64,000 nucleotides of DNA. Origin: Pseudohongiella sp. GTDB lineage: Bacteria; Pseudomonadota; Gammaproteobacteria; Pseudomonadales; Pseudohongiellaceae. The translations under genes and the position numbers were made by a program. Of this stretch, positions 1 through 64,000 are shown piece by piece. A model generated the notes under the pieces. It did no database searches, was not told the DNA's origin, and was given only the letters and a program-made list of their open reading frames with translations. Numbering within the stretch: position 1 is the stretch's first letter; every line of letters begins with the position of its first letter. Location: contig JAUSCD010000030.1 of the NCBI GenBank assembly GCA_030651695.1, positions 62,001-126,000 of the forward strand, read 5' to 3'.

Positions 1-2
1 AA

Positions 3-2462
3 CTGGGCGCCGGTGAGCTGAACCTGTCGTCTGATATCGATCTGATGTTCGCATTTCCCGAGAGTGGCGAAACCCGTCATAAAAACCCCGAAAACTCAGT
101 CAGCTGCCAGCAGTTTTTTATAAAACTGGGCCAGCAGCTGATCGATGTGCTGGACACCATCACGGTGGATGGTTTTGTATTCCGTGTTGATATGCGTTTG
201 CGGCCCTATGGCAGCGAAGGTGTGCTCGCCTGCAGTTTTGATGCCATGGAAAATTATTATCAGTCGCAGGGGCGCGACTGGGAGCGTTATGCCATGATCA
301 AGGCGCGGGCGGTTGCCGGCGACATCAAAGCCGGCGATGAATTATTGCAACGACTGCGCCCGTTCAGTTATCGACGTTATCTGGATTTTTCTGCATTTGA
401 ATCGTTGCGTAGTATGAAGCAACAGATCAACAAGCAGGTCAGAAAAAAAGGTATGAACGAAGATGTAAAACTCGGCGCCGGAGGTATCCGCGAAGTTGAG
501 TTTGTGGTGCAGGCATTGCAAATGGTTCATGGCGGGCGTGACAAGCGCCTGCAGCAGACCTCTTTGTACAAAGCCATGGATATGTTGCAGGCGGGTGATT
601 ATCTGCCGGCTGATATTGTGCAGTCACTACGAAATGCTTACAACTTTTTACGCGATCTTGAGCACAAGTTACAGGCGTTCGGCAATAAACAGACACAGTC
701 CCTGCCCGCCTCAGCGGAGGAGCAAAAGCGTGTGGCTATTGCCATGGCGGTGCCTGATGTAAAAGGCGCCAGCTGGGACGATCTGATGTCAGTGCTGGAA
801 GCGCACCGTGCCATTGTCCGACAGCACTTCAGTGATGTCATTCATACAGAGGAGGAAGATGACGATGCCTCCCGTCATGATGTTGATGACGTCGGGATGC
901 AATCGCTCTGGCACCAGGATCTGACACAGAGTCAAGCCATTGAGCTGTTGACTCAACTCAAATTTGAGTCGCCGGGAAAAACCTGGCAGCTATTGAGCGA
1001 CTTTCGCAAGGACAGGGCATACCAGACTCTGCCGGCAGAAAGTCGTCAGCGTTTTTCCCGGTTTATGCCGCTGCTGCTGGCTACGCTCGCACAGGAGAAA
1101 AAACCCAGTCTGGGCTTCCATCGTGTGATGAAGTTGGTGGAGGCAGTCGCCCGCCGGACTGCTTATCTGGTTTTGTTGTCCGAAAACCCCCGCGCCATGA
1201 AACAGTTTGTACATCTGTGCACCGAGAGTCCGTTTATAGCGGAATTCCTGAGTCGCCACCCGGTACTGCTGGATGAGTTGCTTGGAATCATGCGGCAACC
1301 GCCGGAAAAAACTGCGCTGCAGGAGGAGCTCGCACAAGGACTGCTGCGGATCGGTGAAGAGAGTTTTGAAGAGCAGATGGAATATCTGCGCTATTTTAAA
1401 CAGACCCATACGCTTCAGGTAGCGGCGGCGCAGATCAACGCCAATATGACGGTGATGAAAGTCAGCGATTATCTGACCTTTACGGCTGAGGCAATACTTG
1501 AGCAGGTGCTGGCGCTAAGCTGGCAGTATCTGACCCGAAAACATGGTTACCCGGTCAACCTGCAGGGAAATCACGGCGAAATGGATTTTGTGGTGATCGG
1601 TTACGGAAAACTCGGCGGAATCGAGCTGAGTTATCTTTCGGATCTGGATCTGGTATTTCTCCATGACGGCGCCCTGGACGAAAATACTGTCTGTGCTGAA
1701 GGTCAGAAAAGTATCAACAGCCGCGAATTCTACACCCGCATGGCGCAGCGGGTTATTACCATGCTTGGCACCAACACTGTTTCCGGGAAATTGTATGAAG
1801 TGGACATGCGTCTGCGTCCTTCAGGTGAGTCCGGATTATTGGTAAGCACCTTGCCTGCTTTTGAACAGTATCAGAAAAAAGAAGCATGGACGTGGGAACA
1901 CCAGGCGCTGGTTCGTTCACGAGCAGTCGCGGGGTCAACACGCATGGCAGGCCAGTTTGAACAACTGCGCGCAAAAATTCTTGCTCAGCCCCGCGACATA
2001 CAAAAACTTGCCAATGACGTGATGACCATGAGGTCCCGCATGCGTGATGAGCTCACACGCAAGGCCGGGCTTAAAGCCAGTCAGCCGGGTTTTGCTATCA
2101 AACAGGGGCCAGGTGGCATTGTTGATATCGAATTTATGGTGCAGTTTCTGGTGTTGGCTCAGTCTTCAAATTGCGCACCGCTGGCACGATGGTCCGACAA
2201 CGTCAGAATTCTGGAAGCAGCAGCACGTTGCGAGCTGATGACCGGGCAGGAGATCGGACAGCTGACACAGTGCTATTTGTCACTGAGAGCCAAGTTACAC
2301 GAGTTTGCTTTGCAACATGGCGAGACAGTTGCGGTTGATGAGGACGTGATAGCGGAAGTCATGAACCCGCTGAAGCCATTGAGTCAGGGTGTCACCATGC
2401 TCTGGAACAAAGTTTTTGCGCCATACCAGTCAGCCGGACCGAGCCCGGAGTCTGGCGCATGA
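3..2462 (+). CDS. glnE: Glutamine synthetase adenylyltransferase/adenylyl-removing enzyme, 5'-truncated by window
   Basis: GlnE adds AMP to glutamine synthetase when nitrogen is ample and removes it by phosphorolysis when nitrogen is scarce, under PII control. The reading frame is open from the first bases, which encode the first nucleotidyltransferase motif (GELNLSSDIDL). The N-terminal ~150 residues expected from the ~950-residue family therefore lie outside the window. The second nucleotidyltransferase motif (GYGKLGGIELSYLSDLDL) lies at about 1597-1659, so both the adenylyl-removase and adenylyltransferase halves are present. The stop overlaps the waaF start as ATGA. glnE upstream of waaF resembles the Pseudomonas order. 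The PII protein and ammonium channel genes are at 37.5 kb. Confidence 0.96.
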   Translation: MGAGELNLSSDIDLMFAFPESGETRHKNPENSVSCQQFFIKLGQQLIDVLDTITVDGFVFRVDMRLRPYGSEGVLACSFDAMENYYQSQGRDWERYAMIKARAVAGDIKAGDELLQRLRPFSYRRYLDFSAFESLRSMKQQINKQVRKKGMNEDVKLGAGGIREVEFVVQALQMVHGGRDKRLQQTSLYKAMDMLQAGDYLPADIVQSLRNAYNFLRDLEHKLQAFGNKQTQSLPASAEEQKRVAIAMAVPDVKGASWDDLMSVLEAHRAIVRQHFSDVIHTEEEDDDASRHDVDDVGMQSLWHQDLTQSQAIELLTQLKFESPGKTWQLLSDFRKDRAYQTLPAESRQRFSRFMPLLLATLAQEKKPSLGFHRVMKLVEAVARRTAYLVLLSENPRAMKQFVHLCTESPFIAEFLSRHPVLLDELLGIMRQPPEKTALQEELAQGLLRIGEESFEEQMEYLRYFKQTHTLQVAAAQINANMTVMKVSDYLTFTAEAILEQVLALSWQYLTRKHGYPVNLQGNHGEMDFVVIGYGKLGGIELSYLSDLDLVFLHDGALDENTVCAEGQKSINSREFYTRMAQRVITMLGTNTVSGKLYEVDMRLRPSGESGLLVSTLPAFEQYQKKEAWTWEHQALVRSRAVAGSTRMAGQFEQLRAKILAQPRDIQKLANDVMTMRSRMRDELTRKAGLKASQPGFAIKQGPGGIVDIEFMVQFLVLAQSSNCAPLARWSDNVRILEAAARCELMTGQEIGQLTQCYLSLRAKLHEFALQHGETVAVDEDVIAEVMNPLKPLSQGVTMLWNKVFAPYQSAGPSPESGA

Positions 2463-3538
2463 GCATGGATTTAAAGGCAACAGTGTCGGGAAAAATACTG
2501 GTGATTGGCCCGTCCTGGGTCGGCGATATGGTGATGGCGCAGTCGCTGTTTAAAGAGTTACATCAGCTGCACGCCGGATTACAGCTGGATGTGCTGGCAC
2601 CCGCCTGGAGCCGGCCTATCCTCGAACGAATGCCGGAAGTCAGTCATGCAATCGATCTGCCGTTTGCTCATGGCGAGTTCGGTCTTGGGAAGCGTTACAA
2701 ACTCGGCAGATCCCTGCGTAATGAACAATACCAACAGGTGATAGTACTGCCCAATTCGTTCAAGTCTGCGCTAGTGCCGTGGTTTGCAAAAATCCCCCGG
2801 CGTACGGGATGGCGGGGTGAGCAGCGAGGTCCGTTGCTGAATGACTGTCGCATACTCGATAAAAATCGCTATCCCTTGATGGTGCAACGGTTTGTGGCTC
2901 TGGCGTATCCGGCCCAGGCAGCGCTTCACGACCCGATACCGGTGCCGCAGCTGGTCAGCAGCAAACAGTCAGCGCTGCAAGCCGTGGCTGATCTGGGGCT
3001 GGGATGGACTTCAGATACTTCCGTGCTGGCGCTGTGCCCGGGCGCTGAATTCGGTGACGCCAAGCAGTGGCCGGCAGAACACTACGCGGCAGTGGCGGAA
3101 GAGTACAGTCATCGCGGCTGGCGTATTGCTTTGATGGGTTCCGCAAAGGATAGAGGCGTCTGTGAACAGATCGTGGCGCGCCTGCCCCACGGGTTGCAAC
3201 CCCAATGTGACAACCTTGCAGGCCGAACCAGTCTGGCACAGGTCATAGATTTGCTCTCGCTTGCCAAAGCTGTTGTCAGTAATGACTCCGGGCTCATGCA
3301 TATCTCAGCGGCGTTACATCGTCCGTTAGTGGCGGTATACGGCTCCACCTCTGCGGATTTTACACCGCCTTTGTCCGATCAGGTGCAGCTGTTGCACACC
3401 GACATCAGTTGCCGCCCCTGTTTCAAACGGCAGTGTCCGTATGGGCATAAACGCTGTCTTACAGAGTTGTTACCACAACAAGTGCTGAAAGCACTGGATA
3501 ATCTTCTGGGCGGTGTGCAGCTGGCACAACTGCTATGA
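2459..3538 (+). CDS. waaF: ADP-heptose:LPS heptosyltransferase II
   Basis: A 359-residue GT9-family enzyme that transfers the second L-glycero-D-manno-heptose onto the LPS inner core on the cytoplasmic face of the inner membrane. Visible marks are the N-terminal GPSWVGDMVMAQSLF segment, the nucleotide-sugar region around CPGAEFGDAKQWP, and NDSGLMHISAAL near residue 280. The length is normal for WaaF. The ATG overlaps the glnE stop (ATGA), so it is probably co-translated. It is followed by the paralogous waaC after 43 bp. The WaaF versus WaaC assignment rests on motif similarity and gene order. Confidence 0.93.
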   Translation: MSMDLKATVSGKILVIGPSWVGDMVMAQSLFKELHQLHAGLQLDVLAPAWSRPILERMPEVSHAIDLPFAHGEFGLGKRYKLGRSLRNEQYQQVIVLPNSFKSALVPWFAKIPRRTGWRGEQRGPLLNDCRILDKNRYPLMVQRFVALAYPAQAALHDPIPVPQLVSSKQSALQAVADLGLGWTSDTSVLALCPGAEFGDAKQWPAEHYAAVAEEYSHRGWRIALMGSAKDRGVCEQIVARLPHGLQPQCDNLAGRTSLAQVIDLLSLAKAVVSNDSGLMHISAALHRPLVAVYGSTSADFTPPLSDQVQLLHTDISCRPCFKRQCPYGHKRCLTELLPQQVLKALDNLLGGVQLAQLL

Positions 3539-3581
3539 TGTTTTTTGATACGAACTGTCGTGTAAATGTGGAGAAAGTTGT

Positions 3582-4673
3582 TTGAGAATTCTGATAGTCA
3601 AAACCTCTTCGCTTGGCGACGTGGTTCACACCTTGCCGGCCCTGACCGATGCGGTAAAGGCGATCCCCGGTCTGCGTGCTGACTGGGTGGTAGAAGAGGG
3701 TTTTGCAGAAATACCTGCCTGGCATCCTGCTGTGGACCGGGTGATTCCCGTTGCCATACGGCGCTGGCGCAAACAGTGGTGGAACACACTACGCGGAGGT
3801 GAGATTGGCCGGTTCGTAGCTGAGCTTCGTCACAGTGAGTACGATGCGGTAATTGATGCGCAGGGCTTGTTCAAAAGTGCGGTGATGACAAGGCTGGCGC
3901 GTGGGAAACGGGCCGGGCTGGACAAAAACAGTATCAAAGAGCCTGTCGCGAGCCACTTTTACCAACAAAAAATTGCTGTGCCACGTGCAGAACATGCCGT
4001 GCAGAGAGTGAGGCAGTTGTTCTCCAGTGTTCTTGCATACCAGTATGATGCTCAGCAGGTTGACTATGGTTTGCTGTCACCTGTGCCGGAGTCAATGGCT
4101 CAGTCAGCACCTGCTCTGATGTTTCTGCATGGCACAACCTGGGCCAGTAAACACTGGCCAAAACAATACTGGAAAGATCTGGCCTTGCTTGCGAGCGCTG
4201 CCGGCTATCAAGTCAAACTGCCCTGGGGTAATTTGGCGGAGCAGCAGCGGGCGGAGGATATTGCAGATGGCGTGGCCGGAGCCGAGGTACTCCATCGTAT
4301 GAATCTGACGGAACTTGCTCAACAGTTGCGCCAATGTGATGGTGTCATTGCTGTCGATACCGGACTTGGCCATCTGGCGGCTGCGCTTAACAGACCAACA
4401 GTTTCCATTTACGGTTCGACCAACCCGTTTTTATCGGGTACTTTTGGCCAGAATCAATTGCAGCTTAAATCCGATCTTGCATGTTCCCCCTGTATGAAGC
4501 GCGAGTGTGAGTACCGCGGGCAGCCCTTGATCGATCAAACCGCAGCGGGCGAGAGTTTTGAAGTGACTCCGGCCTGCTACAGGTCCTCGCCGCCAGCCGA
4601 TGTGCTGGCGCATTTGCAACGTATGATTCAACAATCCGGATTCACAGGTCTTCCGCAGGGATCGGCGCAATGA
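3582..4673 (+). CDS. waaC: ADP-heptose:LPS heptosyltransferase I
   Basis: A 363-residue GT9 enzyme that adds the first heptose to Kdo of the LPS inner core. It starts at TTG, preceded by GGAGAAAG, and the protein begins directly with the family signature (ILIVKTSSLGDVVHTLPAL). The C-terminal domain carries AVDTGLGHLAAALNRP and a cysteine cluster (ACSPCMKRECEY). The stop overlaps the waaG start (ATGA). Substrate ADP-heptose would be supplied by HldE encoded at 11.8 kb. Confidence 0.93.
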   Translation: MRILIVKTSSLGDVVHTLPALTDAVKAIPGLRADWVVEEGFAEIPAWHPAVDRVIPVAIRRWRKQWWNTLRGGEIGRFVAELRHSEYDAVIDAQGLFKSAVMTRLARGKRAGLDKNSIKEPVASHFYQQKIAVPRAEHAVQRVRQLFSSVLAYQYDAQQVDYGLLSPVPESMAQSAPALMFLHGTTWASKHWPKQYWKDLALLASAAGYQVKLPWGNLAEQQRAEDIADGVAGAEVLHRMNLTELAQQLRQCDGVIAVDTGLGHLAAALNRPTVSIYGSTNPFLSGTFGQNQLQLKSDLACSPCMKRECEYRGQPLIDQTAAGESFEVTPACYRSSPPADVLAHLQRMIQQSGFTGLPQGSAQ

Positions 4674-5809
4674 AACTGGCTTTGCTGATATACAAATATT
4701 TTCCGTACGGTGGACAGCAGCGCGACTTCATGCGGATCCTGCAGCGCTGCCAGCAGGCCGGCCATGATGTTGTGGTCTATTGTCTGAGTTGGCAAGGTCC
4801 GCAGCCAGACAATATTGAGCTGGTGATTGTGCCGGTCAAAGCATTCTCTCGTCATCTTCTCTATCAGCGCTACACGGCATGGATACAGTCCGAACTCGGA
4901 AAGCACTCTGCGGATCTGGTAATCGGTTTCAGCAAGATGCCAGGACTGGATATCTATTACGCGGCCGACCCGTGTTTTGCGGCGCGAATGGATAGGGAAA
5001 ATTCACTGATCAAAAAAATACTGCCGCGCTACAGGCATTTTCTGCGCTATGAAAAAGCAGTACTCGATGCAGGATCTGATACCGAAATAATGCTATTGTC
5101 ACCTCAACAACAAAATGACTTTGAGGAATTTTATCCCGGCTGTAAACCCAGATTACACCAGTTGTCCCCCGGCATCGACGCTTCACGTCTGCCCAGTGCA
5201 GAGGCAGAAACAGAGCGAAAAGAGTTCAGAGAAAATTTCTCGCTGACAGACAATGACATTGCTCTTTTGCAGATCGGGTCGGGTTTCAAAGTGAAAGGAC
5301 TGGACCGGTCCATTCGTGCGTTTGCTGCTTTGCCAGACGATATTCGCTTGCGCTCGCAATTCTATATTGTTGGTCAGGACAAGCCGGGAGACTATCTGAA
5401 GCTTGCGCAGTCGTTGAGGGTTGCCGATCGCTGTCATTTTCTGGGCGGTCGCGAAGATGTCCCGCTTTTTCTGCGTGGCTGTGATTTGCTTTTACATCCG
5501 GCTTACAGCGAAAGCGCAGGTTATACGTTGCTTGAAGCGGTGATCAACGGTTTGCCGGTGTTGACTACGGACACCTGCGGGTATGCGTTTCACGTTGAGC
5601 GCGCGCGCGCCGGAGAAGTTTGCAAGTCGCCATTTTCCCAGCAAGAGCTGAACAATATGCTGCTGTCCATGTTGGAAACGCTGAATCAGCGCAAATGGCA
5701 GCAGAACGGTCTTGCCTACGCCAAACAGATAGATGTTGCCGGCATGCCGGACGCTGCGCTCAAACTGATTGAGCAGGTGGCCCGCAAAAAAACCAGTGTG
5801 CTTTCATGA
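4670..5809 (+). CDS. waaG: LPS core glycosyltransferase, WaaG type (GT4)
   Basis: A 379-residue GT-B, GT4-family glycosyltransferase. WaaG adds the first outer-core hexose (glucose in enterics, galactosamine in Pseudomonas) to heptose II. The N-terminus (LALLIYKYFPYGGQQRDF) and the EX7E region (YSESAGYTLLEAVINGLPV, about residue 280) are typical. It sits between waaC and the kinase gene with ATGA overlaps on both sides, as in a tightly coupled core operon. The exact sugar cannot be read from sequence. Confidence 0.92.
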   Translation: MKLALLIYKYFPYGGQQRDFMRILQRCQQAGHDVVVYCLSWQGPQPDNIELVIVPVKAFSRHLLYQRYTAWIQSELGKHSADLVIGFSKMPGLDIYYAADPCFAARMDRENSLIKKILPRYRHFLRYEKAVLDAGSDTEIMLLSPQQQNDFEEFYPGCKPRLHQLSPGIDASRLPSAEAETERKEFRENFSLTDNDIALLQIGSGFKVKGLDRSIRAFAALPDDIRLRSQFYIVGQDKPGDYLKLAQSLRVADRCHFLGGREDVPLFLRGCDLLLHPAYSESAGYTLLEAVINGLPVLTTDTCGYAFHVERARAGEVCKSPFSQQELNNMLLSMLETLNQRKWQQNGLAYAKQIDVAGMPDAALKLIEQVARKKTSVLS

Positions 5810-7356
5810 CGCTTTACCTTCGCGAGGAGTTTGCCGAGACCTGGAAAGATCAGGACGCTTTTTTAGCGGTAGATAATCTGCAAGGCGAAATTTTCCGTGA
5901 AGTGAAAGACCGGCGTACTTTCAGGTTTGAGCTCGCCGGTCGCAGCTACTTTGCCAAGATTCATCGGGGAGTCGGTTGGCTCGAAATTTTCAAGAATTTT
6001 TTGAGTCTGCGAAAACCGGTGTTGGGCGCGCAAAACGAGTGGCAAGCGATCAGTGCTTTGCAGGCATTGCATATTCCGACCATGAGTGCGGCGGCATTCG
6101 GCGAGCGTGGTGCCAATCCGGCCCGCCGCTTTTCGTTTCTTATCACCGACGAATTAAAGCCGGTTATCAGTCTGGAAACAGTCTGTGCGCAGTGGGACAA
6201 AAAACGGCCTTCTTTTGCTTTCAAAAAAAACCTGGTGCTTGAAGTGGCCAGGCTTGGCCGGCTGTTGCATACAAATAAAATATGTCACCGTGATTTCTAC
6301 CTGTGTCATTTTCTTTTACGCTGCACAGCCGATGGGGGAGTAGATGAAACGGTGCCGCCTCATCTTTCGATCATTGATCTGCATCGGGCGCTGCTTCAGC
6401 CAGCATTGTTATCCCGATGGATAGAAAAGGATATTGCTGGTCTGTATTTTTCAGCCCTTGATATCGGGCTCACGCGCACAGACCTCTTCCGGTTTATTAA
6501 GGCCTATAGCGGGCAGTCATTGCGCGTTGCGTTGAAGCAGCAGGCCGGATTGTGGGCAGCGGTTGAACGAAAAGCACATAAGGTGTGGCAGCGCGATCTT
6601 CGCAAGAAGGAGCGCAGACTCCGGCAAAGGGTTTACAAAAATTCAGCATGTGTGGGAAAACAACAAAGCGCAACTCAACTTGCGCTGTTTAACAAGACCT
6701 CGTGGACACCTGCTCTGCAGGGCCTGATAGACCGGCCAGACGAATTGATGAAAAACGGTGTCATGCTCAAAGATGGAGATTCCACTACTGTTGTTGCCGT
6801 CACGCTTGATGGCCGTGAGTGGGTGATCAAACGCTACAACTTAAAAAACCCGCTATACGCCATCAGCCGATTGTTGAGGCCAAGCCGTGCCTGGCACTGC
6901 TGGGCCAGCGCTTTTCGTCTGGCGGACGCTGGCATTGCAACGCCGGCGCCTTTGTTGATGCTTGAAAAACGCTGGGGGCCTTTGCGCAGGCAGGCCTGGT
7001 TTGTCAGTGAGCGTGTTGCGGGCCAGGATGTCCTTCGCACGCTGGAGTATGAACTGCCTGATTCCGCTGCATGGCTACAAGCTCTCGACCTGTTTGATGG
7101 ACTGTTCCGGCGCATGCGTCAGCACCGGCTGGTTCACGGCGATATGAAAGCAACCAATTTTATCCTGCAGCAGCAGGAAGACGGGCAAACCAGGTTGCAG
7201 GTGCTTGATCTGGATGCCACCCGTATAGAACAACGCAAGTGGCGTTTCAAAAAATACTTTACTCGCGATCTGCGCCGTTTTTATGCAAACTGGCGACATC
7301 ATGACGCTGCAGCCCGGGTCAACACCCTGGTGAGCCGGTTTATGAATACGCTGTAG
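5806..7356 (+). CDS. waaP: Tandem LPS core kinase: WaaP domain fused to a second InaA/WapQ-like kinase domain
   Basis: This 516-residue protein holds two eukaryotic-like kinase folds. Residues ~1-265 match WaaP, the heptose I kinase: YFAKIHRGVGWLEIFKNFL early, catalytic CHRDFYLCHFLL at 160-171 (D163), and LSIIDLHRA as the metal-binding segment. A basic linker (~265-285) leads to a second domain with VIKRYNLKN as the ATP-lysine region, VHGDMKATNFIL (H444, D446) and VLDLDATR. In Pseudomonas, WaaP (~268 residues) and further core kinases are separate genes; here two are fused in one frame with no internal stop. It overlaps waaG by ATGA and precedes the carbamoyltransferase. The second domain's substrate is unknown. 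Confidence 0.88.
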   Translation: MTLYLREEFAETWKDQDAFLAVDNLQGEIFREVKDRRTFRFELAGRSYFAKIHRGVGWLEIFKNFLSLRKPVLGAQNEWQAISALQALHIPTMSAAAFGERGANPARRFSFLITDELKPVISLETVCAQWDKKRPSFAFKKNLVLEVARLGRLLHTNKICHRDFYLCHFLLRCTADGGVDETVPPHLSIIDLHRALLQPALLSRWIEKDIAGLYFSALDIGLTRTDLFRFIKAYSGQSLRVALKQQAGLWAAVERKAHKVWQRDLRKKERRLRQRVYKNSACVGKQQSATQLALFNKTSWTPALQGLIDRPDELMKNGVMLKDGDSTTVVAVTLDGREWVIKRYNLKNPLYAISRLLRPSRAWHCWASAFRLADAGIATPAPLLMLEKRWGPLRRQAWFVSERVAGQDVLRTLEYELPDSAAWLQALDLFDGLFRRMRQHRLVHGDMKATNFILQQQEDGQTRLQVLDLDATRIEQRKWRFKKYFTRDLRRFYANWRHHDAAARVNTLVSRFMNTL

Positions 7357-7383
7357 CAATTTTCAGTCAATGGATTCTGTGAA

Positions 7384-9147
7384 ATGGGCTTAGTTACACT
7401 GGGGTTGTCGGGTGCAATGGGGTATGACCCCGCCGCCGCCTTGTTTATAGATGGGGAGCTGATGCTGGCGGTGGAAGAGGAGCGTCTCATCCGCCGCAAA
7501 CACGCCCGTGACATGCTGCCGATCGAGTCGATCCGGTACTGCCTGAGAGCAGCCAAACTGAAACCCCGCGATGTCGATCAGGTTGCTATCGCCTACGCCC
7601 CGGTCTCTCTGTTAAGTCCTGCGCGCTGGCACTATGCGCGACGCTACTGGTATGCCCCGGATCGCGCACTTGATGTGTTGTTCAATGGCAACCGACGATT
7701 CCGTCGCTACTATCAGCAAATTCAGAAAATGCTGTCTGATCTGGGAATCCCGCTAGAGAAAATAAAACTGATCCCGGTGGAGCACCAGCTTGCACATGCG
7801 GCCAGTGCTTATTACATGAGTGGGTTCAAAGAAAAGACTGCCATTTTGTGTGTTGATATCAAAGGCGAGTATGCAACAACGTTTTTTGGTTACGGTGAAA
7901 ACGGACGTATCCACAAGATCAAGGAGTTCTACGATCCTGACTCTCTGAGTGGCATGTACGCGTCTGTGTGCGACTACCTCGGTTTTGATATGTTGGACGG
8001 CGAATCCAAAGTGATGGGCATCGCGACGTTCGGCAGTGCGGACAAGTACGATCTGTCGTTTCTGGCAGATTATCGTGGCAAGGATTTCAAGGTTAATACA
8101 AAGATGTTGAATGTCGTTGGTCTGCGCCGTTACAAGCATCGCGGCATCGGCCATTCATTCACCCCGGCGTTACTGGAGAAGCTGGGGCCGCGACGTGCAG
8201 GTGATGTATTTCAGGATCCTTACGTGCACTACGCGGCAGGCATCCAGCATTTATATGAAACAATCACTACCGGGCTTACTGCGCATTATCTGTCGGGAAT
8301 TCTCAAGAGCGGCGGGAAACTTGCGATCGCCGGTACGGGGGCTTTCAACGTAAAACTCAATCAGCGCTTAAGAGCTTTGCCGTGGGTTGACGAAGTGTAT
8401 GTGCCACCAGCGGCCGGCGATGCGGGCACGGCTATTGGCGCGGCAGCCTATGTGCTCGCCAATCATAATAATCTTCCGGTCGCGCCGCTGCGTCATGCCT
8501 ACCTCGGGCCGAAATACACCACTGAGCGGTGCATTAGGGCATGTGAAGCACACCGGGACAAACCGCGTTTTGAGTTGCTCGAAAAGCCGGCTGAGAAAGC
8601 TGCGGAACTGCTGGAGCAGGGACATCTGCTAGGCTGGTTTCAGGGACGCATGGAGTTTGGTCCGCGCGCATTAGGCAATCGCAGTATCCTTGCCAGCCCC
8701 CTGGCTATCGACAGCGTTAAAGAAATCAACCAGCGGGTCAAGTTCCGGGAAAAATGGCGTTGTTTCGCCCCAAGCATGCTGCCAACGTTAGCAGCTGAAG
8801 TTCTGGGCGGCGCACAACACGCGGACTTCATGTCGCAGACATTTGATGTGCCGGCTGAGTGGCAAAAAAAATATCCGTCAGTTGTCTATCGTGATGGCAG
8901 CACCCGGGCGCACATCGTGCACAAAGAAAACAATCCGCGCTTTTACGCTTTGTTGCGTGCGATGGAAAAACTTACTGGTGTCGGCATGGTGGTAAACACG
9001 TCGCTTAACCGGCCGGGCGAAGCGATGATCTGTTCCCCTGAAGATGCACTGGATATGTTTTTTGGATCTGATCTGGAGTATCTGATTATGCAGGATTTGC
9101 TGATTACCAAACCGCCGGAAGACAATTCAGGCTGGGAACGCAGCTGA
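7384..9147 (+). CDS. NodU/CmcH-family carbamoyltransferase, WapO-like
   Basis: A 587-residue carbamoyltransferase of the NodU/CmcH/TobZ family, which uses carbamoyl phosphate and ATP. The N-terminal YrdC/HSP70-like part starts GLSGAMGYDPAAALF, has HQLAHAASAYYMSGF near residue 135 and GDAGTAIGAAAY near 340. The C-terminal domain carries GRMEFGPRALGNRSILASP near residue 420. Position immediately after the WaaP gene matches WapO of Pseudomonas, which carbamoylates heptose II of the core. The same role is inferred here. It converges on the gene at 9156 with an 8-bp gap. Confidence 0.88.
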   Translation: MGLVTLGLSGAMGYDPAAALFIDGELMLAVEEERLIRRKHARDMLPIESIRYCLRAAKLKPRDVDQVAIAYAPVSLLSPARWHYARRYWYAPDRALDVLFNGNRRFRRYYQQIQKMLSDLGIPLEKIKLIPVEHQLAHAASAYYMSGFKEKTAILCVDIKGEYATTFFGYGENGRIHKIKEFYDPDSLSGMYASVCDYLGFDMLDGESKVMGIATFGSADKYDLSFLADYRGKDFKVNTKMLNVVGLRRYKHRGIGHSFTPALLEKLGPRRAGDVFQDPYVHYAAGIQHLYETITTGLTAHYLSGILKSGGKLAIAGTGAFNVKLNQRLRALPWVDEVYVPPAAGDAGTAIGAAAYVLANHNNLPVAPLRHAYLGPKYTTERCIRACEAHRDKPRFELLEKPAEKAAELLEQGHLLGWFQGRMEFGPRALGNRSILASPLAIDSVKEINQRVKFREKWRCFAPSMLPTLAAEVLGGAQHADFMSQTFDVPAEWQKKYPSVVYRDGSTRAHIVHKENNPRFYALLRAMEKLTGVGMVVNTSLNRPGEAMICSPEDALDMFFGSDLEYLIMQDLLITKPPEDNSGWERS

Positions 9148-9155
9148 TAACACCA

Positions 9156-10673
9156 TCATAGCTCTTTCTCGAAAACCAGCAGGCCCGAGCCGCGATCAGC
9201 GGGGAATTGCTGAAGCAGTCGTAATCTTCCGTCATTGAGACCGGCGTCCAGATGTGCCTGAAAACTGCTGCGCGGTGTAACTGCGATAATGGTTCCGGGT
9301 GCTGCAGACAGAATCAGATCGCCGGAGATTTCGCGACGGACTTCATCGTAGTTACCGATACGCCGGCTCTGATACGCGATGTGAATTTCGTTGGTCAGCA
9401 GAGGTGCTGTCGCCCGTGTTGAAGCATTAATCCAGCGGCTGGCATCCTCCAGATGTTGTTTGGACGCGCCAAAAGACAGGTGAGCATCGATAGCAGCAAA
9501 TACCAGCAGAAGCGTCGCCCAGCGCAAAAACCCTTTACGTTGCTGGCTGATCGCAAAACTCCAGCCGCGGTCAAGCACAAATGGGACAAACACCAACAAC
9601 AACGTGCACAAGAGTAATGTGTAACGAGTAGTCACAAATCGCGTGATCAACATGAACATTAATAGAATGCCGGCGGCCATCAGCATCCAGATGAGGACGA
9701 CGGCAAGCCCGGGTTGCGACAGGCGCATAAACCGGCGCATGGCCCCGTAAAGCAGCAGCGGTGCAACAGCCAGCCCCAGACTGTCAATGATGCAGGCCAG
9801 CAAGACTGCAATCAGACCGGTAGCCAGAAAAATACCGGTATAGTCGCCGACAAATTGCGCGGCATAATCACCGAATACAACCTGTTCAAGCGCAGGTGCT
9901 TCAGCACCTAGCAAAGGAGCCAGGTTGCTCAGAAATGGTTGGTAGATTTGCAGGAAGACCCTGAGTTGTGCCGGAACATCCAGAGCCACCAGTGCCAGAG
10001 CAACACCCAGAGTCAGTACCGTTAACACCGACAAGGTTTGCAGCCGTAAAAATGCCCGCTGTCGCAGATTGACCAATGATTGAGTGGGCACCAGAACAGC
10101 AACCGGTGTCACAAACAGAAAGAGCAGAGCTTCGGGTCGGAATAGACTGGCTGCAAGGCAACTCAGCATAAAATAAAGACCAAATCGCAAACGCAGCGAT
10201 TCGGCGTAAACTATCAGGTAGTAAACCGCCAACAAACAAAAAGCCAGATAACCAATATCCCGAATAATATAAGCACGGAACTCATTCAGGTGAGGGTAGA
10301 GCAGCACGCAGGCAACTGCCAGCCAGATTGTTCTGCGCGAGGGCGTCATGGCTGCCACAATGTTGACAAAACTTACGCTGAGCAGCGCAAACAGCAACGC
10401 GTTGACGATGTTGGCTGCAGCAAACATCGATAGTCCGGTCAGGCTGTGAATGCCCGCAAGCAGCAATGGAAAGTGTGCCCATTGATAATGCTCAAAGGCG
10501 GCGCCAATACCTTGAGAGAGAGCGATATCCGCAGTGCGGGCGTAGGTATAGGCATCGGTATTGGGCAGTTCATTCAATAATACCGCCAACAGGCTTAGCA
10601 GCAGGCTGCCCAGCACGGTAACAAGTCGGACAAACCGGATATCGCCGGCAGCCAGCCAGTGGTGACTGTTCAT
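9156..10673 (-). CDS. Polytopic membrane protein, GT-C-like glycosyltransferase candidate
   Basis: A 505-residue integral membrane protein with about ten hydrophobic spans and a short soluble C-terminus. The first loop contains NTDAYTYARTADIALSQG followed by HYQWAHFPLLLAGIHSLTG, the acidic-aromatic arrangement seen in GT39/GT-C lipid-linked sugar transferases. Its start overlaps the acyltransferase stop (ATGA), so the two are co-translated, and both face the LPS core operon. A role in modifying lipid A or core with a lipid-linked sugar is plausible but inferred. No precise family could be named. Confidence 0.7.
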   Translation of the reverse strand: MNSHHWLAAGDIRFVRLVTVLGSLLLSLLAVLLNELPNTDAYTYARTADIALSQGIGAAFEHYQWAHFPLLLAGIHSLTGLSMFAAANIVNALLFALLSVSFVNIVAAMTPSRRTIWLAVACVLLYPHLNEFRAYIIRDIGYLAFCLLAVYYLIVYAESLRLRFGLYFMLSCLAASLFRPEALLFLFVTPVAVLVPTQSLVNLRQRAFLRLQTLSVLTVLTLGVALALVALDVPAQLRVFLQIYQPFLSNLAPLLGAEAPALEQVVFGDYAAQFVGDYTGIFLATGLIAVLLACIIDSLGLAVAPLLLYGAMRRFMRLSQPGLAVVLIWMLMAAGILLMFMLITRFVTTRYTLLLCTLLLVFVPFVLDRGWSFAISQQRKGFLRWATLLLVFAAIDAHLSFGASKQHLEDASRWINASTRATAPLLTNEIHIAYQSRRIGNYDEVRREISGDLILSAAPGTIIAVTPRSSFQAHLDAGLNDGRLRLLQQFPADRGSGLLVFEKEL

Positions 10674-11629
10674 GAGGACGCTCCAGGGGTGTCATTCTTT
10701 CTGCTGTAAAGATCGGGCATGCCGGCGGGACGTGTTTTAAAACGGCGGTGAAGCCAGATGTACTGATCAGGCGCTTCACGGATAGCGGCCTCGATCAATT
10801 CGTTGATGCGGCGTACATCTTCGCTGTCATCTCCGGTTGGGTAGTTCTCCAATGGTTTGCTGAAAATTATTTCATAATACTCGCCGTTGTTGCGGCGGTA
10901 GTGCGCCAGAAAAATCACTGGTGAGTTGTTAACTTTTGCGAAAGTTGTAGTGGCTGTAATGCTGGCGGCGGGCCGTCCGAAAAAATCGGCGAACACTGAA
11001 TGTTTGGGACCGTAGTCCTGGTCGGCGGCATACCAGAGCACTTTTCCCTGCTGCAACTGACGAAAGGCTTTTCTTACTTCTTTGCGCTCAATCACTTCAT
11101 CAAAATGTCTCTGCCTGCCTCGCTTCATCAAGGTGTCAAACAATGGATTTTTATGAAAGCGGTAGGTGATGCAGAACCGGTAGAACTGGGAAAAAAGGCT
11201 GCCGGCGAATTCTATTGTTGAAAAATGCGCGCTGACCAGCAGAACACCTCTGCCCAAAGCCTGTGCTTCTTTGAGATTGTCCAGCCCTTGTATTCTCACG
11301 CGGTCCGCAAAGTCTGTCGGTTTGCGGCACCACGACAAACCAATTTCCATCACGCCGATGCCATTGGACATAAAAGTATCGCGTACCAGTTTTTTCTGTT
11401 CAGCAGCGCTGAGCTCGGGAAAACACAGGGCGATGTTCACTTCGCAGATATGGCGCCGGCGGCGTGCCACATGATACATCAGCAGTCCCAGCGCTTTGCC
11501 CAGACCCATTTGCCAGCTGAAAGGCAGGTGAGCCAGTGCCCAGATGCAGGCGTAGCCCAGCCAGGTGGGCCAGTGTCGCGGAGCAAGATAGTCTTTCAGA
11601 TTGTCACTGTGTTGGTATTTATTCTTCAC
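10670..11629 (-). CDS. Lipid A biosynthesis acyltransferase, LpxL/HtrB family
   Basis: A 319-residue acyltransferase that adds a secondary acyl chain to Kdo2-lipid A at the inner membrane. The HX4E catalytic motif is in SAHFSTIEFAG near residue 135. WYAADQDYGPKHSVFADFFG near 200 and a C-terminal YIWLHRRFKTRP complete the family pattern. One N-terminal membrane anchor is present. The start is GTG at 11629 without a strong ribosome-binding site, so an adjacent start is possible. It is divergent from hldE and coupled to the membrane protein downstream. Which secondary acyl position it serves (LpxL or LpxM) cannot be decided. Confidence 0.9.
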   Translation of the reverse strand: MKNKYQHSDNLKDYLAPRHWPTWLGYACIWALAHLPFSWQMGLGKALGLLMYHVARRRRHICEVNIALCFPELSAAEQKKLVRDTFMSNGIGVMEIGLSWCRKPTDFADRVRIQGLDNLKEAQALGRGVLLVSAHFSTIEFAGSLFSQFYRFCITYRFHKNPLFDTLMKRGRQRHFDEVIERKEVRKAFRQLQQGKVLWYAADQDYGPKHSVFADFFGRPAASITATTTFAKVNNSPVIFLAHYRRNNGEYYEIIFSKPLENYPTGDDSEDVRRINELIEAAIREAPDQYIWLHRRFKTRPAGMPDLYSRKNDTPGASS

Positions 11630-11758
11630 TGTTGTATCTGCGTTGGTTTTCAGCTGCCCGGCATTGTAGCAGACTGACAGGGGCGCCGTGTGCGTGTGAT
11701 ATCATGGCCGCCTTAACGCAAGGCCCCCTTAACGCAGGGCAAGAGGGAAACAATCAAA

Positions 11759-13219
11759 ATGGCAGCACCAGGTTCCAGGCCCCACTCCAATACATCCATC
11801 GCCGAGATTCCCCCGTTTCATCAGGCCAGAGTGCTGGTGGTAGGTGATGTCATGCTGGACCGCTACTGGCATGGCAAAGCCACCCGGATCTCGCCCGAAG
11901 CACCTGTGCCGGTGGTTAAAGTAAACGGTAGTGAAGACAGGCCGGGTGGAGCCGCCAACGTCGCTTTGAACATTGCTGCGCTGGGAGCCGCAGCGACCCT
12001 TGCAGGTATTACCGGGCAAGACGAGGCCGGCGAAGAGCTGGCGCGACGGCTGGCGGCAGCGGGAGTTCTGTGCCACTTCCAGGCTTCTTCGGACGCGCCA
12101 ACCATCACCAAGCTACGTATTATCAGTCAGCATCAACAATTGCTGCGCGTGGATTTTGAACAGCCTTTCAGCCCTGACGATGTCGATATTCTGGTAGTTC
12201 ATGCACTGGCTGCGCTGGATCATACCCAGGTGCTGGTGTTATCCGACTATGGCAAGGGCAGCCTCAGCGATACTCAAAGCATGATCAAGGCTGCCCGCGC
12301 CCGTGCGATTCCGGTGGTGGTGGATCCGAAAGGTGCTGATTTTGAGAAATACCGCGGTGCCACGGTCATCACCCCGAATCTGAGTGAGTTTGAAACCGTT
12401 GTCGGGGCCTGCAGCAGCGAAGACGAGCTGATCAGTAAAGGCCAGCAACTGCGCAGCGATCTGGACTTGGGTGCGTTGTTGATTACCCGGGGTGAGCACG
12501 GTATGACGCTGCTTCAGGCGGAAAAACCACCGTTCCACTTACCTGCACAAGCGCGTGAGGTATTTGATGTAACCGGCGCCGGCGACACGGTTGTGTCGGT
12601 GTTGGCGGCAGCTCTGGCTGCCGGTGAAACCCTGCAAACAGGCACTGCACTAGCCAATCTGGCGGCCGGACTTGTAGTTGCCAAACTGGGCACAGCGGCC
12701 ATCAGCGGGCCTGAGCTCCGACGTGCCATGCAGCTGCAGGAAGGCCGTGGCCGCGGTGTAATGACGGCAGACCAATTAGCGCTGGTGGTGGAAGATGCGC
12801 GCGCACATGGGGAAAAGGTCGTATTTACCAATGGCTGCTTTGACATTATTCATGCCGGGCACGTCGGTTATCTCACTGAAGCCCGCAAGCTGGGCGACCG
12901 GCTGATTGTTGCCATCAATAACGATGATTCGGTTAAACGATTAAAGGGGCCGGGTCGCCCCATCAATCCGGTTGACAGACGTATGGCTGTGCTGGCCGGT
13001 CTTGCCGCCGTTGACTGGGTGGTGAGTTTCGCCGATGACACGCCGGAAGCACTGTTGCGCCAGATTCGCCCGGATGTATTGGTCAAGGGCGGCGATTATT
13101 CCGTGGACGGGGTGGTTGGTGGTGATTTTGTGCACAGCTACGGTGGCGAGGTCAGGGTGCTCAACTTCCTCGACAATTGTTCAACGTCCGCTATTGTGGA
13201 GAAAGTCAGGAACTCCTGA
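11759..13219 (+). CDS. hldE: Bifunctional heptose 7-phosphate kinase / heptose 1-phosphate adenylyltransferase
   Basis: HldE makes ADP-D-glycero-D-manno-heptose for the heptosyltransferases encoded at 2.5-4.7 kb. Residues ~1-330 are a PfkB-type kinase (GDVMLDRYWHGKATRISPEAP, DVTGAGDTV). Residues ~350-486 are a nucleotidyltransferase with TNGCFDIIHAGH, where HAGH is the HxGH motif. The 486-residue length is normal. The stop overlaps the chrA start as TGATG. Two imperfect copies of a 14-bp sequence (11711-11724, 11727-11740) lie just upstream of the start codon. Confidence 0.96.
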   Translation: MAAPGSRPHSNTSIAEIPPFHQARVLVVGDVMLDRYWHGKATRISPEAPVPVVKVNGSEDRPGGAANVALNIAALGAAATLAGITGQDEAGEELARRLAAAGVLCHFQASSDAPTITKLRIISQHQQLLRVDFEQPFSPDDVDILVVHALAALDHTQVLVLSDYGKGSLSDTQSMIKAARARAIPVVVDPKGADFEKYRGATVITPNLSEFETVVGACSSEDELISKGQQLRSDLDLGALLITRGEHGMTLLQAEKPPFHLPAQAREVFDVTGAGDTVVSVLAAALAAGETLQTGTALANLAAGLVVAKLGTAAISGPELRRAMQLQEGRGRGVMTADQLALVVEDARAHGEKVVFTNGCFDIIHAGHVGYLTEARKLGDRLIVAINNDDSVKRLKGPGRPINPVDRRMAVLAGLAAVDWVVSFADDTPEALLRQIRPDVLVKGGDYSVDGVVGGDFVHSYGGEVRVLNFLDNCSTSAIVEKVRNS

Positions 13220-14568
13220 TGGCTGAATCTGCTGGCAGAACCATCCCTTTTTCCGATGCATTGGCAGTCTGGTGGCGTATCGGTCTGCTCAGCTTTGGCG
13301 GGCCGGCCGGCCAGATAGCTCTGATGCACCGGGTACTGGTAGAAGAAAAAAAGTGGCTGGATGAAAACCGCTTTCTGCATGCCCTGAATTATTGCATGTT
13401 GCTTCCCGGGCCTGAGGCGCAGCAGCTGGCGACCTATATCGGCTGGCTGCTGCATGGTGTCAAAGGTGGACTGGTAGCTGGTTTGTTGTTTATTTTGCCA
13501 GGCGCTTTGGCGATTCTGGCGCTGTCCTGGCTCTATGTTCTACTGGGCGATCTGACAATTGTTGATGGTCTTTTTTTTGGTCTGAAAGCAGCGGTGCTGG
13601 CATTGGTTGTTCAGGCGCTGATCCGTATTGCTGCCCGTACCCTTAAGGGTCGTCTGAAACCGCTGTTGGCGGTGCTGGCGTTCTGCGCCTTGTTTATTCT
13701 GGGCCTGCCTTTTCCGGCGGTAGTGATCGGCGCCGGGTTCATCGGCTGGTTGTTTGAAAAGTATCTGCCTGAAGACGCCCCTGGTCATGGCGGCACGGCA
13801 GGAACCGTATCCGATTCCGCCTCAGACAGTTTGTTGCAGGTATCTGCAGCTGATATAGGGAGTGCCCGCAAAGCCGCCATTGTATGTGCATTGCTTTGGG
13901 CACTGACATTGGGCGGATTGATGGTGTTGCCCGATAACGGTCATGTGTTTGCAGATATCGCGGTTTTTTTCTCCAAGATGGCGGTGGTGACTTTTGGTGG
14001 TGCCTATGCCGTATTGGCGTATGTGGCTCAACAAGGTGTTGAGCAGTATCAATGGCTGCAACCGGGGGAAATGCTTGATGGTTTGGGCTTGGCAGAAACT
14101 ACGCCCGGACCGCTGATTCTGGTGACTCAGTTTGTGGGTTTTCTTGGCGCGTACCGGCAGGCAGGTGTTGAGCCTTCCTTGCTGATGGGTACCATGGGAG
14201 CGCTGCTTACTACCTGGGTGACCTTTCTTCCGTGTTTTGTCTGGATTTTTGCCGGCGCCCCCTATGTTGAGTCTTTGCGCGACAATCGTGCTTTGTCTGC
14301 CGCGCTGTCTGCTATTACCGCTGCCGTCGTGGGTGTTATCGCCAATCTGGCTTTATGGTTTGCTCTGAATCTGCTTTTTTCAGAAACACGCCAGATCACT
14401 GGCGCGGGTCTGGATATATTGTTGCCTGTGGTAAGCTCGATCCAGCTACCTGCCGTGGGTTTGTCTGCACTGGCTTTTGTGCTGGTGTTTGCACTCAAAT
14501 GGCACCTTCTCAGAGTGCTGGGCACTATGGCGCTGGCTGGTGTGATCGCACAGTTTTTGCTGGTATGA
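13219..14568 (+). CDS. chrA: Chromate transporter
   Basis: A 449-residue CHR-family inner-membrane protein made of two homologous halves. The first has WWRIGLLSFGGPAGQIALMHR near the N-terminus, the second KMAVVTFGGAYAVLAYVAQQ near residue 265. Such proteins export chromate, probably driven by the proton gradient. An in-frame start 42 bp upstream exists, but ATG at 13219 overlaps the hldE stop as TGATG and begins the expected N-terminus. Coupling to hldE has no obvious functional logic. Confidence 0.92.
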   Translation: MAESAGRTIPFSDALAVWWRIGLLSFGGPAGQIALMHRVLVEEKKWLDENRFLHALNYCMLLPGPEAQQLATYIGWLLHGVKGGLVAGLLFILPGALAILALSWLYVLLGDLTIVDGLFFGLKAAVLALVVQALIRIAARTLKGRLKPLLAVLAFCALFILGLPFPAVVIGAGFIGWLFEKYLPEDAPGHGGTAGTVSDSASDSLLQVSAADIGSARKAAIVCALLWALTLGGLMVLPDNGHVFADIAVFFSKMAVVTFGGAYAVLAYVAQQGVEQYQWLQPGEMLDGLGLAETTPGPLILVTQFVGFLGAYRQAGVEPSLLMGTMGALLTTWVTFLPCFVWIFAGAPYVESLRDNRALSAALSAITAAVVGVIANLALWFALNLLFSETRQITGAGLDILLPVVSSIQLPAVGLSALAFVLVFALKWHLLRVLGTMALAGVIAQFLLV

Positions 14569-14633
14569 TTTTCGCCACAGTCTGTATACCAATTTATCTA
14601 TGATTTTAGTTTGCCAAAACAGGAGCTCCACCA

Positions 14634-15134
14634 ATGTTGAAAAGCAATCGCTTCAAAAAAATTCTGGCTGTAAGTGCGATTACACTGACGTCTGCCGCCC
14701 TCTACACCGCCAGCGCCCAAGACGCACCGCCCCCGACGCCAGAACAGATTGCTGCTTCATCAACGGCAACCAGACAGGCTGTATTCAAACTGCTGGCGTT
14801 TAACATGGCTCCGATCAACGGCATGGCACGCAACACAGTTGAGTTTGACGCAGTGCTTGCTCAACGCAATGCCCTTCGTGTTGCCGCGCTGGCGCCAATG
14901 ATTCCTGAAGTGTTTGCGACCAATGACACCCGCGCCTTTGGTGTGACCACCGAAGCGCTGCCAATTATCTGGGACAACATGGAAGATTTCCGCGCGAAAG
15001 CTGCGGCGCTGGAAGAAGCGGCGAACACTTTTGCAGCTGTTGCGGCCGGTGGTGATCGTGCGGCCACCATAGGTGCTATCCGCGCGTTTGGTTCAACCTG
15101 TGGCAACTGCCATCGCGAATACCGGGTCGACTAG
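14634..15134 (+). CDS. Secreted cytochrome c'-like protein
   Basis: A 166-residue periplasmic haem protein. It has an N-terminal signal peptide ending near TASAQD, then an all-helical domain and a C-terminal haem-binding CGNCH followed by REYRVD. A single CXXCH at the extreme C-terminus is the hallmark of the cytochrome c' family, members of which bind NO or respond to redox stress. AGGAGCT precedes the ATG. The last codons and stop lie inside the first copy of a 42-bp tandem repeat (15121-15267). Confidence 0.82.
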   Translation: MLKSNRFKKILAVSAITLTSAALYTASAQDAPPPTPEQIAASSTATRQAVFKLLAFNMAPINGMARNTVEFDAVLAQRNALRVAALAPMIPEVFATNDTRAFGVTTEALPIIWDNMEDFRAKAAALEEAANTFAAVAAGGDRAATIGAIRAFGSTCGNCHREYRVD

Positions 15135-15267
15135 ACCCGGTATTCCGGGGTTAACAGAATGTACCGGGTTGATTAGACCCGGTATTCCGGGGTTAACAGA
15201 ATGTACCGGGTCGACTAGACCCGGCGTTCCGGGGTTAACAGAATGTGCCGGGTCGACCAGACCCGGT
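15121..15267. repeat. 42-bp tandem repeat array (3.5 copies), each with a palindrome
   Basis: Copies start at 15121, 15163, 15205 and 15247, with the last cut off after the palindrome. Each unit begins with an inverted repeat ACCGGGT-7 nt-ACCCGGT and continues with TATTCCGGGGTTAACAGAATG. The first copy encodes the last codons and stop of the cytochrome gene. The array fills the whole space up to the stop codon of the convergent methyltransferase. Several short hairpins could end transcription from both sides. Copies differ at only a few positions, which suggests recent amplification. Confidence 0.95.
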
Positions 15268-15887
15268 TACGTTGCCAGCCGCTTACAAAAACAGTAAACA
15301 AACTTCTGTTGTTTCCCTGCCGGTGTCATATGTAACTCCGGTTCGGAACCCAGCAGTACAAAGGGCTGACCAAACTCAGCATGTAATGCATCTTTGCTGT
15401 AGCGCATGACGGGCAGGCCGCTGCATTTTTCCGGGCCGTCTTCAGCGAACGTCGCAACTATCACCAGACCGCCGGGTTTCACCGCGTGCACCACCTGCTC
15501 AACGTAGCGCTGACGTTCCTCGACTGAGGTCAGAAAGTGAAACACGGCGCGGTCATGCCAGACATCGTAATAGTGAGCCGGAAGTTCCACATCAAGAATG
15601 TTGGCATCCAGCCACTTTACCGTGCTGGCTTTAACGCCCAGTCGTGAACGCGCTTTTTCCAGTGCTGCCGCTGACAGGTCCAGCACAGTCAGCGCCTGAT
15701 AACCATCATCCAGCAAATCATCCGCGAAGGTCGACGCTCCGCCGCCCACATCAATAATCCGCGCCGTTTTTGCCACCTTATTGTCCCGGATGATTTTCAT
15801 GGACAGTTCAGCATGATCCTGAAACCAGCTGACTTCATCAACCGCGTTGGTCGAATAAACCTGCTCCCAATGCTCTTTGGTCTGCAT
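15267..15887 (-). CDS. Class I SAM-dependent methyltransferase
   Basis: A 206-residue soluble methyltransferase. The SAM-binding motif is ARIIDVGGGASTFADDLL near residue 42, followed by ALTVLDLSAAALEKAR and YDVWHDRAVFHFL. The sequence resembles small-molecule methyltransferases of the TehB/thiopurine type; the substrate is unknown. The second ATG (15887) is chosen because GGAGG at 15892-15896 is too close to the first. It lies 18 bp downstream of the dihaem cytochrome stop and may be co-transcribed with it. Confidence 0.85.
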   Translation of the reverse strand: MQTKEHWEQVYSTNAVDEVSWFQDHAELSMKIIRDNKVAKTARIIDVGGGASTFADDLLDDGYQALTVLDLSAAALEKARSRLGVKASTVKWLDANILDVELPAHYYDVWHDRAVFHFLTSVEERQRYVEQVVHAVKPGGLVIVATFAEDGPEKCSGLPVMRYSKDALHAEFGQPFVLLGSEPELHMTPAGKQQKFVYCFCKRLAT

Positions 15888-15905
15888 CATGCCTCCGTTA
15901 AAATT

Positions 15906-16772
15906 TTAGAGCCCGCGCTTGAAGAAGGCCGCCATCGCCTGGCGGTCTTCATCAGTCAGCTGGCCGGTATTGTGCTCAATCACCGGCTCCATCTTGCCGC
16001 CGACATATTCACCGTCCGGCAACAGGCCAATAAAAAGAAACAGTGCGAGGTCATCCTCACTCCAACTTCGAAACGCTTCGGAATTAATAGCTGGCACATG
16101 ACCATCTGGCATGTGCCCACCCGCAAACTCATTTGAATAATTACTGATACCCAAAGCGTTGCGCGGCGTATGACATTCACCACAGTGTCCCAGATGACGC
16201 GCCAGATAAGCGCCCCTCTCAATTTGTGGATCGCTGTAACTGGCAGGTGGCGGTTCACCTATGCCCGCCAGCGTATTCCACGCCGCCAACTGCCAGCGCC
16301 CGATCCATCCCGGTACACCGTGCGCAGGCACCTCATTCGCAATAGCCGGCTGCGCGTTTAACCACGACCCGATAGCCAGCGCATCCTCATCCGTCACCGC
16401 GGCATAAGACCGGTAAGGGAATGCCGGAAAATAGAAACTGCCCTCCGGACTGCGGCCATGCCTGATGGCCCGAACATAATCACTACCACTCCAGTCCCCC
16501 GTGCCCGTCACCGGGTCAGGTGTAATGTTTGACGCATAAAAATCCCCAAACGGCGACTCAATCGCCATGCCGCCACTCAGCCCGCCAGCCGCCCCCTGAT
16601 GGCAACTGATACAGCCACCCGCATTCACCAGATAACGCCCACGCTCCAGCGTCGCCTCATCAGAAGCCAGCGTGTACTCCGGCACCAAAGGAGGAGAAAT
16701 CGCAGGCGAAAACAACCAGACGGTTCCTGCAGCAACAACTGCCACGGCTATAAAAGATACTTTAAAGGCCAC
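15906..16772 (-). CDS. Dihaem cytochrome c, partner of quinoprotein dehydrogenase
   Basis: A membrane-anchored or secreted cytochrome of about 288 residues with an N-terminal hydrophobic segment and two haem sites, CISCH (~residue 56) and CGECH (~residue 198). The layout resembles the c-type subunits that take electrons from PQQ alcohol or sugar dehydrogenases. The PQQ-type dehydrogenase gene is the next gene upstream on the same strand. GTG at 16772 is chosen because AAGGAG (16781-16786) is 8 nt away. A GTG at 16778 would leave only 2 nt. Confidence 0.85.
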   Translation of the reverse strand: MAFKVSFIAVAVVAAGTVWLFSPAISPPLVPEYTLASDEATLERGRYLVNAGGCISCHQGAAGGLSGGMAIESPFGDFYASNITPDPVTGTGDWSGSDYVRAIRHGRSPEGSFYFPAFPYRSYAAVTDEDALAIGSWLNAQPAIANEVPAHGVPGWIGRWQLAAWNTLAGIGEPPPASYSDPQIERGAYLARHLGHCGECHTPRNALGISNYSNEFAGGHMPDGHVPAINSEAFRSWSEDDLALFLFIGLLPDGEYVGGKMEPVIEHNTGQLTDEDRQAMAAFFKRGL

Positions 16773-16960
16773 GAACACATCTCCTTAGATTGACTAGGCC
16801 AGATGCTAGCACAACACGGCGCGATCCAGACGGAGCAACACACGTTGAATCAGCGAGTAACAGGAGCTCGCAGCAATATCTCAAATCAGAGGAGGCAACA
16901 TGAGCATGCTGCAATATCAGGCACCGGTATTCCCAGCATGTAACGTTGGCACAAACTAAA

Positions 16961-17152
16961 AATCGGAGTGAGCAAGGGGTGCGTGTGGCAGTGCCGGACC
17001 AATCAGGCCGCGCTTATCTTTTGACGGGGCGCCCGAAAAAGCGGGAGCACTGTCCGACTCCCGAGCGGTGCAGCCGCGAAGGTGGAGTTGCGCACCGCCG
17101 GGCGCCCCGTCAAAAGATGCGGCCGGTCCGGCACTGCCACACGCGCCCCTTG
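16961..17152. repeat. Intergenic inverted-repeat element, copy 1
   Basis: The 470-bp gap between the cytochrome and dehydrogenase genes contains a long imperfect inverted repeat. The left arm (about 16973-17035) and right arm (about 17099-17152) both read CAAGGGG..GTGTGGCAGTGCCGGACC...TCTTTTGACGGGGCGCCCG when the right arm is reverse complemented. About 63 bp separate the arms. It shares AATCGGAGTGAGC (16961-16973) and AGATGCGGCCGGTCCGGCAC (17115-17134) with a second element at 31.2-31.4 kb. It encodes no convincing protein. The rest of the gap (16773-16960 and 17153-17194) shows nothing I can identify. Confidence 0.8.
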
Positions 17153-17194
17153 CGGCTGTCCTGAATCCCAGCGTGACAACTCCTCTGTCCCCCC

Positions 17195-17228
17195 AAAAAA
17201 AACGGGCACCCTGAAACCAGAATGCCCG
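17195..17228 (-). terminator. Rho-independent terminator of the PQQ dehydrogenase gene
   Basis: Read on the minus strand, CGGGCA (17228-17223) pairs with TGCCCG (17208-17203). An inner CTG/CAG pairing lies in the loop region, and a run of eight T follows (17202-17195). It starts 20 bp after the dehydrogenase stop codon. It separates that gene from the cytochrome gene farther on. Confidence 0.87.
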
Positions 17229-17248
17229 CTTTTGTTGTCAGCCGGAAA

Positions 17249-19273
17249 TCAGTTCGGCAAAGCCACCGCCGTCAATGTACGCCCGGTCTGCAGCATCACA
17301 TACTGCTTACCCTTATGCACATAACTCGACATCCCGAACCCACTGTCAGCCGGCACCTCAACACGACCAATCTCACGACCAGTCATCTTGTCCACCGCAA
17401 TCAGATAAGGCGTCTCATCACTGCCAGTGGCCGCATACAACAGCATATTCGCCGTCACCGTCATCGGAGCCAACGCACCGGTGCCGGTCTGGCCAATATC
17501 AACACCAGCCAGCGCAGGGTGATTACGGATACGGTCAGGCGTGTCACCCACAGGAATCATCCACAGATGCTCACCGGTGTTCATATCGATCGCCGTGATG
17601 CGGCTATAGGGCGGCTTGTACAGAGGCAGGCCCTGTGGTCCACGAACCGGCATTGCGCGCAGTGAGGCATAAGCAGAGAACGTCACGCCCGTGGGCAGCT
17701 CGATCATGGAATCACGTTCCTGAGACGGCGTGATCATGCGCGAAGAACATGCAGAACGTGAAGTCACATACAGGATGCCGTTCACCGGATCAGCAACTGC
17801 CGGACCGGGGATGTTGGCACCACCGCCATCACCCGGACACCACAATGCCGCCACTTTTCCGAGATCATTGTCACGGTGCAGAGGCGGATTGAACAGTGGG
17901 CCGATTTCATAGTCTGCAATCGCTTCAATCGCTTGTGCACGCAAAGCGGGTGTGAAATCGATCAGATCATCATGAGTCAGACCCTGCATATCAAACGGTG
18001 CAGGTTTGGTCGGGAAGGGCTGGGTTGCAGCCAGTTTTTCGCCCGGAATGCGTGACTGCGGTACCGGTCGGTCTTCAAACGGCCACAGGGGCTCGCCTGT
18101 CAGACGGTTAAATGCATACACAAAGGCTTGTTTTGTTGCCTGTGCCACCGCCGGAACTTTCTGGCCATTGATGGTCACATCCAGCAGCACCGGGGCAGTG
18201 GGTGTGTCGTAGTTCCAGACGTCGTGGCGTACCAGTTGGTAGTGCCAGATGCGCTCGCCTGTGCTGGCGTTCATCGCAATAATGCTGGTACCAAACAGGT
18301 TGTCGCCCGGCGTGTGACCGCCGTAGTAGTCAATCGTGGGCGGGTTAGTAACTGCATACACAATATTGTTTTCAACATCGGCAGACAGCGGAGCCCACGG
18401 TGATACTTCACCAGTCAGCTCACGTGGGTTTGGAATGCCTTCCCAGGTTTCGATGCCGAACTCACCAGCCTCAGGGATGACGTTGAATTTCCATTTGAAC
18501 TCGCCGGTTTTGCCATCGAACGCCAGGATGTCACCGGGGATGTTTTCAATACGGGTCTGGTTATAACCCTGTTCAGCAGAGTTGCCCACCACGACAGTGC
18601 CATTGACGAAAATGGGCGGCGATGACGCAGTGATATAACCTTCTTCCAGCGGAATACCGTAATACGGGTCAAAATCGTAACCCATGTATTCAGCGATGAT
18701 TCGCTGCATGTCGACCACGCCGGTTTCAGGGAAACCCGGAAGTCCGACTGGCCCGCCAAAACCCTCCAGCGGTGCGCCGGTATCTGCATCCAGAGCTGTC
18801 AGAAAAAACGCCGGACTGATGATGTAAATTACACCTTTGCCGTCAATTTCACCGTAGGCCACACCTTTGCCGTAGTCCTTGCGCATGGAGTATTCGTAGC
18901 GGAATGTGTGGGGCTCGCGGTAGGACCAGATGGTTTCACCGGTTTCCGGATCAATCGCAATCACATGGCGGCGATCACCGGCTACTGTGTAAAGTTTGCC
19001 ATTGACATAACTGGGCGTGGAACGGCCGCTGCTGGAGTTAAAGCTTGCGCCATCCCAGACCCAGGCAGTTGTCAGCTGTGTAAAATTGTTGGCGTTGATT
19101 TGAGTAGCGGGGGTGTAGCGGGTATGCGCGTGATCTCCGCCCAGTGTGACCCATTCAACAGTTTCCTGTTGCGCATGGCCTTGGGTGCTGAGGCCAATAC
19201 CGACAGCCAGCAGCGCTGCCAGTCGACGGGTGCGAGCTGACATGCCGGCGCCGGCATTTTGTTTTATTTTCAT
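17249..19273 (-). CDS. Secreted PQQ-type quinoprotein dehydrogenase
   Basis: A 674-residue periplasmic beta-propeller enzyme of the PQQ alcohol/glucose dehydrogenase superfamily, which oxidises alcohols or sugars and passes electrons to a cytochrome or quinone. A signal peptide ends near GHAQQE. Repeated propeller W-motifs are visible (ALDADTGAPLEGFG, AMNASTGERIWHYQ, AFNRLTGEPLWPFEDR, AIDMNTGEHLWMIP). ATG at 19273 is preceded by AGGAG. The pair of adjacent cysteines typical of many PQQ alcohol dehydrogenases is not seen, so the substrate class is open. No PQQ biosynthesis genes are in the window. A dihaem cytochrome gene lies downstream. Confidence 0.88.
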   Translation of the reverse strand: MKIKQNAGAGMSARTRRLAALLAVGIGLSTQGHAQQETVEWVTLGGDHAHTRYTPATQINANNFTQLTTAWVWDGASFNSSSGRSTPSYVNGKLYTVAGDRRHVIAIDPETGETIWSYREPHTFRYEYSMRKDYGKGVAYGEIDGKGVIYIISPAFFLTALDADTGAPLEGFGGPVGLPGFPETGVVDMQRIIAEYMGYDFDPYYGIPLEEGYITASSPPIFVNGTVVVGNSAEQGYNQTRIENIPGDILAFDGKTGEFKWKFNVIPEAGEFGIETWEGIPNPRELTGEVSPWAPLSADVENNIVYAVTNPPTIDYYGGHTPGDNLFGTSIIAMNASTGERIWHYQLVRHDVWNYDTPTAPVLLDVTINGQKVPAVAQATKQAFVYAFNRLTGEPLWPFEDRPVPQSRIPGEKLAATQPFPTKPAPFDMQGLTHDDLIDFTPALRAQAIEAIADYEIGPLFNPPLHRDNDLGKVAALWCPGDGGGANIPGPAVADPVNGILYVTSRSACSSRMITPSQERDSMIELPTGVTFSAYASLRAMPVRGPQGLPLYKPPYSRITAIDMNTGEHLWMIPVGDTPDRIRNHPALAGVDIGQTGTGALAPMTVTANMLLYAATGSDETPYLIAVDKMTGREIGRVEVPADSGFGMSSYVHKGKQYVMLQTGRTLTAVALPN

Positions 19274-19502
19274 TATTGTGGCTCCTGATTTTTTTGATTA
19301 GCCGGGGCCTGACTACCGTGCTGGAGCCATTCCCTGAGCCGCAGATTATGCCTGATCGCAGCAGGCTGCAAGTCTGAATTGTTACAGTCTGTGCTGATTT
19401 GGAATGACTGATGACAATCTCTGCTTTTGGCTGAGAAACACAGTGGCAGGGGCGTCTCACCAAGTGGGGAAGAGAATTTTTACTGAATTCGTTCATGTTT
19501 GA

Positions 19503-19530
19503 TTGGAAGTGCCCGGGATTTTTGTATACT
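19503..19530 (+). promoter_or_regulatory. Candidate sigma-70 promoter for the monooxygenase gene
   Basis: The 318-bp divergent gap 19274-19591 carries no gene. Near its right end TTGGAA (19503-19508) and TATACT (19525-19530) are spaced 16 bp apart. The -10 box matches 5 of 6 positions and the -35 box 4 of 6. It would give a leader of about 55 nt before the GTG at 19592. The rest of the gap shows no clear signal; the promoter of the dehydrogenase gene must lie there but I could not place it. Confidence 0.42.
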
Positions 19531-19591
19531 CGCTGACAATTTCGGATTTCCGGTCCGGTAGCGCACATTTCAGGCAGAAGGAAGATCACAC

Positions 19592-21055
19592 GTGTCAGCA
19601 AAGATTCACCCCGTCATGGATGTCATTATTATCGGGGCCGGTTTATCCGGCATCGGCGCCGCTGTGCATTTACAGCAGAATTGCCCGGGCAAGTCATACC
19701 TGATTCTCGAGGCGCGAAGCGCTTTGGGCGGCACCTGGGATCTGTTCCGTTACCCAGGCATCCGTTCCGACAGCGACATGCATACTCTGGGTTATCGTTT
19801 TAAACCCTGGAAAGCAGCCAAGGCAATTGCCGATGGTCCATCTATTCTTTCCTACGTTCAGGAAACTGCAGATGAACATGGGATCACCCCGCATATCCGG
19901 TTCGGGCATCAGCTGATCGCTGCAGACTGGTCCGATAGCGAGTCACGCTGGGCACTGACTGTTGGTACAGAAAGCGGTGAACAGATTTTCCATTGCACCA
20001 TGCTGCTGATGTGTTCGGGTTACTACAATTATGGCGATGCTTATACCCCTGAGTTTGACGGCCGCGACACTTTCAAAGGGCCAGTGATTCACCCTCAGCA
20101 CTGGCCTCAGAATCTGGATTATCACAATAAAAAGGTAGTAATCATTGGCTCGGGTGCTACTGCCATGACACTGGCACCATCAATGGCAGAAGAAGCCGCT
20201 CATGTCACCGTTCTGCAGCGTTCTCCGACCTATGTGGTGTCGCGGCCGGATCGTGATGTGATTGCCAATACCCTGCGCAAATTTTTACCGGAATCCTGGG
20301 CATACGCTATTACCCGCTGGAAAAATGTCAGGCTGAGTCAGTACGTGTACAAACGTTCACGCACGCGCCCGGAAAAACTCAAGAAGATGCTGCTGGACAT
20401 GGTGCGTAAAGAGCTGGGTCCGGACTATGACGTGGAAAAACATTTCACCCCGCACTACAACCCGTGGGATCAACGTCTGTGTCTGGTGCCCAATGCCGAT
20501 CTGTTCAAGTCGATCAAATCCGGCAAAACTGAAATGGTGACCGATCACATTGAGCGCTTTACCGATAAGGGAATATTACTTAAAAGCGGCCAGGAGCTTG
20601 AGGCCGATATTATTGTCACTGCCACCGGTCTGACACTGGAGGTACTCGGTGGTGCGCGCTTCAGTAAAAACGCAGAGCCGCTGGAGTTTGCTGATACCTG
20701 GGCTTACAAAGGACTGATGTTTTCCGGCGTGCCTAATATGGTTTTCACTTTTGGTTACATCAATGCCTCATGGACTTTGCGGGCTGATTTGATCGCGGAA
20801 TTTTTCTGTCGCCTGATTAATGAGATGGACAGGACTGGCAGTAAAAGCTGCACGCCTGTGCTGCGCGACAGCGACAACGGTATGCCACCACGTCCGTTTA
20901 TAGATGATTTCTCTGCAGGTTATATGCAGCGTATGATGCACCGGTTCCCGAAACAGGGTGACCGTGCACCGTGGCTCAATCCACAGAATTATGCCGGCGA
21001 TCGCAAGTTGCTGCGTCGGGATTCTCTGGATGATGGTGTGTTGCAGTTTCGTTAA
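19592..21055 (+). CDS. Flavin-containing / Baeyer-Villiger-type monooxygenase
   Basis: A 487-residue FAD- and NADPH-dependent monooxygenase. It has the FAD site GAGLSG (15-20), a second dinucleotide site IIGSGATAMTLAP, and FKGPVIHPQHWP between them, which fits the Baeyer-Villiger fingerprint FXGXXXHXXXW. The sequence resembles EthA-type enzymes that insert oxygen into ketones or oxidise sulphur or nitrogen. GTG at 19592 has GAAGGAAG upstream. ATG at 19616 is an alternative but lacks a site. It converges on the Kdo kinase gene with interleaved stops. Confidence 0.9.
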   Translation: MSAKIHPVMDVIIIGAGLSGIGAAVHLQQNCPGKSYLILEARSALGGTWDLFRYPGIRSDSDMHTLGYRFKPWKAAKAIADGPSILSYVQETADEHGITPHIRFGHQLIAADWSDSESRWALTVGTESGEQIFHCTMLLMCSGYYNYGDAYTPEFDGRDTFKGPVIHPQHWPQNLDYHNKKVVIIGSGATAMTLAPSMAEEAAHVTVLQRSPTYVVSRPDRDVIANTLRKFLPESWAYAITRWKNVRLSQYVYKRSRTRPEKLKKMLLDMVRKELGPDYDVEKHFTPHYNPWDQRLCLVPNADLFKSIKSGKTEMVTDHIERFTDKGILLKSGQELEADIIVTATGLTLEVLGGARFSKNAEPLEFADTWAYKGLMFSGVPNMVFTFGYINASWTLRADLIAEFFCRLINEMDRTGSKSCTPVLRDSDNGMPPRPFIDDFSAGYMQRMMHRFPKQGDRAPWLNPQNYAGDRKLLRRDSLDDGVLQFR

Positions 21056-21846
21056 GGCGTTGCGTCTGCCGTAGAGGTGGCGCGTACGGGCAAGTTGCGC
21101 GCACCCTGATAACCGCGCTCCAACGCTTGCCAATGTCTGTTTTCAAAATGGAATCCGTCGATGCGTTTTTTCCATTTGTTGAGCGAGCGTCTCAGGCGTG
21201 TGAGGTTGGCCATGCACCAGGTATGATCGCGCTGGTTGTGCATGACACTTTTATCGAAGTCGATCAGGAAAACCTGGCCATTGGGGTTAAGCAGAATATT
21301 GCAGGCATTCAGATCAGCATGCTCGATAGCCTGCTGATGGAATCGACGAATCACAAGGCCAATGGATTCCCAGGTTTTTTCAGGCAGACTCTCATGACAA
21401 AGCGTTTCTGCCAGCGTGCGGGAATTGGGAATACGCTCTGCGATCATCTCACCTTGATATGACAACAGGGAACTGCGCACACATCGCACTGCGATCGGGC
21501 GGGGAACCGGCAGACCCAGTTCCCGCATTGAAGCCAGCAGCTGAAATTCGCGCCACATTCGCGTGCGGTTCAGGCCACAGAATATGTATGAGCTTTTCAC
21601 AAAGCGGCCGATCAGTCCGCCACGGTGGTAACGTTTTAACACCAACTCGCGTTGTTCATGCTCAAAAAACAGTACGGTGCCCCGACCTTGTGAATCGCTG
21701 TGACCATCAGACGTTTTTGTTGCCTCATCAGAGCTGGCGGGGCATTGGAACTGTGCTTGATTAAACAGGGAATCGGAGAAATTGCTCAAGACGCTCTCGT
21801 TATAGAGAACAAAAGAATTCTTGTGGCGGTACTGAGTGGTTCGCAT
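21052..21846 (-). CDS. kdkA: 3-deoxy-D-manno-octulosonic acid (Kdo) kinase
   Basis: A 264-residue LPS kinase that phosphorylates the Kdo residue of the inner core. KdkA marks include the glycine-rich start near GRGTVLFF, VLKRYHRGGLIGRFVKSSY (~69-87), LPVPRPIA, catalytic HADLNACNILL (H176, D178) and FLIDFDKS (193-200). The length is about 25 residues above typical because of an extra N-terminal stretch. It shares four bases with the convergent monooxygenase gene: one TTAA (21052-21055) supplies both stop codons. A WaaP-type heptose kinase is also encoded in this window. Confidence 0.9.
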   Translation of the reverse strand: MRTTQYRHKNSFVLYNESVLSNFSDSLFNQAQFQCPASSDEATKTSDGHSDSQGRGTVLFFEHEQRELVLKRYHRGGLIGRFVKSSYIFCGLNRTRMWREFQLLASMRELGLPVPRPIAVRCVRSSLLSYQGEMIAERIPNSRTLAETLCHESLPEKTWESIGLVIRRFHQQAIEHADLNACNILLNPNGQVFLIDFDKSVMHNQRDHTWCMANLTRLRRSLNKWKKRIDGFHFENRHWQALERGYQGARNLPVRATSTADATP

Positions 21847-22088
21847 TACTTCACTTTATCTGCTGATGTTGTCACTGACATGACACCAGGCTCCTGGGTT
21901 GGTAGTTATCGTTTATGTTTGTTGTTTTTCCGACTTACCCAGAAATTACGTGCTTCTTGGGACAAGTCCTGATCAGACTAAATTCCCTTTAGCGTTATTG
22001 TTATGACATCAGTTTTCTTCAACTTATGTCCAAGATTACCTCGCCTTTTTCCGATAAGATAGCGCTTTTTTACATAAAGTAGATTGAA

Positions 22089-22997
22089 GTGGATCAATAC
22101 AAAGTACCTGAACCGCGCTGGAGCGACGGACTGCAAGGACGTTTCCTGCGTCTGGCCGCCAGCGGTCTGATTCCCGCCAGCTGGTTCCAGCCAGAGTTGC
22201 CGGCTGTTGAGCAGCGGGCGGCCCGAACCGGCCACTTGCAGCTGGAAATTGTCAGCCACTGCTGGAAATACGCGCATATGCTGGTTTACCAGCTTAGCTC
22301 GCTGGTGTTGAACCCGCCGCTGACCTGCACTGTCACCGTGACAGTCTATTATGGCGAGGAAGACGCCCCTACCGTGGCTTTGCTGGCGCATTTTGCAGCA
22401 ATAGAGGTGCCCAATGTGGTCTGGAACTGGCAGTGTCTGCCGCGCCAGGCGCTGTTTCGCCGGGCCATCGGGCGTAATCTGGCGGCGCGACAAAGCAAAG
22501 CTGACTGGGTCTGGTTTACCGACTGCGATCTTTTATTCCGTGCAGGGTGTCTGGACGGTCTGGCAGCTGCGTTGCAGGGGAGGCGTGATGTGCTGGTATT
22601 TCCGGCACGTGAATATTGCACCGGGCTACTGCCCCACGACGCCCCGATTCTTCAGCCAGACTTGAGCAACCTGGCCGTACTGGACGTGGACGACGCATTG
22701 TTTTCCGTGTTTCCGCGAGACCGTGCCACTGGTCCTTTGCAGATTACCCATGGCGATGTCGCCAGAGCGGTGGGTTATTGCGAAAGTCTGCCCTATTACC
22801 AGCGCCCCTCAAATACCTGGTGCAAAGCTTACGAAGACCGCGCGTTCCGCTGGTTGTTGCGTTCGCAAGGTGCGCCGCTGGATGTGCCGGGTGTTTACCG
22901 CATCAGGCATGTCGCCAAAGGTCGTTATACCGGCAGTAAACTCAATACGGGCCTGCGCAGCAATCTGCGCAGGCTGGTAGCAAGATTTAAAGGTTGA
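22089..22997 (+). CDS. GT-A-like glycosyltransferase candidate
   Basis: A 302-residue soluble protein starting at GTG. A central WVWFTDCDLLFRAGCLDGL segment looks like the DXD metal and nucleotide-sugar site of GT-A (GT2-like) glycosyltransferases. The preceding region (LEIVSHCWKYAHMLVYQL, TVTVYYGEED) fits the usual first Rossmann strands. It neighbours kdkA in a divergent arrangement, so a role in surface glycan assembly is plausible. The acceptor and donor are unknown. A strong hairpin follows at 23028-23056. The 242-bp gap upstream (21847-22088) holds no gene. Confidence 0.62.
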   Translation: MDQYKVPEPRWSDGLQGRFLRLAASGLIPASWFQPELPAVEQRAARTGHLQLEIVSHCWKYAHMLVYQLSSLVLNPPLTCTVTVTVYYGEEDAPTVALLAHFAAIEVPNVVWNWQCLPRQALFRRAIGRNLAARQSKADWVWFTDCDLLFRAGCLDGLAAALQGRRDVLVFPAREYCTGLLPHDAPILQPDLSNLAVLDVDDALFSVFPRDRATGPLQITHGDVARAVGYCESLPYYQRPSNTWCKAYEDRAFRWLLRSQGAPLDVPGVYRIRHVAKGRYTGSKLNTGLRSNLRRLVARFKG

Positions 22998-23027
22998 GGC
23001 GCTGACGGAAAGGGACTGCAGGGACCC

Positions 23028-23057
23028 AAATGCTCAGGGTTGCCCCCTGAGCATTTT
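23028..23057. terminator. Bidirectional hairpin terminator
   Basis: AAATGCTCAGGG (23028-23039) and CCCTGAGCATTT (23045-23056) form a perfect 12-bp stem with a 5-nt loop. On the plus strand it continues into TTTT. It lies between the convergent glycosyltransferase-like gene and hydrolase gene, and it includes the last codons and stop of the hydrolase. Confidence 0.75.
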
Positions 23058-24386
23058 CAGGCCTACTGCACTACCCTGCGAAAAACCCTTCCAATAGGTG
23101 TGATGCGGATTGGGGACACCCTCGTGATTCAACGAGTACACCGCCTGCGCGCCATCCTCAACAACTTCCAGGTATTCGCGCTGTTCACTCTTACCTTTCA
23201 GGTGCAGATCCAGAAACGCGGTTACAAAATGCTGCAGGATGTTGTTGGTCAGCAGCGTGTCCCAGACGCCATCAGTGTAGTGCCCGGCTCCGGTCTGGTC
23301 CTCGCGGCCGTAAAACTCCACAGGCATGGGGATGGGAGCGGCGGAGCTGTGACCGCCGTTTTTAAATACCAGCATGTAGCGATCGCTGTTCACGGCCTGA
23401 TCAAAAATTGCTTTGATGCCATTTTCGTAACCGGAAGTGGTGTCAGCGTCACCGGCTACAAAAAGTGTGGGCACGGTAAGCCCTGCAAGTCCTTCGGCGT
23501 CCCAGAAGCCATTATTCATACCCCATGGCGCAATCGGCACGCCGGCTTTGATGCGTGGGTCGAGGCTGCCGCGAAAATCCGGGTTGGATGCCGCCATGTC
23601 CTGCAGCAGACGATTGGGCGGGGAGCCCAGAAAACTTACCCCGGTTTCGCTATACCCGGCGCCCAGGTTATTGACCGCACCGTAGCCACCCATGGAAAAA
23701 CCAATCAGGCCGGTATTGTCAGCATTGATAACGCCATGCAGGAAATGTGTGCGGTCGGCGTTTGTATCGGCCATGGCGGAGATCACAAATCGTTGATCAG
23801 GTGCACGGTTGTACAAGGTGCTGGTAATTACTTTCTGGTCATCGTAAATGCTGTCAGTGTGATCAATAGACACAACAACATAACCCTTGCTGGCCAGATT
23901 CTCACCCAGATGGCTCATCAGCATGCGATTGCCGGGGTAACCGTGCGACAACACGATCAGGGGAAACGCGCCTGCGGACTTCAATACATCAGCGTCGCGC
24001 ACGGCGCTGCCGTGCAGCGTTGCTGACAGCGAGGTATTGCGCGTAAGTGTCTGATAACTGCCACCAGCCTGTTGCCCGCTGGCAAGTTGCGCCGGATACC
24101 AGACTTCCACTGTCAGCTCACGATCATAGACAGGGGTCGGTTGTCCGGCGCGCAGGTTGATGATGTCAGGTCGCCCCGGGTCTACCAGATGCAAAGTGCG
24201 CACTCCGATATTGTATTGACCGTGCCGGGCGAGCTCTGGCGCGCCAGGCCTTACCAGATCGATTCTGTTGACAAGGGCCGGCGCGGAAGAGGTCTGAGCA
24301 TCTGTAGGGGTACTGTTCATCAATGAACCGCTTGTTATTATCAGCAGGGCAAACAAAACTCGTTTTCTTATCATGATTGAGTCCAT
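23034..24386 (-). CDS. Secreted alpha/beta hydrolase
   Basis: A hydrolase of about 450 residues with an N-terminal signal peptide (RKRVLFALLIITSGSL). The core resembles dienelactone hydrolase or platelet-activating-factor acetylhydrolase types. LIVLSHGYPGNRML is the oxyanion region, GFSMGGYGAV the nucleophile elbow (GXSXG), VAGDAD the probable acid and NGGHSS the catalytic histidine. ATG at 24386 suits the signal peptide. A GTG at 24419, only 4 bp from the phosphatase stop, is an alternative. It is last in a minus-strand run with the phosphatase and TonB receptor genes. Substrate unknown; an ester is likely. Confidence 0.8.
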   Translation of the reverse strand: MDSIMIRKRVLFALLIITSGSLMNSTPTDAQTSSAPALVNRIDLVRPGAPELARHGQYNIGVRTLHLVDPGRPDIINLRAGQPTPVYDRELTVEVWYPAQLASGQQAGGSYQTLTRNTSLSATLHGSAVRDADVLKSAGAFPLIVLSHGYPGNRMLMSHLGENLASKGYVVVSIDHTDSIYDDQKVITSTLYNRAPDQRFVISAMADTNADRTHFLHGVINADNTGLIGFSMGGYGAVNNLGAGYSETGVSFLGSPPNRLLQDMAASNPDFRGSLDPRIKAGVPIAPWGMNNGFWDAEGLAGLTVPTLFVAGDADTTSGYENGIKAIFDQAVNSDRYMLVFKNGGHSSAAPIPMPVEFYGREDQTGAGHYTDGVWDTLLTNNILQHFVTAFLDLHLKGKSEQREYLEVVEDGAQAVYSLNHEGVPNPHHTYWKGFSQGSAVGLKMLRGQP

Positions 24387-24422
24387 GGGTTTGGCTACTG
24401 GTAACGGTACATCAGTCACCCG

Positions 24423-25331
24423 CTATAATTCCAGAAAATTAGCTTTTAGCTGTTCAATACGTGCGTTGTCCATACCCAGTTCATCGCGAATGTAGGCGTC
24501 GACCGAACCGTATTGTGTAGTCATCGCATCAAATGCCGATTCGATGTAGACACGGCGTGTACCCATCAGAGCAGCCAGTGCGGCGGGCGGCATATTGGCC
24601 AGAAAGGCATAGGTGCTGTCCATGTTTTCATCCAGAGCCGGTGCTGAGTTCTGATACTCAGGCAAGCCGGCGATCACTTCAGACAATACGTAGTCCTGGA
24701 TAACCGTTTCACGGTCCACCCCCAGCGCCGTCAGCAAAAGAGCGGCCGCAATGCCCGTGCGATCCTTGCCGGCAGTGCAATGAAACAGCAGCGGATCATC
24801 TGAGGACGTCAGGGTGGCAAACATGCCTGCATAGTGAGGTTTTTGCTCTTCTGCCATGCCGCGATACATCTGCGACATCAGTGCTTCAGCACCGGCAGCA
24901 TCCAGCGCCGGGTTCGCGAACTCAGCCAGAATGTTGGTGTCCTGGCCAAAATCCATGCTGTAGTTCCAGGTCATCATGGTAACGTCACCTGCGCCCCAGT
25001 TGGTCGGCTCACTTTCGCGCTCCTCAATGGCGCGGAAATCAACGACTGTTCTGATGCCCAGATTCTGAACTTTCTGGTAGTCTGCTGCTGTCATGTGATG
25101 CAGTACGCCGGAGCGGAAAAGTTTTCCCGACTTTACCGTCCGGCCGTCCATAGTCTGATACCCGCCAAGGTCACGGAAATTTCGTCCGCCTTCAAGAGGA
25201 ATCAGATGTCTTTCTATAAGTTCACGTTCGGCTTTTGTTGCTGCAAAAATTTCAGCACTGCCTGATAGTGTGATTACCAGTGTGCAGGCTGTCAAAGCGT
25301 GCAACAAAAAGCTGCCTGTATGTCTGATCAT
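24423..25331 (-). CDS. Secreted tyrosine-type phosphatase
   Basis: A protein of about 302 residues with a signal peptide (LLHALTACTLVITLSGSAEIFA) and a cysteine-phosphatase domain. The active site is HCTAGKDRTGIAAALLL, a CX5R loop. The region EGGRNFRDLGGYQTMDGR near the mature N-terminus is typical of the bacterial Y_phosphatase3 group. ATG at 25331 has GGAG 9 nt upstream; ATG at 25346 lacks one. Periplasmic placement next to a TonB receptor suggests dephosphorylation of an imported or external compound rather than protein signalling, but this is inferred. Confidence 0.85.
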   Translation of the reverse strand: MIRHTGSFLLHALTACTLVITLSGSAEIFAATKAERELIERHLIPLEGGRNFRDLGGYQTMDGRTVKSGKLFRSGVLHHMTAADYQKVQNLGIRTVVDFRAIEERESEPTNWGAGDVTMMTWNYSMDFGQDTNILAEFANPALDAAGAEALMSQMYRGMAEEQKPHYAGMFATLTSSDDPLLFHCTAGKDRTGIAAALLLTALGVDRETVIQDYVLSEVIAGLPEYQNSAPALDENMDSTYAFLANMPPAALAALMGTRRVYIESAFDAMTTQYGSVDAYIRDELGMDNARIEQLKANFLEL

Positions 25332-25369
25332 GATATGTAGCTCCATAAATAATTCGGCAAAGATTTGCT

Positions 25370-27963
25370 TCAGAAGTTGGCGCGGATGCCAGTCATGTAG
25401 TACCGGCCATAGCGTTCGACCTGATTGGGTGTGCGGGCAGTACCTGAGTAACGCACATCGACAGCATCGTTAAGATTATTGGCGTTTAAATATACCGAGA
25501 GATCTGCCCCCATCAGTTGCCATGGCAAATCATATTTTGCAGAAAGATCCAGACGCTTTTGTGCAGCCCAGTATTCAGCCATGCTGTCGTTTTCTGTGGT
25601 GGACAGCCAGTCGTCACGGAACTGATAGTTCAGGCGCACAGACAGGCGTTCAGTTTCGTAATATACAGAGGTGTTGTAGATTACATCCGAGGTGCCTGGC
25701 AGGCTGAACCTGTTGCCACCGATAGTGGTAAATTCACTGTCAAGTAATGTGATGTTGGCGTTAAATCCGAGGCCATCAAGGAATCTGAAATCTCTCGCAG
25801 TGGCTGGCATGAGATCAGAAATTTGTGCGATCAGGTTGAACTCCAGACCGCTGAGTGAGCCACTTTTACCGTTGATAAAACCCGTGTAACTCCAGCGTTC
25901 TCCAGCAGCGCCTGGCAGATAGATGCCACCGTCAATAGTGGAGCTGTCAGCATAAATTATATTGTCGATACTGCGGTGAAATGCACCTGCAGATAAAAGG
26001 CTGGCATCACCCAGATACCATTCAAGAGAGGTATCAAAACCAACAGATTCCTCTGGCTTCAGGCTGGGATTGCCACCGGTGACCGCCTGGTCAATCGGAT
26101 TGATTGAGGCGGATGCCCGCCACTCATTGTAGGTGAGGCGGATGCCCGCCACTCATTGTAGGTGGGGCGGCTGATGGCAGTGGTTGCTGCGACCCGCAGT
26201 TTTACATTCTCACGCAGGTCAACATTAATGTGCGCGCTCGGCAGTACGTGATTGATGGTGTCGCTGTAGTTTGCAGTTGGACCTTTGCTTTCGTAGTCGG
26301 TTCGCTCAACGCGCGCACCCAGGACCATATTGCCCCAGTCGAAGTCTGTAGTGGTCATGCCATAGGCTGCGGTAATCGTCTCATCGATACTGATGAGCTG
26401 ATCTTGCGGCGCTGTGACACTCAATCCGCCAGCTGCATTGGACCATGCTGCGCGCAATGCCTTATTGTCATAGATAGTGCCACCAATGCTGTTTGTGAAA
26501 TCAGTCTGCCACGGCTGACGACTGTCGTAGGCAGCGATATTTACCGATGCCGGGAAACCTGCCTGAGACACCGCAGTGCCCACGCCCTTGCCTTCGCGAA
26601 TATCATGCTCGGCGCCCAGGCGCATCACAGAGTTGCGCCCCAGCAACTGGATATTGCGTTCCGCATCCAGCTTGAATTTGTTGGCATCGATATCCAGTCC
26701 GGAATCAACAATGATGGCCAGGTTTGCCGCGTAGCGTATATTGGCAATGTCCATCGGGGTGCGGGTAAACGGTGAAAAGATATTTACGATCGGATTGTTC
26801 AGATCGCTGATGTCAAAACTTGCGGCGGCTTGCCCGCCCGCACTGAGTGGTATCGGGAGGAACAGATTGTTTTCTGTTGTAGTTCTGTTAAAACGCGCTT
26901 CCATGAACCAATCGGAAACAGTGAGATCGGCACCCAGCGTATTGGTCAAAGCAGAGTTGTTGTATTCACCATCCTGCAACAAGCGTCTGGCCAGCACCAG
27001 AGACTGATAGCCATCAGTACCCTGAACTTGTGGTTGGCGCAAAGCGTTGGCCCCAGACTGAAATTCGATGACGTATTGGTTGCGCTCTTCATCATCAATG
27101 AATTCACTGTACAGGCTGGAGAAGAAATAACGGCTCATGCTGTCTGAGGGCCGGTATTCAAAGCGGGCACCCCAGGCATTGTCCTCCCGTTTGACGTTAT
27201 AGCTGCGGAAATCTATGGTGTTTAACTGAACCTGATTAGTGGCGGAGTTTAGCTCCATGTCATATTCACGATTGTCCGTGACCTGCTCGCGGCTATTGTG
27301 TGAAGCAAACACCGAGACACCAAAATTTTCGTTAGACCACGATGTTCTGAATGAATAACGTTCAACGTCGCCGTTACCCAGATCCTGCTGACCCAGACCA
27401 AAGTCCGAGGCAACAGACAGTCCTTCTGCATCAAACGGGTTGAATGATTCGATGTTGATATAACCTGATACGGCTTCTCCGGGCATGCCGGGTGTTATCG
27501 CTTTGTTGGCTTCAATACGTCGGGTGATCACTGCGGGGAACGCATCAAACCGGGGAACGCGACCGTTTTCAGCGCCCGGAATACTAAGACCATCTATGGC
27601 CAGTGCGGTATACCGGAACGGAGCACCGCGGAAATTGATGTAGCGTGCCTGGCCCTGGTCGCGCTCTATCGCAAGACCGGGCATACGACCCAGTGAATCT
27701 GCAAGATTCTGGTCAGGGAAACGACCGATGGTGTCAGCAGACACAATGTCCAGATAGTTGTCAGCGTTGCGTTTCGCGTCTATGGCGGCTTTCTGACTGT
27801 CACGGATAGGGCTGCCGATGGTTACCACTTCGGTGATTTCAGTGTCAGCTGCTGTCTGCGCAAATGCCGGTGCGCTTAATACCTGTGTAATAGCTGCAGC
27901 CAACAGCAGATGACGGCGTTTAAATTTTGAAGAAAGTTGTGTCGGTTTAATTGACGTGTTCAT
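25370..27963 (-). pseudogene. TonB-dependent receptor disrupted by a 29-bp tandem duplication
   Basis: An outer-membrane receptor of the Caulobacter/Xanthomonas TonB type, about 850 residues if intact. It starts at ATG 27963 (GGAG 9 nt upstream), with a signal peptide ending at SAPAFAQ. The plug domain includes DTIGRFPDQNLADSLGRMPG, and the barrel ends in aromatic residue F (TGIRANF). At 26106-26163 a 29-bp sequence is repeated exactly. Because 29 is not a multiple of three, the frame breaks: the first part stops at 26059 and the rest continues in another frame to 25370. Deleting one copy restores ...ISRPTYNEWRASASINPID. It may be a pseudogene, a phase-variable gene or an assembly artefact. 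Ligand unknown. Confidence 0.85.
26106..26163. repeat. Perfect 29-bp tandem duplication inside the TonB receptor gene
   Basis: GAGGCGGATGCCCGCCACTC followed by ATTGTAGGT occurs at 26106-26134 and again at 26135-26163 with no mismatch. Each copy encodes the minus-strand peptide TYNEWRASA. The duplication shifts the reading frame by two bases and leaves two overlapping open frames that share this sequence. Confidence 0.97.
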
Positions 27964-27993
27964 GCTATCTGCTCCGATGGTTTTAAATCGTGC

Positions 27994-28010
27994 CGATGAG
28001 TGGCTCATCG
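27994..28010. promoter_or_regulatory. Palindrome in the TonB receptor leader
   Basis: CGATGAG-TGG-CTCATCG is a perfect 7-bp inverted repeat ending about 30 nt upstream of the receptor start codon at 27963. It could be an operator or a leader hairpin. No Fur-box resemblance was seen. Confidence 0.4.
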
Positions 28011-28106
28011 ATCTCGCAGGCATGCTGAGCTTGAAATATGACGATTGGATGAAAAAAAGCTTGTTGCAGGAAATGAGATATCTTTTAAAAATTAATTTGC
28101 GCCAAT

Positions 28107-29213
28107 TCAGCTGTTTGCGGCATTCATATAAATGCGTTCGGCCGCACAGCACAAGCGATACCGATAGCGGCTGCTGCGCATATCACGCTCGGTTTCAAAT
28201 AAAAACTCAGTGGCCAGCTCCTCACCCAGTGCGTCAAATAGCTCATCTTTAATCTTGTTGCGATTCTGATCGAGGATCTTGCTGCGCAAACCATGCTCCT
28301 TCAGGTCATTGATGGCTTTCTGATGTCCGCCAAAGTTTTCCATCAAAGTGATCAGCGCCGTGGCCTGCCTGCGATCGGGTCTGTCGGCTGCCGGATTTAA
28401 TATCCAGCCGTCGTCAATATTCTGCACACGTTGCATGGCGTACCATGCGTAGTAGAAATAAGGTGTTTTGGGCAAAGCAATGCTGATGCCGTGAATCAGT
28501 ACATGGTGAGAGCTGTGATGGAAATGTATGGAGGGTTTCGCGGCCACGATGGCAAGCGCTGTTTCGAGAGTGACCTCTGCGCTTGCATAGCGGCGCATGG
28601 CCAGCATAAACCACTGGTTTTCTGTCAGATCTTCAAGCTCCGAAGCATTTAATTTCTGCAGGATCTGGCGGATATATACCGCTTGAATCCCACGGTCACG
28701 CAAAGCATCGAACATTTTTTTCTGATTGGCGCACAAAGGCACAGGAAGCAGCCACCAGCAACTCATCAGCAACAAGGCCATCGTCAGATTTGCACCGATC
28801 AGAACCGGGTAGTTCAACTGACAATCCAGCGAGAACTCGGCCTGATCGATTTCGCTGCCCCGGCTCCAGTTCACAGCGATCCTGCGTGAAGCCGGAACGA
28901 TGTTTCTGGCTTCCGGTACGTGCTGGCTCAGCCGCAACAAGCCTGTGTTGCACGTCTGCAAAACAGGCAGCAGACCTTCAATACGAATCTGCTGCAGATC
29001 TTCCAGTATCTGCTGATTGACGTGTGAAAATACTTCGCGGTCAGCAAAGCTGTATCTCAGAGATTCTGTCAGGCGTTCAGGTAATTGCGCAGTCAGGTCT
29101 TTTTGCAGATCAAGCCGTGCAGTAGTCAGTGCAATAAAAACACTCAGACTTGCCATCAGCAGTGACAGGATCAGGGTGCCTGCTGCAAACCAAACCGAGT
29201 TGCGTGTCGGCAT
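28107..29213 (-). CDS. Membrane protein of unknown function with cytoplasmic C-terminal domain
   Basis: A 368-residue protein that I do not recognise. It has two membrane spans, at about 8-32 and about 140-165, enclosing a periplasmic loop of roughly 110 residues, and then a cytoplasmic part of about 200 residues. The C-terminal segment (YFYYAWYAMQRVQNIDDGW, then LDQNRNKIKDELFDALG) could be a winged-helix-like DNA-binding domain, with the latter stretch as recognition helix; this is only a guess. The start at 29213 overlaps the stop of the binding-protein-like gene as TGATG, so the two products are probably partners. The TonB receptor gene follows after 143 bp. Confidence 0.7.
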   Translation of the reverse strand: MPTRNSVWFAAGTLILSLLMASLSVFIALTTARLDLQKDLTAQLPERLTESLRYSFADREVFSHVNQQILEDLQQIRIEGLLPVLQTCNTGLLRLSQHVPEARNIVPASRRIAVNWSRGSEIDQAEFSLDCQLNYPVLIGANLTMALLLMSCWWLLPVPLCANQKKMFDALRDRGIQAVYIRQILQKLNASELEDLTENQWFMLAMRRYASAEVTLETALAIVAAKPSIHFHHSSHHVLIHGISIALPKTPYFYYAWYAMQRVQNIDDGWILNPAADRPDRRQATALITLMENFGGHQKAINDLKEHGLRSKILDQNRNKIKDELFDALGEELATEFLFETERDMRSSRYRYRLCCAAERIYMNAANS

Positions 29214-30091
29214 CAACAGTCCCCGTTGACCTGGGTATGGCTTTTGATCCCTTGCCACAACGGTGCCAGCAGTTCCAGTGCGTCGATGATGTCGCAGCGC
29301 AATTCATGCTGTTGCAAATCCTTGCGGATAAAGAATGTCGCTGCGGTGGCTGAATTGTCCAGCAGAGTCCGATGAACCGGCTGCCCGGCGGGGAAGGCGA
29401 GCCCACCGGTCATCAGATCTATCTCGCCACGATAGAAACTGTCGTAGAGAGTGCTGGTGTCGTCAAAATAAACCGGAATGATGTCGTTTTGATGACTGTT
29501 GACAGTTCTGAGCGAGCGCAGCGGTAGCAAGTGGTGTGTATGGCTGCTGACGTCACTCAGCAGGCCGATGCGTTTGCCGCGAAAATATTCTGCTGTCATT
29601 ACCGGCGTACTCTGCAAGCTGAGCCAGAAAACTGCATAGTTGTCATAGTGCAGCAGAATGTCGTAGTAGTTGTGCAGGTCCGGCAACAAACCAGTGAGAA
29701 AGTGCTCCCGGTTCCAGATCACATCGTAGTTTTCGTTGACCAGGTCGCCCGTGGTCAGCTCGGTTCGCGGACGCCAGGAGACGTCGACGCCTGTGAAAAG
29801 TTGTTGTACGGATTCGCGTTCGCATAACAGCCCTGCCATGTCGGCTGCCATGGCAGGAGTGACCATCAGCAGCCGTAATCGACTACCGGGCCCACTGTTG
29901 TCTGTTGCCCGGTAAGCTGACGGAATGTCGCAGCTATGCTCGTAATAGTGCCCCAGTTCCACTGCAGAGCTGGTCTGTCGGGACAACAAAAAAATCGCCA
30001 GCAGGCAAATAATGCCCGCTCCCGATAACACAACTGGACGCAAAAAGGCCGCAAACCGGCCGCCCTGGCGCCAATCATTCAAAAAGCGCAT
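29213..30091 (-). CDS. Membrane-anchored periplasmic binding-protein-like protein
   Basis: A protein of about 292 residues with one N-terminal membrane span (LSGAGIICLLAIFLLS) and a periplasmic domain. The pattern RLRLLMVTPAMAADM..., YDVIWNREHFL, GKRIGLLSDVSSHTHHLLPL, and DSFYRGEIDLMTGGLAF resembles a two-lobe solute-binding protein of the phosphonate/PhnD-like type; this is weak similarity. ATG at 30091 is used; a GTG lies 6 bp upstream. It is translationally coupled (TGATG) to the membrane protein gene, with no ABC permease nearby, so sensing rather than transport is suggested. Confidence 0.62.
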   Translation of the reverse strand: MRFLNDWRQGGRFAAFLRPVVLSGAGIICLLAIFLLSRQTSSAVELGHYYEHSCDIPSAYRATDNSGPGSRLRLLMVTPAMAADMAGLLCERESVQQLFTGVDVSWRPRTELTTGDLVNENYDVIWNREHFLTGLLPDLHNYYDILLHYDNYAVFWLSLQSTPVMTAEYFRGKRIGLLSDVSSHTHHLLPLRSLRTVNSHQNDIIPVYFDDTSTLYDSFYRGEIDLMTGGLAFPAGQPVHRTLLDNSATAATFFIRKDLQQHELRCDIIDALELLAPLWQGIKSHTQVNGDC

Positions 30092-30195
30092 AAGCACCCA
30101 CCAATGTAGTCGATGGTGCCAGCGTATGACATGTTTGTTGCAGATTTATTACAGTGGGTCTGCTGCAGTAGTGCAAAGGCCTTGATTTAAGCCCA

Positions 30196-30225
30196 TTGAC
30201 GGACAACCCTCGCTTGCACCATATT
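30196..30225 (+). promoter_or_regulatory. Candidate promoter of talB
   Basis: TTGACG (30196-30201) and CATATT (30220-30225) are spaced 18 bp apart, 33 nt upstream of the talB start. The -35 box matches 5 of 6 consensus positions and the -10 box 4 of 6. Confidence 0.4.
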
Positions 30226-30258
30226 CGACACTTGCTACCAAAAATATTGGAAAAGGAC

Positions 30259-31206
30259 ATGAACAAACTGCAGGCGCTCAAACAAATGACAACCGTGGTG
30301 GCGGATACCGGTGATGTCGATGCCATCAGCCGCTTTACTCCCGAGGATGCCACCACCAATCCTTCCCTGATTCTGAATGCGGCGCGCCAACCTCAGTATG
30401 CTGACCTGGTAGAAGACGCCATCAGCTTTGGTCAGAACAACGGATCAGGCAGGGATGCAAAGCTGGATGCTGCACTGGACAAGCTGGCAGTCAATTTTGG
30501 TGAGCGCATCACACAGATTGTACCCGGCTACGTCTCCACCGAAGCCGATGCCTGCCTGTCATTTGATACCGAAGGGACTTTACGCAAAGCCCACCGTTTG
30601 CTCGAGCTCTACTCCCAGGCCGGCGTCGATACCTCGCGTATCCTGATTAAAATCGCAGCAACCTGGGAAGGCATTCAGGCTGCCCGCAAACTGGAAAAAG
30701 AAGGCATCAAGTGCAACCTGACCCTGTTGTTCGGATTCAATCAGGCTGTTGCCTGTGCCGAAGCTGGGGTGTTCCTGATCTCCCCGTTTGTAGGCAGAAT
30801 TCTGGACTGGTACAAAGCCAGTACCGGAAAGGAATACACCGCTGCCGACGACCCTGGTGTGTTATCGGTGCAGCGCATTTACCGCTACTATAAAACCCAC
30901 GGCTACCAGACCGTCGTGATGGGCGCGAGTTTCCGCAATACCGGAGAAATAGAAGCGCTTGCCGGGTGCGACCGTCTGACCATTTCTCCCGGATTGCTGG
31001 AGCAGCTGGAAAAAGACGAGTCCCCGCTGCTTCGCCAGCTCGATCCGTCGCAGCCAGCAACTGATGCCCGCATCAGCCTGCCGGAAGCACACTTTCGCTG
31101 GCACCTGAATGAAGACGCTATGGCTACGGACAAACTCTCTGATGGCATCCGGAAGTTCCATGCGGACTATCTGGTTTTGCGGAAAATGTTGGCGGAGCGT
31201 ATTTAG
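30259..31206 (+). CDS. talB: Transaldolase B
   Basis: A 315-residue enzyme of the non-oxidative pentose phosphate pathway that moves a dihydroxyacetone unit from sedoheptulose 7-phosphate to glyceraldehyde 3-phosphate. The Schiff-base lysine is K131 in [16 protein letters not shown], matching K132 of the E. coli enzyme. The N-terminus ([19 protein letters not shown]) is typical. ATG at 30259 is chosen because GGAAAAGG lies just upstream. An in-frame start at 30196 would add 21 unrelated residues. It appears monocistronic and is followed by a hairpin. Confidence 0.96.
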
Positions 31207-31230
31207 GCTGTATTTATTGAAACTGTGGTC

Positions 31231-31398
31231 GCCCCGGAAGGGCCGATCTGCCACCACCCGACCCTTCCGGGGCTCACTCCGATTCGGCTGTAGTTGCAGT
31301 CGGCGTGGCCACTGGCAAACTCTCGGACGGCATATGGGGCTTTGCGGGCAATGGCTGGTGAGAAGATGCGGCCGGTCCGGCACATACGCCCCTTCCCG
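31231..31398. repeat. Intergenic inverted-repeat element, copy 2, with terminator-like hairpin
   Basis: GCCCCGGAAGGG (31231-31242) and CCCTTCCGGGGC (31262-31273) form a perfect 12-bp stem shortly after talB; no T-run follows, so terminator activity is uncertain. The same gap carries GCTCACTCCGATT (31272-31284), the reverse complement of a segment in the 16.96-17.15 kb element, and AGATGCGGCCGGTCCGGCAC (31364-31383), identical to it over 20 bases. These look like degenerate members of one dispersed intergenic repeat. Confidence 0.7.
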
Positions 31399-31425
31399 AT
31401 GCGCTCTCTCAAAAACCTGTCCGGA

Positions 31426-32025
31426 TCAAGCAGAAAGCTTCACAGCAATCTCTGCCACCCGCTTGCCCTGATGCCTCGCGATCGCGAGCTCACGGTCATC
31501 CGGCTGTCGTGAGCCATCGGGACCAGCCAGCGTTGTCGCCCCATAAGGCGTGCCGCCGCTTACCTTGGAAACATCAAACATCTCCGGCGTTGTATAACCC
31601 AACGGTACAATCGTCATGCCATGGTGCGCCAATGTCGTCCAGGTTGAAGTAATCGTCATTTCCTGCCCGCCACCTGTGCCGGTAGACGCAAAAACACTCG
31701 CCACTTTGCCCGCCAAAGCCCCCTTGGCCCACAAACCACCAGTCTGATCCAGGAAAGTGCGCATCTGCCCCGACATATTGCCAAAGCGGGTAGGCACACC
31801 AAAAATGATTGCATCATAATCGCCCAGCTCGCCCGGTGTGGCGACGGCAGCAGCCTGCTCTGACTTGCCCCCCGCACTCCGGAATGCGTCTGCCGGCATG
31901 GTCTCAGGAACCCGTTTGATGGTAACCTCAACACCGCTGACAGTGGCCGCGCCTTCAGCGACCGCGTTTGCCATGGTTTCGATGTGTCCGTACATGGAAT
32001 GGTAAAGCACGAGTACCTTGGTCAT
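31426..32025 (-). CDS. wrbA: NAD(P)H:quinone oxidoreductase, WrbA family
   Basis: A 199-residue FMN flavodoxin-like enzyme that reduces quinones by two electrons and so limits redox stress. The N-terminal phosphate-binding loop is [19 protein letters not shown]. Typical later motifs are [33 protein letters not shown] and [11 protein letters not shown]. Length is normal. It is divergent from sppA. An AGGAGACAC motif precedes the ATG on the minus strand. Confidence 0.95.
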
Positions 32026-32161
32026 GATGTGTCTCCTTGCGAAATTGGATTCATTTGATGGTCGTAGGATAAACAGAAGTTCTTCGATGAATGATGCAAA
32101 AATTCCGCCCGAACAATCGATAAATCCGATATGAATTCAACTTGAACGAGAGCTGCTGCTA

Positions 32162-34039
32162 ATGAGAGCAATGTTTTCCCTGCTGGGACGAATTATTGAT
32201 GCCCTGGGCCTGTTTGTAGGCCGGGTGCTGATTGTGCTGGTGCTGGGTATTGTGTTGTTTCTGATTTTTTCAGGGCCATCAGCGCCGCAGGTGCCATCAG
32301 AAACTGCTTTGGTGCTGGCGCCTTCAGGCGTGGTGACCGAGCAGCAGCCGGCTGTCAGTACGTTTGATCTGATTGTAGGATCCGGCTTGCCAAGAGGATC
32401 GGTGTTGCAGGATATGACCGCAGCGCTGGACCGCGCTACCGAAGATGACCGCATCAAGGTGCTGGTAATTGATTCACGCGATCTGTTGTCTGTCAGCCCT
32501 GCACAATTGGAAACGCTGGGCAATGCCATCGGGCGTTTCCGCGAGACCGGCAAACCCGTATATGCTTTTGGTGAGTCGTTTAACCAGCATCAGTATGCGC
32601 TGGCTTCCTACGCCGACAGCATCATGTTGCACCCCATGGGCAGTGTGCTGATCAATGGGTACGGCGGCAGCCAGCTGTTTTTCCGTGATCTGCTGGATCG
32701 ATTGAATATCAACGTTCATATTTTCCGGGTGGGCGAATTCAAATCCGCCGCAGAACCGTTTACACGTATGGATATGTCTGATGAGTCCCGCACAGACAGT
32801 CAGGCGCTGGTGAATTCGCTGTGGAATCGTTATCTGGAACGGGTAGCAGGCAACCGGGAGATCGCACCCGAAGCTCTGCAGAATTATGCCGACGAATATG
32901 CTCCGCGCCTGTTAAGCGTGGGGGGCGATATGGCGCGTGTGGCATTTGAGGCTGGGCTGGTCGACAACATCGCTGGCGCGGACAGTTTTCGTCGTCTGGT
33001 GGCCGCTACTGTCGGGGTTGAAAATGGCAGCTTCCGTCAGATCCATTTTGAAGATTATCTTTACGCAAGCTTTGTGCCGCAACGGGTGCTCGCTGACCGT
33101 GTCGGTATTATAGTGGCGCAGGGCACCATCATGCCCGGCCAGCAAGGACCCGGTCTTGTCGGTGCTGACTCGGTTGTGGAACTGATCCGCGAGGCTCAGC
33201 GCGACAACTCTATTCGTTCGGTGGTCATGCGTATTGATTCCCCCGGCGGATCAGCGTTGGCGTCCGAAGAGATTCGCGCTGCGCTCGAACAGCTGCAGCA
33301 GGCTGGCAAGCCGGTTGTGGTGTCGATGGGCGGCACAGCGGCATCCGGCGGTTACTGGATAGCGGCGACCGCTGACGAGATTTGGGCATCACCTGCCACC
33401 GTCACCGGGTCAATTGGTGTTATCGGCATCATCCCGACTTTTGAGGATGCGCTCGATTATCTGGGCGTTGGCGTTGATGGCGTGGGTACTACCGCGTTGT
33501 CGCGAGCCGGCGATCCGTTGAGCGGCCTGAACGAAACCATGCAGGTAATTTTTCAGAGCAATGTGGAAGATGCTTACCGGCGCTTTTTGCAACTGGTAGC
33601 AGACGGTCGAAATATGAGTGTGCCAGACGTAGACCGGGTAGCGCAGGGCAGGGTCTGGACCGGAGAACAGGCAATGTCGCTGGGTCTGGTGGATTCGCTG
33701 GGTGATCTGGATCAGGCTGTCAACGCAGCCGCGCAACTCGCCGGCCTCAATGAGTGGCAGAGTGTATACCTGCAGCGCCAATTAAGCCCGGGTGAGCAGT
33801 TACTGGTGCGCATGATGGATACCATGGGAGCAACACAAGCCATGGTATCGTGGCGGCAGAGCGCAGGAATGGCGTTAACCGGCGGGATCAGCTCTGCTCT
33901 TGGTACGGTGCTGCCGTCCCTGCCGCAGCCATTGCGCATGCAATGGCAGGCGTTGCTGGATCTGGTGTTGCCCGGCAATATTGCGCCTGAGCGCCTGCGG
34001 CTGGTGATGGTCTGCGAGACATGTCAGGGCTTGCGTTAA
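32162..34039 (+). CDS. sppA: Signal peptide peptidase SppA, 67-kDa type
   Basis: A 625-residue inner-membrane protease that degrades cleaved signal peptides in the periplasm. One N-terminal membrane span (LIVLVLGIVLFLIFS) is followed by two tandem peptidase S49 domains. The catalytic lysine is in FRVGEFKSAAEPF in the first domain, and the nucleophilic serine in MGGTAASGGYWIAA in the second, as in the E. coli protein. RIDSPGGSALASEEIR is also present. The length is normal. ATG at 32162 is used; ATG at 32171 is possible. Confidence 0.95.
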   Translation: MRAMFSLLGRIIDALGLFVGRVLIVLVLGIVLFLIFSGPSAPQVPSETALVLAPSGVVTEQQPAVSTFDLIVGSGLPRGSVLQDMTAALDRATEDDRIKVLVIDSRDLLSVSPAQLETLGNAIGRFRETGKPVYAFGESFNQHQYALASYADSIMLHPMGSVLINGYGGSQLFFRDLLDRLNINVHIFRVGEFKSAAEPFTRMDMSDESRTDSQALVNSLWNRYLERVAGNREIAPEALQNYADEYAPRLLSVGGDMARVAFEAGLVDNIAGADSFRRLVAATVGVENGSFRQIHFEDYLYASFVPQRVLADRVGIIVAQGTIMPGQQGPGLVGADSVVELIREAQRDNSIRSVVMRIDSPGGSALASEEIRAALEQLQQAGKPVVVSMGGTAASGGYWIAATADEIWASPATVTGSIGVIGIIPTFEDALDYLGVGVDGVGTTALSRAGDPLSGLNETMQVIFQSNVEDAYRRFLQLVADGRNMSVPDVDRVAQGRVWTGEQAMSLGLVDSLGDLDQAVNAAAQLAGLNEWQSVYLQRQLSPGEQLLVRMMDTMGATQAMVSWRQSAGMALTGGISSALGTVLPSLPQPLRMQWQALLDLVLPGNIAPERLRLVMVCETCQGLR

Positions 34040-34121
34040 CCTGATCAAGTCCTTGGGCAAACTTTACTGCAGGCCATAACGTCAAACTCTGGTCAGTGAA
34101 CCCGCCAAAGGTCTGGAAATC

Positions 34122-36071
34122 ATGCAGGATCCGATCGTCAGAACAGACATTGAATCCGACTCTGGCCCGCTGCCGGTAAACAGGCAGTTGTGGCTCAGAG
34201 CATTCCCCTGCCTGTTGTTGGTAGTGGCGGTGTTGTACTTTTTCCCCTTGTCAGCGATGAGCCTGCCCGGTCTTGCCCTGATGTCAGCAGCACTTGGCTG
34301 GTGTCTTTATCAGTATTTCCTGCCGATGCATCTGATCCGTCGCCACGCCATGCTTGAGCACGTCACCAGCCGTGACAGTATGCTCAGACGTTGGCTGTGG
34401 AATGGTTTCTGGTCGAAACTGCTGTTGTTTTTCTGGTCGTTGATACTGGCACTGACCGTGCTGGTTCTGCTCAGCGGGTTTTCGCAGGGGCAATGGCTGT
34501 TGCTGCTGGCCAGTGTGCCTCTGATGTTGTTGCTGGTGCCGCTGGGGATGCGTCTGACAGGATCTGAGTCCGAAGCACGTTATCATTTCCCACTGGCATT
34601 ACGCGTTGCGGCCTACCTGACGATCGCCGTGTCGACAATCGGCCTGATTGTGCTTCAACTGTTCGGTGAAGGCGTAGCCGACAGTCGCCAGTTCACACTG
34701 ATGCAATTGGTATCGCAGTCCTGGTCGGGTGCGATTGAAACTGCAGCTGTGCGCGAAACAGGCTGGTTGTTGGGCATCGAGGCGGTGGCTAATGACTCGG
34801 TCTGGTACCTGATGCAGTTGGCCTCGTCACTGAATGAGCAATCGGCTGCCGTCAAACTGGCGGCATGGCTGGTGTTCCTGTTGTTCATGACCTTGCAGGC
34901 GGCAGTGTTCTGGTTCGTGCTAGCAGGCGTGCTGAGCTGGGTCATGGGGCAACACTTCAAACAGGACAGGCTTCTGAAGGGCGCAAACCCCGGGCGAGCA
35001 TTTGTGACCGGGGTGTGCCTGCTCAGTGTATCCACATACTTGCTGACGCAGCCAGGTATCTCAGGGTTTATGAGCGCTGTGGCGGATCGCTCAATGCTGG
35101 CGCTTCCGATACCAGCGCCAGATCCCTGCGTGCGCCAGTTGCCGCAAGAACTTGTGCAAGTGCAGACGAGCTCTGCACAAGCGATGACTGCAGCCAGTGC
35201 TGTGTTGTCAGAACAGTTGCAGAGCCGTGCAGATGCCAGCGTCGACAATGCTTTTGCAATGGCGGTGCCGGCAGTCGATGCCTATCTGGACTGGAATTTC
35301 AGTTTGAGGGGACAGTATGCACAATTGTTTTATCTGGCTCAGTCCGTCGCGGAATCTGGCATGGATCGGCACAGCCCCGATAACCTCCGGCAAGGCATTG
35401 AGCAGCGTTTTGCCGGCTTCACCAGCAGCAAGATTGACGAATACGTGGGGCAGGCTTTGGCGCCGGCACTGCAGCAGACCCGATCACTGATGCAAGAGCA
35501 GTTCAGAGTCAGCGCCGGGCAGTTTTATCTTCAACAGGCACTTTATGTCGAGGAGCTATTAAACGCCAGCGACTGTCTGCAGTTTGAGTTGCCGGCGCTG
35601 CCGCTGCCTGACCTTGTACACAAATCTGCCGTTGGAGTGGGACCTGTAGCGGGACTGGTGGTGGCCGGTATTGCAGCACGTGGTAGCGCAAGAGTCGGTG
35701 CCAACGTGTTGTCCCGAAATGCCACCAAACGTGCGGTCAGCGCTACCGCTGCCAGAGTTGCTGCCAAAACTACGCAGTCAACCGCAGGCAGTGGAGTCGG
35801 GCTTACCTGTGGGCCTTTGGCCCCAGTGTGTATACCGGCATTGTTTGTCGCCACCTGGCTGGGTGCCGACCTGTTGATCAATGAGATCGATGACTCATTA
35901 AACCGGTCAGCAATGCGAGCGGACATGCTTGCTGCAATGGAGACAGAAAAATTGCGCATCAAAGCCGAATACAAAACCATCTTTGAAGCAGGTATGTCGC
36001 GCTTGTTGGTTGATCTTGACGCCCACAAACAGCAACGTTTCGAAATTCTGCGCGATGGCGTGGGCGTATAA
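34122..36071 (+). CDS. Large membrane protein of unknown function
   Basis: A 649-residue protein that I do not recognise. Five or six membrane spans lie in the first ~320 residues. They are followed by a probable extracytoplasmic region of about 170 residues rich in Q, A and S (helical, LPQELVQVQTSSAQAMTAAS onward). A final hydrophobic alanine/glycine-rich stretch around 510-580 and a charged helical tail (EKLRIKAEYKTIFEAGMSRL) follow. It sits between sppA and an AI-2E-family transporter on the same strand with gaps of 82 and 89 bp. Nothing suggests a catalytic site. Confidence 0.75.
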   Translation: MQDPIVRTDIESDSGPLPVNRQLWLRAFPCLLLVVAVLYFFPLSAMSLPGLALMSAALGWCLYQYFLPMHLIRRHAMLEHVTSRDSMLRRWLWNGFWSKLLLFFWSLILALTVLVLLSGFSQGQWLLLLASVPLMLLLVPLGMRLTGSESEARYHFPLALRVAAYLTIAVSTIGLIVLQLFGEGVADSRQFTLMQLVSQSWSGAIETAAVRETGWLLGIEAVANDSVWYLMQLASSLNEQSAAVKLAAWLVFLLFMTLQAAVFWFVLAGVLSWVMGQHFKQDRLLKGANPGRAFVTGVCLLSVSTYLLTQPGISGFMSAVADRSMLALPIPAPDPCVRQLPQELVQVQTSSAQAMTAASAVLSEQLQSRADASVDNAFAMAVPAVDAYLDWNFSLRGQYAQLFYLAQSVAESGMDRHSPDNLRQGIEQRFAGFTSSKIDEYVGQALAPALQQTRSLMQEQFRVSAGQFYLQQALYVEELLNASDCLQFELPALPLPDLVHKSAVGVGPVAGLVVAGIAARGSARVGANVLSRNATKRAVSATAARVAAKTTQSTAGSGVGLTCGPLAPVCIPALFVATWLGADLLINEIDDSLNRSAMRADMLAAMETEKLRIKAEYKTIFEAGMSRLLVDLDAHKQQRFEILRDGVGV

Positions 36072-36160
36072 AGCTGACAAAAATACTTATTAAGCCGGGT
36101 CATAGCATTTTGTCTTTCTGAAGCCCAGAATAGCGCCTCCGCATTTCCGGACAGATTCCA

Positions 36161-37210
36161 ATGTCGCAAGTCATCAGTAACACTGCCCTCAGTCGTATCC
36201 TGCTGCTGTTAATTGTTGCAGCGGGCGTATTCTTTTTTATCGGTTTTCTGGTTCCGGTGCTGGCTGCCCTGATTATTTGTTTTGCCAGCTGGCCGATTTT
36301 CGAGCGCCTGAGAAGGCGTTGCGGGGAAAATGCGACTTTGGCGGCAAGTGTTGCTTTGCTGGCAATCGTGCTTGGGATCGTTATTCCTCTTATGTTGGTA
36401 ATCTCCTACACACTTGAAGAGGCCAGGACATTTATAGCCTGGTTGATCAACGCCAATGAATATGGCGCTGCGGTGCCAGACTGGGTGACCTCAATGCCGT
36501 TGGTGGGCGCAACGTTGGCAGCACAGTGGGAAATCTACATTGCACAGCCCCATCAGCTGGGCCAGATCGTCAATCTGGTCAGCGGCCAGCAGCTCGGCGG
36601 CATTTCACGTTGGCTGCTTAGTTTCGGCTGGACAGCGGCAGGTATATTGCTGACCCTTCTGTTTATGCTGATTACGCTGTTTTTCCTTTACCGTGACGGT
36701 GAGAAGCTGGCTTCGCAATTGGACACCGTGGGCGAGCGTATTCTGCCAGCGCGCTGGAATCGGTTTTCCCGGGTGGTTCCTGCTACCGTCAGCGCCACGG
36801 TGGTGGGCATGACGTTGGTGGCCATCGGCGAAGGCATCGTGCTGGGTATCGCGTATTGGATTGCAGGGGTACCCTCGCCGGTGGCCTTTGGTGTGATCAC
36901 AGGGTTTATGGCGCTGATTCCAGGCGGGGCACCGCTGGCGTTTTCACTGATCTCCTTATATCTGATTGGCACCGGTGACGCACTGGCTGGCATTGGTCTG
37001 TTTATCTGGGGCACCGTGGAGTTATTTATTGTCGACAAGACCATTCGCCCGACCTTGATTGGCGGACCGGTCAAGCTGCCGTTTTTGCCGACATTTTTTG
37101 GTCTGATTGGTGGCGTTAAAACCATGGGCGTAGTGGGTCTGTTTGTGGGCCCTGTTCTGATGGCATTGCTGGTGGCCATCTGGCGCGAATGGTTACGCGA
37201 GGATATATGA
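36161..37210 (+). CDS. AI-2E family (PerM/YdiK) transporter
   Basis: A 349-residue polytopic membrane protein of the AI-2 exporter family. There are two N-terminal spans, a soluble region (EEARTFIAWLINANEYG), and then a block of spans with the conserved GVPSPVAFGVITGFMALIPGGAP and VDKTIRPTLIGG segments. Members export small molecules or act as sodium/proton antiporters; the substrate here cannot be predicted. A strong terminator follows 50 bp downstream. Confidence 0.88.
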   Translation: MSQVISNTALSRILLLLIVAAGVFFFIGFLVPVLAALIICFASWPIFERLRRRCGENATLAASVALLAIVLGIVIPLMLVISYTLEEARTFIAWLINANEYGAAVPDWVTSMPLVGATLAAQWEIYIAQPHQLGQIVNLVSGQQLGGISRWLLSFGWTAAGILLTLLFMLITLFFLYRDGEKLASQLDTVGERILPARWNRFSRVVPATVSATVVGMTLVAIGEGIVLGIAYWIAGVPSPVAFGVITGFMALIPGGAPLAFSLISLYLIGTGDALAGIGLFIWGTVELFIVDKTIRPTLIGGPVKLPFLPTFFGLIGGVKTMGVVGLFVGPVLMALLVAIWREWLREDI

Positions 37211-37259
37211 GCGCACCAAAGTAAGGCATTTCATCGCCGGAATCCAAATCCCCCGAAGG

Positions 37260-37295
37260 GCTTGTGATATTCGTATCACAAGCTTTTTCTCTTTT
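37260..37295 (+). terminator. Rho-independent terminator with UUCG tetraloop
   Basis: GCTTGTGATA (37260-37269) and TATCACAAGC (37274-37283) form a perfect 10-bp stem closed by a TTCG loop. TTTTTCTCTTTT follows. It ends the AI-2E-family transporter transcript and insulates glnK. Confidence 0.9.
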
Positions 37296-37337
37296 AAATA
37301 CAATGCGATATTCAATCTTTACGACTTGTTGCAGGGT

Positions 37338-37354
37338 TGGGCGCGATTTTTGCA
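37338..37354 (+). promoter_or_regulatory. Sigma-54 promoter of glnK-amtB
   Basis: TGGGCGCGATTTTTGCA matches the sigma-54 consensus TTGGCACGNNNNTTGCA at 11 of 13 fixed positions, with GG (37340-37341) and GC (37352-37353) at the required 10-bp spacing. Transcription would start near 37365. Downstream, TGCGCC-7 nt-GGTGCA (about 37408-37426) resembles an NtrC half-site pair, but the spacing is two bases too long. The 326-bp gap 37211-37536 holds no gene. Confidence 0.75.
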
Positions 37355-37497
37355 AACCCAAAGCGGGCAACGACAACTACGTCAAATAACGCAGTTTTGC
37401 TCTTTTGTGCGCCTTATAAAGGTGCATAACGGCGCGTCGCCGCCTTTTTATTGTGCGCGCAAGCTCTGCGCGGACATAGCCCATAACAAAAATGTAA

Positions 37498-37875
<378 letters not shown>

Positions 37876-37895
37876 CCCTGATCAAGGAAACCAAC

Positions 37896-39206
37896 ATGTT
37901 GAACATAAAAAAAATACTGCTCACAAGCGCAGCGGCATTGATGGCGGTGTTACCTGCTGTGGCGCTCGCGCAGGGCGAAATCGACGGGGCAAATACCGCT
38001 TGGATACTGACAGCAACTGCACTGGTGCTGTTTATGACTGTGCCAGGGCTCTCGCTTTTTTATGCGGGGCTGGTTCAAAGCAAAAACGTTCTTTCTATTC
38101 TTATGCAATGTTTCTCCATTGCAGCCGTGATTTCTATTATCTGGATGATGTACGGCTACAGTATCGCTTTTGGACCGGCAGAAGGCGGTTGGTGGGGTGG
38201 TCTGAGCAAAGTTTTCCTGGCGGGCATAACAGTTGATTCGGTGTGGGGCGACATTCCCGAGCCGCTGTTTGTTGCTTTCCAGATGACCTTTGCGATCATT
38301 ACACCCGCGCTGATTGTTGGCGCGTTTGCCGAGCGCATGAAGTTTTCTTCCATTATGTTGTTTGTGATCCTGTGGTCCACGCTGGTGTACTTCCCGATTT
38401 GTCATTGGGTGTGGAATAGCAACGGCTGGTTGTTCCAGCTGGGTCTGATCGACTTTGCGGGGGGCACTGTTGTTCACGTGACTGCGGGCGTTGCTGCGGT
38501 CACTATGGCGGTGATGTTGGGCAAGAGACGTGAATTCAAAGTTTCTCCGTTGATTCCTCACAACTTGACGATGACATTCACCGGTGCCGGAATGCTCTGG
38601 GTCGGCTGGTACGGATTCAATGCAGGCAGCGCGTTAGGTGCAACCGGCGGTGCCGGTATGGCGCTGCTGGCGACACATATGTCAGCCTCTGCTGGCGCAC
38701 TGACCTGGATGTGCATCGAGTGGGTACGCCATGGCAAACCTAGCGGCCTGGGTGCTGTCACCGGTCTGATTGCCGGTCTGGCAACAATTACACCAGCGGC
38801 TGGATCTGTCGGCCCGGCGGGCGGCATGGTGATCGGTATCATGGGCGGATTTATCTGCTTCTTTGCGACCCATTATTTGAAGAACCAACTCAAAATTGAC
38901 GACTCTCTGGACGTATTCCCGGTACATGGTGTTGGCGGCATTCTGGGCACGTTGATGGCTGCCGTGTTTATCTCTCAGGATCTGGGTGTGTTCAGCGGCA
39001 ATGGTTATGCCGAAGGTATGGCCATGGGTTCGCAGTTGATGGTGCAGGTGATTGGCATTCTGGCCACGGGTATCTATACCTTGGTTGTTACTGTAATTCT
39101 GATGAAAGTAGTTGGCGCTGTTACCTCAGGCAATCGCGTCAGCGTTGAACAGGAAAGAACCGGTCTGGATATTACTGACCACAATGAAAAAGGCTATTCA
39201 ATGTAA
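37896..39206 (+). CDS. amtB: Ammonium transporter
   Basis: A 436-residue channel of the Amt/Rh family that conducts ammonia or ammonium across the inner membrane. A cleavable signal peptide (ALMAVLPAVALAQ) precedes the eleven expected spans. The twin pore histidines lie in GGTVVHVTAGVAAV and FPVHGVGGILGTL. The AmtB signature around LTMTFTGAGMLWVGWYGFNA is present. It is in an operon with glnK under sigma-54 control, consistent with expression in nitrogen limitation. The stop lies 9 bp from the convergent aldo/keto reductase gene. Confidence 0.96.
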   Translation: MLNIKKILLTSAAALMAVLPAVALAQGEIDGANTAWILTATALVLFMTVPGLSLFYAGLVQSKNVLSILMQCFSIAAVISIIWMMYGYSIAFGPAEGGWWGGLSKVFLAGITVDSVWGDIPEPLFVAFQMTFAIITPALIVGAFAERMKFSSIMLFVILWSTLVYFPICHWVWNSNGWLFQLGLIDFAGGTVVHVTAGVAAVTMAVMLGKRREFKVSPLIPHNLTMTFTGAGMLWVGWYGFNAGSALGATGGAGMALLATHMSASAGALTWMCIEWVRHGKPSGLGAVTGLIAGLATITPAAGSVGPAGGMVIGIMGGFICFFATHYLKNQLKIDDSLDVFPVHGVGGILGTLMAAVFISQDLGVFSGNGYAEGMAMGSQLMVQVIGILATGIYTLVVTVILMKVVGAVTSGNRVSVEQERTGLDITDHNEKGYSM

Positions 39207-39215
39207 GCTGATTGT

Positions 39216-40085
39216 TCAGGCCAGTGCCGGCGCTGTCTGTGCGGCGATGGCATTGGCCTGAAGATGATGAGAGTTGATAGTGCCAACAATCACCGAGCTG
39301 ACTCCGGGTTCGGAGAGTACAAAACGCAGGCTGTCCTGCGCCGGATCCGATGGAGGATTGGTGCTGCCAGCCTGTTGTTTTTCCGCTGTGTTGTTTGTTG
39401 CGCCGCCAGCAATAACAGCGTGGCCACTGTTAAATGCCTTTTTGATCAGTACGGCCTTGCCCAGTTTGTGGGCGTGCCGGATCACCTCTCGCTCTCCGGT
39501 CTCCGATGGGTTAAATGTCACCATCACCGCGTCTGCGTATTGCAATGCCAGCAATCCGCCAGCTACCGTTTTTCCGGACAATCCAAACGCGCGGATCAAA
39601 CCTTTCTGTTTAAGCTTCAGCAAAGTTTCAAAACAGTCTGTCTGTTGAATGATAAGTTCATCATTGCCATCGGAATGCACTAACACCATATCAAGATAGT
39701 CAGTACGCAGCCGTTTTAAACTACGCTCAATACTGAGTCGTGTATGTTTGGCGCTGAAATCAAAATGTGATTGCCCGTTAACGAATTCTTCACCGGTTTT
39801 ACTGCACAAAATCCACTCTTGCCGATTGGCCAGTAGTTTTCCAAGTCGTTCTTCGCTGGTGCCGTAGGCCGGGGCGGTGTCCAGCAGATTGATGCCAATT
39901 TCATGTGCCAGTGCCAGTATGTCACGAACCTGTTTATCGTCGGGCAGATCAAAACCGGTGGGATATTTTACTCCTTCATTACGCCCGAATTTGACCGTGC
40001 CTAGCCCAAGACAGGAAACCTCCAGTCCGGTATCACCAAGCGCGCGTCTGGGGACTGCAATCTCATGGCGAGATAATACTTTCAT
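39216..40085 (-). CDS. Aldo/keto reductase
   Basis: A 289-residue NADPH-dependent oxidoreductase with a TIM-barrel fold. The expected tetrad is visible: D and Y in LLDTAPAYGTSEERLG, K in WILCSKTGEEF and H in MVLVHSDG. The start overlaps the stop of the FAD oxidoreductase gene (TGATG), so they are probably co-translated. Substrate unknown. Confidence 0.9.
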   Translation of the reverse strand: MKVLSRHEIAVPRRALGDTGLEVSCLGLGTVKFGRNEGVKYPTGFDLPDDKQVRDILALAHEIGINLLDTAPAYGTSEERLGKLLANRQEWILCSKTGEEFVNGQSHFDFSAKHTRLSIERSLKRLRTDYLDMVLVHSDGNDELIIQQTDCFETLLKLKQKGLIRAFGLSGKTVAGGLLALQYADAVMVTFNPSETGEREVIRHAHKLGKAVLIKKAFNSGHAVIAGGATNNTAEKQQAGSTNPPSDPAQDSLRFVLSEPGVSSVIVGTINSHHLQANAIAAQTAPALA

Positions 40086-41311
40086 CAGCGAATCTGCTCC
40101 CAGGGCGAGTCAGCCAGAACAGCCTTCGGCAGCAGCGCAGCAAGTTGCTGATTGCTGCTCGAGTGCCCGACAGGTTTTAAATCCGGTGGCAATAGCTGCC
40201 GTACCGTGTCTCCCAGATTGGGGCTGAGAGTGAGTTTGGTCGGCCAGCACACCAATACTTTTCCGCACTCGGAAACGTGCGCGTTGTCGGGTCGCTGCAA
40301 GTCAGCGATGCGCGGTTCCGCGCGATTGATAAAAAAGCTGTGCCAGCTGGCATCGGAAAAATCTACCCACGGGAAAAGCCCGCTGAGTTCTTGTCCTACG
40401 CGCTTTTGTTGTTGTTCAGCGTCAAGCTTTACGCCGGACTCCGCCAGCTCACCGCCAACATACCAGATCCATTGTTTTGAATTGCCGTCGCGACAGGGGT
40501 GAGAAGTGATAGTCAGTCGCGGTGTCATGCCAAAGCTGTCGCCGATACAGTGCAGATAGGCAGGGGCTTCATGCGTCACGCGCACACTGACCATATGCAG
40601 CGGGCGCCGCTGCATGTCAGGTTTTTTGATGTCAGTTGTCCAGCTATCAAGCAGTGCTTCATTGCCTTCACCGGCGCACAGGATAATTCGATCCGCATTC
40701 AGTTTTATCTGGCTATTGTTGTGTGTCAGCAATAATGAAGTTTCTGATTCAAGCTTGATATCCGAACAATAAAAAATGCGGTCCTGCCACGGTGCGGCCA
40801 GGGTATGCAGCAGTGAGGGGGTGTCGATCACAAAATCGGTCAGTTGATACAGAGTACCTTTAACGGCGTTTGTATTCTGTGCTTCAGCCTCTGAAAAGAA
40901 AGTCGGGTATTGTTCAGCGGACAAAGCATCAATTCGCCCGCGCAAGGCCTTGCTGCCAAGAAAGGTTTTCAGGCGCGAACGTACACTGCCGCTGGACCAC
41001 ATGTAGTAATGCTCAGACAATACGCGTGTGCCGCGAAGATCAACCACATCATCGCCGGCAAGACACGCTCTCCAACGCGCAGGCATATCTGCAATGGCAC
41101 TGCTGGCCGGACTCAATACGCCGCCCAAGGCATATTTCAGTCCGCCGTGAATGATGCCTTGCGACGCCAGCGTCTGTGCATTTCCCAATGCATTTTTTTC
41201 AAGCAGCACAACATCGTAGCCTTCACTGCTTAAGCGATTGAGCAGCCAGAGGCCTGCAATCCCTCCGCCTGCAATGACAATCTGTACCGATAAAGAATTA
41301 CTCAAAAGCAA
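40085..41311 (-). CDS. FAD-dependent oxidoreductase, DAO family
   Basis: A 408-residue enzyme with the FAD-binding N-terminus VIAGGGIAGLWLLNRL and ASQGIIHGGLKYALGG, which marks the D-amino acid/glycine oxidase (DAO) superfamily, close to L-2-hydroxyglutarate or glycerol-3-phosphate oxidase-like members. The C-terminal part includes NRAEPRIADLQRPD and CGKVLVCWPTKLTLSPNLGD. Substrate not predictable. It is coupled to the aldo/keto reductase gene, so the pair may act on the same metabolite. Confidence 0.85.
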   Translation of the reverse strand: MLLSNSLSVQIVIAGGGIAGLWLLNRLSSEGYDVVLLEKNALGNAQTLASQGIIHGGLKYALGGVLSPASSAIADMPARWRACLAGDDVVDLRGTRVLSEHYYMWSSGSVRSRLKTFLGSKALRGRIDALSAEQYPTFFSEAEAQNTNAVKGTLYQLTDFVIDTPSLLHTLAAPWQDRIFYCSDIKLESETSLLLTHNNSQIKLNADRIILCAGEGNEALLDSWTTDIKKPDMQRRPLHMVSVRVTHEAPAYLHCIGDSFGMTPRLTITSHPCRDGNSKQWIWYVGGELAESGVKLDAEQQQKRVGQELSGLFPWVDFSDASWHSFFINRAEPRIADLQRPDNAHVSECGKVLVCWPTKLTLSPNLGDTVRQLLPPDLKPVGHSSSNQQLAALLPKAVLADSPWEQIR

Positions 41312-41326
41312 ATTTTCCTGTAAACA

Positions 41327-42415
41327 TCAGAACCAGCGCCGCCACTTGAAGTAGATAAGCAGGCCGCCCGCAATACTCAACATGACCAGCCACGTCGCCG
41401 GATAACCCCAGCTCCAGCTTAACTCTGGCATATGTTCAAAGTTCATGCCGTAGACGCCTGCAATAAATGTCAGAGGCATAAAAATGGTGGCGAACAGGGT
41501 CAGCGTTTTCATGATTTCATTCATGCGCTGATTGCTGCTGGACATATGAAGATCCAGCATGCCTGACAGAAGATCGCGCAGTGTTTCCACATTGTCGATG
41601 ATGTGGATGCTGTGGTCGTAAACGTCTCGCAGATGGACGCGGGTTTCGCGTGTTACTATCGAATTCTCGTCCCGACTGAGGCTGCTCAACACTTCCCGCA
41701 GAGGCCAGATTACTTTACGCAATAGCAGCATTTCACGTTTGAAGTGGTGAATCTTGTTCAGAATGAGTTTGCGTGGGTTGTCCAGCAGCTGTTGTTCCAG
41801 ATCTTCGATGGCATCGCCGAATTTCTCCAGCAGTAAAAAATAATTATCGACCACTGCGTCAATCAGCGCGTACGCAAGATAATCCGGACCAAGCTGCCGG
41901 ATCTTGCGTCCGGTGCGCACCCGCTCTCGCACGCCATTAAAAACATCACCGGGTTTTTCCTGAAAAGATAACAGATAGTGCTCACCGATAATGAGGCTGA
42001 CCTGTTCACTCTGCAGGCTTTCAGACTGCTCATCAAACTGCAGCATCTTGATGACGACGTACAGATGATCATCATGTATTTCAACTTTAGGCCGATGGTC
42101 GGTATTGAGAATATCCTCCTGGACCAGAGGGTGGATGCCGTACAGATCACCCAGCTCACGAATGACTTCAGGTTTATGAAGGCCATCAATATTGATCCAC
42201 GACGTCAGGTTGTCGTAGTCCGGATTCTGGCAGTCACGAATGCGGTCAATTTTCTGTTCATAAATGCCATTCGGGTCATAGTGAATGCCATGGATCGCGG
42301 TATCCGGTGAGCTGACATCACCGATGTGGACCAGTGTGCCGGGAGCAGCGCCGACCTTTTTGCCGCGCTTTTTTATCAGGCGCGCTCTGAGCTGACCAGG
42401 AGTCGTTTTTACCAT
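41327..42415 (-). CDS. corA: Magnesium/cobalt transporter CorA family
   Basis: A pentameric Mg2+ channel subunit of about 362 residues. A large acidic and helical cytoplasmic part is followed by two C-terminal spans, the first ending in the YGMNF (GMN) selectivity motif, and a basic tail (FKWRRWF). ATG at 42415 is preferred; an ATG at 42517 would run into the divergent waaA start region. No clear ribosome-binding site helps the choice. Confidence 0.92.
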   Translation of the reverse strand: MVKTTPGQLRARLIKKRGKKVGAAPGTLVHIGDVSSPDTAIHGIHYDPNGIYEQKIDRIRDCQNPDYDNLTSWINIDGLHKPEVIRELGDLYGIHPLVQEDILNTDHRPKVEIHDDHLYVVIKMLQFDEQSESLQSEQVSLIIGEHYLLSFQEKPGDVFNGVRERVRTGRKIRQLGPDYLAYALIDAVVDNYFLLLEKFGDAIEDLEQQLLDNPRKLILNKIHHFKREMLLLRKVIWPLREVLSSLSRDENSIVTRETRVHLRDVYDHSIHIIDNVETLRDLLSGMLDLHMSSSNQRMNEIMKTLTLFATIFMPLTFIAGVYGMNFEHMPELSWSWGYPATWLVMLSIAGGLLIYFKWRRWF

Positions 42416-42542
42416 AGAGATTTGCAATGCCCTGTTTGAGGGATTTGTATGGATTTGCACCGGATGCAGAATCCTGCAATCATTCCTGCCGTTGCTGCGG
42501 TATGGTAGCACGCTCACTTGCGATCATGGGAACAGGGACTTA

Positions 42543-43838
42543 GTGAACAGGGCGTTTTACAATTTTGCGTTTTATCTGCTGCTGCCCATCATTGTGCTCA
42601 GACTGCTTTGGCGTGCACTGTTTCTGCCAGCGCCTGCGTATGCCAAGCGCTGGGGTGAGCGTCTGGGATTTGTTGAGCACGCGCTTGAAGGGCGCACCGA
42701 GCAGCGCTGGATTTGGGTTCACGCCGCCTCTGTTGGAGAATCAGTGGCAATTTCTCCGCTGGTTCTCAAGCTGCGAAAAGAGCGGCCGGAGTGGGGCATT
42801 GTGGTCACCACCATGACGCCTACGGGCTCCGAACGGGTTGAAGAACTGTTTGGCCACGATGTCTGCCACGTCTATGCGCCGTACGACTACGCGGGGGCGG
42901 TTAAACGCTTTCTGAAAAGCTTCAGGCCCGCGCTCGTTATTCTGGTGGAGACTGAGCTGTGGCCCAACCTGGTCTATTACAGTAAAAAAAGCGGCGCCAA
43001 AGTCATGGTAGCCAATGCCCGGCTGTCAGAAAAATCCTATCGGGGTTATGAGAAATTTGCTGCACTGGGCAAGCCTATGTTGCAACAGATTGACTGTATT
43101 GCGGCGCAGGCCGAGAACGATGCCGCCCGATTTCGTCGGCTGGGTGTGTCGGATGCGGTCATCCGTGTTTCGGGAAGTATCAAATTTGATATCGCGATCC
43201 CTGACTCTCTTGCCCTCGATGCGGCTGCGATGGCATCCCGTATTGAGGGCAAGCGCCCGGTCTGGATAGCAGCCAGTACGCGCGAAGGTGAGGATGAAAA
43301 AGTACTGACTGCACTCAAACTGGTGCAACGCCATGTCCCGGATGTGCTGTTGGTGCTGGTGCCAAGACACCCTGAGCGTTTTAACAGTGCAGAAAAGCTC
43401 TGCGAAAAACACCAGTTGCGTGTGGTGCGGCGCAGCAGCGAACAGAATGTGGATGTGCTCACGCCAGTGTTTCTGGGCGACAGCATGGGTGAGCTACTGG
43501 TGTATTACAGCCTGGCGCAGGTGGCTTTTGTAGGTGGTAGTCTGGTCAATACGGGTTGCCATAATGTGCTGGAGCCTGCGGCGATGGGACTGCCAGTGCT
43601 GACAGGGCCGTCCCAATTCAATTTCCAGACTATTTGTGAACAACTGGCAGAGTACGGGGCCTTATCAAAAGTGGCTGATGAATCTGCGCTGGCCGATGTG
43701 CTGGTCAAGTTATTTCAGGATCAGGCCAGGCTGGATCAGATGGGTGAAGCCGGCCGTCTGGCAGTGATTGCCAACCGCGGCGCGTTGCAGAGAATTTATG
43801 CATTGGTGACCGGATATTTGCCGCCGGTTAAAGATTAA
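42543..43838 (+). CDS. waaA: Kdo transferase
   Basis: A 431-residue GT30 enzyme that attaches Kdo to lipid IVA, the step before LpxL-type acylation and heptose addition. N-terminal anchor FAFYLLLPIIVLRLLWRAL is followed by KRWGERLGF, WVHAASVGE (catalytic E) and TTMTPTGSERV. The C-terminal domain carries FVGGSLVNTGCHNVLEPAA. GTG at 42543 follows AGGGA; ATG at 42492 would add 17 unrelated residues. Whether it adds one or two Kdo units is relevant because a Kdo kinase gene is present at 21 kb. The stop shares TTAA with the convergent pepQ. Confidence 0.95.
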   Translation: MNRAFYNFAFYLLLPIIVLRLLWRALFLPAPAYAKRWGERLGFVEHALEGRTEQRWIWVHAASVGESVAISPLVLKLRKERPEWGIVVTTMTPTGSERVEELFGHDVCHVYAPYDYAGAVKRFLKSFRPALVILVETELWPNLVYYSKKSGAKVMVANARLSEKSYRGYEKFAALGKPMLQQIDCIAAQAENDAARFRRLGVSDAVIRVSGSIKFDIAIPDSLALDAAAMASRIEGKRPVWIAASTREGEDEKVLTALKLVQRHVPDVLLVLVPRHPERFNSAEKLCEKHQLRVVRRSSEQNVDVLTPVFLGDSMGELLVYYSLAQVAFVGGSLVNTGCHNVLEPAAMGLPVLTGPSQFNFQTICEQLAEYGALSKVADESALADVLVKLFQDQARLDQMGEAGRLAVIANRGALQRIYALVTGYLPPVKD

Positions 43839-45181
43839 CTATCGAGCAACGGGCGTCGGGTCAGGTTATGAACTCCGTCTGACTTGATCCAGACGTTGTC
43901 TTCAATCCGGATGCCGCCCAGTGGTGTCAGCAAATCCACCAGTGACCAGTCAATCATTCGTGCAGCAGCAGACTGTCGCAACCTGCCAAGCAGCATCGGA
44001 ATGAAATACAGCCCCGGCTCGATGGTGAACACCATGTCTTTTTCTATGCGGCGCGTGTTTCGCAACGCCGGGTAGTGAGCCGGGGGTGCAAGTATGCTGC
44101 CATCATGGCCGGCCAATCTGCCGCCCACATCATGTACCTGCAACCCCAGCAGATGGCCCAGTCCATGAGGTAAAAACGTTTGCGTAACCCCGGCGCGGGT
44201 CAGATCCTCGGCCAGGCCCCGGCAGATGTTGCTATCAATGAGCAGTTGCGCCAGATGCAGATGTGTTTGTTCGTGAAGTTCACCAAATGACATACCGATG
44301 TGTATGTCCTGAATCACTGCCGATTGCAGTTTTTGCATACCCGATAACAAGCCGGCAAAAACCGGATGTATGCCTGGTGTACACCAGGTGCGGGTGATGT
44401 CAGAGCAATAACCGTGTGAGCGGCAGCCCGCGTCAATCAGCAGCACCTGGTTTTCCGGCCGCCCGCGCACCTGCGAGTGGTAACGATGTTTGTGCTGATA
44501 ATGCAGAATGGCAGCATTTTTGTTCAGCGCGATGATGTTGGGGTATGGCAGTTCATGATCGAGCACCCTGCAGGCTGCCAGATAAGCGATGTGAATATCA
44601 AACTCGTCTTTACCATCCAGAAAAGCGTCGTGCGCTGCCTGATGCCCGCCCAGTGCATGAGCATTGGCGGTAGCAATACGTGCTACCTCGTAAGCCGTTT
44701 TGTAGGCGCGGTCGTAATCCAGCCAGTTGAGCAAAGCACCCGGATTGACCAGTTTTTTGGGAATTCCCAGGGTCTGCGCAAGTGCGGTGTTTTCTCCGAG
44801 AAATGCCAGCTTTAAGGATTCAGGCAGCGTCTGAGCGAGTTCTGAGAGATCGGCGATCGCCTTCACACTCATGTGTTTTGACCACCACGCCGGCATATCC
44901 AGATGCTGGTCATGCCAGAAGTCTTGCGGGATCAATGGAATAAACAGAGGCTTCTGTCCCGGCCGCAACAGAATAAACTGGTCGGGGCGGTCCACAGGAA
45001 CCCAGCGCAGGAAGTGGCCCCAGGCGCGGAATGGTTTGCCTTGATCGTCAGCATAATGGTTGTGCGCACTGCCGCTATGAATAAGCACCGCATCAGCGGA
45101 CAGGCCAGAACCCGCCATAGCGTCCGCAAGCTGGCGATCAATAATCTGCAGATGTTCGGCAAACAGCGCTTCTGTGTTCAT
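43835..45181 (-). CDS. pepQ: Xaa-Pro dipeptidase
   Basis: An M24-family metallopeptidase of about 448 residues that cleaves dipeptides ending in proline. The dimetal ligands are visible in order: LIDAGCRSHGYCSDITRTW (two D), HGLGHLLGLQVHD (H), FTIEPGLYF (E) and GIRIEDNVW (E). ATG at 45181 matches the usual PepQ N-terminus; a TTG at 45202 is the alternative. It converges with waaA, sharing stop bases. Confidence 0.92.
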   Translation of the reverse strand: MNTEALFAEHLQIIDRQLADAMAGSGLSADAVLIHSGSAHNHYADDQGKPFRAWGHFLRWVPVDRPDQFILLRPGQKPLFIPLIPQDFWHDQHLDMPAWWSKHMSVKAIADLSELAQTLPESLKLAFLGENTALAQTLGIPKKLVNPGALLNWLDYDRAYKTAYEVARIATANAHALGGHQAAHDAFLDGKDEFDIHIAYLAACRVLDHELPYPNIIALNKNAAILHYQHKHRYHSQVRGRPENQVLLIDAGCRSHGYCSDITRTWCTPGIHPVFAGLLSGMQKLQSAVIQDIHIGMSFGELHEQTHLHLAQLLIDSNICRGLAEDLTRAGVTQTFLPHGLGHLLGLQVHDVGGRLAGHDGSILAPPAHYPALRNTRRIEKDMVFTIEPGLYFIPMLLGRLRQSAAARMIDWSLVDLLTPLGGIRIEDNVWIKSDGVHNLTRRPLLDS

Positions 45182-45232
45182 GCTGTGAAATAATACGCGC
45201 AACTAGACAGATATCAACTGGCCAGACGGGTT

Positions 45233-46291
45233 ATGCGCAAGATCATTCATTGTGACTGTGACTGTTTTTATGCAGCCATCGAGATGCGCGATGATCCATC
45301 ATTGCGTGGCAAGCCACTGGCTGTGGGCGGCGCCAGCGACCGGCGGGGAGTGGTGGCAACCTGCAACTATGAAGCACGCCGTTATGGCGTGCATTCTGCC
45401 ATGCCGACTGCCACGGCCCAGCGTCAATGTCCCCAACTGATTGTGGTACCGCCGCGCATGGACAAATACCGTGAAGTCTCGCGTCAGGTGCAGGCCATTT
45501 TTAATGACTACACCGATCTGGTTGAACCGCTGTCGCTTGACGAGGCTTATCTGGATGTGAGTTCTGCTACAGCATTCCGGGGCAGCGGCACGCTGATCGC
45601 GGAAGATATCAGGCGGCGTGTGCGGGAGAATCTTGGTATCACGATTTCTGCGGGCATTGCACCGAATAAATTTCTTGCCAAAATCGCCAGCGACTGGAAC
45701 AAACCAGACGGCCAGTTTGTCATTCGCCCTCACGAGATAGATGAGTTTGTTCGCCAGCTACCCGTTAAAAAAATCTACGGTGTCGGTAAAGTTACTGCGG
45801 CACGCCTTAACAGCATGGGCATTCAGACATGCGAGGATTTACAAGCGTGGACGGTAGAAGCATTAACCACGCAGTTTGGGAGTTTCGGCAGACGTTTATA
45901 TGAGTTGAGTCGTGGCATTGACCAGCGCGCGGTCAAAGTGGAGAGCCTGCGCAAATCCTTGAGCGTAGAAACAACATACGTCACTGATCTGAGCGATTTT
46001 GACACCTGCCTGCGTGAACTGCCGGCCCTTTACGATGACATGTTAAGGCGTTGGCGACCGATGGCAGAGCGCTATCGTATTGCCGGCAAATTTGTGAAGC
46101 TGCGCTTTAACAATTTTGTCTCGACCACCGCAGAACAATCATCCGAGCATGACGACGTCAGTATTTTTGCAGCACTGCTGGAACAAGCCTGGAAACGACA
46201 TCAGCGCCCTGTGCGCCTGATGGGTGTCGGTTTCAGATTATTGCCTGCAAGCAGCGCCAGCGCCGATCAGTTGGCACTGGCATTTGATTGA
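45233..46291 (+). CDS. dinB: DNA polymerase IV
   Basis: A 352-residue Y-family translesion polymerase. Catalytic acidic residues are in IIHCDCDCFYAAIEMRDD and SLDEAYLDVS. The thumb helix-hairpin-helix region is VKKIYGVGKVTAARLNSMGI, followed by the little-finger domain. The length is normal. No LexA box was seen in the 51 bp between pepQ and dinB, so SOS control is not supported by the sequence. It converges on tesB with an 8-bp gap. Confidence 0.95.
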   Translation: MRKIIHCDCDCFYAAIEMRDDPSLRGKPLAVGGASDRRGVVATCNYEARRYGVHSAMPTATAQRQCPQLIVVPPRMDKYREVSRQVQAIFNDYTDLVEPLSLDEAYLDVSSATAFRGSGTLIAEDIRRRVRENLGITISAGIAPNKFLAKIASDWNKPDGQFVIRPHEIDEFVRQLPVKKIYGVGKVTAARLNSMGIQTCEDLQAWTVEALTTQFGSFGRRLYELSRGIDQRAVKVESLRKSLSVETTYVTDLSDFDTCLRELPALYDDMLRRWRPMAERYRIAGKFVKLRFNNFVSTTAEQSSEHDDVSIFAALLEQAWKRHQRPVRLMGVGFRLLPASSASADQLALAFD

Positions 46292-46299
46292 CGCCGGTT

Positions 46300-47190
46300 T
46301 TATGCCGATGACGCAGATTTGTTGTGCACGCGTATCAACCCTTCCTGACAGACAGAAGCCACCAGCACACCGTCCCGTGTGAATATGTTGCCGCGGTTGA
46401 ATCCGCGGGCCTGCGAAGACGAAGGGCTGTCCTGTGAATACAGCAACCAGTCGTCCATACGGAAAGACCGGTGGAACCACATGGCATGATCCAGACTTGC
46501 GACCTGCAGCCTGGGGTCAAACAGACTTTGCCCATGCGGGCGCAGACAGTTCTGCAGCAGCGTCATGTCTGACGCATAAGCCAGCAGATGCGCGTGGAAT
46601 GGATAGTTCTCTGGCAACGAAGTATTCAAACGGAACCAGACACTGGTTGCCGGTTCTTTTGGGTTGTTATCGAACAGACTGTTGATGTCGACATGACGCA
46701 GATCAACGGCAAACTGACGCGAGAAACGTTCCAGCAGATCTTCGCTGATGCGCCCGCGGAACTGCTCAGCCATCTGCTTACGGTCAGCGCATTGTTCCGG
46801 TGGCGGTACATCCGGCATAACCGCCTGATGCGAAAGACCCTCCTCCGGCACCTGAAATGAGCATGACATATTTAAAATCGCTTTGCCGTGTTGTATGGCA
46901 ACTATGCTGCGTGTGGTGAAACTTTTACCATCACGGATGCGATCTACCTGAAAAATGATGGGATGATTCAGGTCGCCCGGACGCAGGAAATAGGCGTGTA
47001 ACGAATGCACATGTCTGTCATCGGGGACCGTGCGGGTGGCGCTCAATAGGGCCTGCGCCAGCACCTGGCCGCCATAGACGCGCATCCAGCCCTCGTTCTT
47101 GTGCGCGCTGCGGTACAGGTTTTCGTCCAAAGTTTCCAGCTCAAGATGATTAAATAGCTGTTTAAGCTGAATATTTTCTTGTGTGTCCAT
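46300..47190 (-). CDS. tesB: Acyl-CoA thioesterase II
   Basis: A double-hotdog thioesterase of about 296 residues that hydrolyses medium- and long-chain acyl-CoA. YGGQVLAQALLSA, HSLHAYFLRPGD and LASLDHAMWFHRSF match TesB. ATG at 47190 gives the normal N-terminus; ATG codons at 47205 and 47280 are longer alternatives. Confidence 0.93.
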   Translation of the reverse strand: MDTQENIQLKQLFNHLELETLDENLYRSAHKNEGWMRVYGGQVLAQALLSATRTVPDDRHVHSLHAYFLRPGDLNHPIIFQVDRIRDGKSFTTRSIVAIQHGKAILNMSCSFQVPEEGLSHQAVMPDVPPPEQCADRKQMAEQFRGRISEDLLERFSRQFAVDLRHVDINSLFDNNPKEPATSVWFRLNTSLPENYPFHAHLLAYASDMTLLQNCLRPHGQSLFDPRLQVASLDHAMWFHRSFRMDDWLLYSQDSPSSSQARGFNRGNIFTRDGVLVASVCQEGLIRVHNKSASSA

Positions 47191-47391
47191 GGTGTGTCCA
47201 GTCATGACTTGATATTGAATGCCGGGCAGTTTAACAGCTGCGCCGCACAACGCCGATAGCTTTACCCCCGGTACTTGCACGGCGTATGATCAGTCACGAA
47301 CTATAAACTCAGTAAAAAGCCTTTAGCATTAACAATAAAAACAATCATCCGGTGATCCGGGATTCGGGAAACCGAAAAAGAGGAGATCTTT

Positions 47392-47895
47392 ATGCGTCGT
47401 ATATTTTTGGGTCTGGTTTCGTTCGCAGTGCTGGCCACCGGCGTGATAATGCTTCAGCGTGATGATGTCACTGCTGCTGAAGATCAGGCTCTGGCAGCGG
47501 TCAAGCGGCAGTTTGTTGGTCACTATGAACTGGTAAGCTTTGTTAACTTCCCCGCTGGTGGTGGCGAAGTCGATAATAATTACATTGGCCGCATCATGTA
47601 TGACGAGCATGACCAGATGTCGGCTCAGGGCATGCCCAAAGATCTGCCGGCACGTGCGGCCCAGAGTACAACAAACGTCAGTGGCGGTTTTGCTTACTGG
47701 GGGCCGGTGACCTGGGATATTTCGCAGAACAAGGTCACCCACCACGTTGAAGGTTCCCCCACCCGCGGCAGCTGGGTCGGAGAAGACAATGTACGTTATT
47801 ACGAATTTACCAGTGACGGATTGCTGAAACTGTCCATCCGTGACGACAATGGCCGCACCACCGGCACTTTGACGTGGAGACGAATCGGAGATTGA
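47392..47895 (+). CDS. Secreted lipocalin-like protein
   Basis: A 167-residue protein with an N-terminal hydrophobic segment (IFLGLVSFAVLATGVIML) and a beta-rich domain containing FVGHYELVSFVNFP, YIGRIMYDEHDQMSAQGM and the C-terminal TGTLTWRRI. This fits the lipocalin-like (Lipocalin_5) family of unknown ligand. AGGAGA precedes the ATG. The stop overlaps the acetate kinase start as TGATG, so it is the first gene of the acetate kinase-phosphoketolase transcript. Confidence 0.75.
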   Translation: MRRIFLGLVSFAVLATGVIMLQRDDVTAAEDQALAAVKRQFVGHYELVSFVNFPAGGGEVDNNYIGRIMYDEHDQMSAQGMPKDLPARAAQSTTNVSGGFAYWGPVTWDISQNKVTHHVEGSPTRGSWVGEDNVRYYEFTSDGLLKLSIRDDNGRTTGTLTWRRIGD

Positions 47896-49025
47896 TGGAA
47901 TATGTACTCGCCTGCAATGCAGGCAGCTCCTCACTCAAGCTCACCCTGTTTGCCGGAACTCCGGGGCAGGGTTGGGCTCCGTTAGAGACCACCAATCTGT
48001 CGGCCGGTTCGCACGTATCGGGTTCCCGCTCATATACGGACATGCTGTTCGGGTGGTTGGCGCCGCTGCCCACACCCGATCAGATTCTACACCGCGTGGT
48101 GCATTCAGGCCTGGTTAAAGAGCAGGCACGGTTACTGGACAACAGAACCGTTGACCTTATCCGGCATTGGCTGCCGATAGCTCCCCGTCATAATGCGTTG
48201 ACACTTGAGATGATAGGCTCAATGCAGCAACGCCTTCCCCACTTACCGCAATTTGCGATTTACGATTCAGGGCTTTACGCCGGTTTACCTGCGCATTCAG
48301 CGCGTTATGCTGTTTCTGATGAGCTGTCCCCGGGGTGGCCATTGCGCAGGTATGGATTTCACGGGCTTGCGCACAGAAATCAGTGGCGGCAAGTACAGGC
48401 TATGCAGAAACAGGCAGGGCGTCCATTGGGCAGGTGCATCAGCCTGCATCTGGGTAGCGGAGTCTCGGTCACCGCCTGGCGCGACGGCAATGTGATTGAT
48501 ACAAGTATGGGGTTTTCGCCGCTGGAGGGTTTGATTATGGCCCGGCGCAGTGGCAGTCTCGATCCTGGCATACTCCTGCATTTGCTTCTGCGGGAGGGTT
48601 TTGAGCCGGCCACGCTGGATATGGTGTTGCAAGAACGCAGCGGCCTTGCTGCTCTCGCCGGCCATGACGGAGATATGCGGTCAATTATGCAGGACATGCG
48701 GGCAGGTAACGATTCAGCCGCTGCAGCTGTGGATCAGTATTGTTATCAGATCCGAAAGACCATCGGCGCGTACATGGGTGCCCTCGGTGGAGTGGATGCG
48801 ATCAGTTTTGGTGGCGGTGTGGCAGAACATCAGGCGCCATTGCGGCAACAGATTGTGGATGGCCTGCAAGGCTTTGGCATTGTCGCAGACTCCGGGGCCA
48901 ATAGCGCGCGAGCTGGTGCCGGCGCTTTTCATGCGATGGACAGTGCATGTGCGCTGTATTTGACTCCGGTCAATGAAATGGACGAGATGCTCAGGCAATA
49001 TGAGGCCTTCGCACTCAATAAGTAA
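47895..49025 (+). CDS. ackA: Acetate kinase family enzyme, divergent
   Basis: A 376-residue ASKHA-fold kinase, slightly shorter than the usual ~400. CNAGSSSLKL, HRVVHSG, YGFHGLAHRNQ, HLGSGVSV and DTSMGFSPLEGLIMARRSG align with acetate kinase motifs, but several positions differ from the common forms (HLGNGAS, GLTPLEGL, TRSGD). ATG at 47895 is set by the TGATG overlap with the lipocalin-like gene. It is followed 21 bp later by the phosphoketolase-family gene, so it probably converts that enzyme's acetyl phosphate to acetate and ATP. Confidence 0.87.
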   Translation: MEYVLACNAGSSSLKLTLFAGTPGQGWAPLETTNLSAGSHVSGSRSYTDMLFGWLAPLPTPDQILHRVVHSGLVKEQARLLDNRTVDLIRHWLPIAPRHNALTLEMIGSMQQRLPHLPQFAIYDSGLYAGLPAHSARYAVSDELSPGWPLRRYGFHGLAHRNQWRQVQAMQKQAGRPLGRCISLHLGSGVSVTAWRDGNVIDTSMGFSPLEGLIMARRSGSLDPGILLHLLLREGFEPATLDMVLQERSGLAALAGHDGDMRSIMQDMRAGNDSAAAAVDQYCYQIRKTIGAYMGALGGVDAISFGGGVAEHQAPLRQQIVDGLQGFGIVADSGANSARAGAGAFHAMDSACALYLTPVNEMDEMLRQYEAFALNK

Positions 49026-49046
49026 TTTGATGTACTGGAGAAGGGC

Positions 49047-51407
49047 ATGATTTCCGAACAGCTGGACTGGGCACAGGGATATGGCGTCATCGAACATAAC
49101 GTGCAAACGCGGCAGCGTATGGATTCCTTGCTGGACACACTGGAAAAAGAAGGCATCTGCCCCCGTGACCAGGCGCAGGCCATGCTGGCGGCCGCTGACC
49201 GCCTGTGCAACATGGGGCTGTGGCTGACAGCACACATGACCTATGTCAAAAACGTGCACCTTGATGGCCGTGAGTTATTGGCCGATGATTTCAAATCTAC
49301 CCCGGAAGGTCACACCGGCGGCGCACTGAACATGGTGCCTGCATACGTCGGTTATCTGTTGGCAAACGCATTAACCGGCAGAACCCGCGCCTGGTTGATG
49401 GGGCAGGGTCACTGTGTGGCAGCCATCGACTCGGTCAACATACTGATGCGTAACCTGGAACCCGAACAGGATGCCCGCTACACCGTGACTGATGAAGGAT
49501 TGAGCCGCCTGTGTCAGGATTTTTACAGCTATCAGGTTAGCCCTGACGGAAAGCCCGCAGCCCCTTTGGGCAGTCATGTCAGCGTGTTCACTGCAGGCGG
49601 CGTCAGTGAGGGCGGGTATCTTGGGTTTACGGGTCTGCAGTACGTGCATATGCCATTGCCGGGTCAGGAACTGGTCACTTTCCTGAGTGACGGCGCTTTT
49701 GAAGAGCAGCGCGGCAGTGACTGGACACCACGCTGGTGGCGTGGTGAAGACAGTGGACTGGTGATGCCCATCATGATTGCCAACGGTCGTCGTATCGACC
49801 AGCGCACAACCATGTCTCAGGCCGGTGGTGTCACCTGGTTCCGCGAGCATCTTGAGTTAAATGGTTTTCTGCCAGTGGATATCGATGGACGAGATCCTGC
49901 AGCATTTGCCTGGGCCATTATCACCATGGCGCGTGATCTGCAGGAACAGCATCGCCAGATCACAGTGGGTGACCGCAGTTATCCTGTGCAATTACCCTAT
50001 GCCATTGCCGAAACTGTTAAAGGATTTGGTTTTCCCGGCGCAGGCACCAATGCCGCGCACAATCTGCCCTTGATTGGAAATCCGTCACAAGACGACAAAA
50101 TCCGCCAGATCTTCAATAAAGGCGCCGCACGTCTTTTTGTGGGGACGGAGGAGTTAAAGCGCTGTGTTCAGGTCCTGAGCAATCACAGCAAACCACAACG
50201 CATGCATGAAAAAGATCACTGGTTACGTCGCCTCCAGGTGTCGTTGCCAAAATTGCCGGCAATCGTTTATCAAAAACCGGGAGCGTCGGCATCGCCCATG
50301 CAACAGATTGACGAGTGGTTCTGCCAGTTAGCTGAGTTGAATCCCCGTCACCGGATTCGTATTGGTAATCCTGACGAAATCCGTAGTAACCGTATGAATA
50401 AAACCCTGGATACCCTGCGCCATCGCGTCACTGATCCTGAGTTGACGGTGGCGGAGTCGATCAATGGCGCGGTGATAACCGCGCTGAATGAAGAAGCTGT
50501 GGTCAGTGCTGCCCTGGCAAACAAACAAGGCATCAGTCTGGCAGTCAGTTACGAAGCCTTTGCCGTCAAGATGTTGGGCGCCATGCGCCAGGAAGTAATT
50601 TTTGCGCGTCACATGCGCGAAACCGGCCGCGCGGTGCACTGGCTGTCGGTACCGATTATCGCCAGCTCGCACACTTGGGAAAACGGCAAGAACGAAATCT
50701 CGCATCAAGATCCGACGCTCAGCGAAGCCTGGCTGGGTGAAATGTCAGACGTGGCGCCTGTGCTGTTCCCGTTTGACGGTAATTCGGCAGTCACCGTGAT
50801 GAGTTATTTGTATCGTCAGCGCGGTCGCGTTGCAGTAGTGGTATCACCGAAAGGCACTGTGCCAGTGATGACACAGCCCGAGCAAGCTGAGCAATCGGTG
50901 CGCGATGGTGCAGTTGTTCTTAGTCATGACCACAACGCGCGCGTGCAGTTTGTTGGCATGGGAGCGTATCAGATGGTATCCGTGCAGCGCGCCGCGCGCG
51001 TCTTGCGGGAGAAAGGCATCAGCTGCTCTGTGGTAGCTATGGTAGAGCCGGGTCGATTCCGGCTGCCGCGTGACGAGATGGAGGCAGCTTATGTGCATTC
51101 TGTTGAGCATATTGCTCAGTTGATTCCTTACGTGCGCAGCCGACTGTTTGTTTGCCACACCCATGCTGAAGTGATTACCGGCGTGCTGCGTCCACTGGAT
51201 ACCGGTGCGCGTGACAGTCGTTTTCTGGGTTATCGCAATCGAGGTGGCACGTTGGATGTGTTCGGGATGTTGTATGCGAATCAACAAACCTGGGCGCATC
51301 TGGTGTTGAATGCTACGCAGCTGCTGGATCTTGATGAGCAGCTTTACCTGAGTGCCGCGCAGCTGGCTGCTGTGAGTGGATCGGGAAATCCGGATGACTT
51401 GCGTTGA
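49047..51407 (+). CDS. Phosphoketolase-family TPP enzyme, divergent
   Basis: A 786-residue thiamine-diphosphate enzyme of the phosphoketolase (Xfp) superfamily, which splits xylulose 5-phosphate or fructose 6-phosphate with phosphate to acetyl phosphate and an aldose phosphate. GHTGGALNMVP (88-98) replaces the usual GHWGTTPG..N region. LSDGAFEEQRGSDWTPRWW replaces the usual GDGEAETG block for TPP/Mg binding. SHTWENGKNEISHQDPT matches the conserved SHxW..DHNGFSHQDPG region. Divergent members like this are sometimes labelled xylulose 5-phosphate 3-epimerase in databases. GGAGAAGGG precedes the ATG. Coupling to acetate kinase supports a phosphoketolase role. Confidence 0.8.
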   Translation: MISEQLDWAQGYGVIEHNVQTRQRMDSLLDTLEKEGICPRDQAQAMLAAADRLCNMGLWLTAHMTYVKNVHLDGRELLADDFKSTPEGHTGGALNMVPAYVGYLLANALTGRTRAWLMGQGHCVAAIDSVNILMRNLEPEQDARYTVTDEGLSRLCQDFYSYQVSPDGKPAAPLGSHVSVFTAGGVSEGGYLGFTGLQYVHMPLPGQELVTFLSDGAFEEQRGSDWTPRWWRGEDSGLVMPIMIANGRRIDQRTTMSQAGGVTWFREHLELNGFLPVDIDGRDPAAFAWAIITMARDLQEQHRQITVGDRSYPVQLPYAIAETVKGFGFPGAGTNAAHNLPLIGNPSQDDKIRQIFNKGAARLFVGTEELKRCVQVLSNHSKPQRMHEKDHWLRRLQVSLPKLPAIVYQKPGASASPMQQIDEWFCQLAELNPRHRIRIGNPDEIRSNRMNKTLDTLRHRVTDPELTVAESINGAVITALNEEAVVSAALANKQGISLAVSYEAFAVKMLGAMRQEVIFARHMRETGRAVHWLSVPIIASSHTWENGKNEISHQDPTLSEAWLGEMSDVAPVLFPFDGNSAVTVMSYLYRQRGRVAVVVSPKGTVPVMTQPEQAEQSVRDGAVVLSHDHNARVQFVGMGAYQMVSVQRAARVLREKGISCSVVAMVEPGRFRLPRDEMEAAYVHSVEHIAQLIPYVRSRLFVCHTHAEVITGVLRPLDTGARDSRFLGYRNRGGTLDVFGMLYANQQTWAHLVLNATQLLDLDEQLYLSAAQLAAVSGSGNPDDLR

Positions 51408-51472
51408 AATGGATTTCATCATGGCAGAAATACAGCGGACCTGCCGGGACGTACGATTACGATCCGGGAAAA

Positions 51473-52492
51473 CTAAGCCAGCCGCTCAAGAAAAGCAGCC
51501 AGCGCCACTTCCTCTGCTGTGAGCCCTTTGCGCGCCCTCGGCCTGGGTAGCCCGGATAAATCACCCAGGTTGTAGTGTTCCAGCACGGCCGGATGGATAT
51601 AACATTTGCGGCACACGGCGGGAGTATTACCCAGTTGGCGCGCGACGTCTTTGATCACCTCCACCACATGCCGCTTCGCCTCCGACTCCGGCTGCCATTC
51701 CAGCTCGCGCAATGCCGCCAGCGCCATCACGGTCGCAGCCCAGGTGCGAAAATCCTTTGCGGTGAAATCGGATCCGGTAATGCTGTGTAGATAGGCGTTA
51801 ACGTCGGAGGAGCTGATGCCATGGCGTTCTCCGTTTTCGTCCAGGTATTGGAACAGATCCTGCCCCGGTAACTCCTGGCAACGTCTGACCACCCGGGCTA
51901 GACGCCGGTCCTTCACTCCGACCTTGTGTTCGACCCCGCTCTTGCCGCGGAATTGAAACCGGATCTCGCTGCCTTTTATATCGACATGGCGATCCCTGAG
52001 CGTGGTCAGTCCGTAGGATCTATTCTCCTTCGCGTACCGGATATTGCCGACGCGAATCAACGTGGTATCCAGCAGCATCACCACCGTCGCCAGCACCTTT
52101 TCCCGGGTCAATCCCGGTTCGGCAATTTGTGCCTCCAGCTGTCTGCGCAGCTTTGGCAGGGCTTTGCCAAAAGCAGCCAGGTGTGAATACTTGCTGGTGT
52201 CGCGTACCTCTCGCCATCTTGGATGATAGCGGTACTGCTTGCGTCCGCGCGCGTCGCGGCCAGTGGCTTGCAGATGGCCGCGCGGGTCGGCGCAGATCCA
52301 GACATCGGTGTAGGCGGGCGGCACTGCGAGCGCATTGAGTCGATTGATCTCGTCGGGCTCAGTGATGCGTTCGCCCTTGGCATCATAATACCTGAACGTG
52401 CGCCCCACTTTTTTGCGGCGGATGCCGGGCTGGCAGTCATCGACATACTGCAAGTCGCGGGGCAGCTCTGCAGGCAATGCTGGTTCAGGCAT
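51473..52492 (-). CDS. DNA topoisomerase IB (poxvirus/eukaryotic type)
   Basis: A 339-residue type IB topoisomerase that relaxes supercoils through a 3'-phosphotyrosine. The N-terminal domain (GRTFRYYDAKGERITEPDEI) precedes the catalytic core with TLIRVGNIRYAKENRSYGL, QFRGKSG, KDFRTWAATVMAL and the active-site region AVCRKCYIHPAVLEHY, in which Y is the nucleophile. ATG at 52492 follows GGGGGA by 8 nt; ATG at 52522 is an alternative. Bacterial IB enzymes are accessory and often linked to stress or genome maintenance. Confidence 0.92.
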   Translation of the reverse strand: MPEPALPAELPRDLQYVDDCQPGIRRKKVGRTFRYYDAKGERITEPDEINRLNALAVPPAYTDVWICADPRGHLQATGRDARGRKQYRYHPRWREVRDTSKYSHLAAFGKALPKLRRQLEAQIAEPGLTREKVLATVVMLLDTTLIRVGNIRYAKENRSYGLTTLRDRHVDIKGSEIRFQFRGKSGVEHKVGVKDRRLARVVRRCQELPGQDLFQYLDENGERHGISSSDVNAYLHSITGSDFTAKDFRTWAATVMALAALRELEWQPESEAKRHVVEVIKDVARQLGNTPAVCRKCYIHPAVLEHYNLGDLSGLPRPRARKGLTAEEVALAAFLERLA

Positions 52493-52631
52493 TGACGTCG
52501 TCCCCCGGAGATATATAAGCAACTATAACAGCCATCTGCAGCATCAGGTCTATCCCGGGTTGCGCAAAGAGTTGAGCTCACTGATCGATATAGGTATCGT
52601 AAGGTACGTCTTAGCTGAAGAAGGTGCCGCA

Positions 52632-52844
52632 ATGATTAAAAAATTCAATGGAATATTGGTTCTCGTCCTTTTTCTGAGTGCTGCGGCTTGCAGCAACAAA
52701 GCCGTTTATATGAATGCACAGACCAATCTTCGCACTGAGTGTCACATGGGCCCGATGTCGCAGTATCAGGAGTGTATGGCGCGCACTAGCAGATCGTACG
52801 AAGAGTACTTGCGCGACCGCGAGGAGGCTCTGAGGAATCGATAG
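52632..52844 (+). CDS. Small lipoprotein of unknown function
   Basis: A 70-residue protein. The signal peptide (ILVLVLFLSAAACS) ends in a lipobox-like AAAC, so the mature part of about 50 residues would be lipid-anchored at Cys20. It contains two more cysteines (TECHMGPMSQYQECMART) and a charged helical tail. GAAGG lies upstream of the ATG. No family is recognised. Confidence 0.65.
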   Translation: MIKKFNGILVLVLFLSAAACSNKAVYMNAQTNLRTECHMGPMSQYQECMARTSRSYEEYLRDREEALRNR

Positions 52845-52874
52845 GCGGTTGGGATCGCAGCTGCGGTGTAATAC

Positions 52875-52912
52875 GGATTGATCCGGGGATAACGTCTGTC
52901 CCGGATCAATCC
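52875..52912. terminator. Perfect 13-bp hairpin between convergent genes
   Basis: GGATTGATCCGGG (52875-52887) pairs with CCCGGATCAATCC (52900-52912) around a 12-nt loop. It sits between the stops of the small lipoprotein and the ferritin-like gene and could stop transcription from both sides. No T-run flanks it, so it is not a canonical rho-independent terminator. Confidence 0.55.
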
Positions 52913-52923
52913 CCGACCACAGA

Positions 52924-53652
52924 TCAGATCAGATCTGTCACAGTTGCCTGTTTCAGCATTCCTTTGATCGTCGCCAGATGTTCATCTTCTTCAGTCAAGG
53001 CTCTGCTGAACTGCTCCGCGAGTTCATCCTGGCCTGCTCTTGTCGCCAGATCGATCAGCAGTTCCCAGCCAATATTGTCAGCGGCCTCCGCAATCAACAG
53101 AGCATTCATGGACTGTACAAGATTCGTGCGGGGATCAGCGATAATTTTTACGATACCTTCGGCAGATACTCCGGCCAGATTGGCGGAGGGCGTCTGCGCA
53201 GTCGGGTCTGCGCCGAGTTTTTCCAGCGCATCAACAAGTAATAGATAATGCTGGTGCTCCTCATCGCGGAATCGCTGGATGGTGGGCTGTATATCAACCA
53301 GTCCGGGTATGTGGCCGAGCGCCTCGACCTTCGCCAACATCGCATCATAGAGCCGGACGCCAGTGCGCTCAAACGCCAGTCGCTCAGCCATCTTGTCGAT
53401 CAGAATCTCCGGATTTTTTCCAAGGACTTTCTGGAAAGATGTTTTTATCATGCCTTTCACCGAGCCCGGCACCGGCACTGATCCTACCGGTGCCGCTTCT
53501 GAGATCGCCAGCATGCGTTCGCGCGCGATGGCGCCAGCGTCCCCGGGGATGTCTGGAGGGAACAGCTTATTGGCTTCCAGTTGCTCTTTGGTATCGTTTG
53601 GCGACATTTGTGCGCCGGTTTTGTTGTGGCCCATTTTGGCTGAGATAGTCAT
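52924..53652 (-). CDS. Ferritin-like diiron protein, smaller partner
   Basis: A 242-residue protein whose residues from about 80 on form a four-helix ferritin-like bundle. Probable metal ligands are E in LAFERTGVRLYDAML, EXXH in FRDEEHQHYLLL, E in LIAEAADNIGWELL and EXXH in LTEEDEHLATI. The N-terminal ~80 residues are polar and of unknown fold. Its ATG overlaps the stop of the larger ferritin-like gene (ATGA). A role in iron or peroxide handling is inferred from the fold. Confidence 0.78.
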   Translation of the reverse strand: MTISAKMGHNKTGAQMSPNDTKEQLEANKLFPPDIPGDAGAIARERMLAISEAAPVGSVPVPGSVKGMIKTSFQKVLGKNPEILIDKMAERLAFERTGVRLYDAMLAKVEALGHIPGLVDIQPTIQRFRDEEHQHYLLLVDALEKLGADPTAQTPSANLAGVSAEGIVKIIADPRTNLVQSMNALLIAEAADNIGWELLIDLATRAGQDELAEQFSRALTEEDEHLATIKGMLKQATVTDLI

Positions 53653-54833
53653 GACTGTTCACCTCTTGGTCGTGAATTGGCCTGCTCGGTTCCCGGATGC
53701 CATTTGTATCCGGCTGAGACTGTAGCGGAAGCGACCCCGTCTCCATTCATTTGTTCGCGATAGCGCAGGGACGCTTCGTTCTCGCGTTGTTTGGGAACAT
53801 ATTGGGTACCGGCAGTACGCAGATCCTTCTCTTCCGATAGCACCTTGCGAACAAACTCACGCTGGCTTTTGAACGCGATCATTTGTGGCACCGTGCCCGC
53901 AAGGATCTCTTCGGGGTCGCGGCGCTCGAGCTTCTTGAACCACTCGCGCGCCAGCGTCAACTGACCCAGTTCGTAATCAAGAAACTGCTCCCACATGGCT
54001 TTAACCCGGGGATTCTCTTCTTGTTCTGCGCAGCTGGCATACGCATAGACTTCCATGGCTTCATGAATCAGCCACTTCTCCACAAATGATTCCGAAGGAT
54101 CCATCAGTGATCCATACTGGGTGACATGCTGCTCTTCCACTGATGCGATCTCGGCATATAACTGTCGCGCAACCGGGTCGGTGAACGTGGGGCCAATATT
54201 CATGTAGTAGTCATGTGTCTGGTGTTCAGCTGCAGTTATCATGGCGGCATGCATTTTGGTAATCAGGGCTGCGTCAGCTTTCTGGTAGTTTTCCCGCAGA
54301 TCATCTTCCGGCGCACGATGATGCTCCGATGTAGGTCGGCCGGGAACGATATCTGTGTAGCCTTGCAGGATGTTGTTGGCGTCCTTTCCTTCCAGACGAT
54401 CAAGCATTGCAGCGTAACGGTACAAATGGTCAAAATCTTCCAGCAGACCAAAACGGTAAGTCTGGGCCTGATAGGGGTCCGGTTCTGTCTGGGCCACCGC
54501 AGCAGTAACTTCTATCGCAACCTGCTCATAAGCGATGGTGGTCTCCAGTGGTGAGTGGTCGGCGGACAGCAGCCAGTTAATTGACGTCATCTGATGCTGC
54601 TCTACGCGCCGGATCTGCGCCAAAGGCAGTTGTAACTCTTTATGAAACCGCGAACCAAAATGTTTAAGTCTCAAGGCATCTTGTTCTATTCCATTCATCA
54701 AGATGATGCGCACCCGAGTGAACGCATCATCGTCCAGCTTGCTGATAGGACGGCTTGATATCTGACGCCATGAGAACACCTGTTTCTCCAGGGGGTGGCC
54801 CTTGTTGTCGAATATACCTGATACTCCGTTCAT
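53649..54833 (-). CDS. Ferritin-like protein, larger partner, probably two bundles
   Basis: A 394-residue helical protein. Residues in MNGIEQDALRLKHFGSRFHK, RRVEQHQMTSINWLL and LLEDFDHLYRYAAML, then HAAMITAAEHQTHDYYMN, IASVEEQHVTQYGSLMD and HEAMEVYAYASCAEQEEN, show repeated E and EXXH patterns of ferritin-like diiron bundles; two may be present. ATG at 54833 is set by GGAGG at 54838-54842; an upstream GTG or ATG at 54887 lacks a site. It is translationally coupled to the smaller ferritin-like gene. Function unknown; stress protection is inferred. Confidence 0.7.
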   Translation of the reverse strand: MNGVSGIFDNKGHPLEKQVFSWRQISSRPISKLDDDAFTRVRIILMNGIEQDALRLKHFGSRFHKELQLPLAQIRRVEQHQMTSINWLLSADHSPLETTIAYEQVAIEVTAAVAQTEPDPYQAQTYRFGLLEDFDHLYRYAAMLDRLEGKDANNILQGYTDIVPGRPTSEHHRAPEDDLRENYQKADAALITKMHAAMITAAEHQTHDYYMNIGPTFTDPVARQLYAEIASVEEQHVTQYGSLMDPSESFVEKWLIHEAMEVYAYASCAEQEENPRVKAMWEQFLDYELGQLTLAREWFKKLERRDPEEILAGTVPQMIAFKSQREFVRKVLSEEKDLRTAGTQYVPKQRENEASLRYREQMNGDGVASATVSAGYKWHPGTEQANSRPRGEQS

Positions 54834-55045
54834 AACGCCTCCGTAGGAAAGATGTCTGATTATTGCCGCGTGCTCCAGCGGTGACACCAGATTGCAATGG
54901 CAAAAGAAGGTGTAGTTTTAGGACTCAGCCGTTTTGGAAAAGTTTGTCGGGCTGCGAGGCTTGTTACATGGTTGCATTCAACACCCAAGTCTGGCTGAAT
55001 GGTTTACTCGCTCAGATAACTGATATGCAAGGTAATGTTTAAAGT

Positions 55046-56569
55046 ATGAAAGCGGTAACAACAAAAAGTTTTCTATATCTGACCCGGCTCGGCATAGACA
55101 CGCATCAGGAACCAGTGCTCTACATGCGCGAAGATTGCCATGTTTGCCGCTCGGAGGGCTTTGATGCTCAGGGTCGTGTGCAGATCATGTGCGGTGACCG
55201 TTCCGTTATTGCCACGCTCAATATTGTCAAAGGTGATTTGCTCAGTCACCAGAAAGCCGGGCTGAGTGAATCCGCGTGGAGATTGCTGAATGCAAGCGAA
55301 GGTGAAAAGGCATTTTTCCGCCACGCCCCGCCAGTAGAATCCATGAGTCATGTGCGCGGCAAACTTTATGGCAAGCCTCTGACAGCTGCCGGCGCTCACG
55401 AGATCATTGAAGACATCAGCCGCGGCCACTATTCGGATATCCAGCTATCCTCCTACGTCACTGCCTGCGCTGCAAACAATCTGAGCATTGAAGAAACCAT
55501 CCATGTCACCCGCGCCATGGTGGAAGCCGGGCGTCGTTTTGACTGGGGTGATGGTCGTATCATCGTCGACAAACACTGCGTAGGCGGACTGCCGGGCAAC
55601 CGCACCACGCCTATTGTTGTGGCAATTGTTGCCGCCAATGGTCTGGTCATGCCCAAGACTTCATCGCGCGCCATCACCTCTCCCGCCGGCACTGCTGACA
55701 CCATGGAAACACTGACAGAAGTGAATCTGGGTTTTGATCGTATGCGCGCGGTAGTTGAAAAAGAAGGCGCCTGCCTGGCCTGGGGCGGCGCGGTTGCTTT
55801 AAGTCCTACAGATGACATTATCATCCGTGTGGAGCGCGCACTGGATCTGGACAGCGAAGGGCAACTGGTGGCTTCGGTGATCTCCAAGAAAGTGGCAGCA
55901 GGTTCCACCCATGTGTTGATTGATATCCCGGTGGGTCCAACGGCGAAGGTCCGGAGCCCTGAATTGGCGGCGCAGTTGGCTGCAGCGCTTACCGACGCAG
56001 GAAGCGCGATGGGATTGACCATAAAAACGCTGATCAGTGACGGCAGCCAGCCGGTCGGGTTTGGCATCGGACCAGCGCTCGAAGCTCATGATGTGCTGGC
56101 GGTTTTGCAGAATGATAAAAAAGCGCCGCGAGATCTTCGCCAACGTGCGTTGACACTGGCCGCAGCCATGCTGGAAATGGGGCAGGCCTGTCAAGCGAGG
56201 GAAGGTCTGGAGCTGGCAACCCGCACGTTGGATAGCGGCCTGGCCTGGCAAAAATTCCAGGCCATCTGCGCGGCGCAAGGTGGGCTGCGCGAACCACCTC
56301 GTGCCGAATACGTCCACACCATCAAAGCTGAACGCCATGGTGTTGTTGCCATGTTGAACAATCGTGTGATTTCGCGGCTGGCCACGCTGGCCGGCGCACC
56401 CAATGCCAAAGCTGCAGGTGTCTGCATGCATGTGCGTCTTGGCGATGTGGTTGAGCCGGGGCAAGCGCTCATCAGTGTTCATTCAGAGGCACTGGGGGAG
56501 CTGGAATACGCGCTCGACTTTTACCATTCGCACCCGCAGATTCTGCTAATTGAGGAAGAAGTGGTATGA
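55046..56569 (+). CDS. Thymidine phosphorylase-family / AMP phosphorylase-like enzyme
   Basis: A 507-residue nucleoside or nucleotide phosphorylase. An N-terminal ~80-residue extension precedes the pyrimidine phosphorylase core with HVRGKLYGKPLTAAGAHEII, DKHCVGGLPGNRTTPIVVAI, and TSPAGTADTMETL, then the C-terminal domain ending in hexapeptide-like beta strands. The length and N-extension match the archaeal AMP phosphorylase type, which splits NMP with phosphate to base plus ribose 1,5-bisphosphate, rather than the ~440-residue DeoA. The stop overlaps the PRPP synthetase start (ATGA), supporting a role in nucleotide-ribose flux. Confidence 0.85.
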   Translation: MKAVTTKSFLYLTRLGIDTHQEPVLYMREDCHVCRSEGFDAQGRVQIMCGDRSVIATLNIVKGDLLSHQKAGLSESAWRLLNASEGEKAFFRHAPPVESMSHVRGKLYGKPLTAAGAHEIIEDISRGHYSDIQLSSYVTACAANNLSIEETIHVTRAMVEAGRRFDWGDGRIIVDKHCVGGLPGNRTTPIVVAIVAANGLVMPKTSSRAITSPAGTADTMETLTEVNLGFDRMRAVVEKEGACLAWGGAVALSPTDDIIIRVERALDLDSEGQLVASVISKKVAAGSTHVLIDIPVGPTAKVRSPELAAQLAAALTDAGSAMGLTIKTLISDGSQPVGFGIGPALEAHDVLAVLQNDKKAPRDLRQRALTLAAAMLEMGQACQAREGLELATRTLDSGLAWQKFQAICAAQGGLREPPRAEYVHTIKAERHGVVAMLNNRVISRLATLAGAPNAKAAGVCMHVRLGDVVEPGQALISVHSEALGELEYALDFYHSHPQILLIEEEVV

Positions 56570-57471
56570 GTATTCTGATGTTCAGTATGCCAGGCCAGGA
56601 ACAGCTGGCGCAGAACCTGTTGCAACGAACCGGATGGTTGGCCGGAAATATGATCCTGCGACATTTTCCCGATGGCGAAACTTATATCCGGGTGCTGGAC
56701 GATGTAAAAGGGCGCGAGGTCGTAATTTTGTGCCAGCTGCATCAGCCTGACAGCAACGTGCTGCCGTTATTGTTGTTGGCTGATACCCTGCATGATCTTG
56801 GTGCCACCAAGGTCGGGCTTATTGCGCCGTATCTCGCTTATATGCGCCAGGACAAACGATTCAACGAGGGCGAAGGTGTCAGTTCGCACTATTTTGCGAA
56901 ATTGATCAGCCGGCACCTGGACTGGCTGGTTACTGTTGATCCTCACCTTCACCGTATTCATCGGCTGGATGAGGTCTACAGTATCCCGGCCACTTCGCTT
57001 ACTGCCGTAAAGCCAATTGCGGAATGGATCAGGCAACATATCGACAGACCGTTGGTCATAGGTCCGGACAGCGAATCCGAGCAGTGGGCTGCACGTGTTG
57101 CAGAGGCCGTAGGATGCCCTTGGGAAGTGCTGCAGAAAGAACGTTTTGGCGACAGGGATGTACGCATCTCATTGCCGCATGTTGAAAACTATCCCGATCG
57201 CACCCCCGTTCTCGTTGATGACATTATCAGCACAGGTAAAACCATGATGCTTGCTGCGCAGCATCTGCGTGCGGCGGGCATGGCCGCGCCGGTGTGTGTG
57301 GCAGTCCACGGTATTTTCGCCGCCGGGGCTCTGCAGGAGATGCAGGCTCAGGGGTTGACGGTGGTTACCTGCAACTCAATTCCAGATGACAGTAATCAGA
57401 TTGATCTGGCTGAGCTGTTGGCCACGGGCACAATTCCCCGTGTTGAAGGCCAATCCCCGTCTCCAGAATAG
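56566..57471 (+). CDS. Ribose-phosphate pyrophosphokinase, archaeal-like type
   Basis: A 301-residue PRPP synthetase-family protein, shorter than the housekeeping bacterial Prs (~315). PYLAYMRQDKRFNEGEGVS, VDPHLHRIHRLDEVY and the PRPP loop VLVDDIISTGKTM are present. The VDPHLHR form resembles archaeal enzymes instead of VDLHADQIQGFF. It is coupled to the phosphorylase by ATGA, so it is probably a dedicated paralogue rather than the main Prs. It might make or consume PRPP in nucleotide salvage. The 264 bp after it (57472-57735) show no gene. Confidence 0.87.
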   Translation: MSILMFSMPGQEQLAQNLLQRTGWLAGNMILRHFPDGETYIRVLDDVKGREVVILCQLHQPDSNVLPLLLLADTLHDLGATKVGLIAPYLAYMRQDKRFNEGEGVSSHYFAKLISRHLDWLVTVDPHLHRIHRLDEVYSIPATSLTAVKPIAEWIRQHIDRPLVIGPDSESEQWAARVAEAVGCPWEVLQKERFGDRDVRISLPHVENYPDRTPVLVDDIISTGKTMMLAAQHLRAAGMAAPVCVAVHGIFAAGALQEMQAQGLTVVTCNSIPDDSNQIDLAELLATGTIPRVEGQSPSPE

Positions 57472-57735
57472 TGTGAACCCCCGGTTGATACGATGCGCCT
57501 GGTGAACTACAGTTTCTGCCCGGCTGGAAAATATGAGCTAACTTGCCACAGATACCGGTCTTGAAAGAGAAGAGCAGTATCCGACGGTTTGTGGTCAGCG
57601 CACCTCAGGTGAAATAAGTTACTAATTCTATTGTGTTTATGGGGCGTCAGTGGATGGGCGCCATGACATTGTCTGACGTGGCCGGAATTGCCCGTTCATT
57701 CTTTATTCCTGTTTTAAAACAAACGGAGAACGATC

Positions 57736-58299
57736 ATGACAAGCAGCCAGAGCGACATCAAAGTTAGGGAAGCGATTGGGGTTTTTTTCGATAGAGAGCA
57801 TCTCGAGGAGGCTATAAAGGATCTGAAGAATTCCGGCTTTGAGCATGACCAGCTCGGTTTGCTGGCGAGTGAACAGGTTGTTCAAAAATCACTTGGCGAT
57901 ATCTATACCAGAACCAATGATCACGATGATGACTCCAAAGGACCAGCAATGGCTTTTGCCCGTAAGGAAGCGGGCGGGGACAACTTCTGGTCCTTTAACG
58001 GAGGTTTGTTTTTTGCCGGCTCAACTGCTGCCATGGGGGCAGTTGTGGCATCTGCGGCAGTATTCGGTGGCGCGCTACTGGTTGCGGCAGCCAGCGTGGT
58101 GGGTGTAGGGACTGTTGGCGCAGTGGCTGCCAACCTGATCAGCAAAAGTGATGCGGAGTCTCTTGCTGAGCAGGTTGATCAGGGCCATTTATTGTTGTTC
58201 GTCAGGGTGAACGATTTGGACGAGGAAGCCTCTGCAGTAAGGATTCTCTCCCGGCATGCCGGGTTTGATGCCAAAGTCTACGAAGTCCCTGTCAAATGA
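57736..58299 (+). CDS. Glycine-zipper membrane protein, stress-protein-like
   Basis: A 187-residue protein. The N-terminal part (EAIGVFFDREHLEEAIKDL, then FEHDQLGLLAS) resembles the general stress protein 17M/DUF1269-type ferredoxin-like fold. A central Gly/Ala-rich hydrophobic segment of about 45 residues (92-136) is a glycine zipper or double membrane span. The C-terminal LLLFVRVND...ILSRHAGFDAKVYEV repeats the alpha-beta pattern. GGAG precedes the ATG. The gene lies between the PRPP synthetase and the nuclease; function unknown. Confidence 0.7.
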   Translation: MTSSQSDIKVREAIGVFFDREHLEEAIKDLKNSGFEHDQLGLLASEQVVQKSLGDIYTRTNDHDDDSKGPAMAFARKEAGGDNFWSFNGGLFFAGSTAAMGAVVASAAVFGGALLVAAASVVGVGTVGAVAANLISKSDAESLAEQVDQGHLLLFVRVNDLDEEASAVRILSRHAGFDAKVYEVPVK

Positions 58300-58309
58300 G
58301 TCGGAACAA

Positions 58310-59713
58310 CTAAAACGAAATTGAGCGGCCATACGCCGGGATATCGCTTCGTATGGCTTTGTCTGTCCATAACTTCTGAGACAACGCTTCCAGTGCGTTG
58401 ACTTCGCCGTGTACGAGACACAAGCGCGGTTTATTTTCAAAGTTTGAGGCCCAATGGATCAATGCAGTCTGTCCCGCGTGGGCAGATAGCCCGCCGATGG
58501 TCTCGATGCGTGCGCGCACGCGGAATTCGTCACCGAACATTTTGATTTCTTTTTTGCCATCAACCAGCAAGCGGCCAAGGGTGCCCTGTGCCTGGAAACC
58601 GATAAAAATGACGGTATTGTTTTCGCGCCAGATACGATGTTTGAAGTGGTGACGGATACGCCCACCGGTGCACATGCCGCTGCCGGCGATGATAATTGCA
58701 CCTTGTTTGATTTTGTTTATTTCCATCGACTCTTCAGCACTGCGGCACAGTTTTAAAGTGGGCAAAAACTTTTGCAGTGATTCTCTGCCCGAGTCTGTGA
58801 GGCAGCGAATATCCTCGTCGTCCATGATGTGCAGCCAGCGGTCGTAAACTTCGGTGACTTCAATGGCCATGGGGCTGTCCAGAAAAATCTGCCAGTCATC
58901 AAGTTCGCCGGCGTGATACAGACAGCCAAGATGGAAGATCATTTCCTGTGAGCGGCCAATTGCAAATGCCGGGATCATCACATTGCCGCCACGTTCCCAG
59001 GTTTCATGCAACACGGTTCGAAGTTCTTCAATAGTGGCGTCATGCGGGCGGTGATCGCGATCCCCGTAAGTGCCTTCCATCAACACAATATCAGCCTTGG
59101 TTGGGGTTTCTGCGTCATTCATCAGAGCCGAGTCGTTGTTGCCAAGGTCGCCTGAGAACACCAACACTTTTTCTTCACCTTTATCTGTCAGGGTCAGTTC
59201 TACAATGGCTGAGCCGAGAATATGGCCGGCATCCATAAAACGTACATTAGCGGATGGTCCGATAGAAAAAGACACGTGGTAGGGTTTGGGATCACACTGT
59301 CGCAACACCTTCTCAACATCGCGCGCTGTGTATTCCGCTTCAATCAGGTCGCGACCGCTACGCTGGCGGCGCAGGTTCTCGCGCTCCAGATCGCGTTCGT
59401 ACAGTCCCCAGGCGTCCTCAAGCAGAATGCGCAGCAGCTGATGGGTTGCTTGTGTGCAGTAAATCGGACCTTCGAAGCCGCGATTTACAAGTTTGGGCAA
59501 CATGCCAGAGTGATCAAGATGGCCGTGTGAAAGTACCACCGCATCAATGCTGATCGGCTCAAACGGGAAGGCATCGTCACCGACACGGTCAACAGCATCG
59601 CCGCCTTGTTGCATGCCGCAGTCAAGCAGCACGCGCCCCAATGCGGGAGACTCCACCATGTGGCAGGAGCCGGTGACTTCCTGTGCCGCGCCGTAAAATG
59701 TGATTGTTGCCAT
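58310..59713 (-). CDS. Beta-CASP metallo-beta-lactamase RNA-processing exonuclease
   Basis: A 467-residue zinc nuclease of the CPSF/Int9-11 type. The metal motif is SHGHLDHSG (H63, H65, D67, H68), with DAGHILGSA, VFSGDLGN, MEGTYGDRDH (motif A), a beta-CASP insert with GSGMCTGGRIRHHFKHRI (motif B) and CLVHGEVNAL (motif C). Such proteins cleave RNA as endo- or 5' exonucleases. It converges on the glycine-zipper gene. In this cluster it could supply nucleotides from RNA for the phosphorylase, which is inference. AGGAAT precedes the ATG. Confidence 0.92.
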   Translation of the reverse strand: MATITFYGAAQEVTGSCHMVESPALGRVLLDCGMQQGGDAVDRVGDDAFPFEPISIDAVVLSHGHLDHSGMLPKLVNRGFEGPIYCTQATHQLLRILLEDAWGLYERDLERENLRRQRSGRDLIEAEYTARDVEKVLRQCDPKPYHVSFSIGPSANVRFMDAGHILGSAIVELTLTDKGEEKVLVFSGDLGNNDSALMNDAETPTKADIVLMEGTYGDRDHRPHDATIEELRTVLHETWERGGNVMIPAFAIGRSQEMIFHLGCLYHAGELDDWQIFLDSPMAIEVTEVYDRWLHIMDDEDIRCLTDSGRESLQKFLPTLKLCRSAEESMEINKIKQGAIIIAGSGMCTGGRIRHHFKHRIWRENNTVIFIGFQAQGTLGRLLVDGKKEIKMFGDEFRVRARIETIGGLSAHAGQTALIHWASNFENKPRLCLVHGEVNALEALSQKLWTDKAIRSDIPAYGRSISF

Positions 59714-59849
59714 CAGATTCCTACTCCCTTGATAAACCAGTGCATGCTTTTTGCGGTGATAGCCGAGTCTATCCCAATGAGCGTGCAGGCGTCAGGCGCA
59801 ATCAGCTAGAATGCCGAAGTGTTTGATATGAAACAAACAGGGGAATTAG

Positions 59850-61295
59850 TTGCCAGCACACAACACAGAACATAAGAGGCCGCCGCTCAGACACGGTTTC
59901 AGTGATCGCTGGCTGGCTGAATCAGTTCGCTTACAACTGCCGCGTGCGGGCAAGACACCTGAATCGTTCTCCGGGCAGCAGATATCGAGTGCAGAAAGTC
60001 TTGCGCGCGCCTACGACGGCGGCCCTGAAGCGCGGGTACTACGCTGGGCTTCACTGCTGGCTGTGCACACAGATCTGGTGCAGGCCATGCATAGCTGGCG
60101 TCAACGCGCCGGTGTTGTATTGGCATTGATGTTGGTGCTGGCGTTTGCCGGCGGGCTTTCTGCAGCGCTCGGCGTGATGGGCCGCGGCAATGAACCGGTG
60201 AATGTGCTGTGGGCGCTTGGTGCCCTGCTGGGTGTGAATCTGCTGATGCTTCTTGTCTGGCTGTTGAGTCTGGGTGCAGCGCCGGGCGCCTTGTCTGCCG
60301 GCCGTCTGTGGCTTTGGCTGAGTGCACGGTTTTATGGTCGTGAGGCACTCACGCTGGCGCAGTCATTTTCGGGTCTGAGCCAGCGCGTTGGGGCAACACG
60401 CTGGTGGATGGCAGGCATTACCCATAGTGTCTGGTCATCTGCCCTGGCTGGCGCTCTGGCAGGTTTGTTGATTGCCTTGTCGCTGCGTAGTTATGCTTTT
60501 GTGTGGGAAACTACAATCCTGCCGGCAGCGCTTTTTACCTCGTTGGTGCAATCTCTGGCGTGGTTGCCCTCGCTTATTGGATTCCCTATGCCGGAGGAGA
60601 ACACCATTCGCCTGGCTGGTTTGATTGGCAGTGACGCCGTATTGCAGACCGATGAACAGCGCCGGGCATGGGCCGGCTGGTTATGCGGCGCGGTGCTGGT
60701 CTACGGGCTGCTGCCGCGCCTGATATTGCTGGGGCTCAGCGCCTGGCGTTTATCCCGCAGCCTTGCCCGTGTGCGGCTGGATCTGCACAGCGCAGATTGG
60801 TCTGCCCTGAGTCAACGGCTGTCTCCTGCCAGCCAGTCTTTGGGCGTCACTGATCCGGCGCCTGATTTACCTGTCACTTCAAGGCAGAAGCGAGGTTCAG
60901 GCATCGCCGGCCACGCCGAGTCCGTGGTGGTGGGGTTTGAGCTCGATGATCAGATCAGCTGGCCGCCTGTTTTCGGTGAAAGCGCGATTAAAGCAAGATA
61001 CGAGCAAGTAATGTCGCGTCAGCAAAGGACATTGGTGTTGCAGCAGCTTGATCAGTCGCCACCGCGAGCTTTGTTACTGGTCTGTGACTCCGCTCAGACG
61101 GTGGACAGGGGTTCGCTGGCATGGCTCGGTGAGGCCTCTGGACGTGTGCTGCATGTTGCCGTCTGGCTGGCAGGCAAGGGCACGGAAAACAGGCGCGCCG
61201 TCTGGCGCCAGCAATTGCAGACTCTGGGATTGTTGGAAAACGCTGTGTTTGACACCGAGTCTGATGCCCGCCAATGGCTGGAGGCACACTCATGA
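59850..61295 (+). CDS. DUF2868-type membrane protein
   Basis: A 481-residue protein starting at TTG with four or more membrane spans: pairs at about 90-145, and again near 200-230 and 270-300. An N-terminal SAESLARAYDGGPEARVLRWASLLA region is typical of the DUF2868 family. The C-terminal part (LLVCDSAQTVDRGSLAWLGE) looks like a soluble alpha/beta domain. Its stop overlaps the GTPase start (ATGA), and the DUF2868/DUF3482-GTPase pair is a conserved arrangement in Pseudomonas relatives. Function unknown. Confidence 0.78.
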   Translation: MPAHNTEHKRPPLRHGFSDRWLAESVRLQLPRAGKTPESFSGQQISSAESLARAYDGGPEARVLRWASLLAVHTDLVQAMHSWRQRAGVVLALMLVLAFAGGLSAALGVMGRGNEPVNVLWALGALLGVNLLMLLVWLLSLGAAPGALSAGRLWLWLSARFYGREALTLAQSFSGLSQRVGATRWWMAGITHSVWSSALAGALAGLLIALSLRSYAFVWETTILPAALFTSLVQSLAWLPSLIGFPMPEENTIRLAGLIGSDAVLQTDEQRRAWAGWLCGAVLVYGLLPRLILLGLSAWRLSRSLARVRLDLHSADWSALSQRLSPASQSLGVTDPAPDLPVTSRQKRGSGIAGHAESVVVGFELDDQISWPPVFGESAIKARYEQVMSRQQRTLVLQQLDQSPPRALLLVCDSAQTVDRGSLAWLGEASGRVLHVAVWLAGKGTENRRAVWRQQLQTLGLLENAVFDTESDARQWLEAHS

Positions 61296-62692
61296 TTTCC
61301 AAGCCTCTGCACATCACAGTGGCGGGTCACACTAACACCGGCAAAACTTCATTGCTGCGCACATTGACACGTGATGCCCGCTTTGGCGAGGTCAGTGATC
61401 GCCCCGGCACCACGCGTCATGTGGAGGCCGCGCGTTTGTTGGTTGATGGCAAGGTTCTGCTGGAGCTGTATGATACCCCGGGTATCGAGGAGTCCATTGA
61501 TCTGCTGGCCTTGCTGGAAGAGCAGGCGGCAAGCAATGATTCCCGTGAAGATGGCCCATCGCGTATTCGCCGCTTTCTGGATTCTGCACCTGCCAAAGAC
61601 CGCTTTGAGCAGGAGGCCAAAGTATTGCGGCAGCTATTGCGTAGTGATGCCGCTTTTTATGTGCTCGACGCACGCGATCCGGTGTTAGCCAAGCATCGTG
61701 ACGAGCTCGAAATACTGCGTCTGTGTGGTGTGCCATTGCTGCCTCTGCTCAATTTCAGCGCGGATCCTGCTGCACGCGAAACTGTCTGGCGCGAAGCGCT
61801 GGCGGGTTTGGGTCTGCATGCCATCGTGCGATTTGATACGGTGGCCCCCGCTGAGGACGGTGAGCGGTTACTGTACGAAAAGCTCGCCAGTCTGCTGGAT
61901 CCTCACCGGGACCTGCTGAACAAACTGATCCAGAACCACGCCGAAGAAGCGCGGCTGCGACAGTTGGCGGCGATGGAGCAGATTGCAGACTTGCTGATTG
62001 GCGTCGCAGCGTTGCGCGAACGCGTCAGCACCATGAATGCCGACTCACTTGAGAAAGGTGTTGAGCTGCTTAACCGAACAGTGCGCGCCCGGGAGCAGGC
62101 GTGTGTGGAGCGTTTACTCAGCCTTTACCGGTTTTACCCTGATGATGTGGAAACGGCCGCGCTGCCTCTGGTTGACGGCCGCTGGCAAATGGATGCGTTT
62201 GATCCCTTGTTGCTGCAGACCATGGGTGTTCGTGTAGGTGGCGGTGCAGCGGCAGGGGCAGCCGCCGGCGCGGGCATCGATCTGATGGTTGGCGGCCTGA
62301 CTTTAGGCGCCGCCGCTGCAATTGGCGCATTGCTGGGCGGCGGGCTGCAAACACTCCGGCACTATGGCAGCGGCCTTTTGGGTAAGCTGACCGGCGAAAA
62401 AAGTCTGCGTGTTGATGACAGCATCCTGCTGGTGCTGGCATCGCGCCAGTGTGAGTTGATTCTGGCGCTGGAGCGACGCGGTCACGCCGCCCAGCAGCGG
62501 GCAGTGTCCTCCAGGGAGCTGCTCCCGCTGTTTCCCGAGAATGTACTGCCTGCTGCAATCCGTCTTGCACGTGCAAACCCATCGTGGGCGCAGGATAAGT
62601 CAGCGTCATTTGGTGACGAGGGGCGGGAGGATGCGGTGGTGACGCTCAGTCACGACCTCGACACCGGCATGAGCACTTTACGTCAGCGCTAA
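61292..62692 (+). CDS. GTPase with DUF3482 C-terminal domain
   Basis: A 466-residue protein. The N-terminal Era/TrmE-like GTPase domain has the P-loop GHTNTGKT (12-19), GTTR as switch I and LYDTPG as G3; the G4 position is degenerate (LNFS instead of NKXD). The C-terminal half contains a long glycine-zipper membrane segment (GGGAAAGAAAGAGIDLMVGG) at about 318-360. ATG at 61292 overlaps the DUF2868 stop; an upstream ATG at 61274 is less likely. The pair may act on the inner membrane; role unknown. Confidence 0.85.
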   Translation: MISKPLHITVAGHTNTGKTSLLRTLTRDARFGEVSDRPGTTRHVEAARLLVDGKVLLELYDTPGIEESIDLLALLEEQAASNDSREDGPSRIRRFLDSAPAKDRFEQEAKVLRQLLRSDAAFYVLDARDPVLAKHRDELEILRLCGVPLLPLLNFSADPAARETVWREALAGLGLHAIVRFDTVAPAEDGERLLYEKLASLLDPHRDLLNKLIQNHAEEARLRQLAAMEQIADLLIGVAALRERVSTMNADSLEKGVELLNRTVRAREQACVERLLSLYRFYPDDVETAALPLVDGRWQMDAFDPLLLQTMGVRVGGGAAAGAAAGAGIDLMVGGLTLGAAAAIGALLGGGLQTLRHYGSGLLGKLTGEKSLRVDDSILLVLASRQCELILALERRGHAAQQRAVSSRELLPLFPENVLPAAIRLARANPSWAQDKSASFGDEGREDAVVTLSHDLDTGMSTLRQR

Positions 62693-62723
62693 AACTATCT
62701 GCTTCTTTCTATCGTGAGCACCG

Positions 62724-62729
62724 TATAAT
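62724..62729 (+). promoter_or_regulatory. Candidate -10 box upstream of the DMT-family gene
   Basis: A perfect TATAAT lies 73 bp upstream of the ATG at 62802, in the 109-bp gap after the GTPase gene. No good -35 box was found 16-18 bp farther up. Confidence 0.35.
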
Positions 62730-62801
62730 GCCTGCCTGTCAGGTAAGGGCGTTTTTGTCGATTCGTCTGTTGCGGGCTGCAGCCCCTGGAGTCTGGTTCT
62801 C

Positions 62802-63158
62802 ATGGTACATCCGGCTGCCATCACGGTAGTTTTGCTTATTATCAGCAATATATTTATGACGTTTGCCTGGTATGCGCACTTGAAAGATCTGGCGCATAAA
62901 CCGTGGATTATTGCGGCGTTGGTCAGCTGGGGGATTGCACTGCTGGAGTATCTGTTCCATGTGCCGGCCAATCGTATTGGTTTCACCGTGATGTCGGTGG
63001 GACAGTTAAAAATTTTGCAGGAAGTCATCACGCTGAGTGTTTTTGTGCCGTTTGCATTGTTTTATCTTAAAGAGCCGCTCAAGCTTGATTATCTATGGAG
63101 TGGTCTGTGTTTGCTGGGCGCTGTATTTTTTGCGTTCCGCAGCAGGTTGTGGGCATGA
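62802..63158 (+). CDS. DMT-superfamily (DUF486) small membrane protein
   Basis: A 118-residue protein with four membrane spans. Motifs such as FMTFAWYAHLK, VSWGIALLEYLFHVPANRIG and LKILQEVITLSVFVPFALFY are typical of the DUF486 branch of the drug/metabolite transporter superfamily. The stop overlaps the next gene's start (ATGA). Substrate unknown. Confidence 0.87.
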   Translation: MVHPAAITVVLLIISNIFMTFAWYAHLKDLAHKPWIIAALVSWGIALLEYLFHVPANRIGFTVMSVGQLKILQEVITLSVFVPFALFYLKEPLKLDYLWSGLCLLGAVFFAFRSRLWA

Positions 63159-63676
63159 TGACCAGGAAGGATATGGCTGAAAATGAAGTAACAGAAAAAA
63201 GCAGAGGGCTGCTTACCGGTGTATTCTTTGGTACCGGTTCCGGCGTGATTACCACGCTGGGTCTGATTGTGGGTCTGTTCGCCGGCACTGAGTCGATGGC
63301 GGCGGTGATGGGCGGGATTCTGGTGATCGCCGTATCGGACTCGATGTCAGATGCCTTTGGTATCCATCTGTCAGAAGAGGCGCGGCCCGACTCGACAACA
63401 CACAGTGTGTGGATGGCGACAGTGGTTACCTTCCTCACCAAATTTTTTGTAGCATCCACCTTTGTGCTACCGCTGTTGGTGCTACCGCTGCAACAGGCGG
63501 TTGTGGGATGCGTGCTCTGGGGCATTATCGTGCTGACCTTGCTCAGCATTTTTATTGCACGCCAGCAGGGGCAGGCGGCATGGCCGGCGGTGGCTGAGCA
63601 TCTGGGCATTGCAACGGTTGTGATCGTGCTGTCGTGGATGGTCGGGCTTGGCGTGCATCGATGGCTGGGAGTCTGA
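63155..63676 (+). CDS. VIT/CCC1-like integral membrane protein
   Basis: A 173-residue protein with about five spans. RGLLTGVFFGTGSGVITTLGLIVG and VIAVSDSMSDAFGIHLSEE resemble the first half of VIT/CCC1-family Fe2+/Mn2+ transporters, though the cytoplasmic metal-binding domain is absent. ATG at 63155 overlaps the DMT gene stop; a second ATG follows at 63158. A metal-transport role is only a suggestion. Confidence 0.7.
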   Translation: MMTRKDMAENEVTEKSRGLLTGVFFGTGSGVITTLGLIVGLFAGTESMAAVMGGILVIAVSDSMSDAFGIHLSEEARPDSTTHSVWMATVVTFLTKFFVASTFVLPLLVLPLQQAVVGCVLWGIIVLTLLSIFIARQQGQAAWPAVAEHLGIATVVIVLSWMVGLGVHRWLGV

Positions 63677-63736
63677 AAACGCCGGCTGTCTGAAAACAAG
63701 GCAAATCGTAATATCAGAAAAATACAGGAGAGTCAC

Positions 63737-64000
63737 ATGAAGCTGGAATCACTGGCGCTGCACCATGGATACAAGTCTGAAGCCACCACCAAGGCGGCTG
63801 CGGTACCAATTTATCAAACTACCTCTTACACGTTTGATGATACTCAGCACGGCGCAGATCTGTTCGATCTTAAGGTGGCGGGCAATATTTATACCCGTAT
63901 CATGAATCCAACAAATGCCGTGCTTGAACAGCGTCTGGCAGAGATGGAAGGTGGTATTGGTGCGCTGGCGCTGGCTTCCGGTATGGCAGCGATCACCTAT
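63737..64000 (+). CDS. metY: O-acetylhomoserine sulfhydrylase-type PLP enzyme, 3'-truncated by window
   Basis: The first 88 residues of a Cys/Met-metabolism PLP enzyme that makes homocysteine from O-acetylhomoserine and sulfide. [47 protein letters not shown] and [12 protein letters not shown] match the MetY N-terminus. AGGAGAG precedes the ATG. The PLP lysine and the rest lie outside the window, so a related lyase is not fully excluded. Confidence 0.88.

Follow-up and report, generated by a model that had tools for sequence, protein, structure and literature searches.

The window, a 64,000-nucleotide stretch of Pseudohongiella sp. DNA, carries near its right end a group of genes that the first-pass annotation had proposed as one nucleotide salvage and stress module. 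Open reading frames and Pfam and NCBIfam profiles confirmed that the named genes are present, the labels "ferritin-like" and "glycine-zipper" being the weaker ones. The features are as follows.

47392-47895, plus strand: lipocalin-like protein, upstream neighbour of the acetate kinase gene (PF13924, 37.7 bits)
47895-49025, plus strand (open reading frame from a GTG at 47874): acetate kinase (PF00871, 247 bits)
49047-51407, plus strand: divergent phosphoketolase-like ThDP enzyme, XFP-like, gene xfp (PF03894, 134 bits; PF09364, 46 bits)
51473-52522, minus strand: topoisomerase IB (PF01028, 139 bits)
52924-53652, minus strand: weakly "ferritin-like" protein (24.0 bits, cut-off 24.5)
53649-54887, minus strand: open reading frame overlapping the ferritin-like gene, with no Pfam family match at E 0.001
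55046-56569, plus strand: AMP (NMP) phosphorylase-like protein, gene ampP (NF003338, 658 bits; TIGR02645, 569 bits)
56566-57471, plus strand: PRPP-synthetase-like (PRS) paralogue, gene prs (NF005537, 393 bits)
57736-58299, plus strand: glycine-rich stress-type ("glycine-zipper") protein with a sub-threshold YflT match alone (E 0.0087)
58310-59713, minus strand: beta-CASP RNase of the TTHA0252 type, gene casp (PF10996, PF07521, PF00753)

The acetate kinase ATG at 47895 and the stop of the lipocalin-like gene have one base in common, 21 bp separate the acetate kinase gene from xfp, and ampP and prs overlap by 4 bp. Topoisomerase IB and the ferritin-like and glycine-zipper proteins had also been counted as members, but their genes had no match in 100 loci (L062-L161) and were absent from a 16-kb locus of the same genus (L179), and in L179-L182 no match was found to the topoisomerase IB, to either gene of 52924-54887 or to the glycine-rich protein. 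These genes are insertions and not part of the module. The lipocalin-like gene was found in L082 and L094 of the 100 loci and in L179, and these three loci have in common a chromosomal-looking context of m24, dinB, tesB and lipocalin genes. No acetate kinase gene was found in L179. A PADLOC search gave no matches for the four proteins queried and the reading of the locus as a defence system was rejected.

Conserved coupling and mobile copies

Conservation of the neighbourhood, which the first-pass annotation had named as a check, was found for the genes of the RNase, the AMP phosphorylase, the PRPP-synthetase-like protein, the phosphoketolase-like enzyme and acetate kinase. About 80 loci of XFP-like relatives were collected and 58 of them had at least 7 kb on each side. 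Near xfp in these 58 loci, ampP was present in 40, prs in 40, casp in 43 and acetate kinase in 36, with all four in 25; a count that dropped overlapping frames gave 39, 37, 42, 36 and 20, respectively, and 8 of the 58 had none of the four partners. Among the 80 related loci, the same-strand adjacent ampP-prs and casp-ampP pairs were no more than 20 bp apart in 39 of 39 and 24 of 24 cases, respectively, and so were adjacent prs-xfp pairs in 19 of 20 and xfp-ampP pairs in 11 of 11. The module genes often overlap, and their tight arrangements follow at least six orders that are incompatible with one another, a further order, prs-xfp-casp-ampP, being found on two plasmids. The XFP-like gene was present on 15 plasmid records, 10 of them predicted to be conjugative, and among the best 25 of 114 matches ampP was on at least 13 of these 15 records and within 2 kb on at least 11. 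In an order-level sample of 56 genomes, ampP was present in 7 of 8 genomes with XFP-like compared to 10 of 48 without it (Fisher p 0.0006, kinship ignored), and in a class-level sample of 274 genomes, of which 59 have ampP relatives, the figures were 5 of 8 and 54 of 266 (p 0.013, kinship ignored).

The islands around these genes also gather other functions. P-type ATPases recur in 41 of the 100 loci and isoprenylcysteine methyltransferase (ICMT) in 24, and thus island accretion contributes to what is seen. That accretion in mobile metal and stress islands alone brought the genes together would agree with the plasmid records, with the IS elements and metal genes near some plasmid copies and with the unrelated genes inserted in the window; nevertheless we consider it improbable, as the same genes are coupled in at least six incompatible orders, also on plasmids, and L082, L094 and L179 share their context. 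The claim of one linked module stands in that the gene coupling is real, but the module is narrower than was proposed and each half is also found without the other. When 27 XFP-like genomes with no ampP seen in the flank retrieved were checked, 18 had no ampP anywhere. This separability suggests another explanation, namely that two independent stress functions travel together, sharing islands and perhaps regulation but no common intermediate. The trio of RNase, AMP phosphorylase and PRPP-synthetase-like protein would then trim the adenylate pool and recycle bases with PRPP, and the pair of phosphoketolase-like enzyme and acetate kinase would draw on the general pentose phosphate pool to make acetyl phosphate. 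The gathering of P-type ATPases, ICMT, DUF3141 and cyclopropane synthase in the same islands fits this explanation, whereas the overlapping or abutting of the two halves in several orders, as in the prs-xfp and xfp-ampP pairs above, speaks against it.

Kept and altered active sites

The beta-CASP RNase has TTHA0252 as its closest solved structure by sequence (300 bits) and shares its metal-ligand motifs; HxHxDH and the further H/D metal-ligand motif residues are present in 60 of 60 of these RNases. The window RNase has beta-CASP and RMMBL domains and differs from TTHA0252 in operon context and in an 18-residue stretch after residue 106 that has no counterpart in the aligned TTHA0252. Its identity as the Cas14 of type VII CRISPR was rejected (NF045584, 376 bits against a cut-off of 800), and a possible RNase-phosphorylase fusion, a 954-residue frame in L068, was dropped because of an ambiguous base at the junction and 25 N in the locus. 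The window ampP product is below the TIGR03327 equivalog cut-off (463 against 535) but passes the broader TIGR02645 and NF003338. It matches PDB 4ga5 with 328 bits compared to 144 bits for pyrimidine nucleoside phosphorylase; 4ga5 is titled putative thymidine phosphorylase and we take it to be the AMP phosphorylase of T. kodakarensis. The 4ga5 loop TSSRAITSxAGTAD is kept, with loop residues present in 60-61 of 61 proteins at 15 of the 16 positions. The acetate kinase passes PF00871 but fails TIGR00016 (232 against 293), and its best PDB match is the acetate kinase 4ijn (213 bits). N15, R74, H163 and R225, presumably the catalytic residues, are kept in 42 of 42 acetate kinases of the clusters.

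The phosphoketolase-like enzyme had been assigned to the phosphoketolase family, and this holds for Pfam family and predicted fold but not in the sense of a standard phosphoketolase. Both Pfam gathering cut-offs (22 for PF03894 and 23.7 for PF09364) are passed, whereas the NCBIfam phosphoketolase models are failed, the best score being 135 bits against 962 and the lowest cut-off among these models 777. A profile built from 8 XFP-like relatives matched PDB phosphoketolases over nearly their full length at 120-150 bits, and the AlphaFold model (pLDDT 88.6, with the loop 249-259 that holds R253 poorly modelled) had TM scores of 0.73-0.80 to phosphoketolases compared to 0.56-0.63 to the listed transketolases. 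The mean identity of the family to canonical phosphoketolase is 21%. In the active-site alignment (89 rows, 88 after the canonical phosphoketolase L072 was set aside) H64, H97, H142, G155, H320, S440, N549 and H553 are kept without exception (88 of 88), and E479 and Y501 in all but one (87 of 88); part of the conservation of H97 comes from the way the family was collected, with a search pattern that includes this residue. With the same reservation for H97, 10 of the 13 Bifidobacterium active-site residues given in PMC10547157 are kept in 87-88 of 88 proteins. In all 88, Q546, H548 and Q321 are replaced (Q546N, H548K), so that the loop 546-549 is N-x-K-N instead of the QDHN of XFP phosphoketolases, and Y217 and K218 are each replaced by Arg; the P222 position is Arg (87) or Lys (1). 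Judged by the residue roles described in PMC6435721 and PMC10547157, the residues assigned to acetyl-phosphate chemistry, which are common to XFP-like and the phosphoketolases 3ahc, 3ai7, 8io6 and 6gua, as is the fold, are kept and the predicted substrate-side residues are changed. In 14 of the 15 plasmid records the protein is named xylulose 5-phosphate 3-epimerase; the family to which it belongs is predicted to fold like a phosphoketolase. In some genomes (G242) a canonical-type relative is co-resident with XFP-like.

The PRS paralogue passes its family models (TIGR01251, 198 against 113; NF005537, cut-off 322), matches the archaeal-type PRPP synthetase 1u9y with 153 bits, and has a PRPP-synthetase fold in its model (pLDDT 92.5). 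It shares with 1u9y the RQD, K-x-R (K191, R193) and DD..S/T motifs. Unlike 1u9y, it has lost the PDxG(G/A) loop, and in 57 of 57 paralogues GPDxESxQW stands in its place, with Glu for Gly (E170), S171 and W174; in 47 of 57 the last Gly of the TGGT motif is replaced by Arg, His or Lys. The canonical PRPP synthetase encoded elsewhere in the window's genome has the loop VSPDIGGVVRAR, and the canonical loop is also found in L176, L177, L178 and the three PDB rows shown. With K191, R193 and RQD kept, PRPP synthesis by the paralogue is possible, as two independent functions would have it, but in 9 of 10 ampP genomes the paralogue is extra to a canonical PRPP synthetase and the loop is lost throughout. 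Taking these points together with the coupling of the two halves, we regard two independent functions as a possible but somewhat unlikely explanation.

A possible route from RNA to ATP

In archaeal NMP degradation, AMP phosphorylase, ribose-1,5-bisphosphate (R15P) isomerase and type III RuBisCO make nucleotide ribose a carbon and energy source. The module has in common with it the first enzyme and probably the first product, but continues with a phosphoketolase-like enzyme and acetate kinase instead. In line with the first-pass annotation, the window's genome gave no RuBisCO match, and neither did 32 others of the 41 XFP-like genomes searched. No genome of 274, the window's included, had an archaeal-type R15P isomerase over the TIGR00511 cut-off, and an IF-2B-family match was missing from 6 of 13 genomes, two of which carry XFP-like. 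PhnN was rejected as the consumer of ribose 1,5-bisphosphate, being over its cut-off in 3 of 26 genomes, the window's not among them. As the window's genome gave no RuBisCO match and nothing above cut-off for an archaeal-type R15P isomerase or for PhnN, ribose 1,5-bisphosphate must be consumed in some other way. The substrate-side changes in XFP-like, with Arg or Lys at P222, and its coupling to an enzyme expected to yield ribose 1,5-bisphosphate would suit an XFP-like enzyme that acts on a pentose bisphosphate, for example ribulose 1,5-bisphosphate supplied by a hypothetical isomerase, with loss of the C1 phosphate instead of water. This is very improbable given the isomerase and IF-2B results, the occurrence of XFP-like in genomes without ampP and the poor modelling of the loop that bears R253. 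Within the module, the PRS paralogue, with its altered loop, is the best candidate user, and the step after ribose 1,5-bisphosphate that had been reported as missing may therefore be carried out inside the module.

Our preferred reading, to which we give a probability of about 0.5, is that this conserved and sometimes plasmid-borne module salvages the ribose of RNA nucleotides to acetyl phosphate for energy when respiration is limited. The beta-CASP RNase would degrade RNA to 5'-NMPs, and the AMP/NMP phosphorylase would convert NMP and phosphate to base and ribose 1,5-bisphosphate. The PRS paralogue would then phosphorylate AMP or ADP with the anomeric phosphate of this bisphosphate and release ribose 5-phosphate, a step that we propose tentatively and that may well be wrong. 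A housekeeping isomerase and epimerase would give xylulose 5-phosphate, the phosphoketolase-like enzyme would form acetyl phosphate from a ketose phosphate and phosphate (and glyceraldehyde 3-phosphate if the substrate is xylulose 5-phosphate), and acetate kinase would make ATP. A candidate consumer of glyceraldehyde 3-phosphate, type II GAPDH, is present in 6 of the 100 loci and in two of four plasmid regions fetched. We infer every reaction of this route, above all the third step and the exact substrate of the phosphoketolase-like enzyme, from the gene set, the conserved coupling, the kept catalytic residues and the two altered active sites, all of which are observed.

Induction under low oxygen has support in published data. 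In Bradyrhizobium diazoefficiens at 0.5% oxygen, the same-named trio bll3115 (MBL), bll3116 (PRPP synthetase) and bll3117 (thymidine phosphorylase family) is induced and so is bll2518 (phosphoketolase family) (PMC6515984, Table 2); the latter, from its name, may be of the canonical type. The main texts of two Burkholderia low-oxygen papers (PMC9104464, PMC6127331) contain none of the terms phosphoketolase, thymidine, acetate kinase, ribose-phosphate, xylulose and phosphorylase, and a third (PMC3759415) has, among the terms searched, acetate kinase once in an unrelated context and a BCAM02 locus tag once. FNR/Anr boxes with at most one mismatch were found at 8 of 90 cluster starts compared to 2.3 expected. 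In the window, a single-mismatch FNR-like site at 59823 lies ahead of the RNase gene and the divergent next gene, and none lies ahead of the other module genes. This enrichment is too weak and an argument for regulation from these motifs was rejected.

Two of the module enzymes appear to be altered versions of known ones, and the module thereby identifies two altered enzyme subfamilies. That they represent two new activities in a RuBisCO-free bacterial nucleotide catabolism, one of a phosphotransferase that is derived from PRPP synthetase and passes the anomeric phosphate of R15P to AMP or ADP, the other of a new phosphoketolase subfamily, is a doubtful proposition for now. If it is true, AMP breakdown would itself regenerate ADP or ATP, and respiring bacteria would draw ATP from their own RNA once oxygen runs out. 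AmpP relatives are frequent in these bacteria, being present in 59 of 274 genomes against none with an archaeal R15P isomerase over cut-off, and the module offers a concrete answer on the fate of their product. If the preferred reading is right, it would be a portable emergency energy pathway that links RNA turnover to substrate-level ATP synthesis.

Conservation of the gene neighbourhood

The coordinates of the ten genes named in the first-pass annotation were confirmed in the window, although its assignments of two of them as ferritin-like and one as glycine-zipper are weakly supported. The acetate kinase gene (ack) lies 21 bp from the gene for a divergent phosphoketolase-like ThDP enzyme (xfp; XFP-like for the family), and the AMP-phosphorylase-like (ampP) and PRPP-synthetase-like (prs) genes overlap by 4 bp. 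Among solved structures, those nearest in sequence are 4ga5, which we take to be T. kodakarensis AMP phosphorylase, for the phosphorylase, M. jannaschii PRPP synthetase 1u9y for the PRPP-synthetase-like protein, and TTHA0252 for the beta-CASP RNase (casp). At ack position 318 (window protein numbering), 14 of the 42 acetate kinases in the clusters carry His in place of the motif's Glu, possibly a functional split. DUF2868 and DUF3482/GTPase genes, neighbours of each other, adjoin the module at window 59850-62692.

Public genomes were searched with the phosphoketolase-like family alone, and therefore the partners were unselected in the resulting loci. The search gave at least 559 candidate stretches coding for a relative, of which the best 80, i.e. 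those closest to the window's protein, were taken; they are not independent, as 18 are Lysobacterales (counted from titles), some are near-identical islands (L154-L156) and L117 and L124 share one assembly. Flanks of 7 kb or more on each side were available for 58 of these 80; in them the neighbours of xfp included ampP (40 loci), prs (40), casp (43) and ack (36), all four together in 25 and none in 8; when overlapping frames were dropped, the counts were 39, 37, 42, 36, 20 and 8, respectively. Adjacent same-strand pairs in the best 80 loci were mostly no more than 20 bp apart: ampP-prs 39/39, casp-ampP 24/24, prs-xfp 19/20, xfp-ampP 11/11 and ack-xfp 11/13. Tight runs in the 100 related loci (L062-L161) were of 18 kinds, at least six of them mutually incompatible orders.

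Gene orders in tight runs (gaps of 60 bp or less), loci L062-L161
casp-ampP-prs-xfp: 17 loci
ack-xfp-ampP-prs: 7 loci
ampP-prs-casp-xfp: 1 locus
ack-xfp-casp-ampP: 1 locus
ampP-ack-xfp-prs: 1 locus
ampP-prs-xfp-casp: 1 locus

The order prs-xfp-casp-ampP is present on Ciceribacter and Novosphingobium plasmids. That the same genes have been re-coupled repeatedly, and in differing orders, argues for joint function more strongly than a single conserved order would.

Four of the window's genes, namely those for topoisomerase IB, the two ferritin-like proteins and the glycine-zipper protein, had no match in L062-L161. The matching 16-kb stretch of a same-genus genome reads lip-xfp-ampP-prs (lip, a lipocalin-like neighbour), then casp on the opposite strand, and holds none of these four genes and no acetate kinase; the simplest explanation is that the four were inserted in the lineage of the window. 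The grouping holds for casp, ampP, prs, xfp and ack, more strongly than could be known from the window, and the wider one with ferritins, topoisomerase and glycine-zipper protein falls.

Other arrangements were observed at these and related loci:
Window 51473-54887 (-): topoisomerase IB and two overlapping genes, interrupting the xfp-ampP junction that is contiguous in the same-genus genome
L068:8515-11379: RNase and AMP phosphorylase as one 954-residue frame whose junction contains an ambiguous base, so that it may be either a gene fusion or an uncertainty of assembly
L090, L099, L104 (one Halopseudomonas, two Alcanivorax): XFP-like gene adjoining a P-type ATPase-family gene and a beta-CASP RNase, with no phosphorylase
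L154:13590-14645 (-) (NF003251, 448 bits), L172:1920-2960, L174:18783-19826: archaeal-type (type II) glyceraldehyde-3-phosphate dehydrogenase near the module in bacterial islands

In an order-level sample of 56 genomes, XFP-like was found in 8, ampP in 17 and both in 7 (p 0.0006), and in a class sample of 274 the counts were 8, 59 (E 1e-100 or better) and 5 (p 0.013), both p values being uncorrected for relatedness. When 27 further XFP-like genomes with no ampP in the fetched flank were examined, ampP was elsewhere in 9 and absent from the genome in 18, which counts against an obligate link.

Active sites of the phosphoketolase-like and PRPP-synthetase-like proteins

The 88 aligned XFP-like members share a mean identity of 59% (minimum 46) and average 21% (maximum 25) to 17 canonical sequences. 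An eight-member profile aligns to PDB phosphoketolases across almost the full length, and the fold predicted by AlphaFold (pLDDT 88.6) is closer to phosphoketolases than to transketolases. Residues were mapped by alignment to 8io6_A and a joint alignment, with the 13-residue pocket list from PMC10547157. In PMC6435721, H97, H142 and G155 are assigned to dehydration, H64, Y501 and N549 to phosphate binding, and H553 is the proton donor. H64, H97, H142, G155, H320, S440, N549 and H553 are invariant in 88/88, the conservation of H97 being partly by construction because it falls within a search pattern used to find the family, and E479 and Y501 are kept in 87 (the exceptions are one gap and one ambiguous residue). 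In all 88, Q546 is N, H548 is K, and Y217 and K218 are Arg; Q321 is N (82) or G (6), P222 is Arg (87) or Lys (1), and R442 is relaxed. From the residues kept and changed, the acetyl-phosphate-forming side is predicted to be intact and the substrate side altered. Fourteen of 15 plasmid records (H1, H3-H15) name the protein 'xylulose 5-phosphate 3-epimerase', and the remaining record calls it a phosphoketolase; the former name finds no support in this analysis and is probably a misannotation of a family with a predicted phosphoketolase fold.

The module prs is additional to a canonical PRPP synthetase in nine of ten ampP genomes examined, and in the tenth (G016) only the module type was seen. 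Its predicted model has the PRPP synthetase fold, and RQD and K191/R193 are retained in 57/57. The loop that is PDxG(G/A) in three PDB chains, and which presumably contacts diphosphate and metal, is VSPDIGGVVRAR in the canonical enzyme of the window's genome and GPDxESxQW in module prs, where E170, S171 and W174 are invariant (57/57); in 47/57, Arg, His or Lys takes the place of the final Gly of the TGGT motif.

Possible fate of ribose 1,5-bisphosphate

No R15P isomerase was above the cut-off in 274 genomes, and the sub-cut-off matches in 170 are taken to be MtnA-like. Of 13 genomes examined for the IF-2B family, 6 lacked a match, including G007 and G065 (88% complete), both of which encode XFP-like, ampP and prs. 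Of the 41 XFP-like genomes in which RuBisCO was sought, 33 gave no match, and that of the window is one of these, in agreement with the earlier proposal of a route without it. PhnN was above the cut-off in 3 of 26 genomes, the window's not among them. Therefore, the genome of the window yielded none of the familiar uses of ribose 1,5-bisphosphate, and the closest coupling to the phosphorylase gene is that of the altered PRPP-synthetase paralogue. PRPP synthetase run in reverse passes diphosphate from PRPP to AMP; by analogy, the paralogue is proposed to transfer one phosphate of ribose 1,5-bisphosphate to AMP or ADP and free ribose 5-phosphate. The step from ribose 1,5-bisphosphate to xylulose 5-phosphate, described before as missing, has a candidate inside the module.

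Expression and the proposed pathway

In PMC6515984 (Table 2), B. diazoefficiens at 0.5% oxygen increased bll3115 (MBL fold hydrolase; protein log2 2.9, transcript fold 15.4), bll3116 (ribose-phosphate pyrophosphokinase; 4.4 and 7.7), bll3117 (thymidine phosphorylase family; 2.1 and 5.1) and bll2518 (phosphoketolase family; 4.3 and 8.2), and none is marked there as a direct FixK2 target. These genes were assigned to the module from their names and the consecutive numbering of their locus tags rather than from sequence, and bll2518 may be a canonical phosphoketolase. That a canonical enzyme can take the same place is suggested by G004, a class-sample genome in which a canonical phosphoketolase-acetate kinase pair lies ~11 kb from the casp/prs/ampP trio. 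In the window, an FNR-like site with one mismatch (59823) precedes both the RNase gene and the divergently oriented gene next to it, and none was found ahead of the remaining module genes.

No open-access literature was found on AMP phosphorylase together with phosphoketolase, and 'xylulose 5-phosphate 3-epimerase' with acetate kinase returned only a Lactobacillus cheese transcriptome among open-access matches. The module is undescribed in the titles and abstract starts of the open-access matches listed; this does not prove absence, the searches having covered an open-access library. A pathway from RNA nucleotides to acetyl phosphate, with a candidate for the missing step, is a plausible reading of the module, each of its reactions being predicted.
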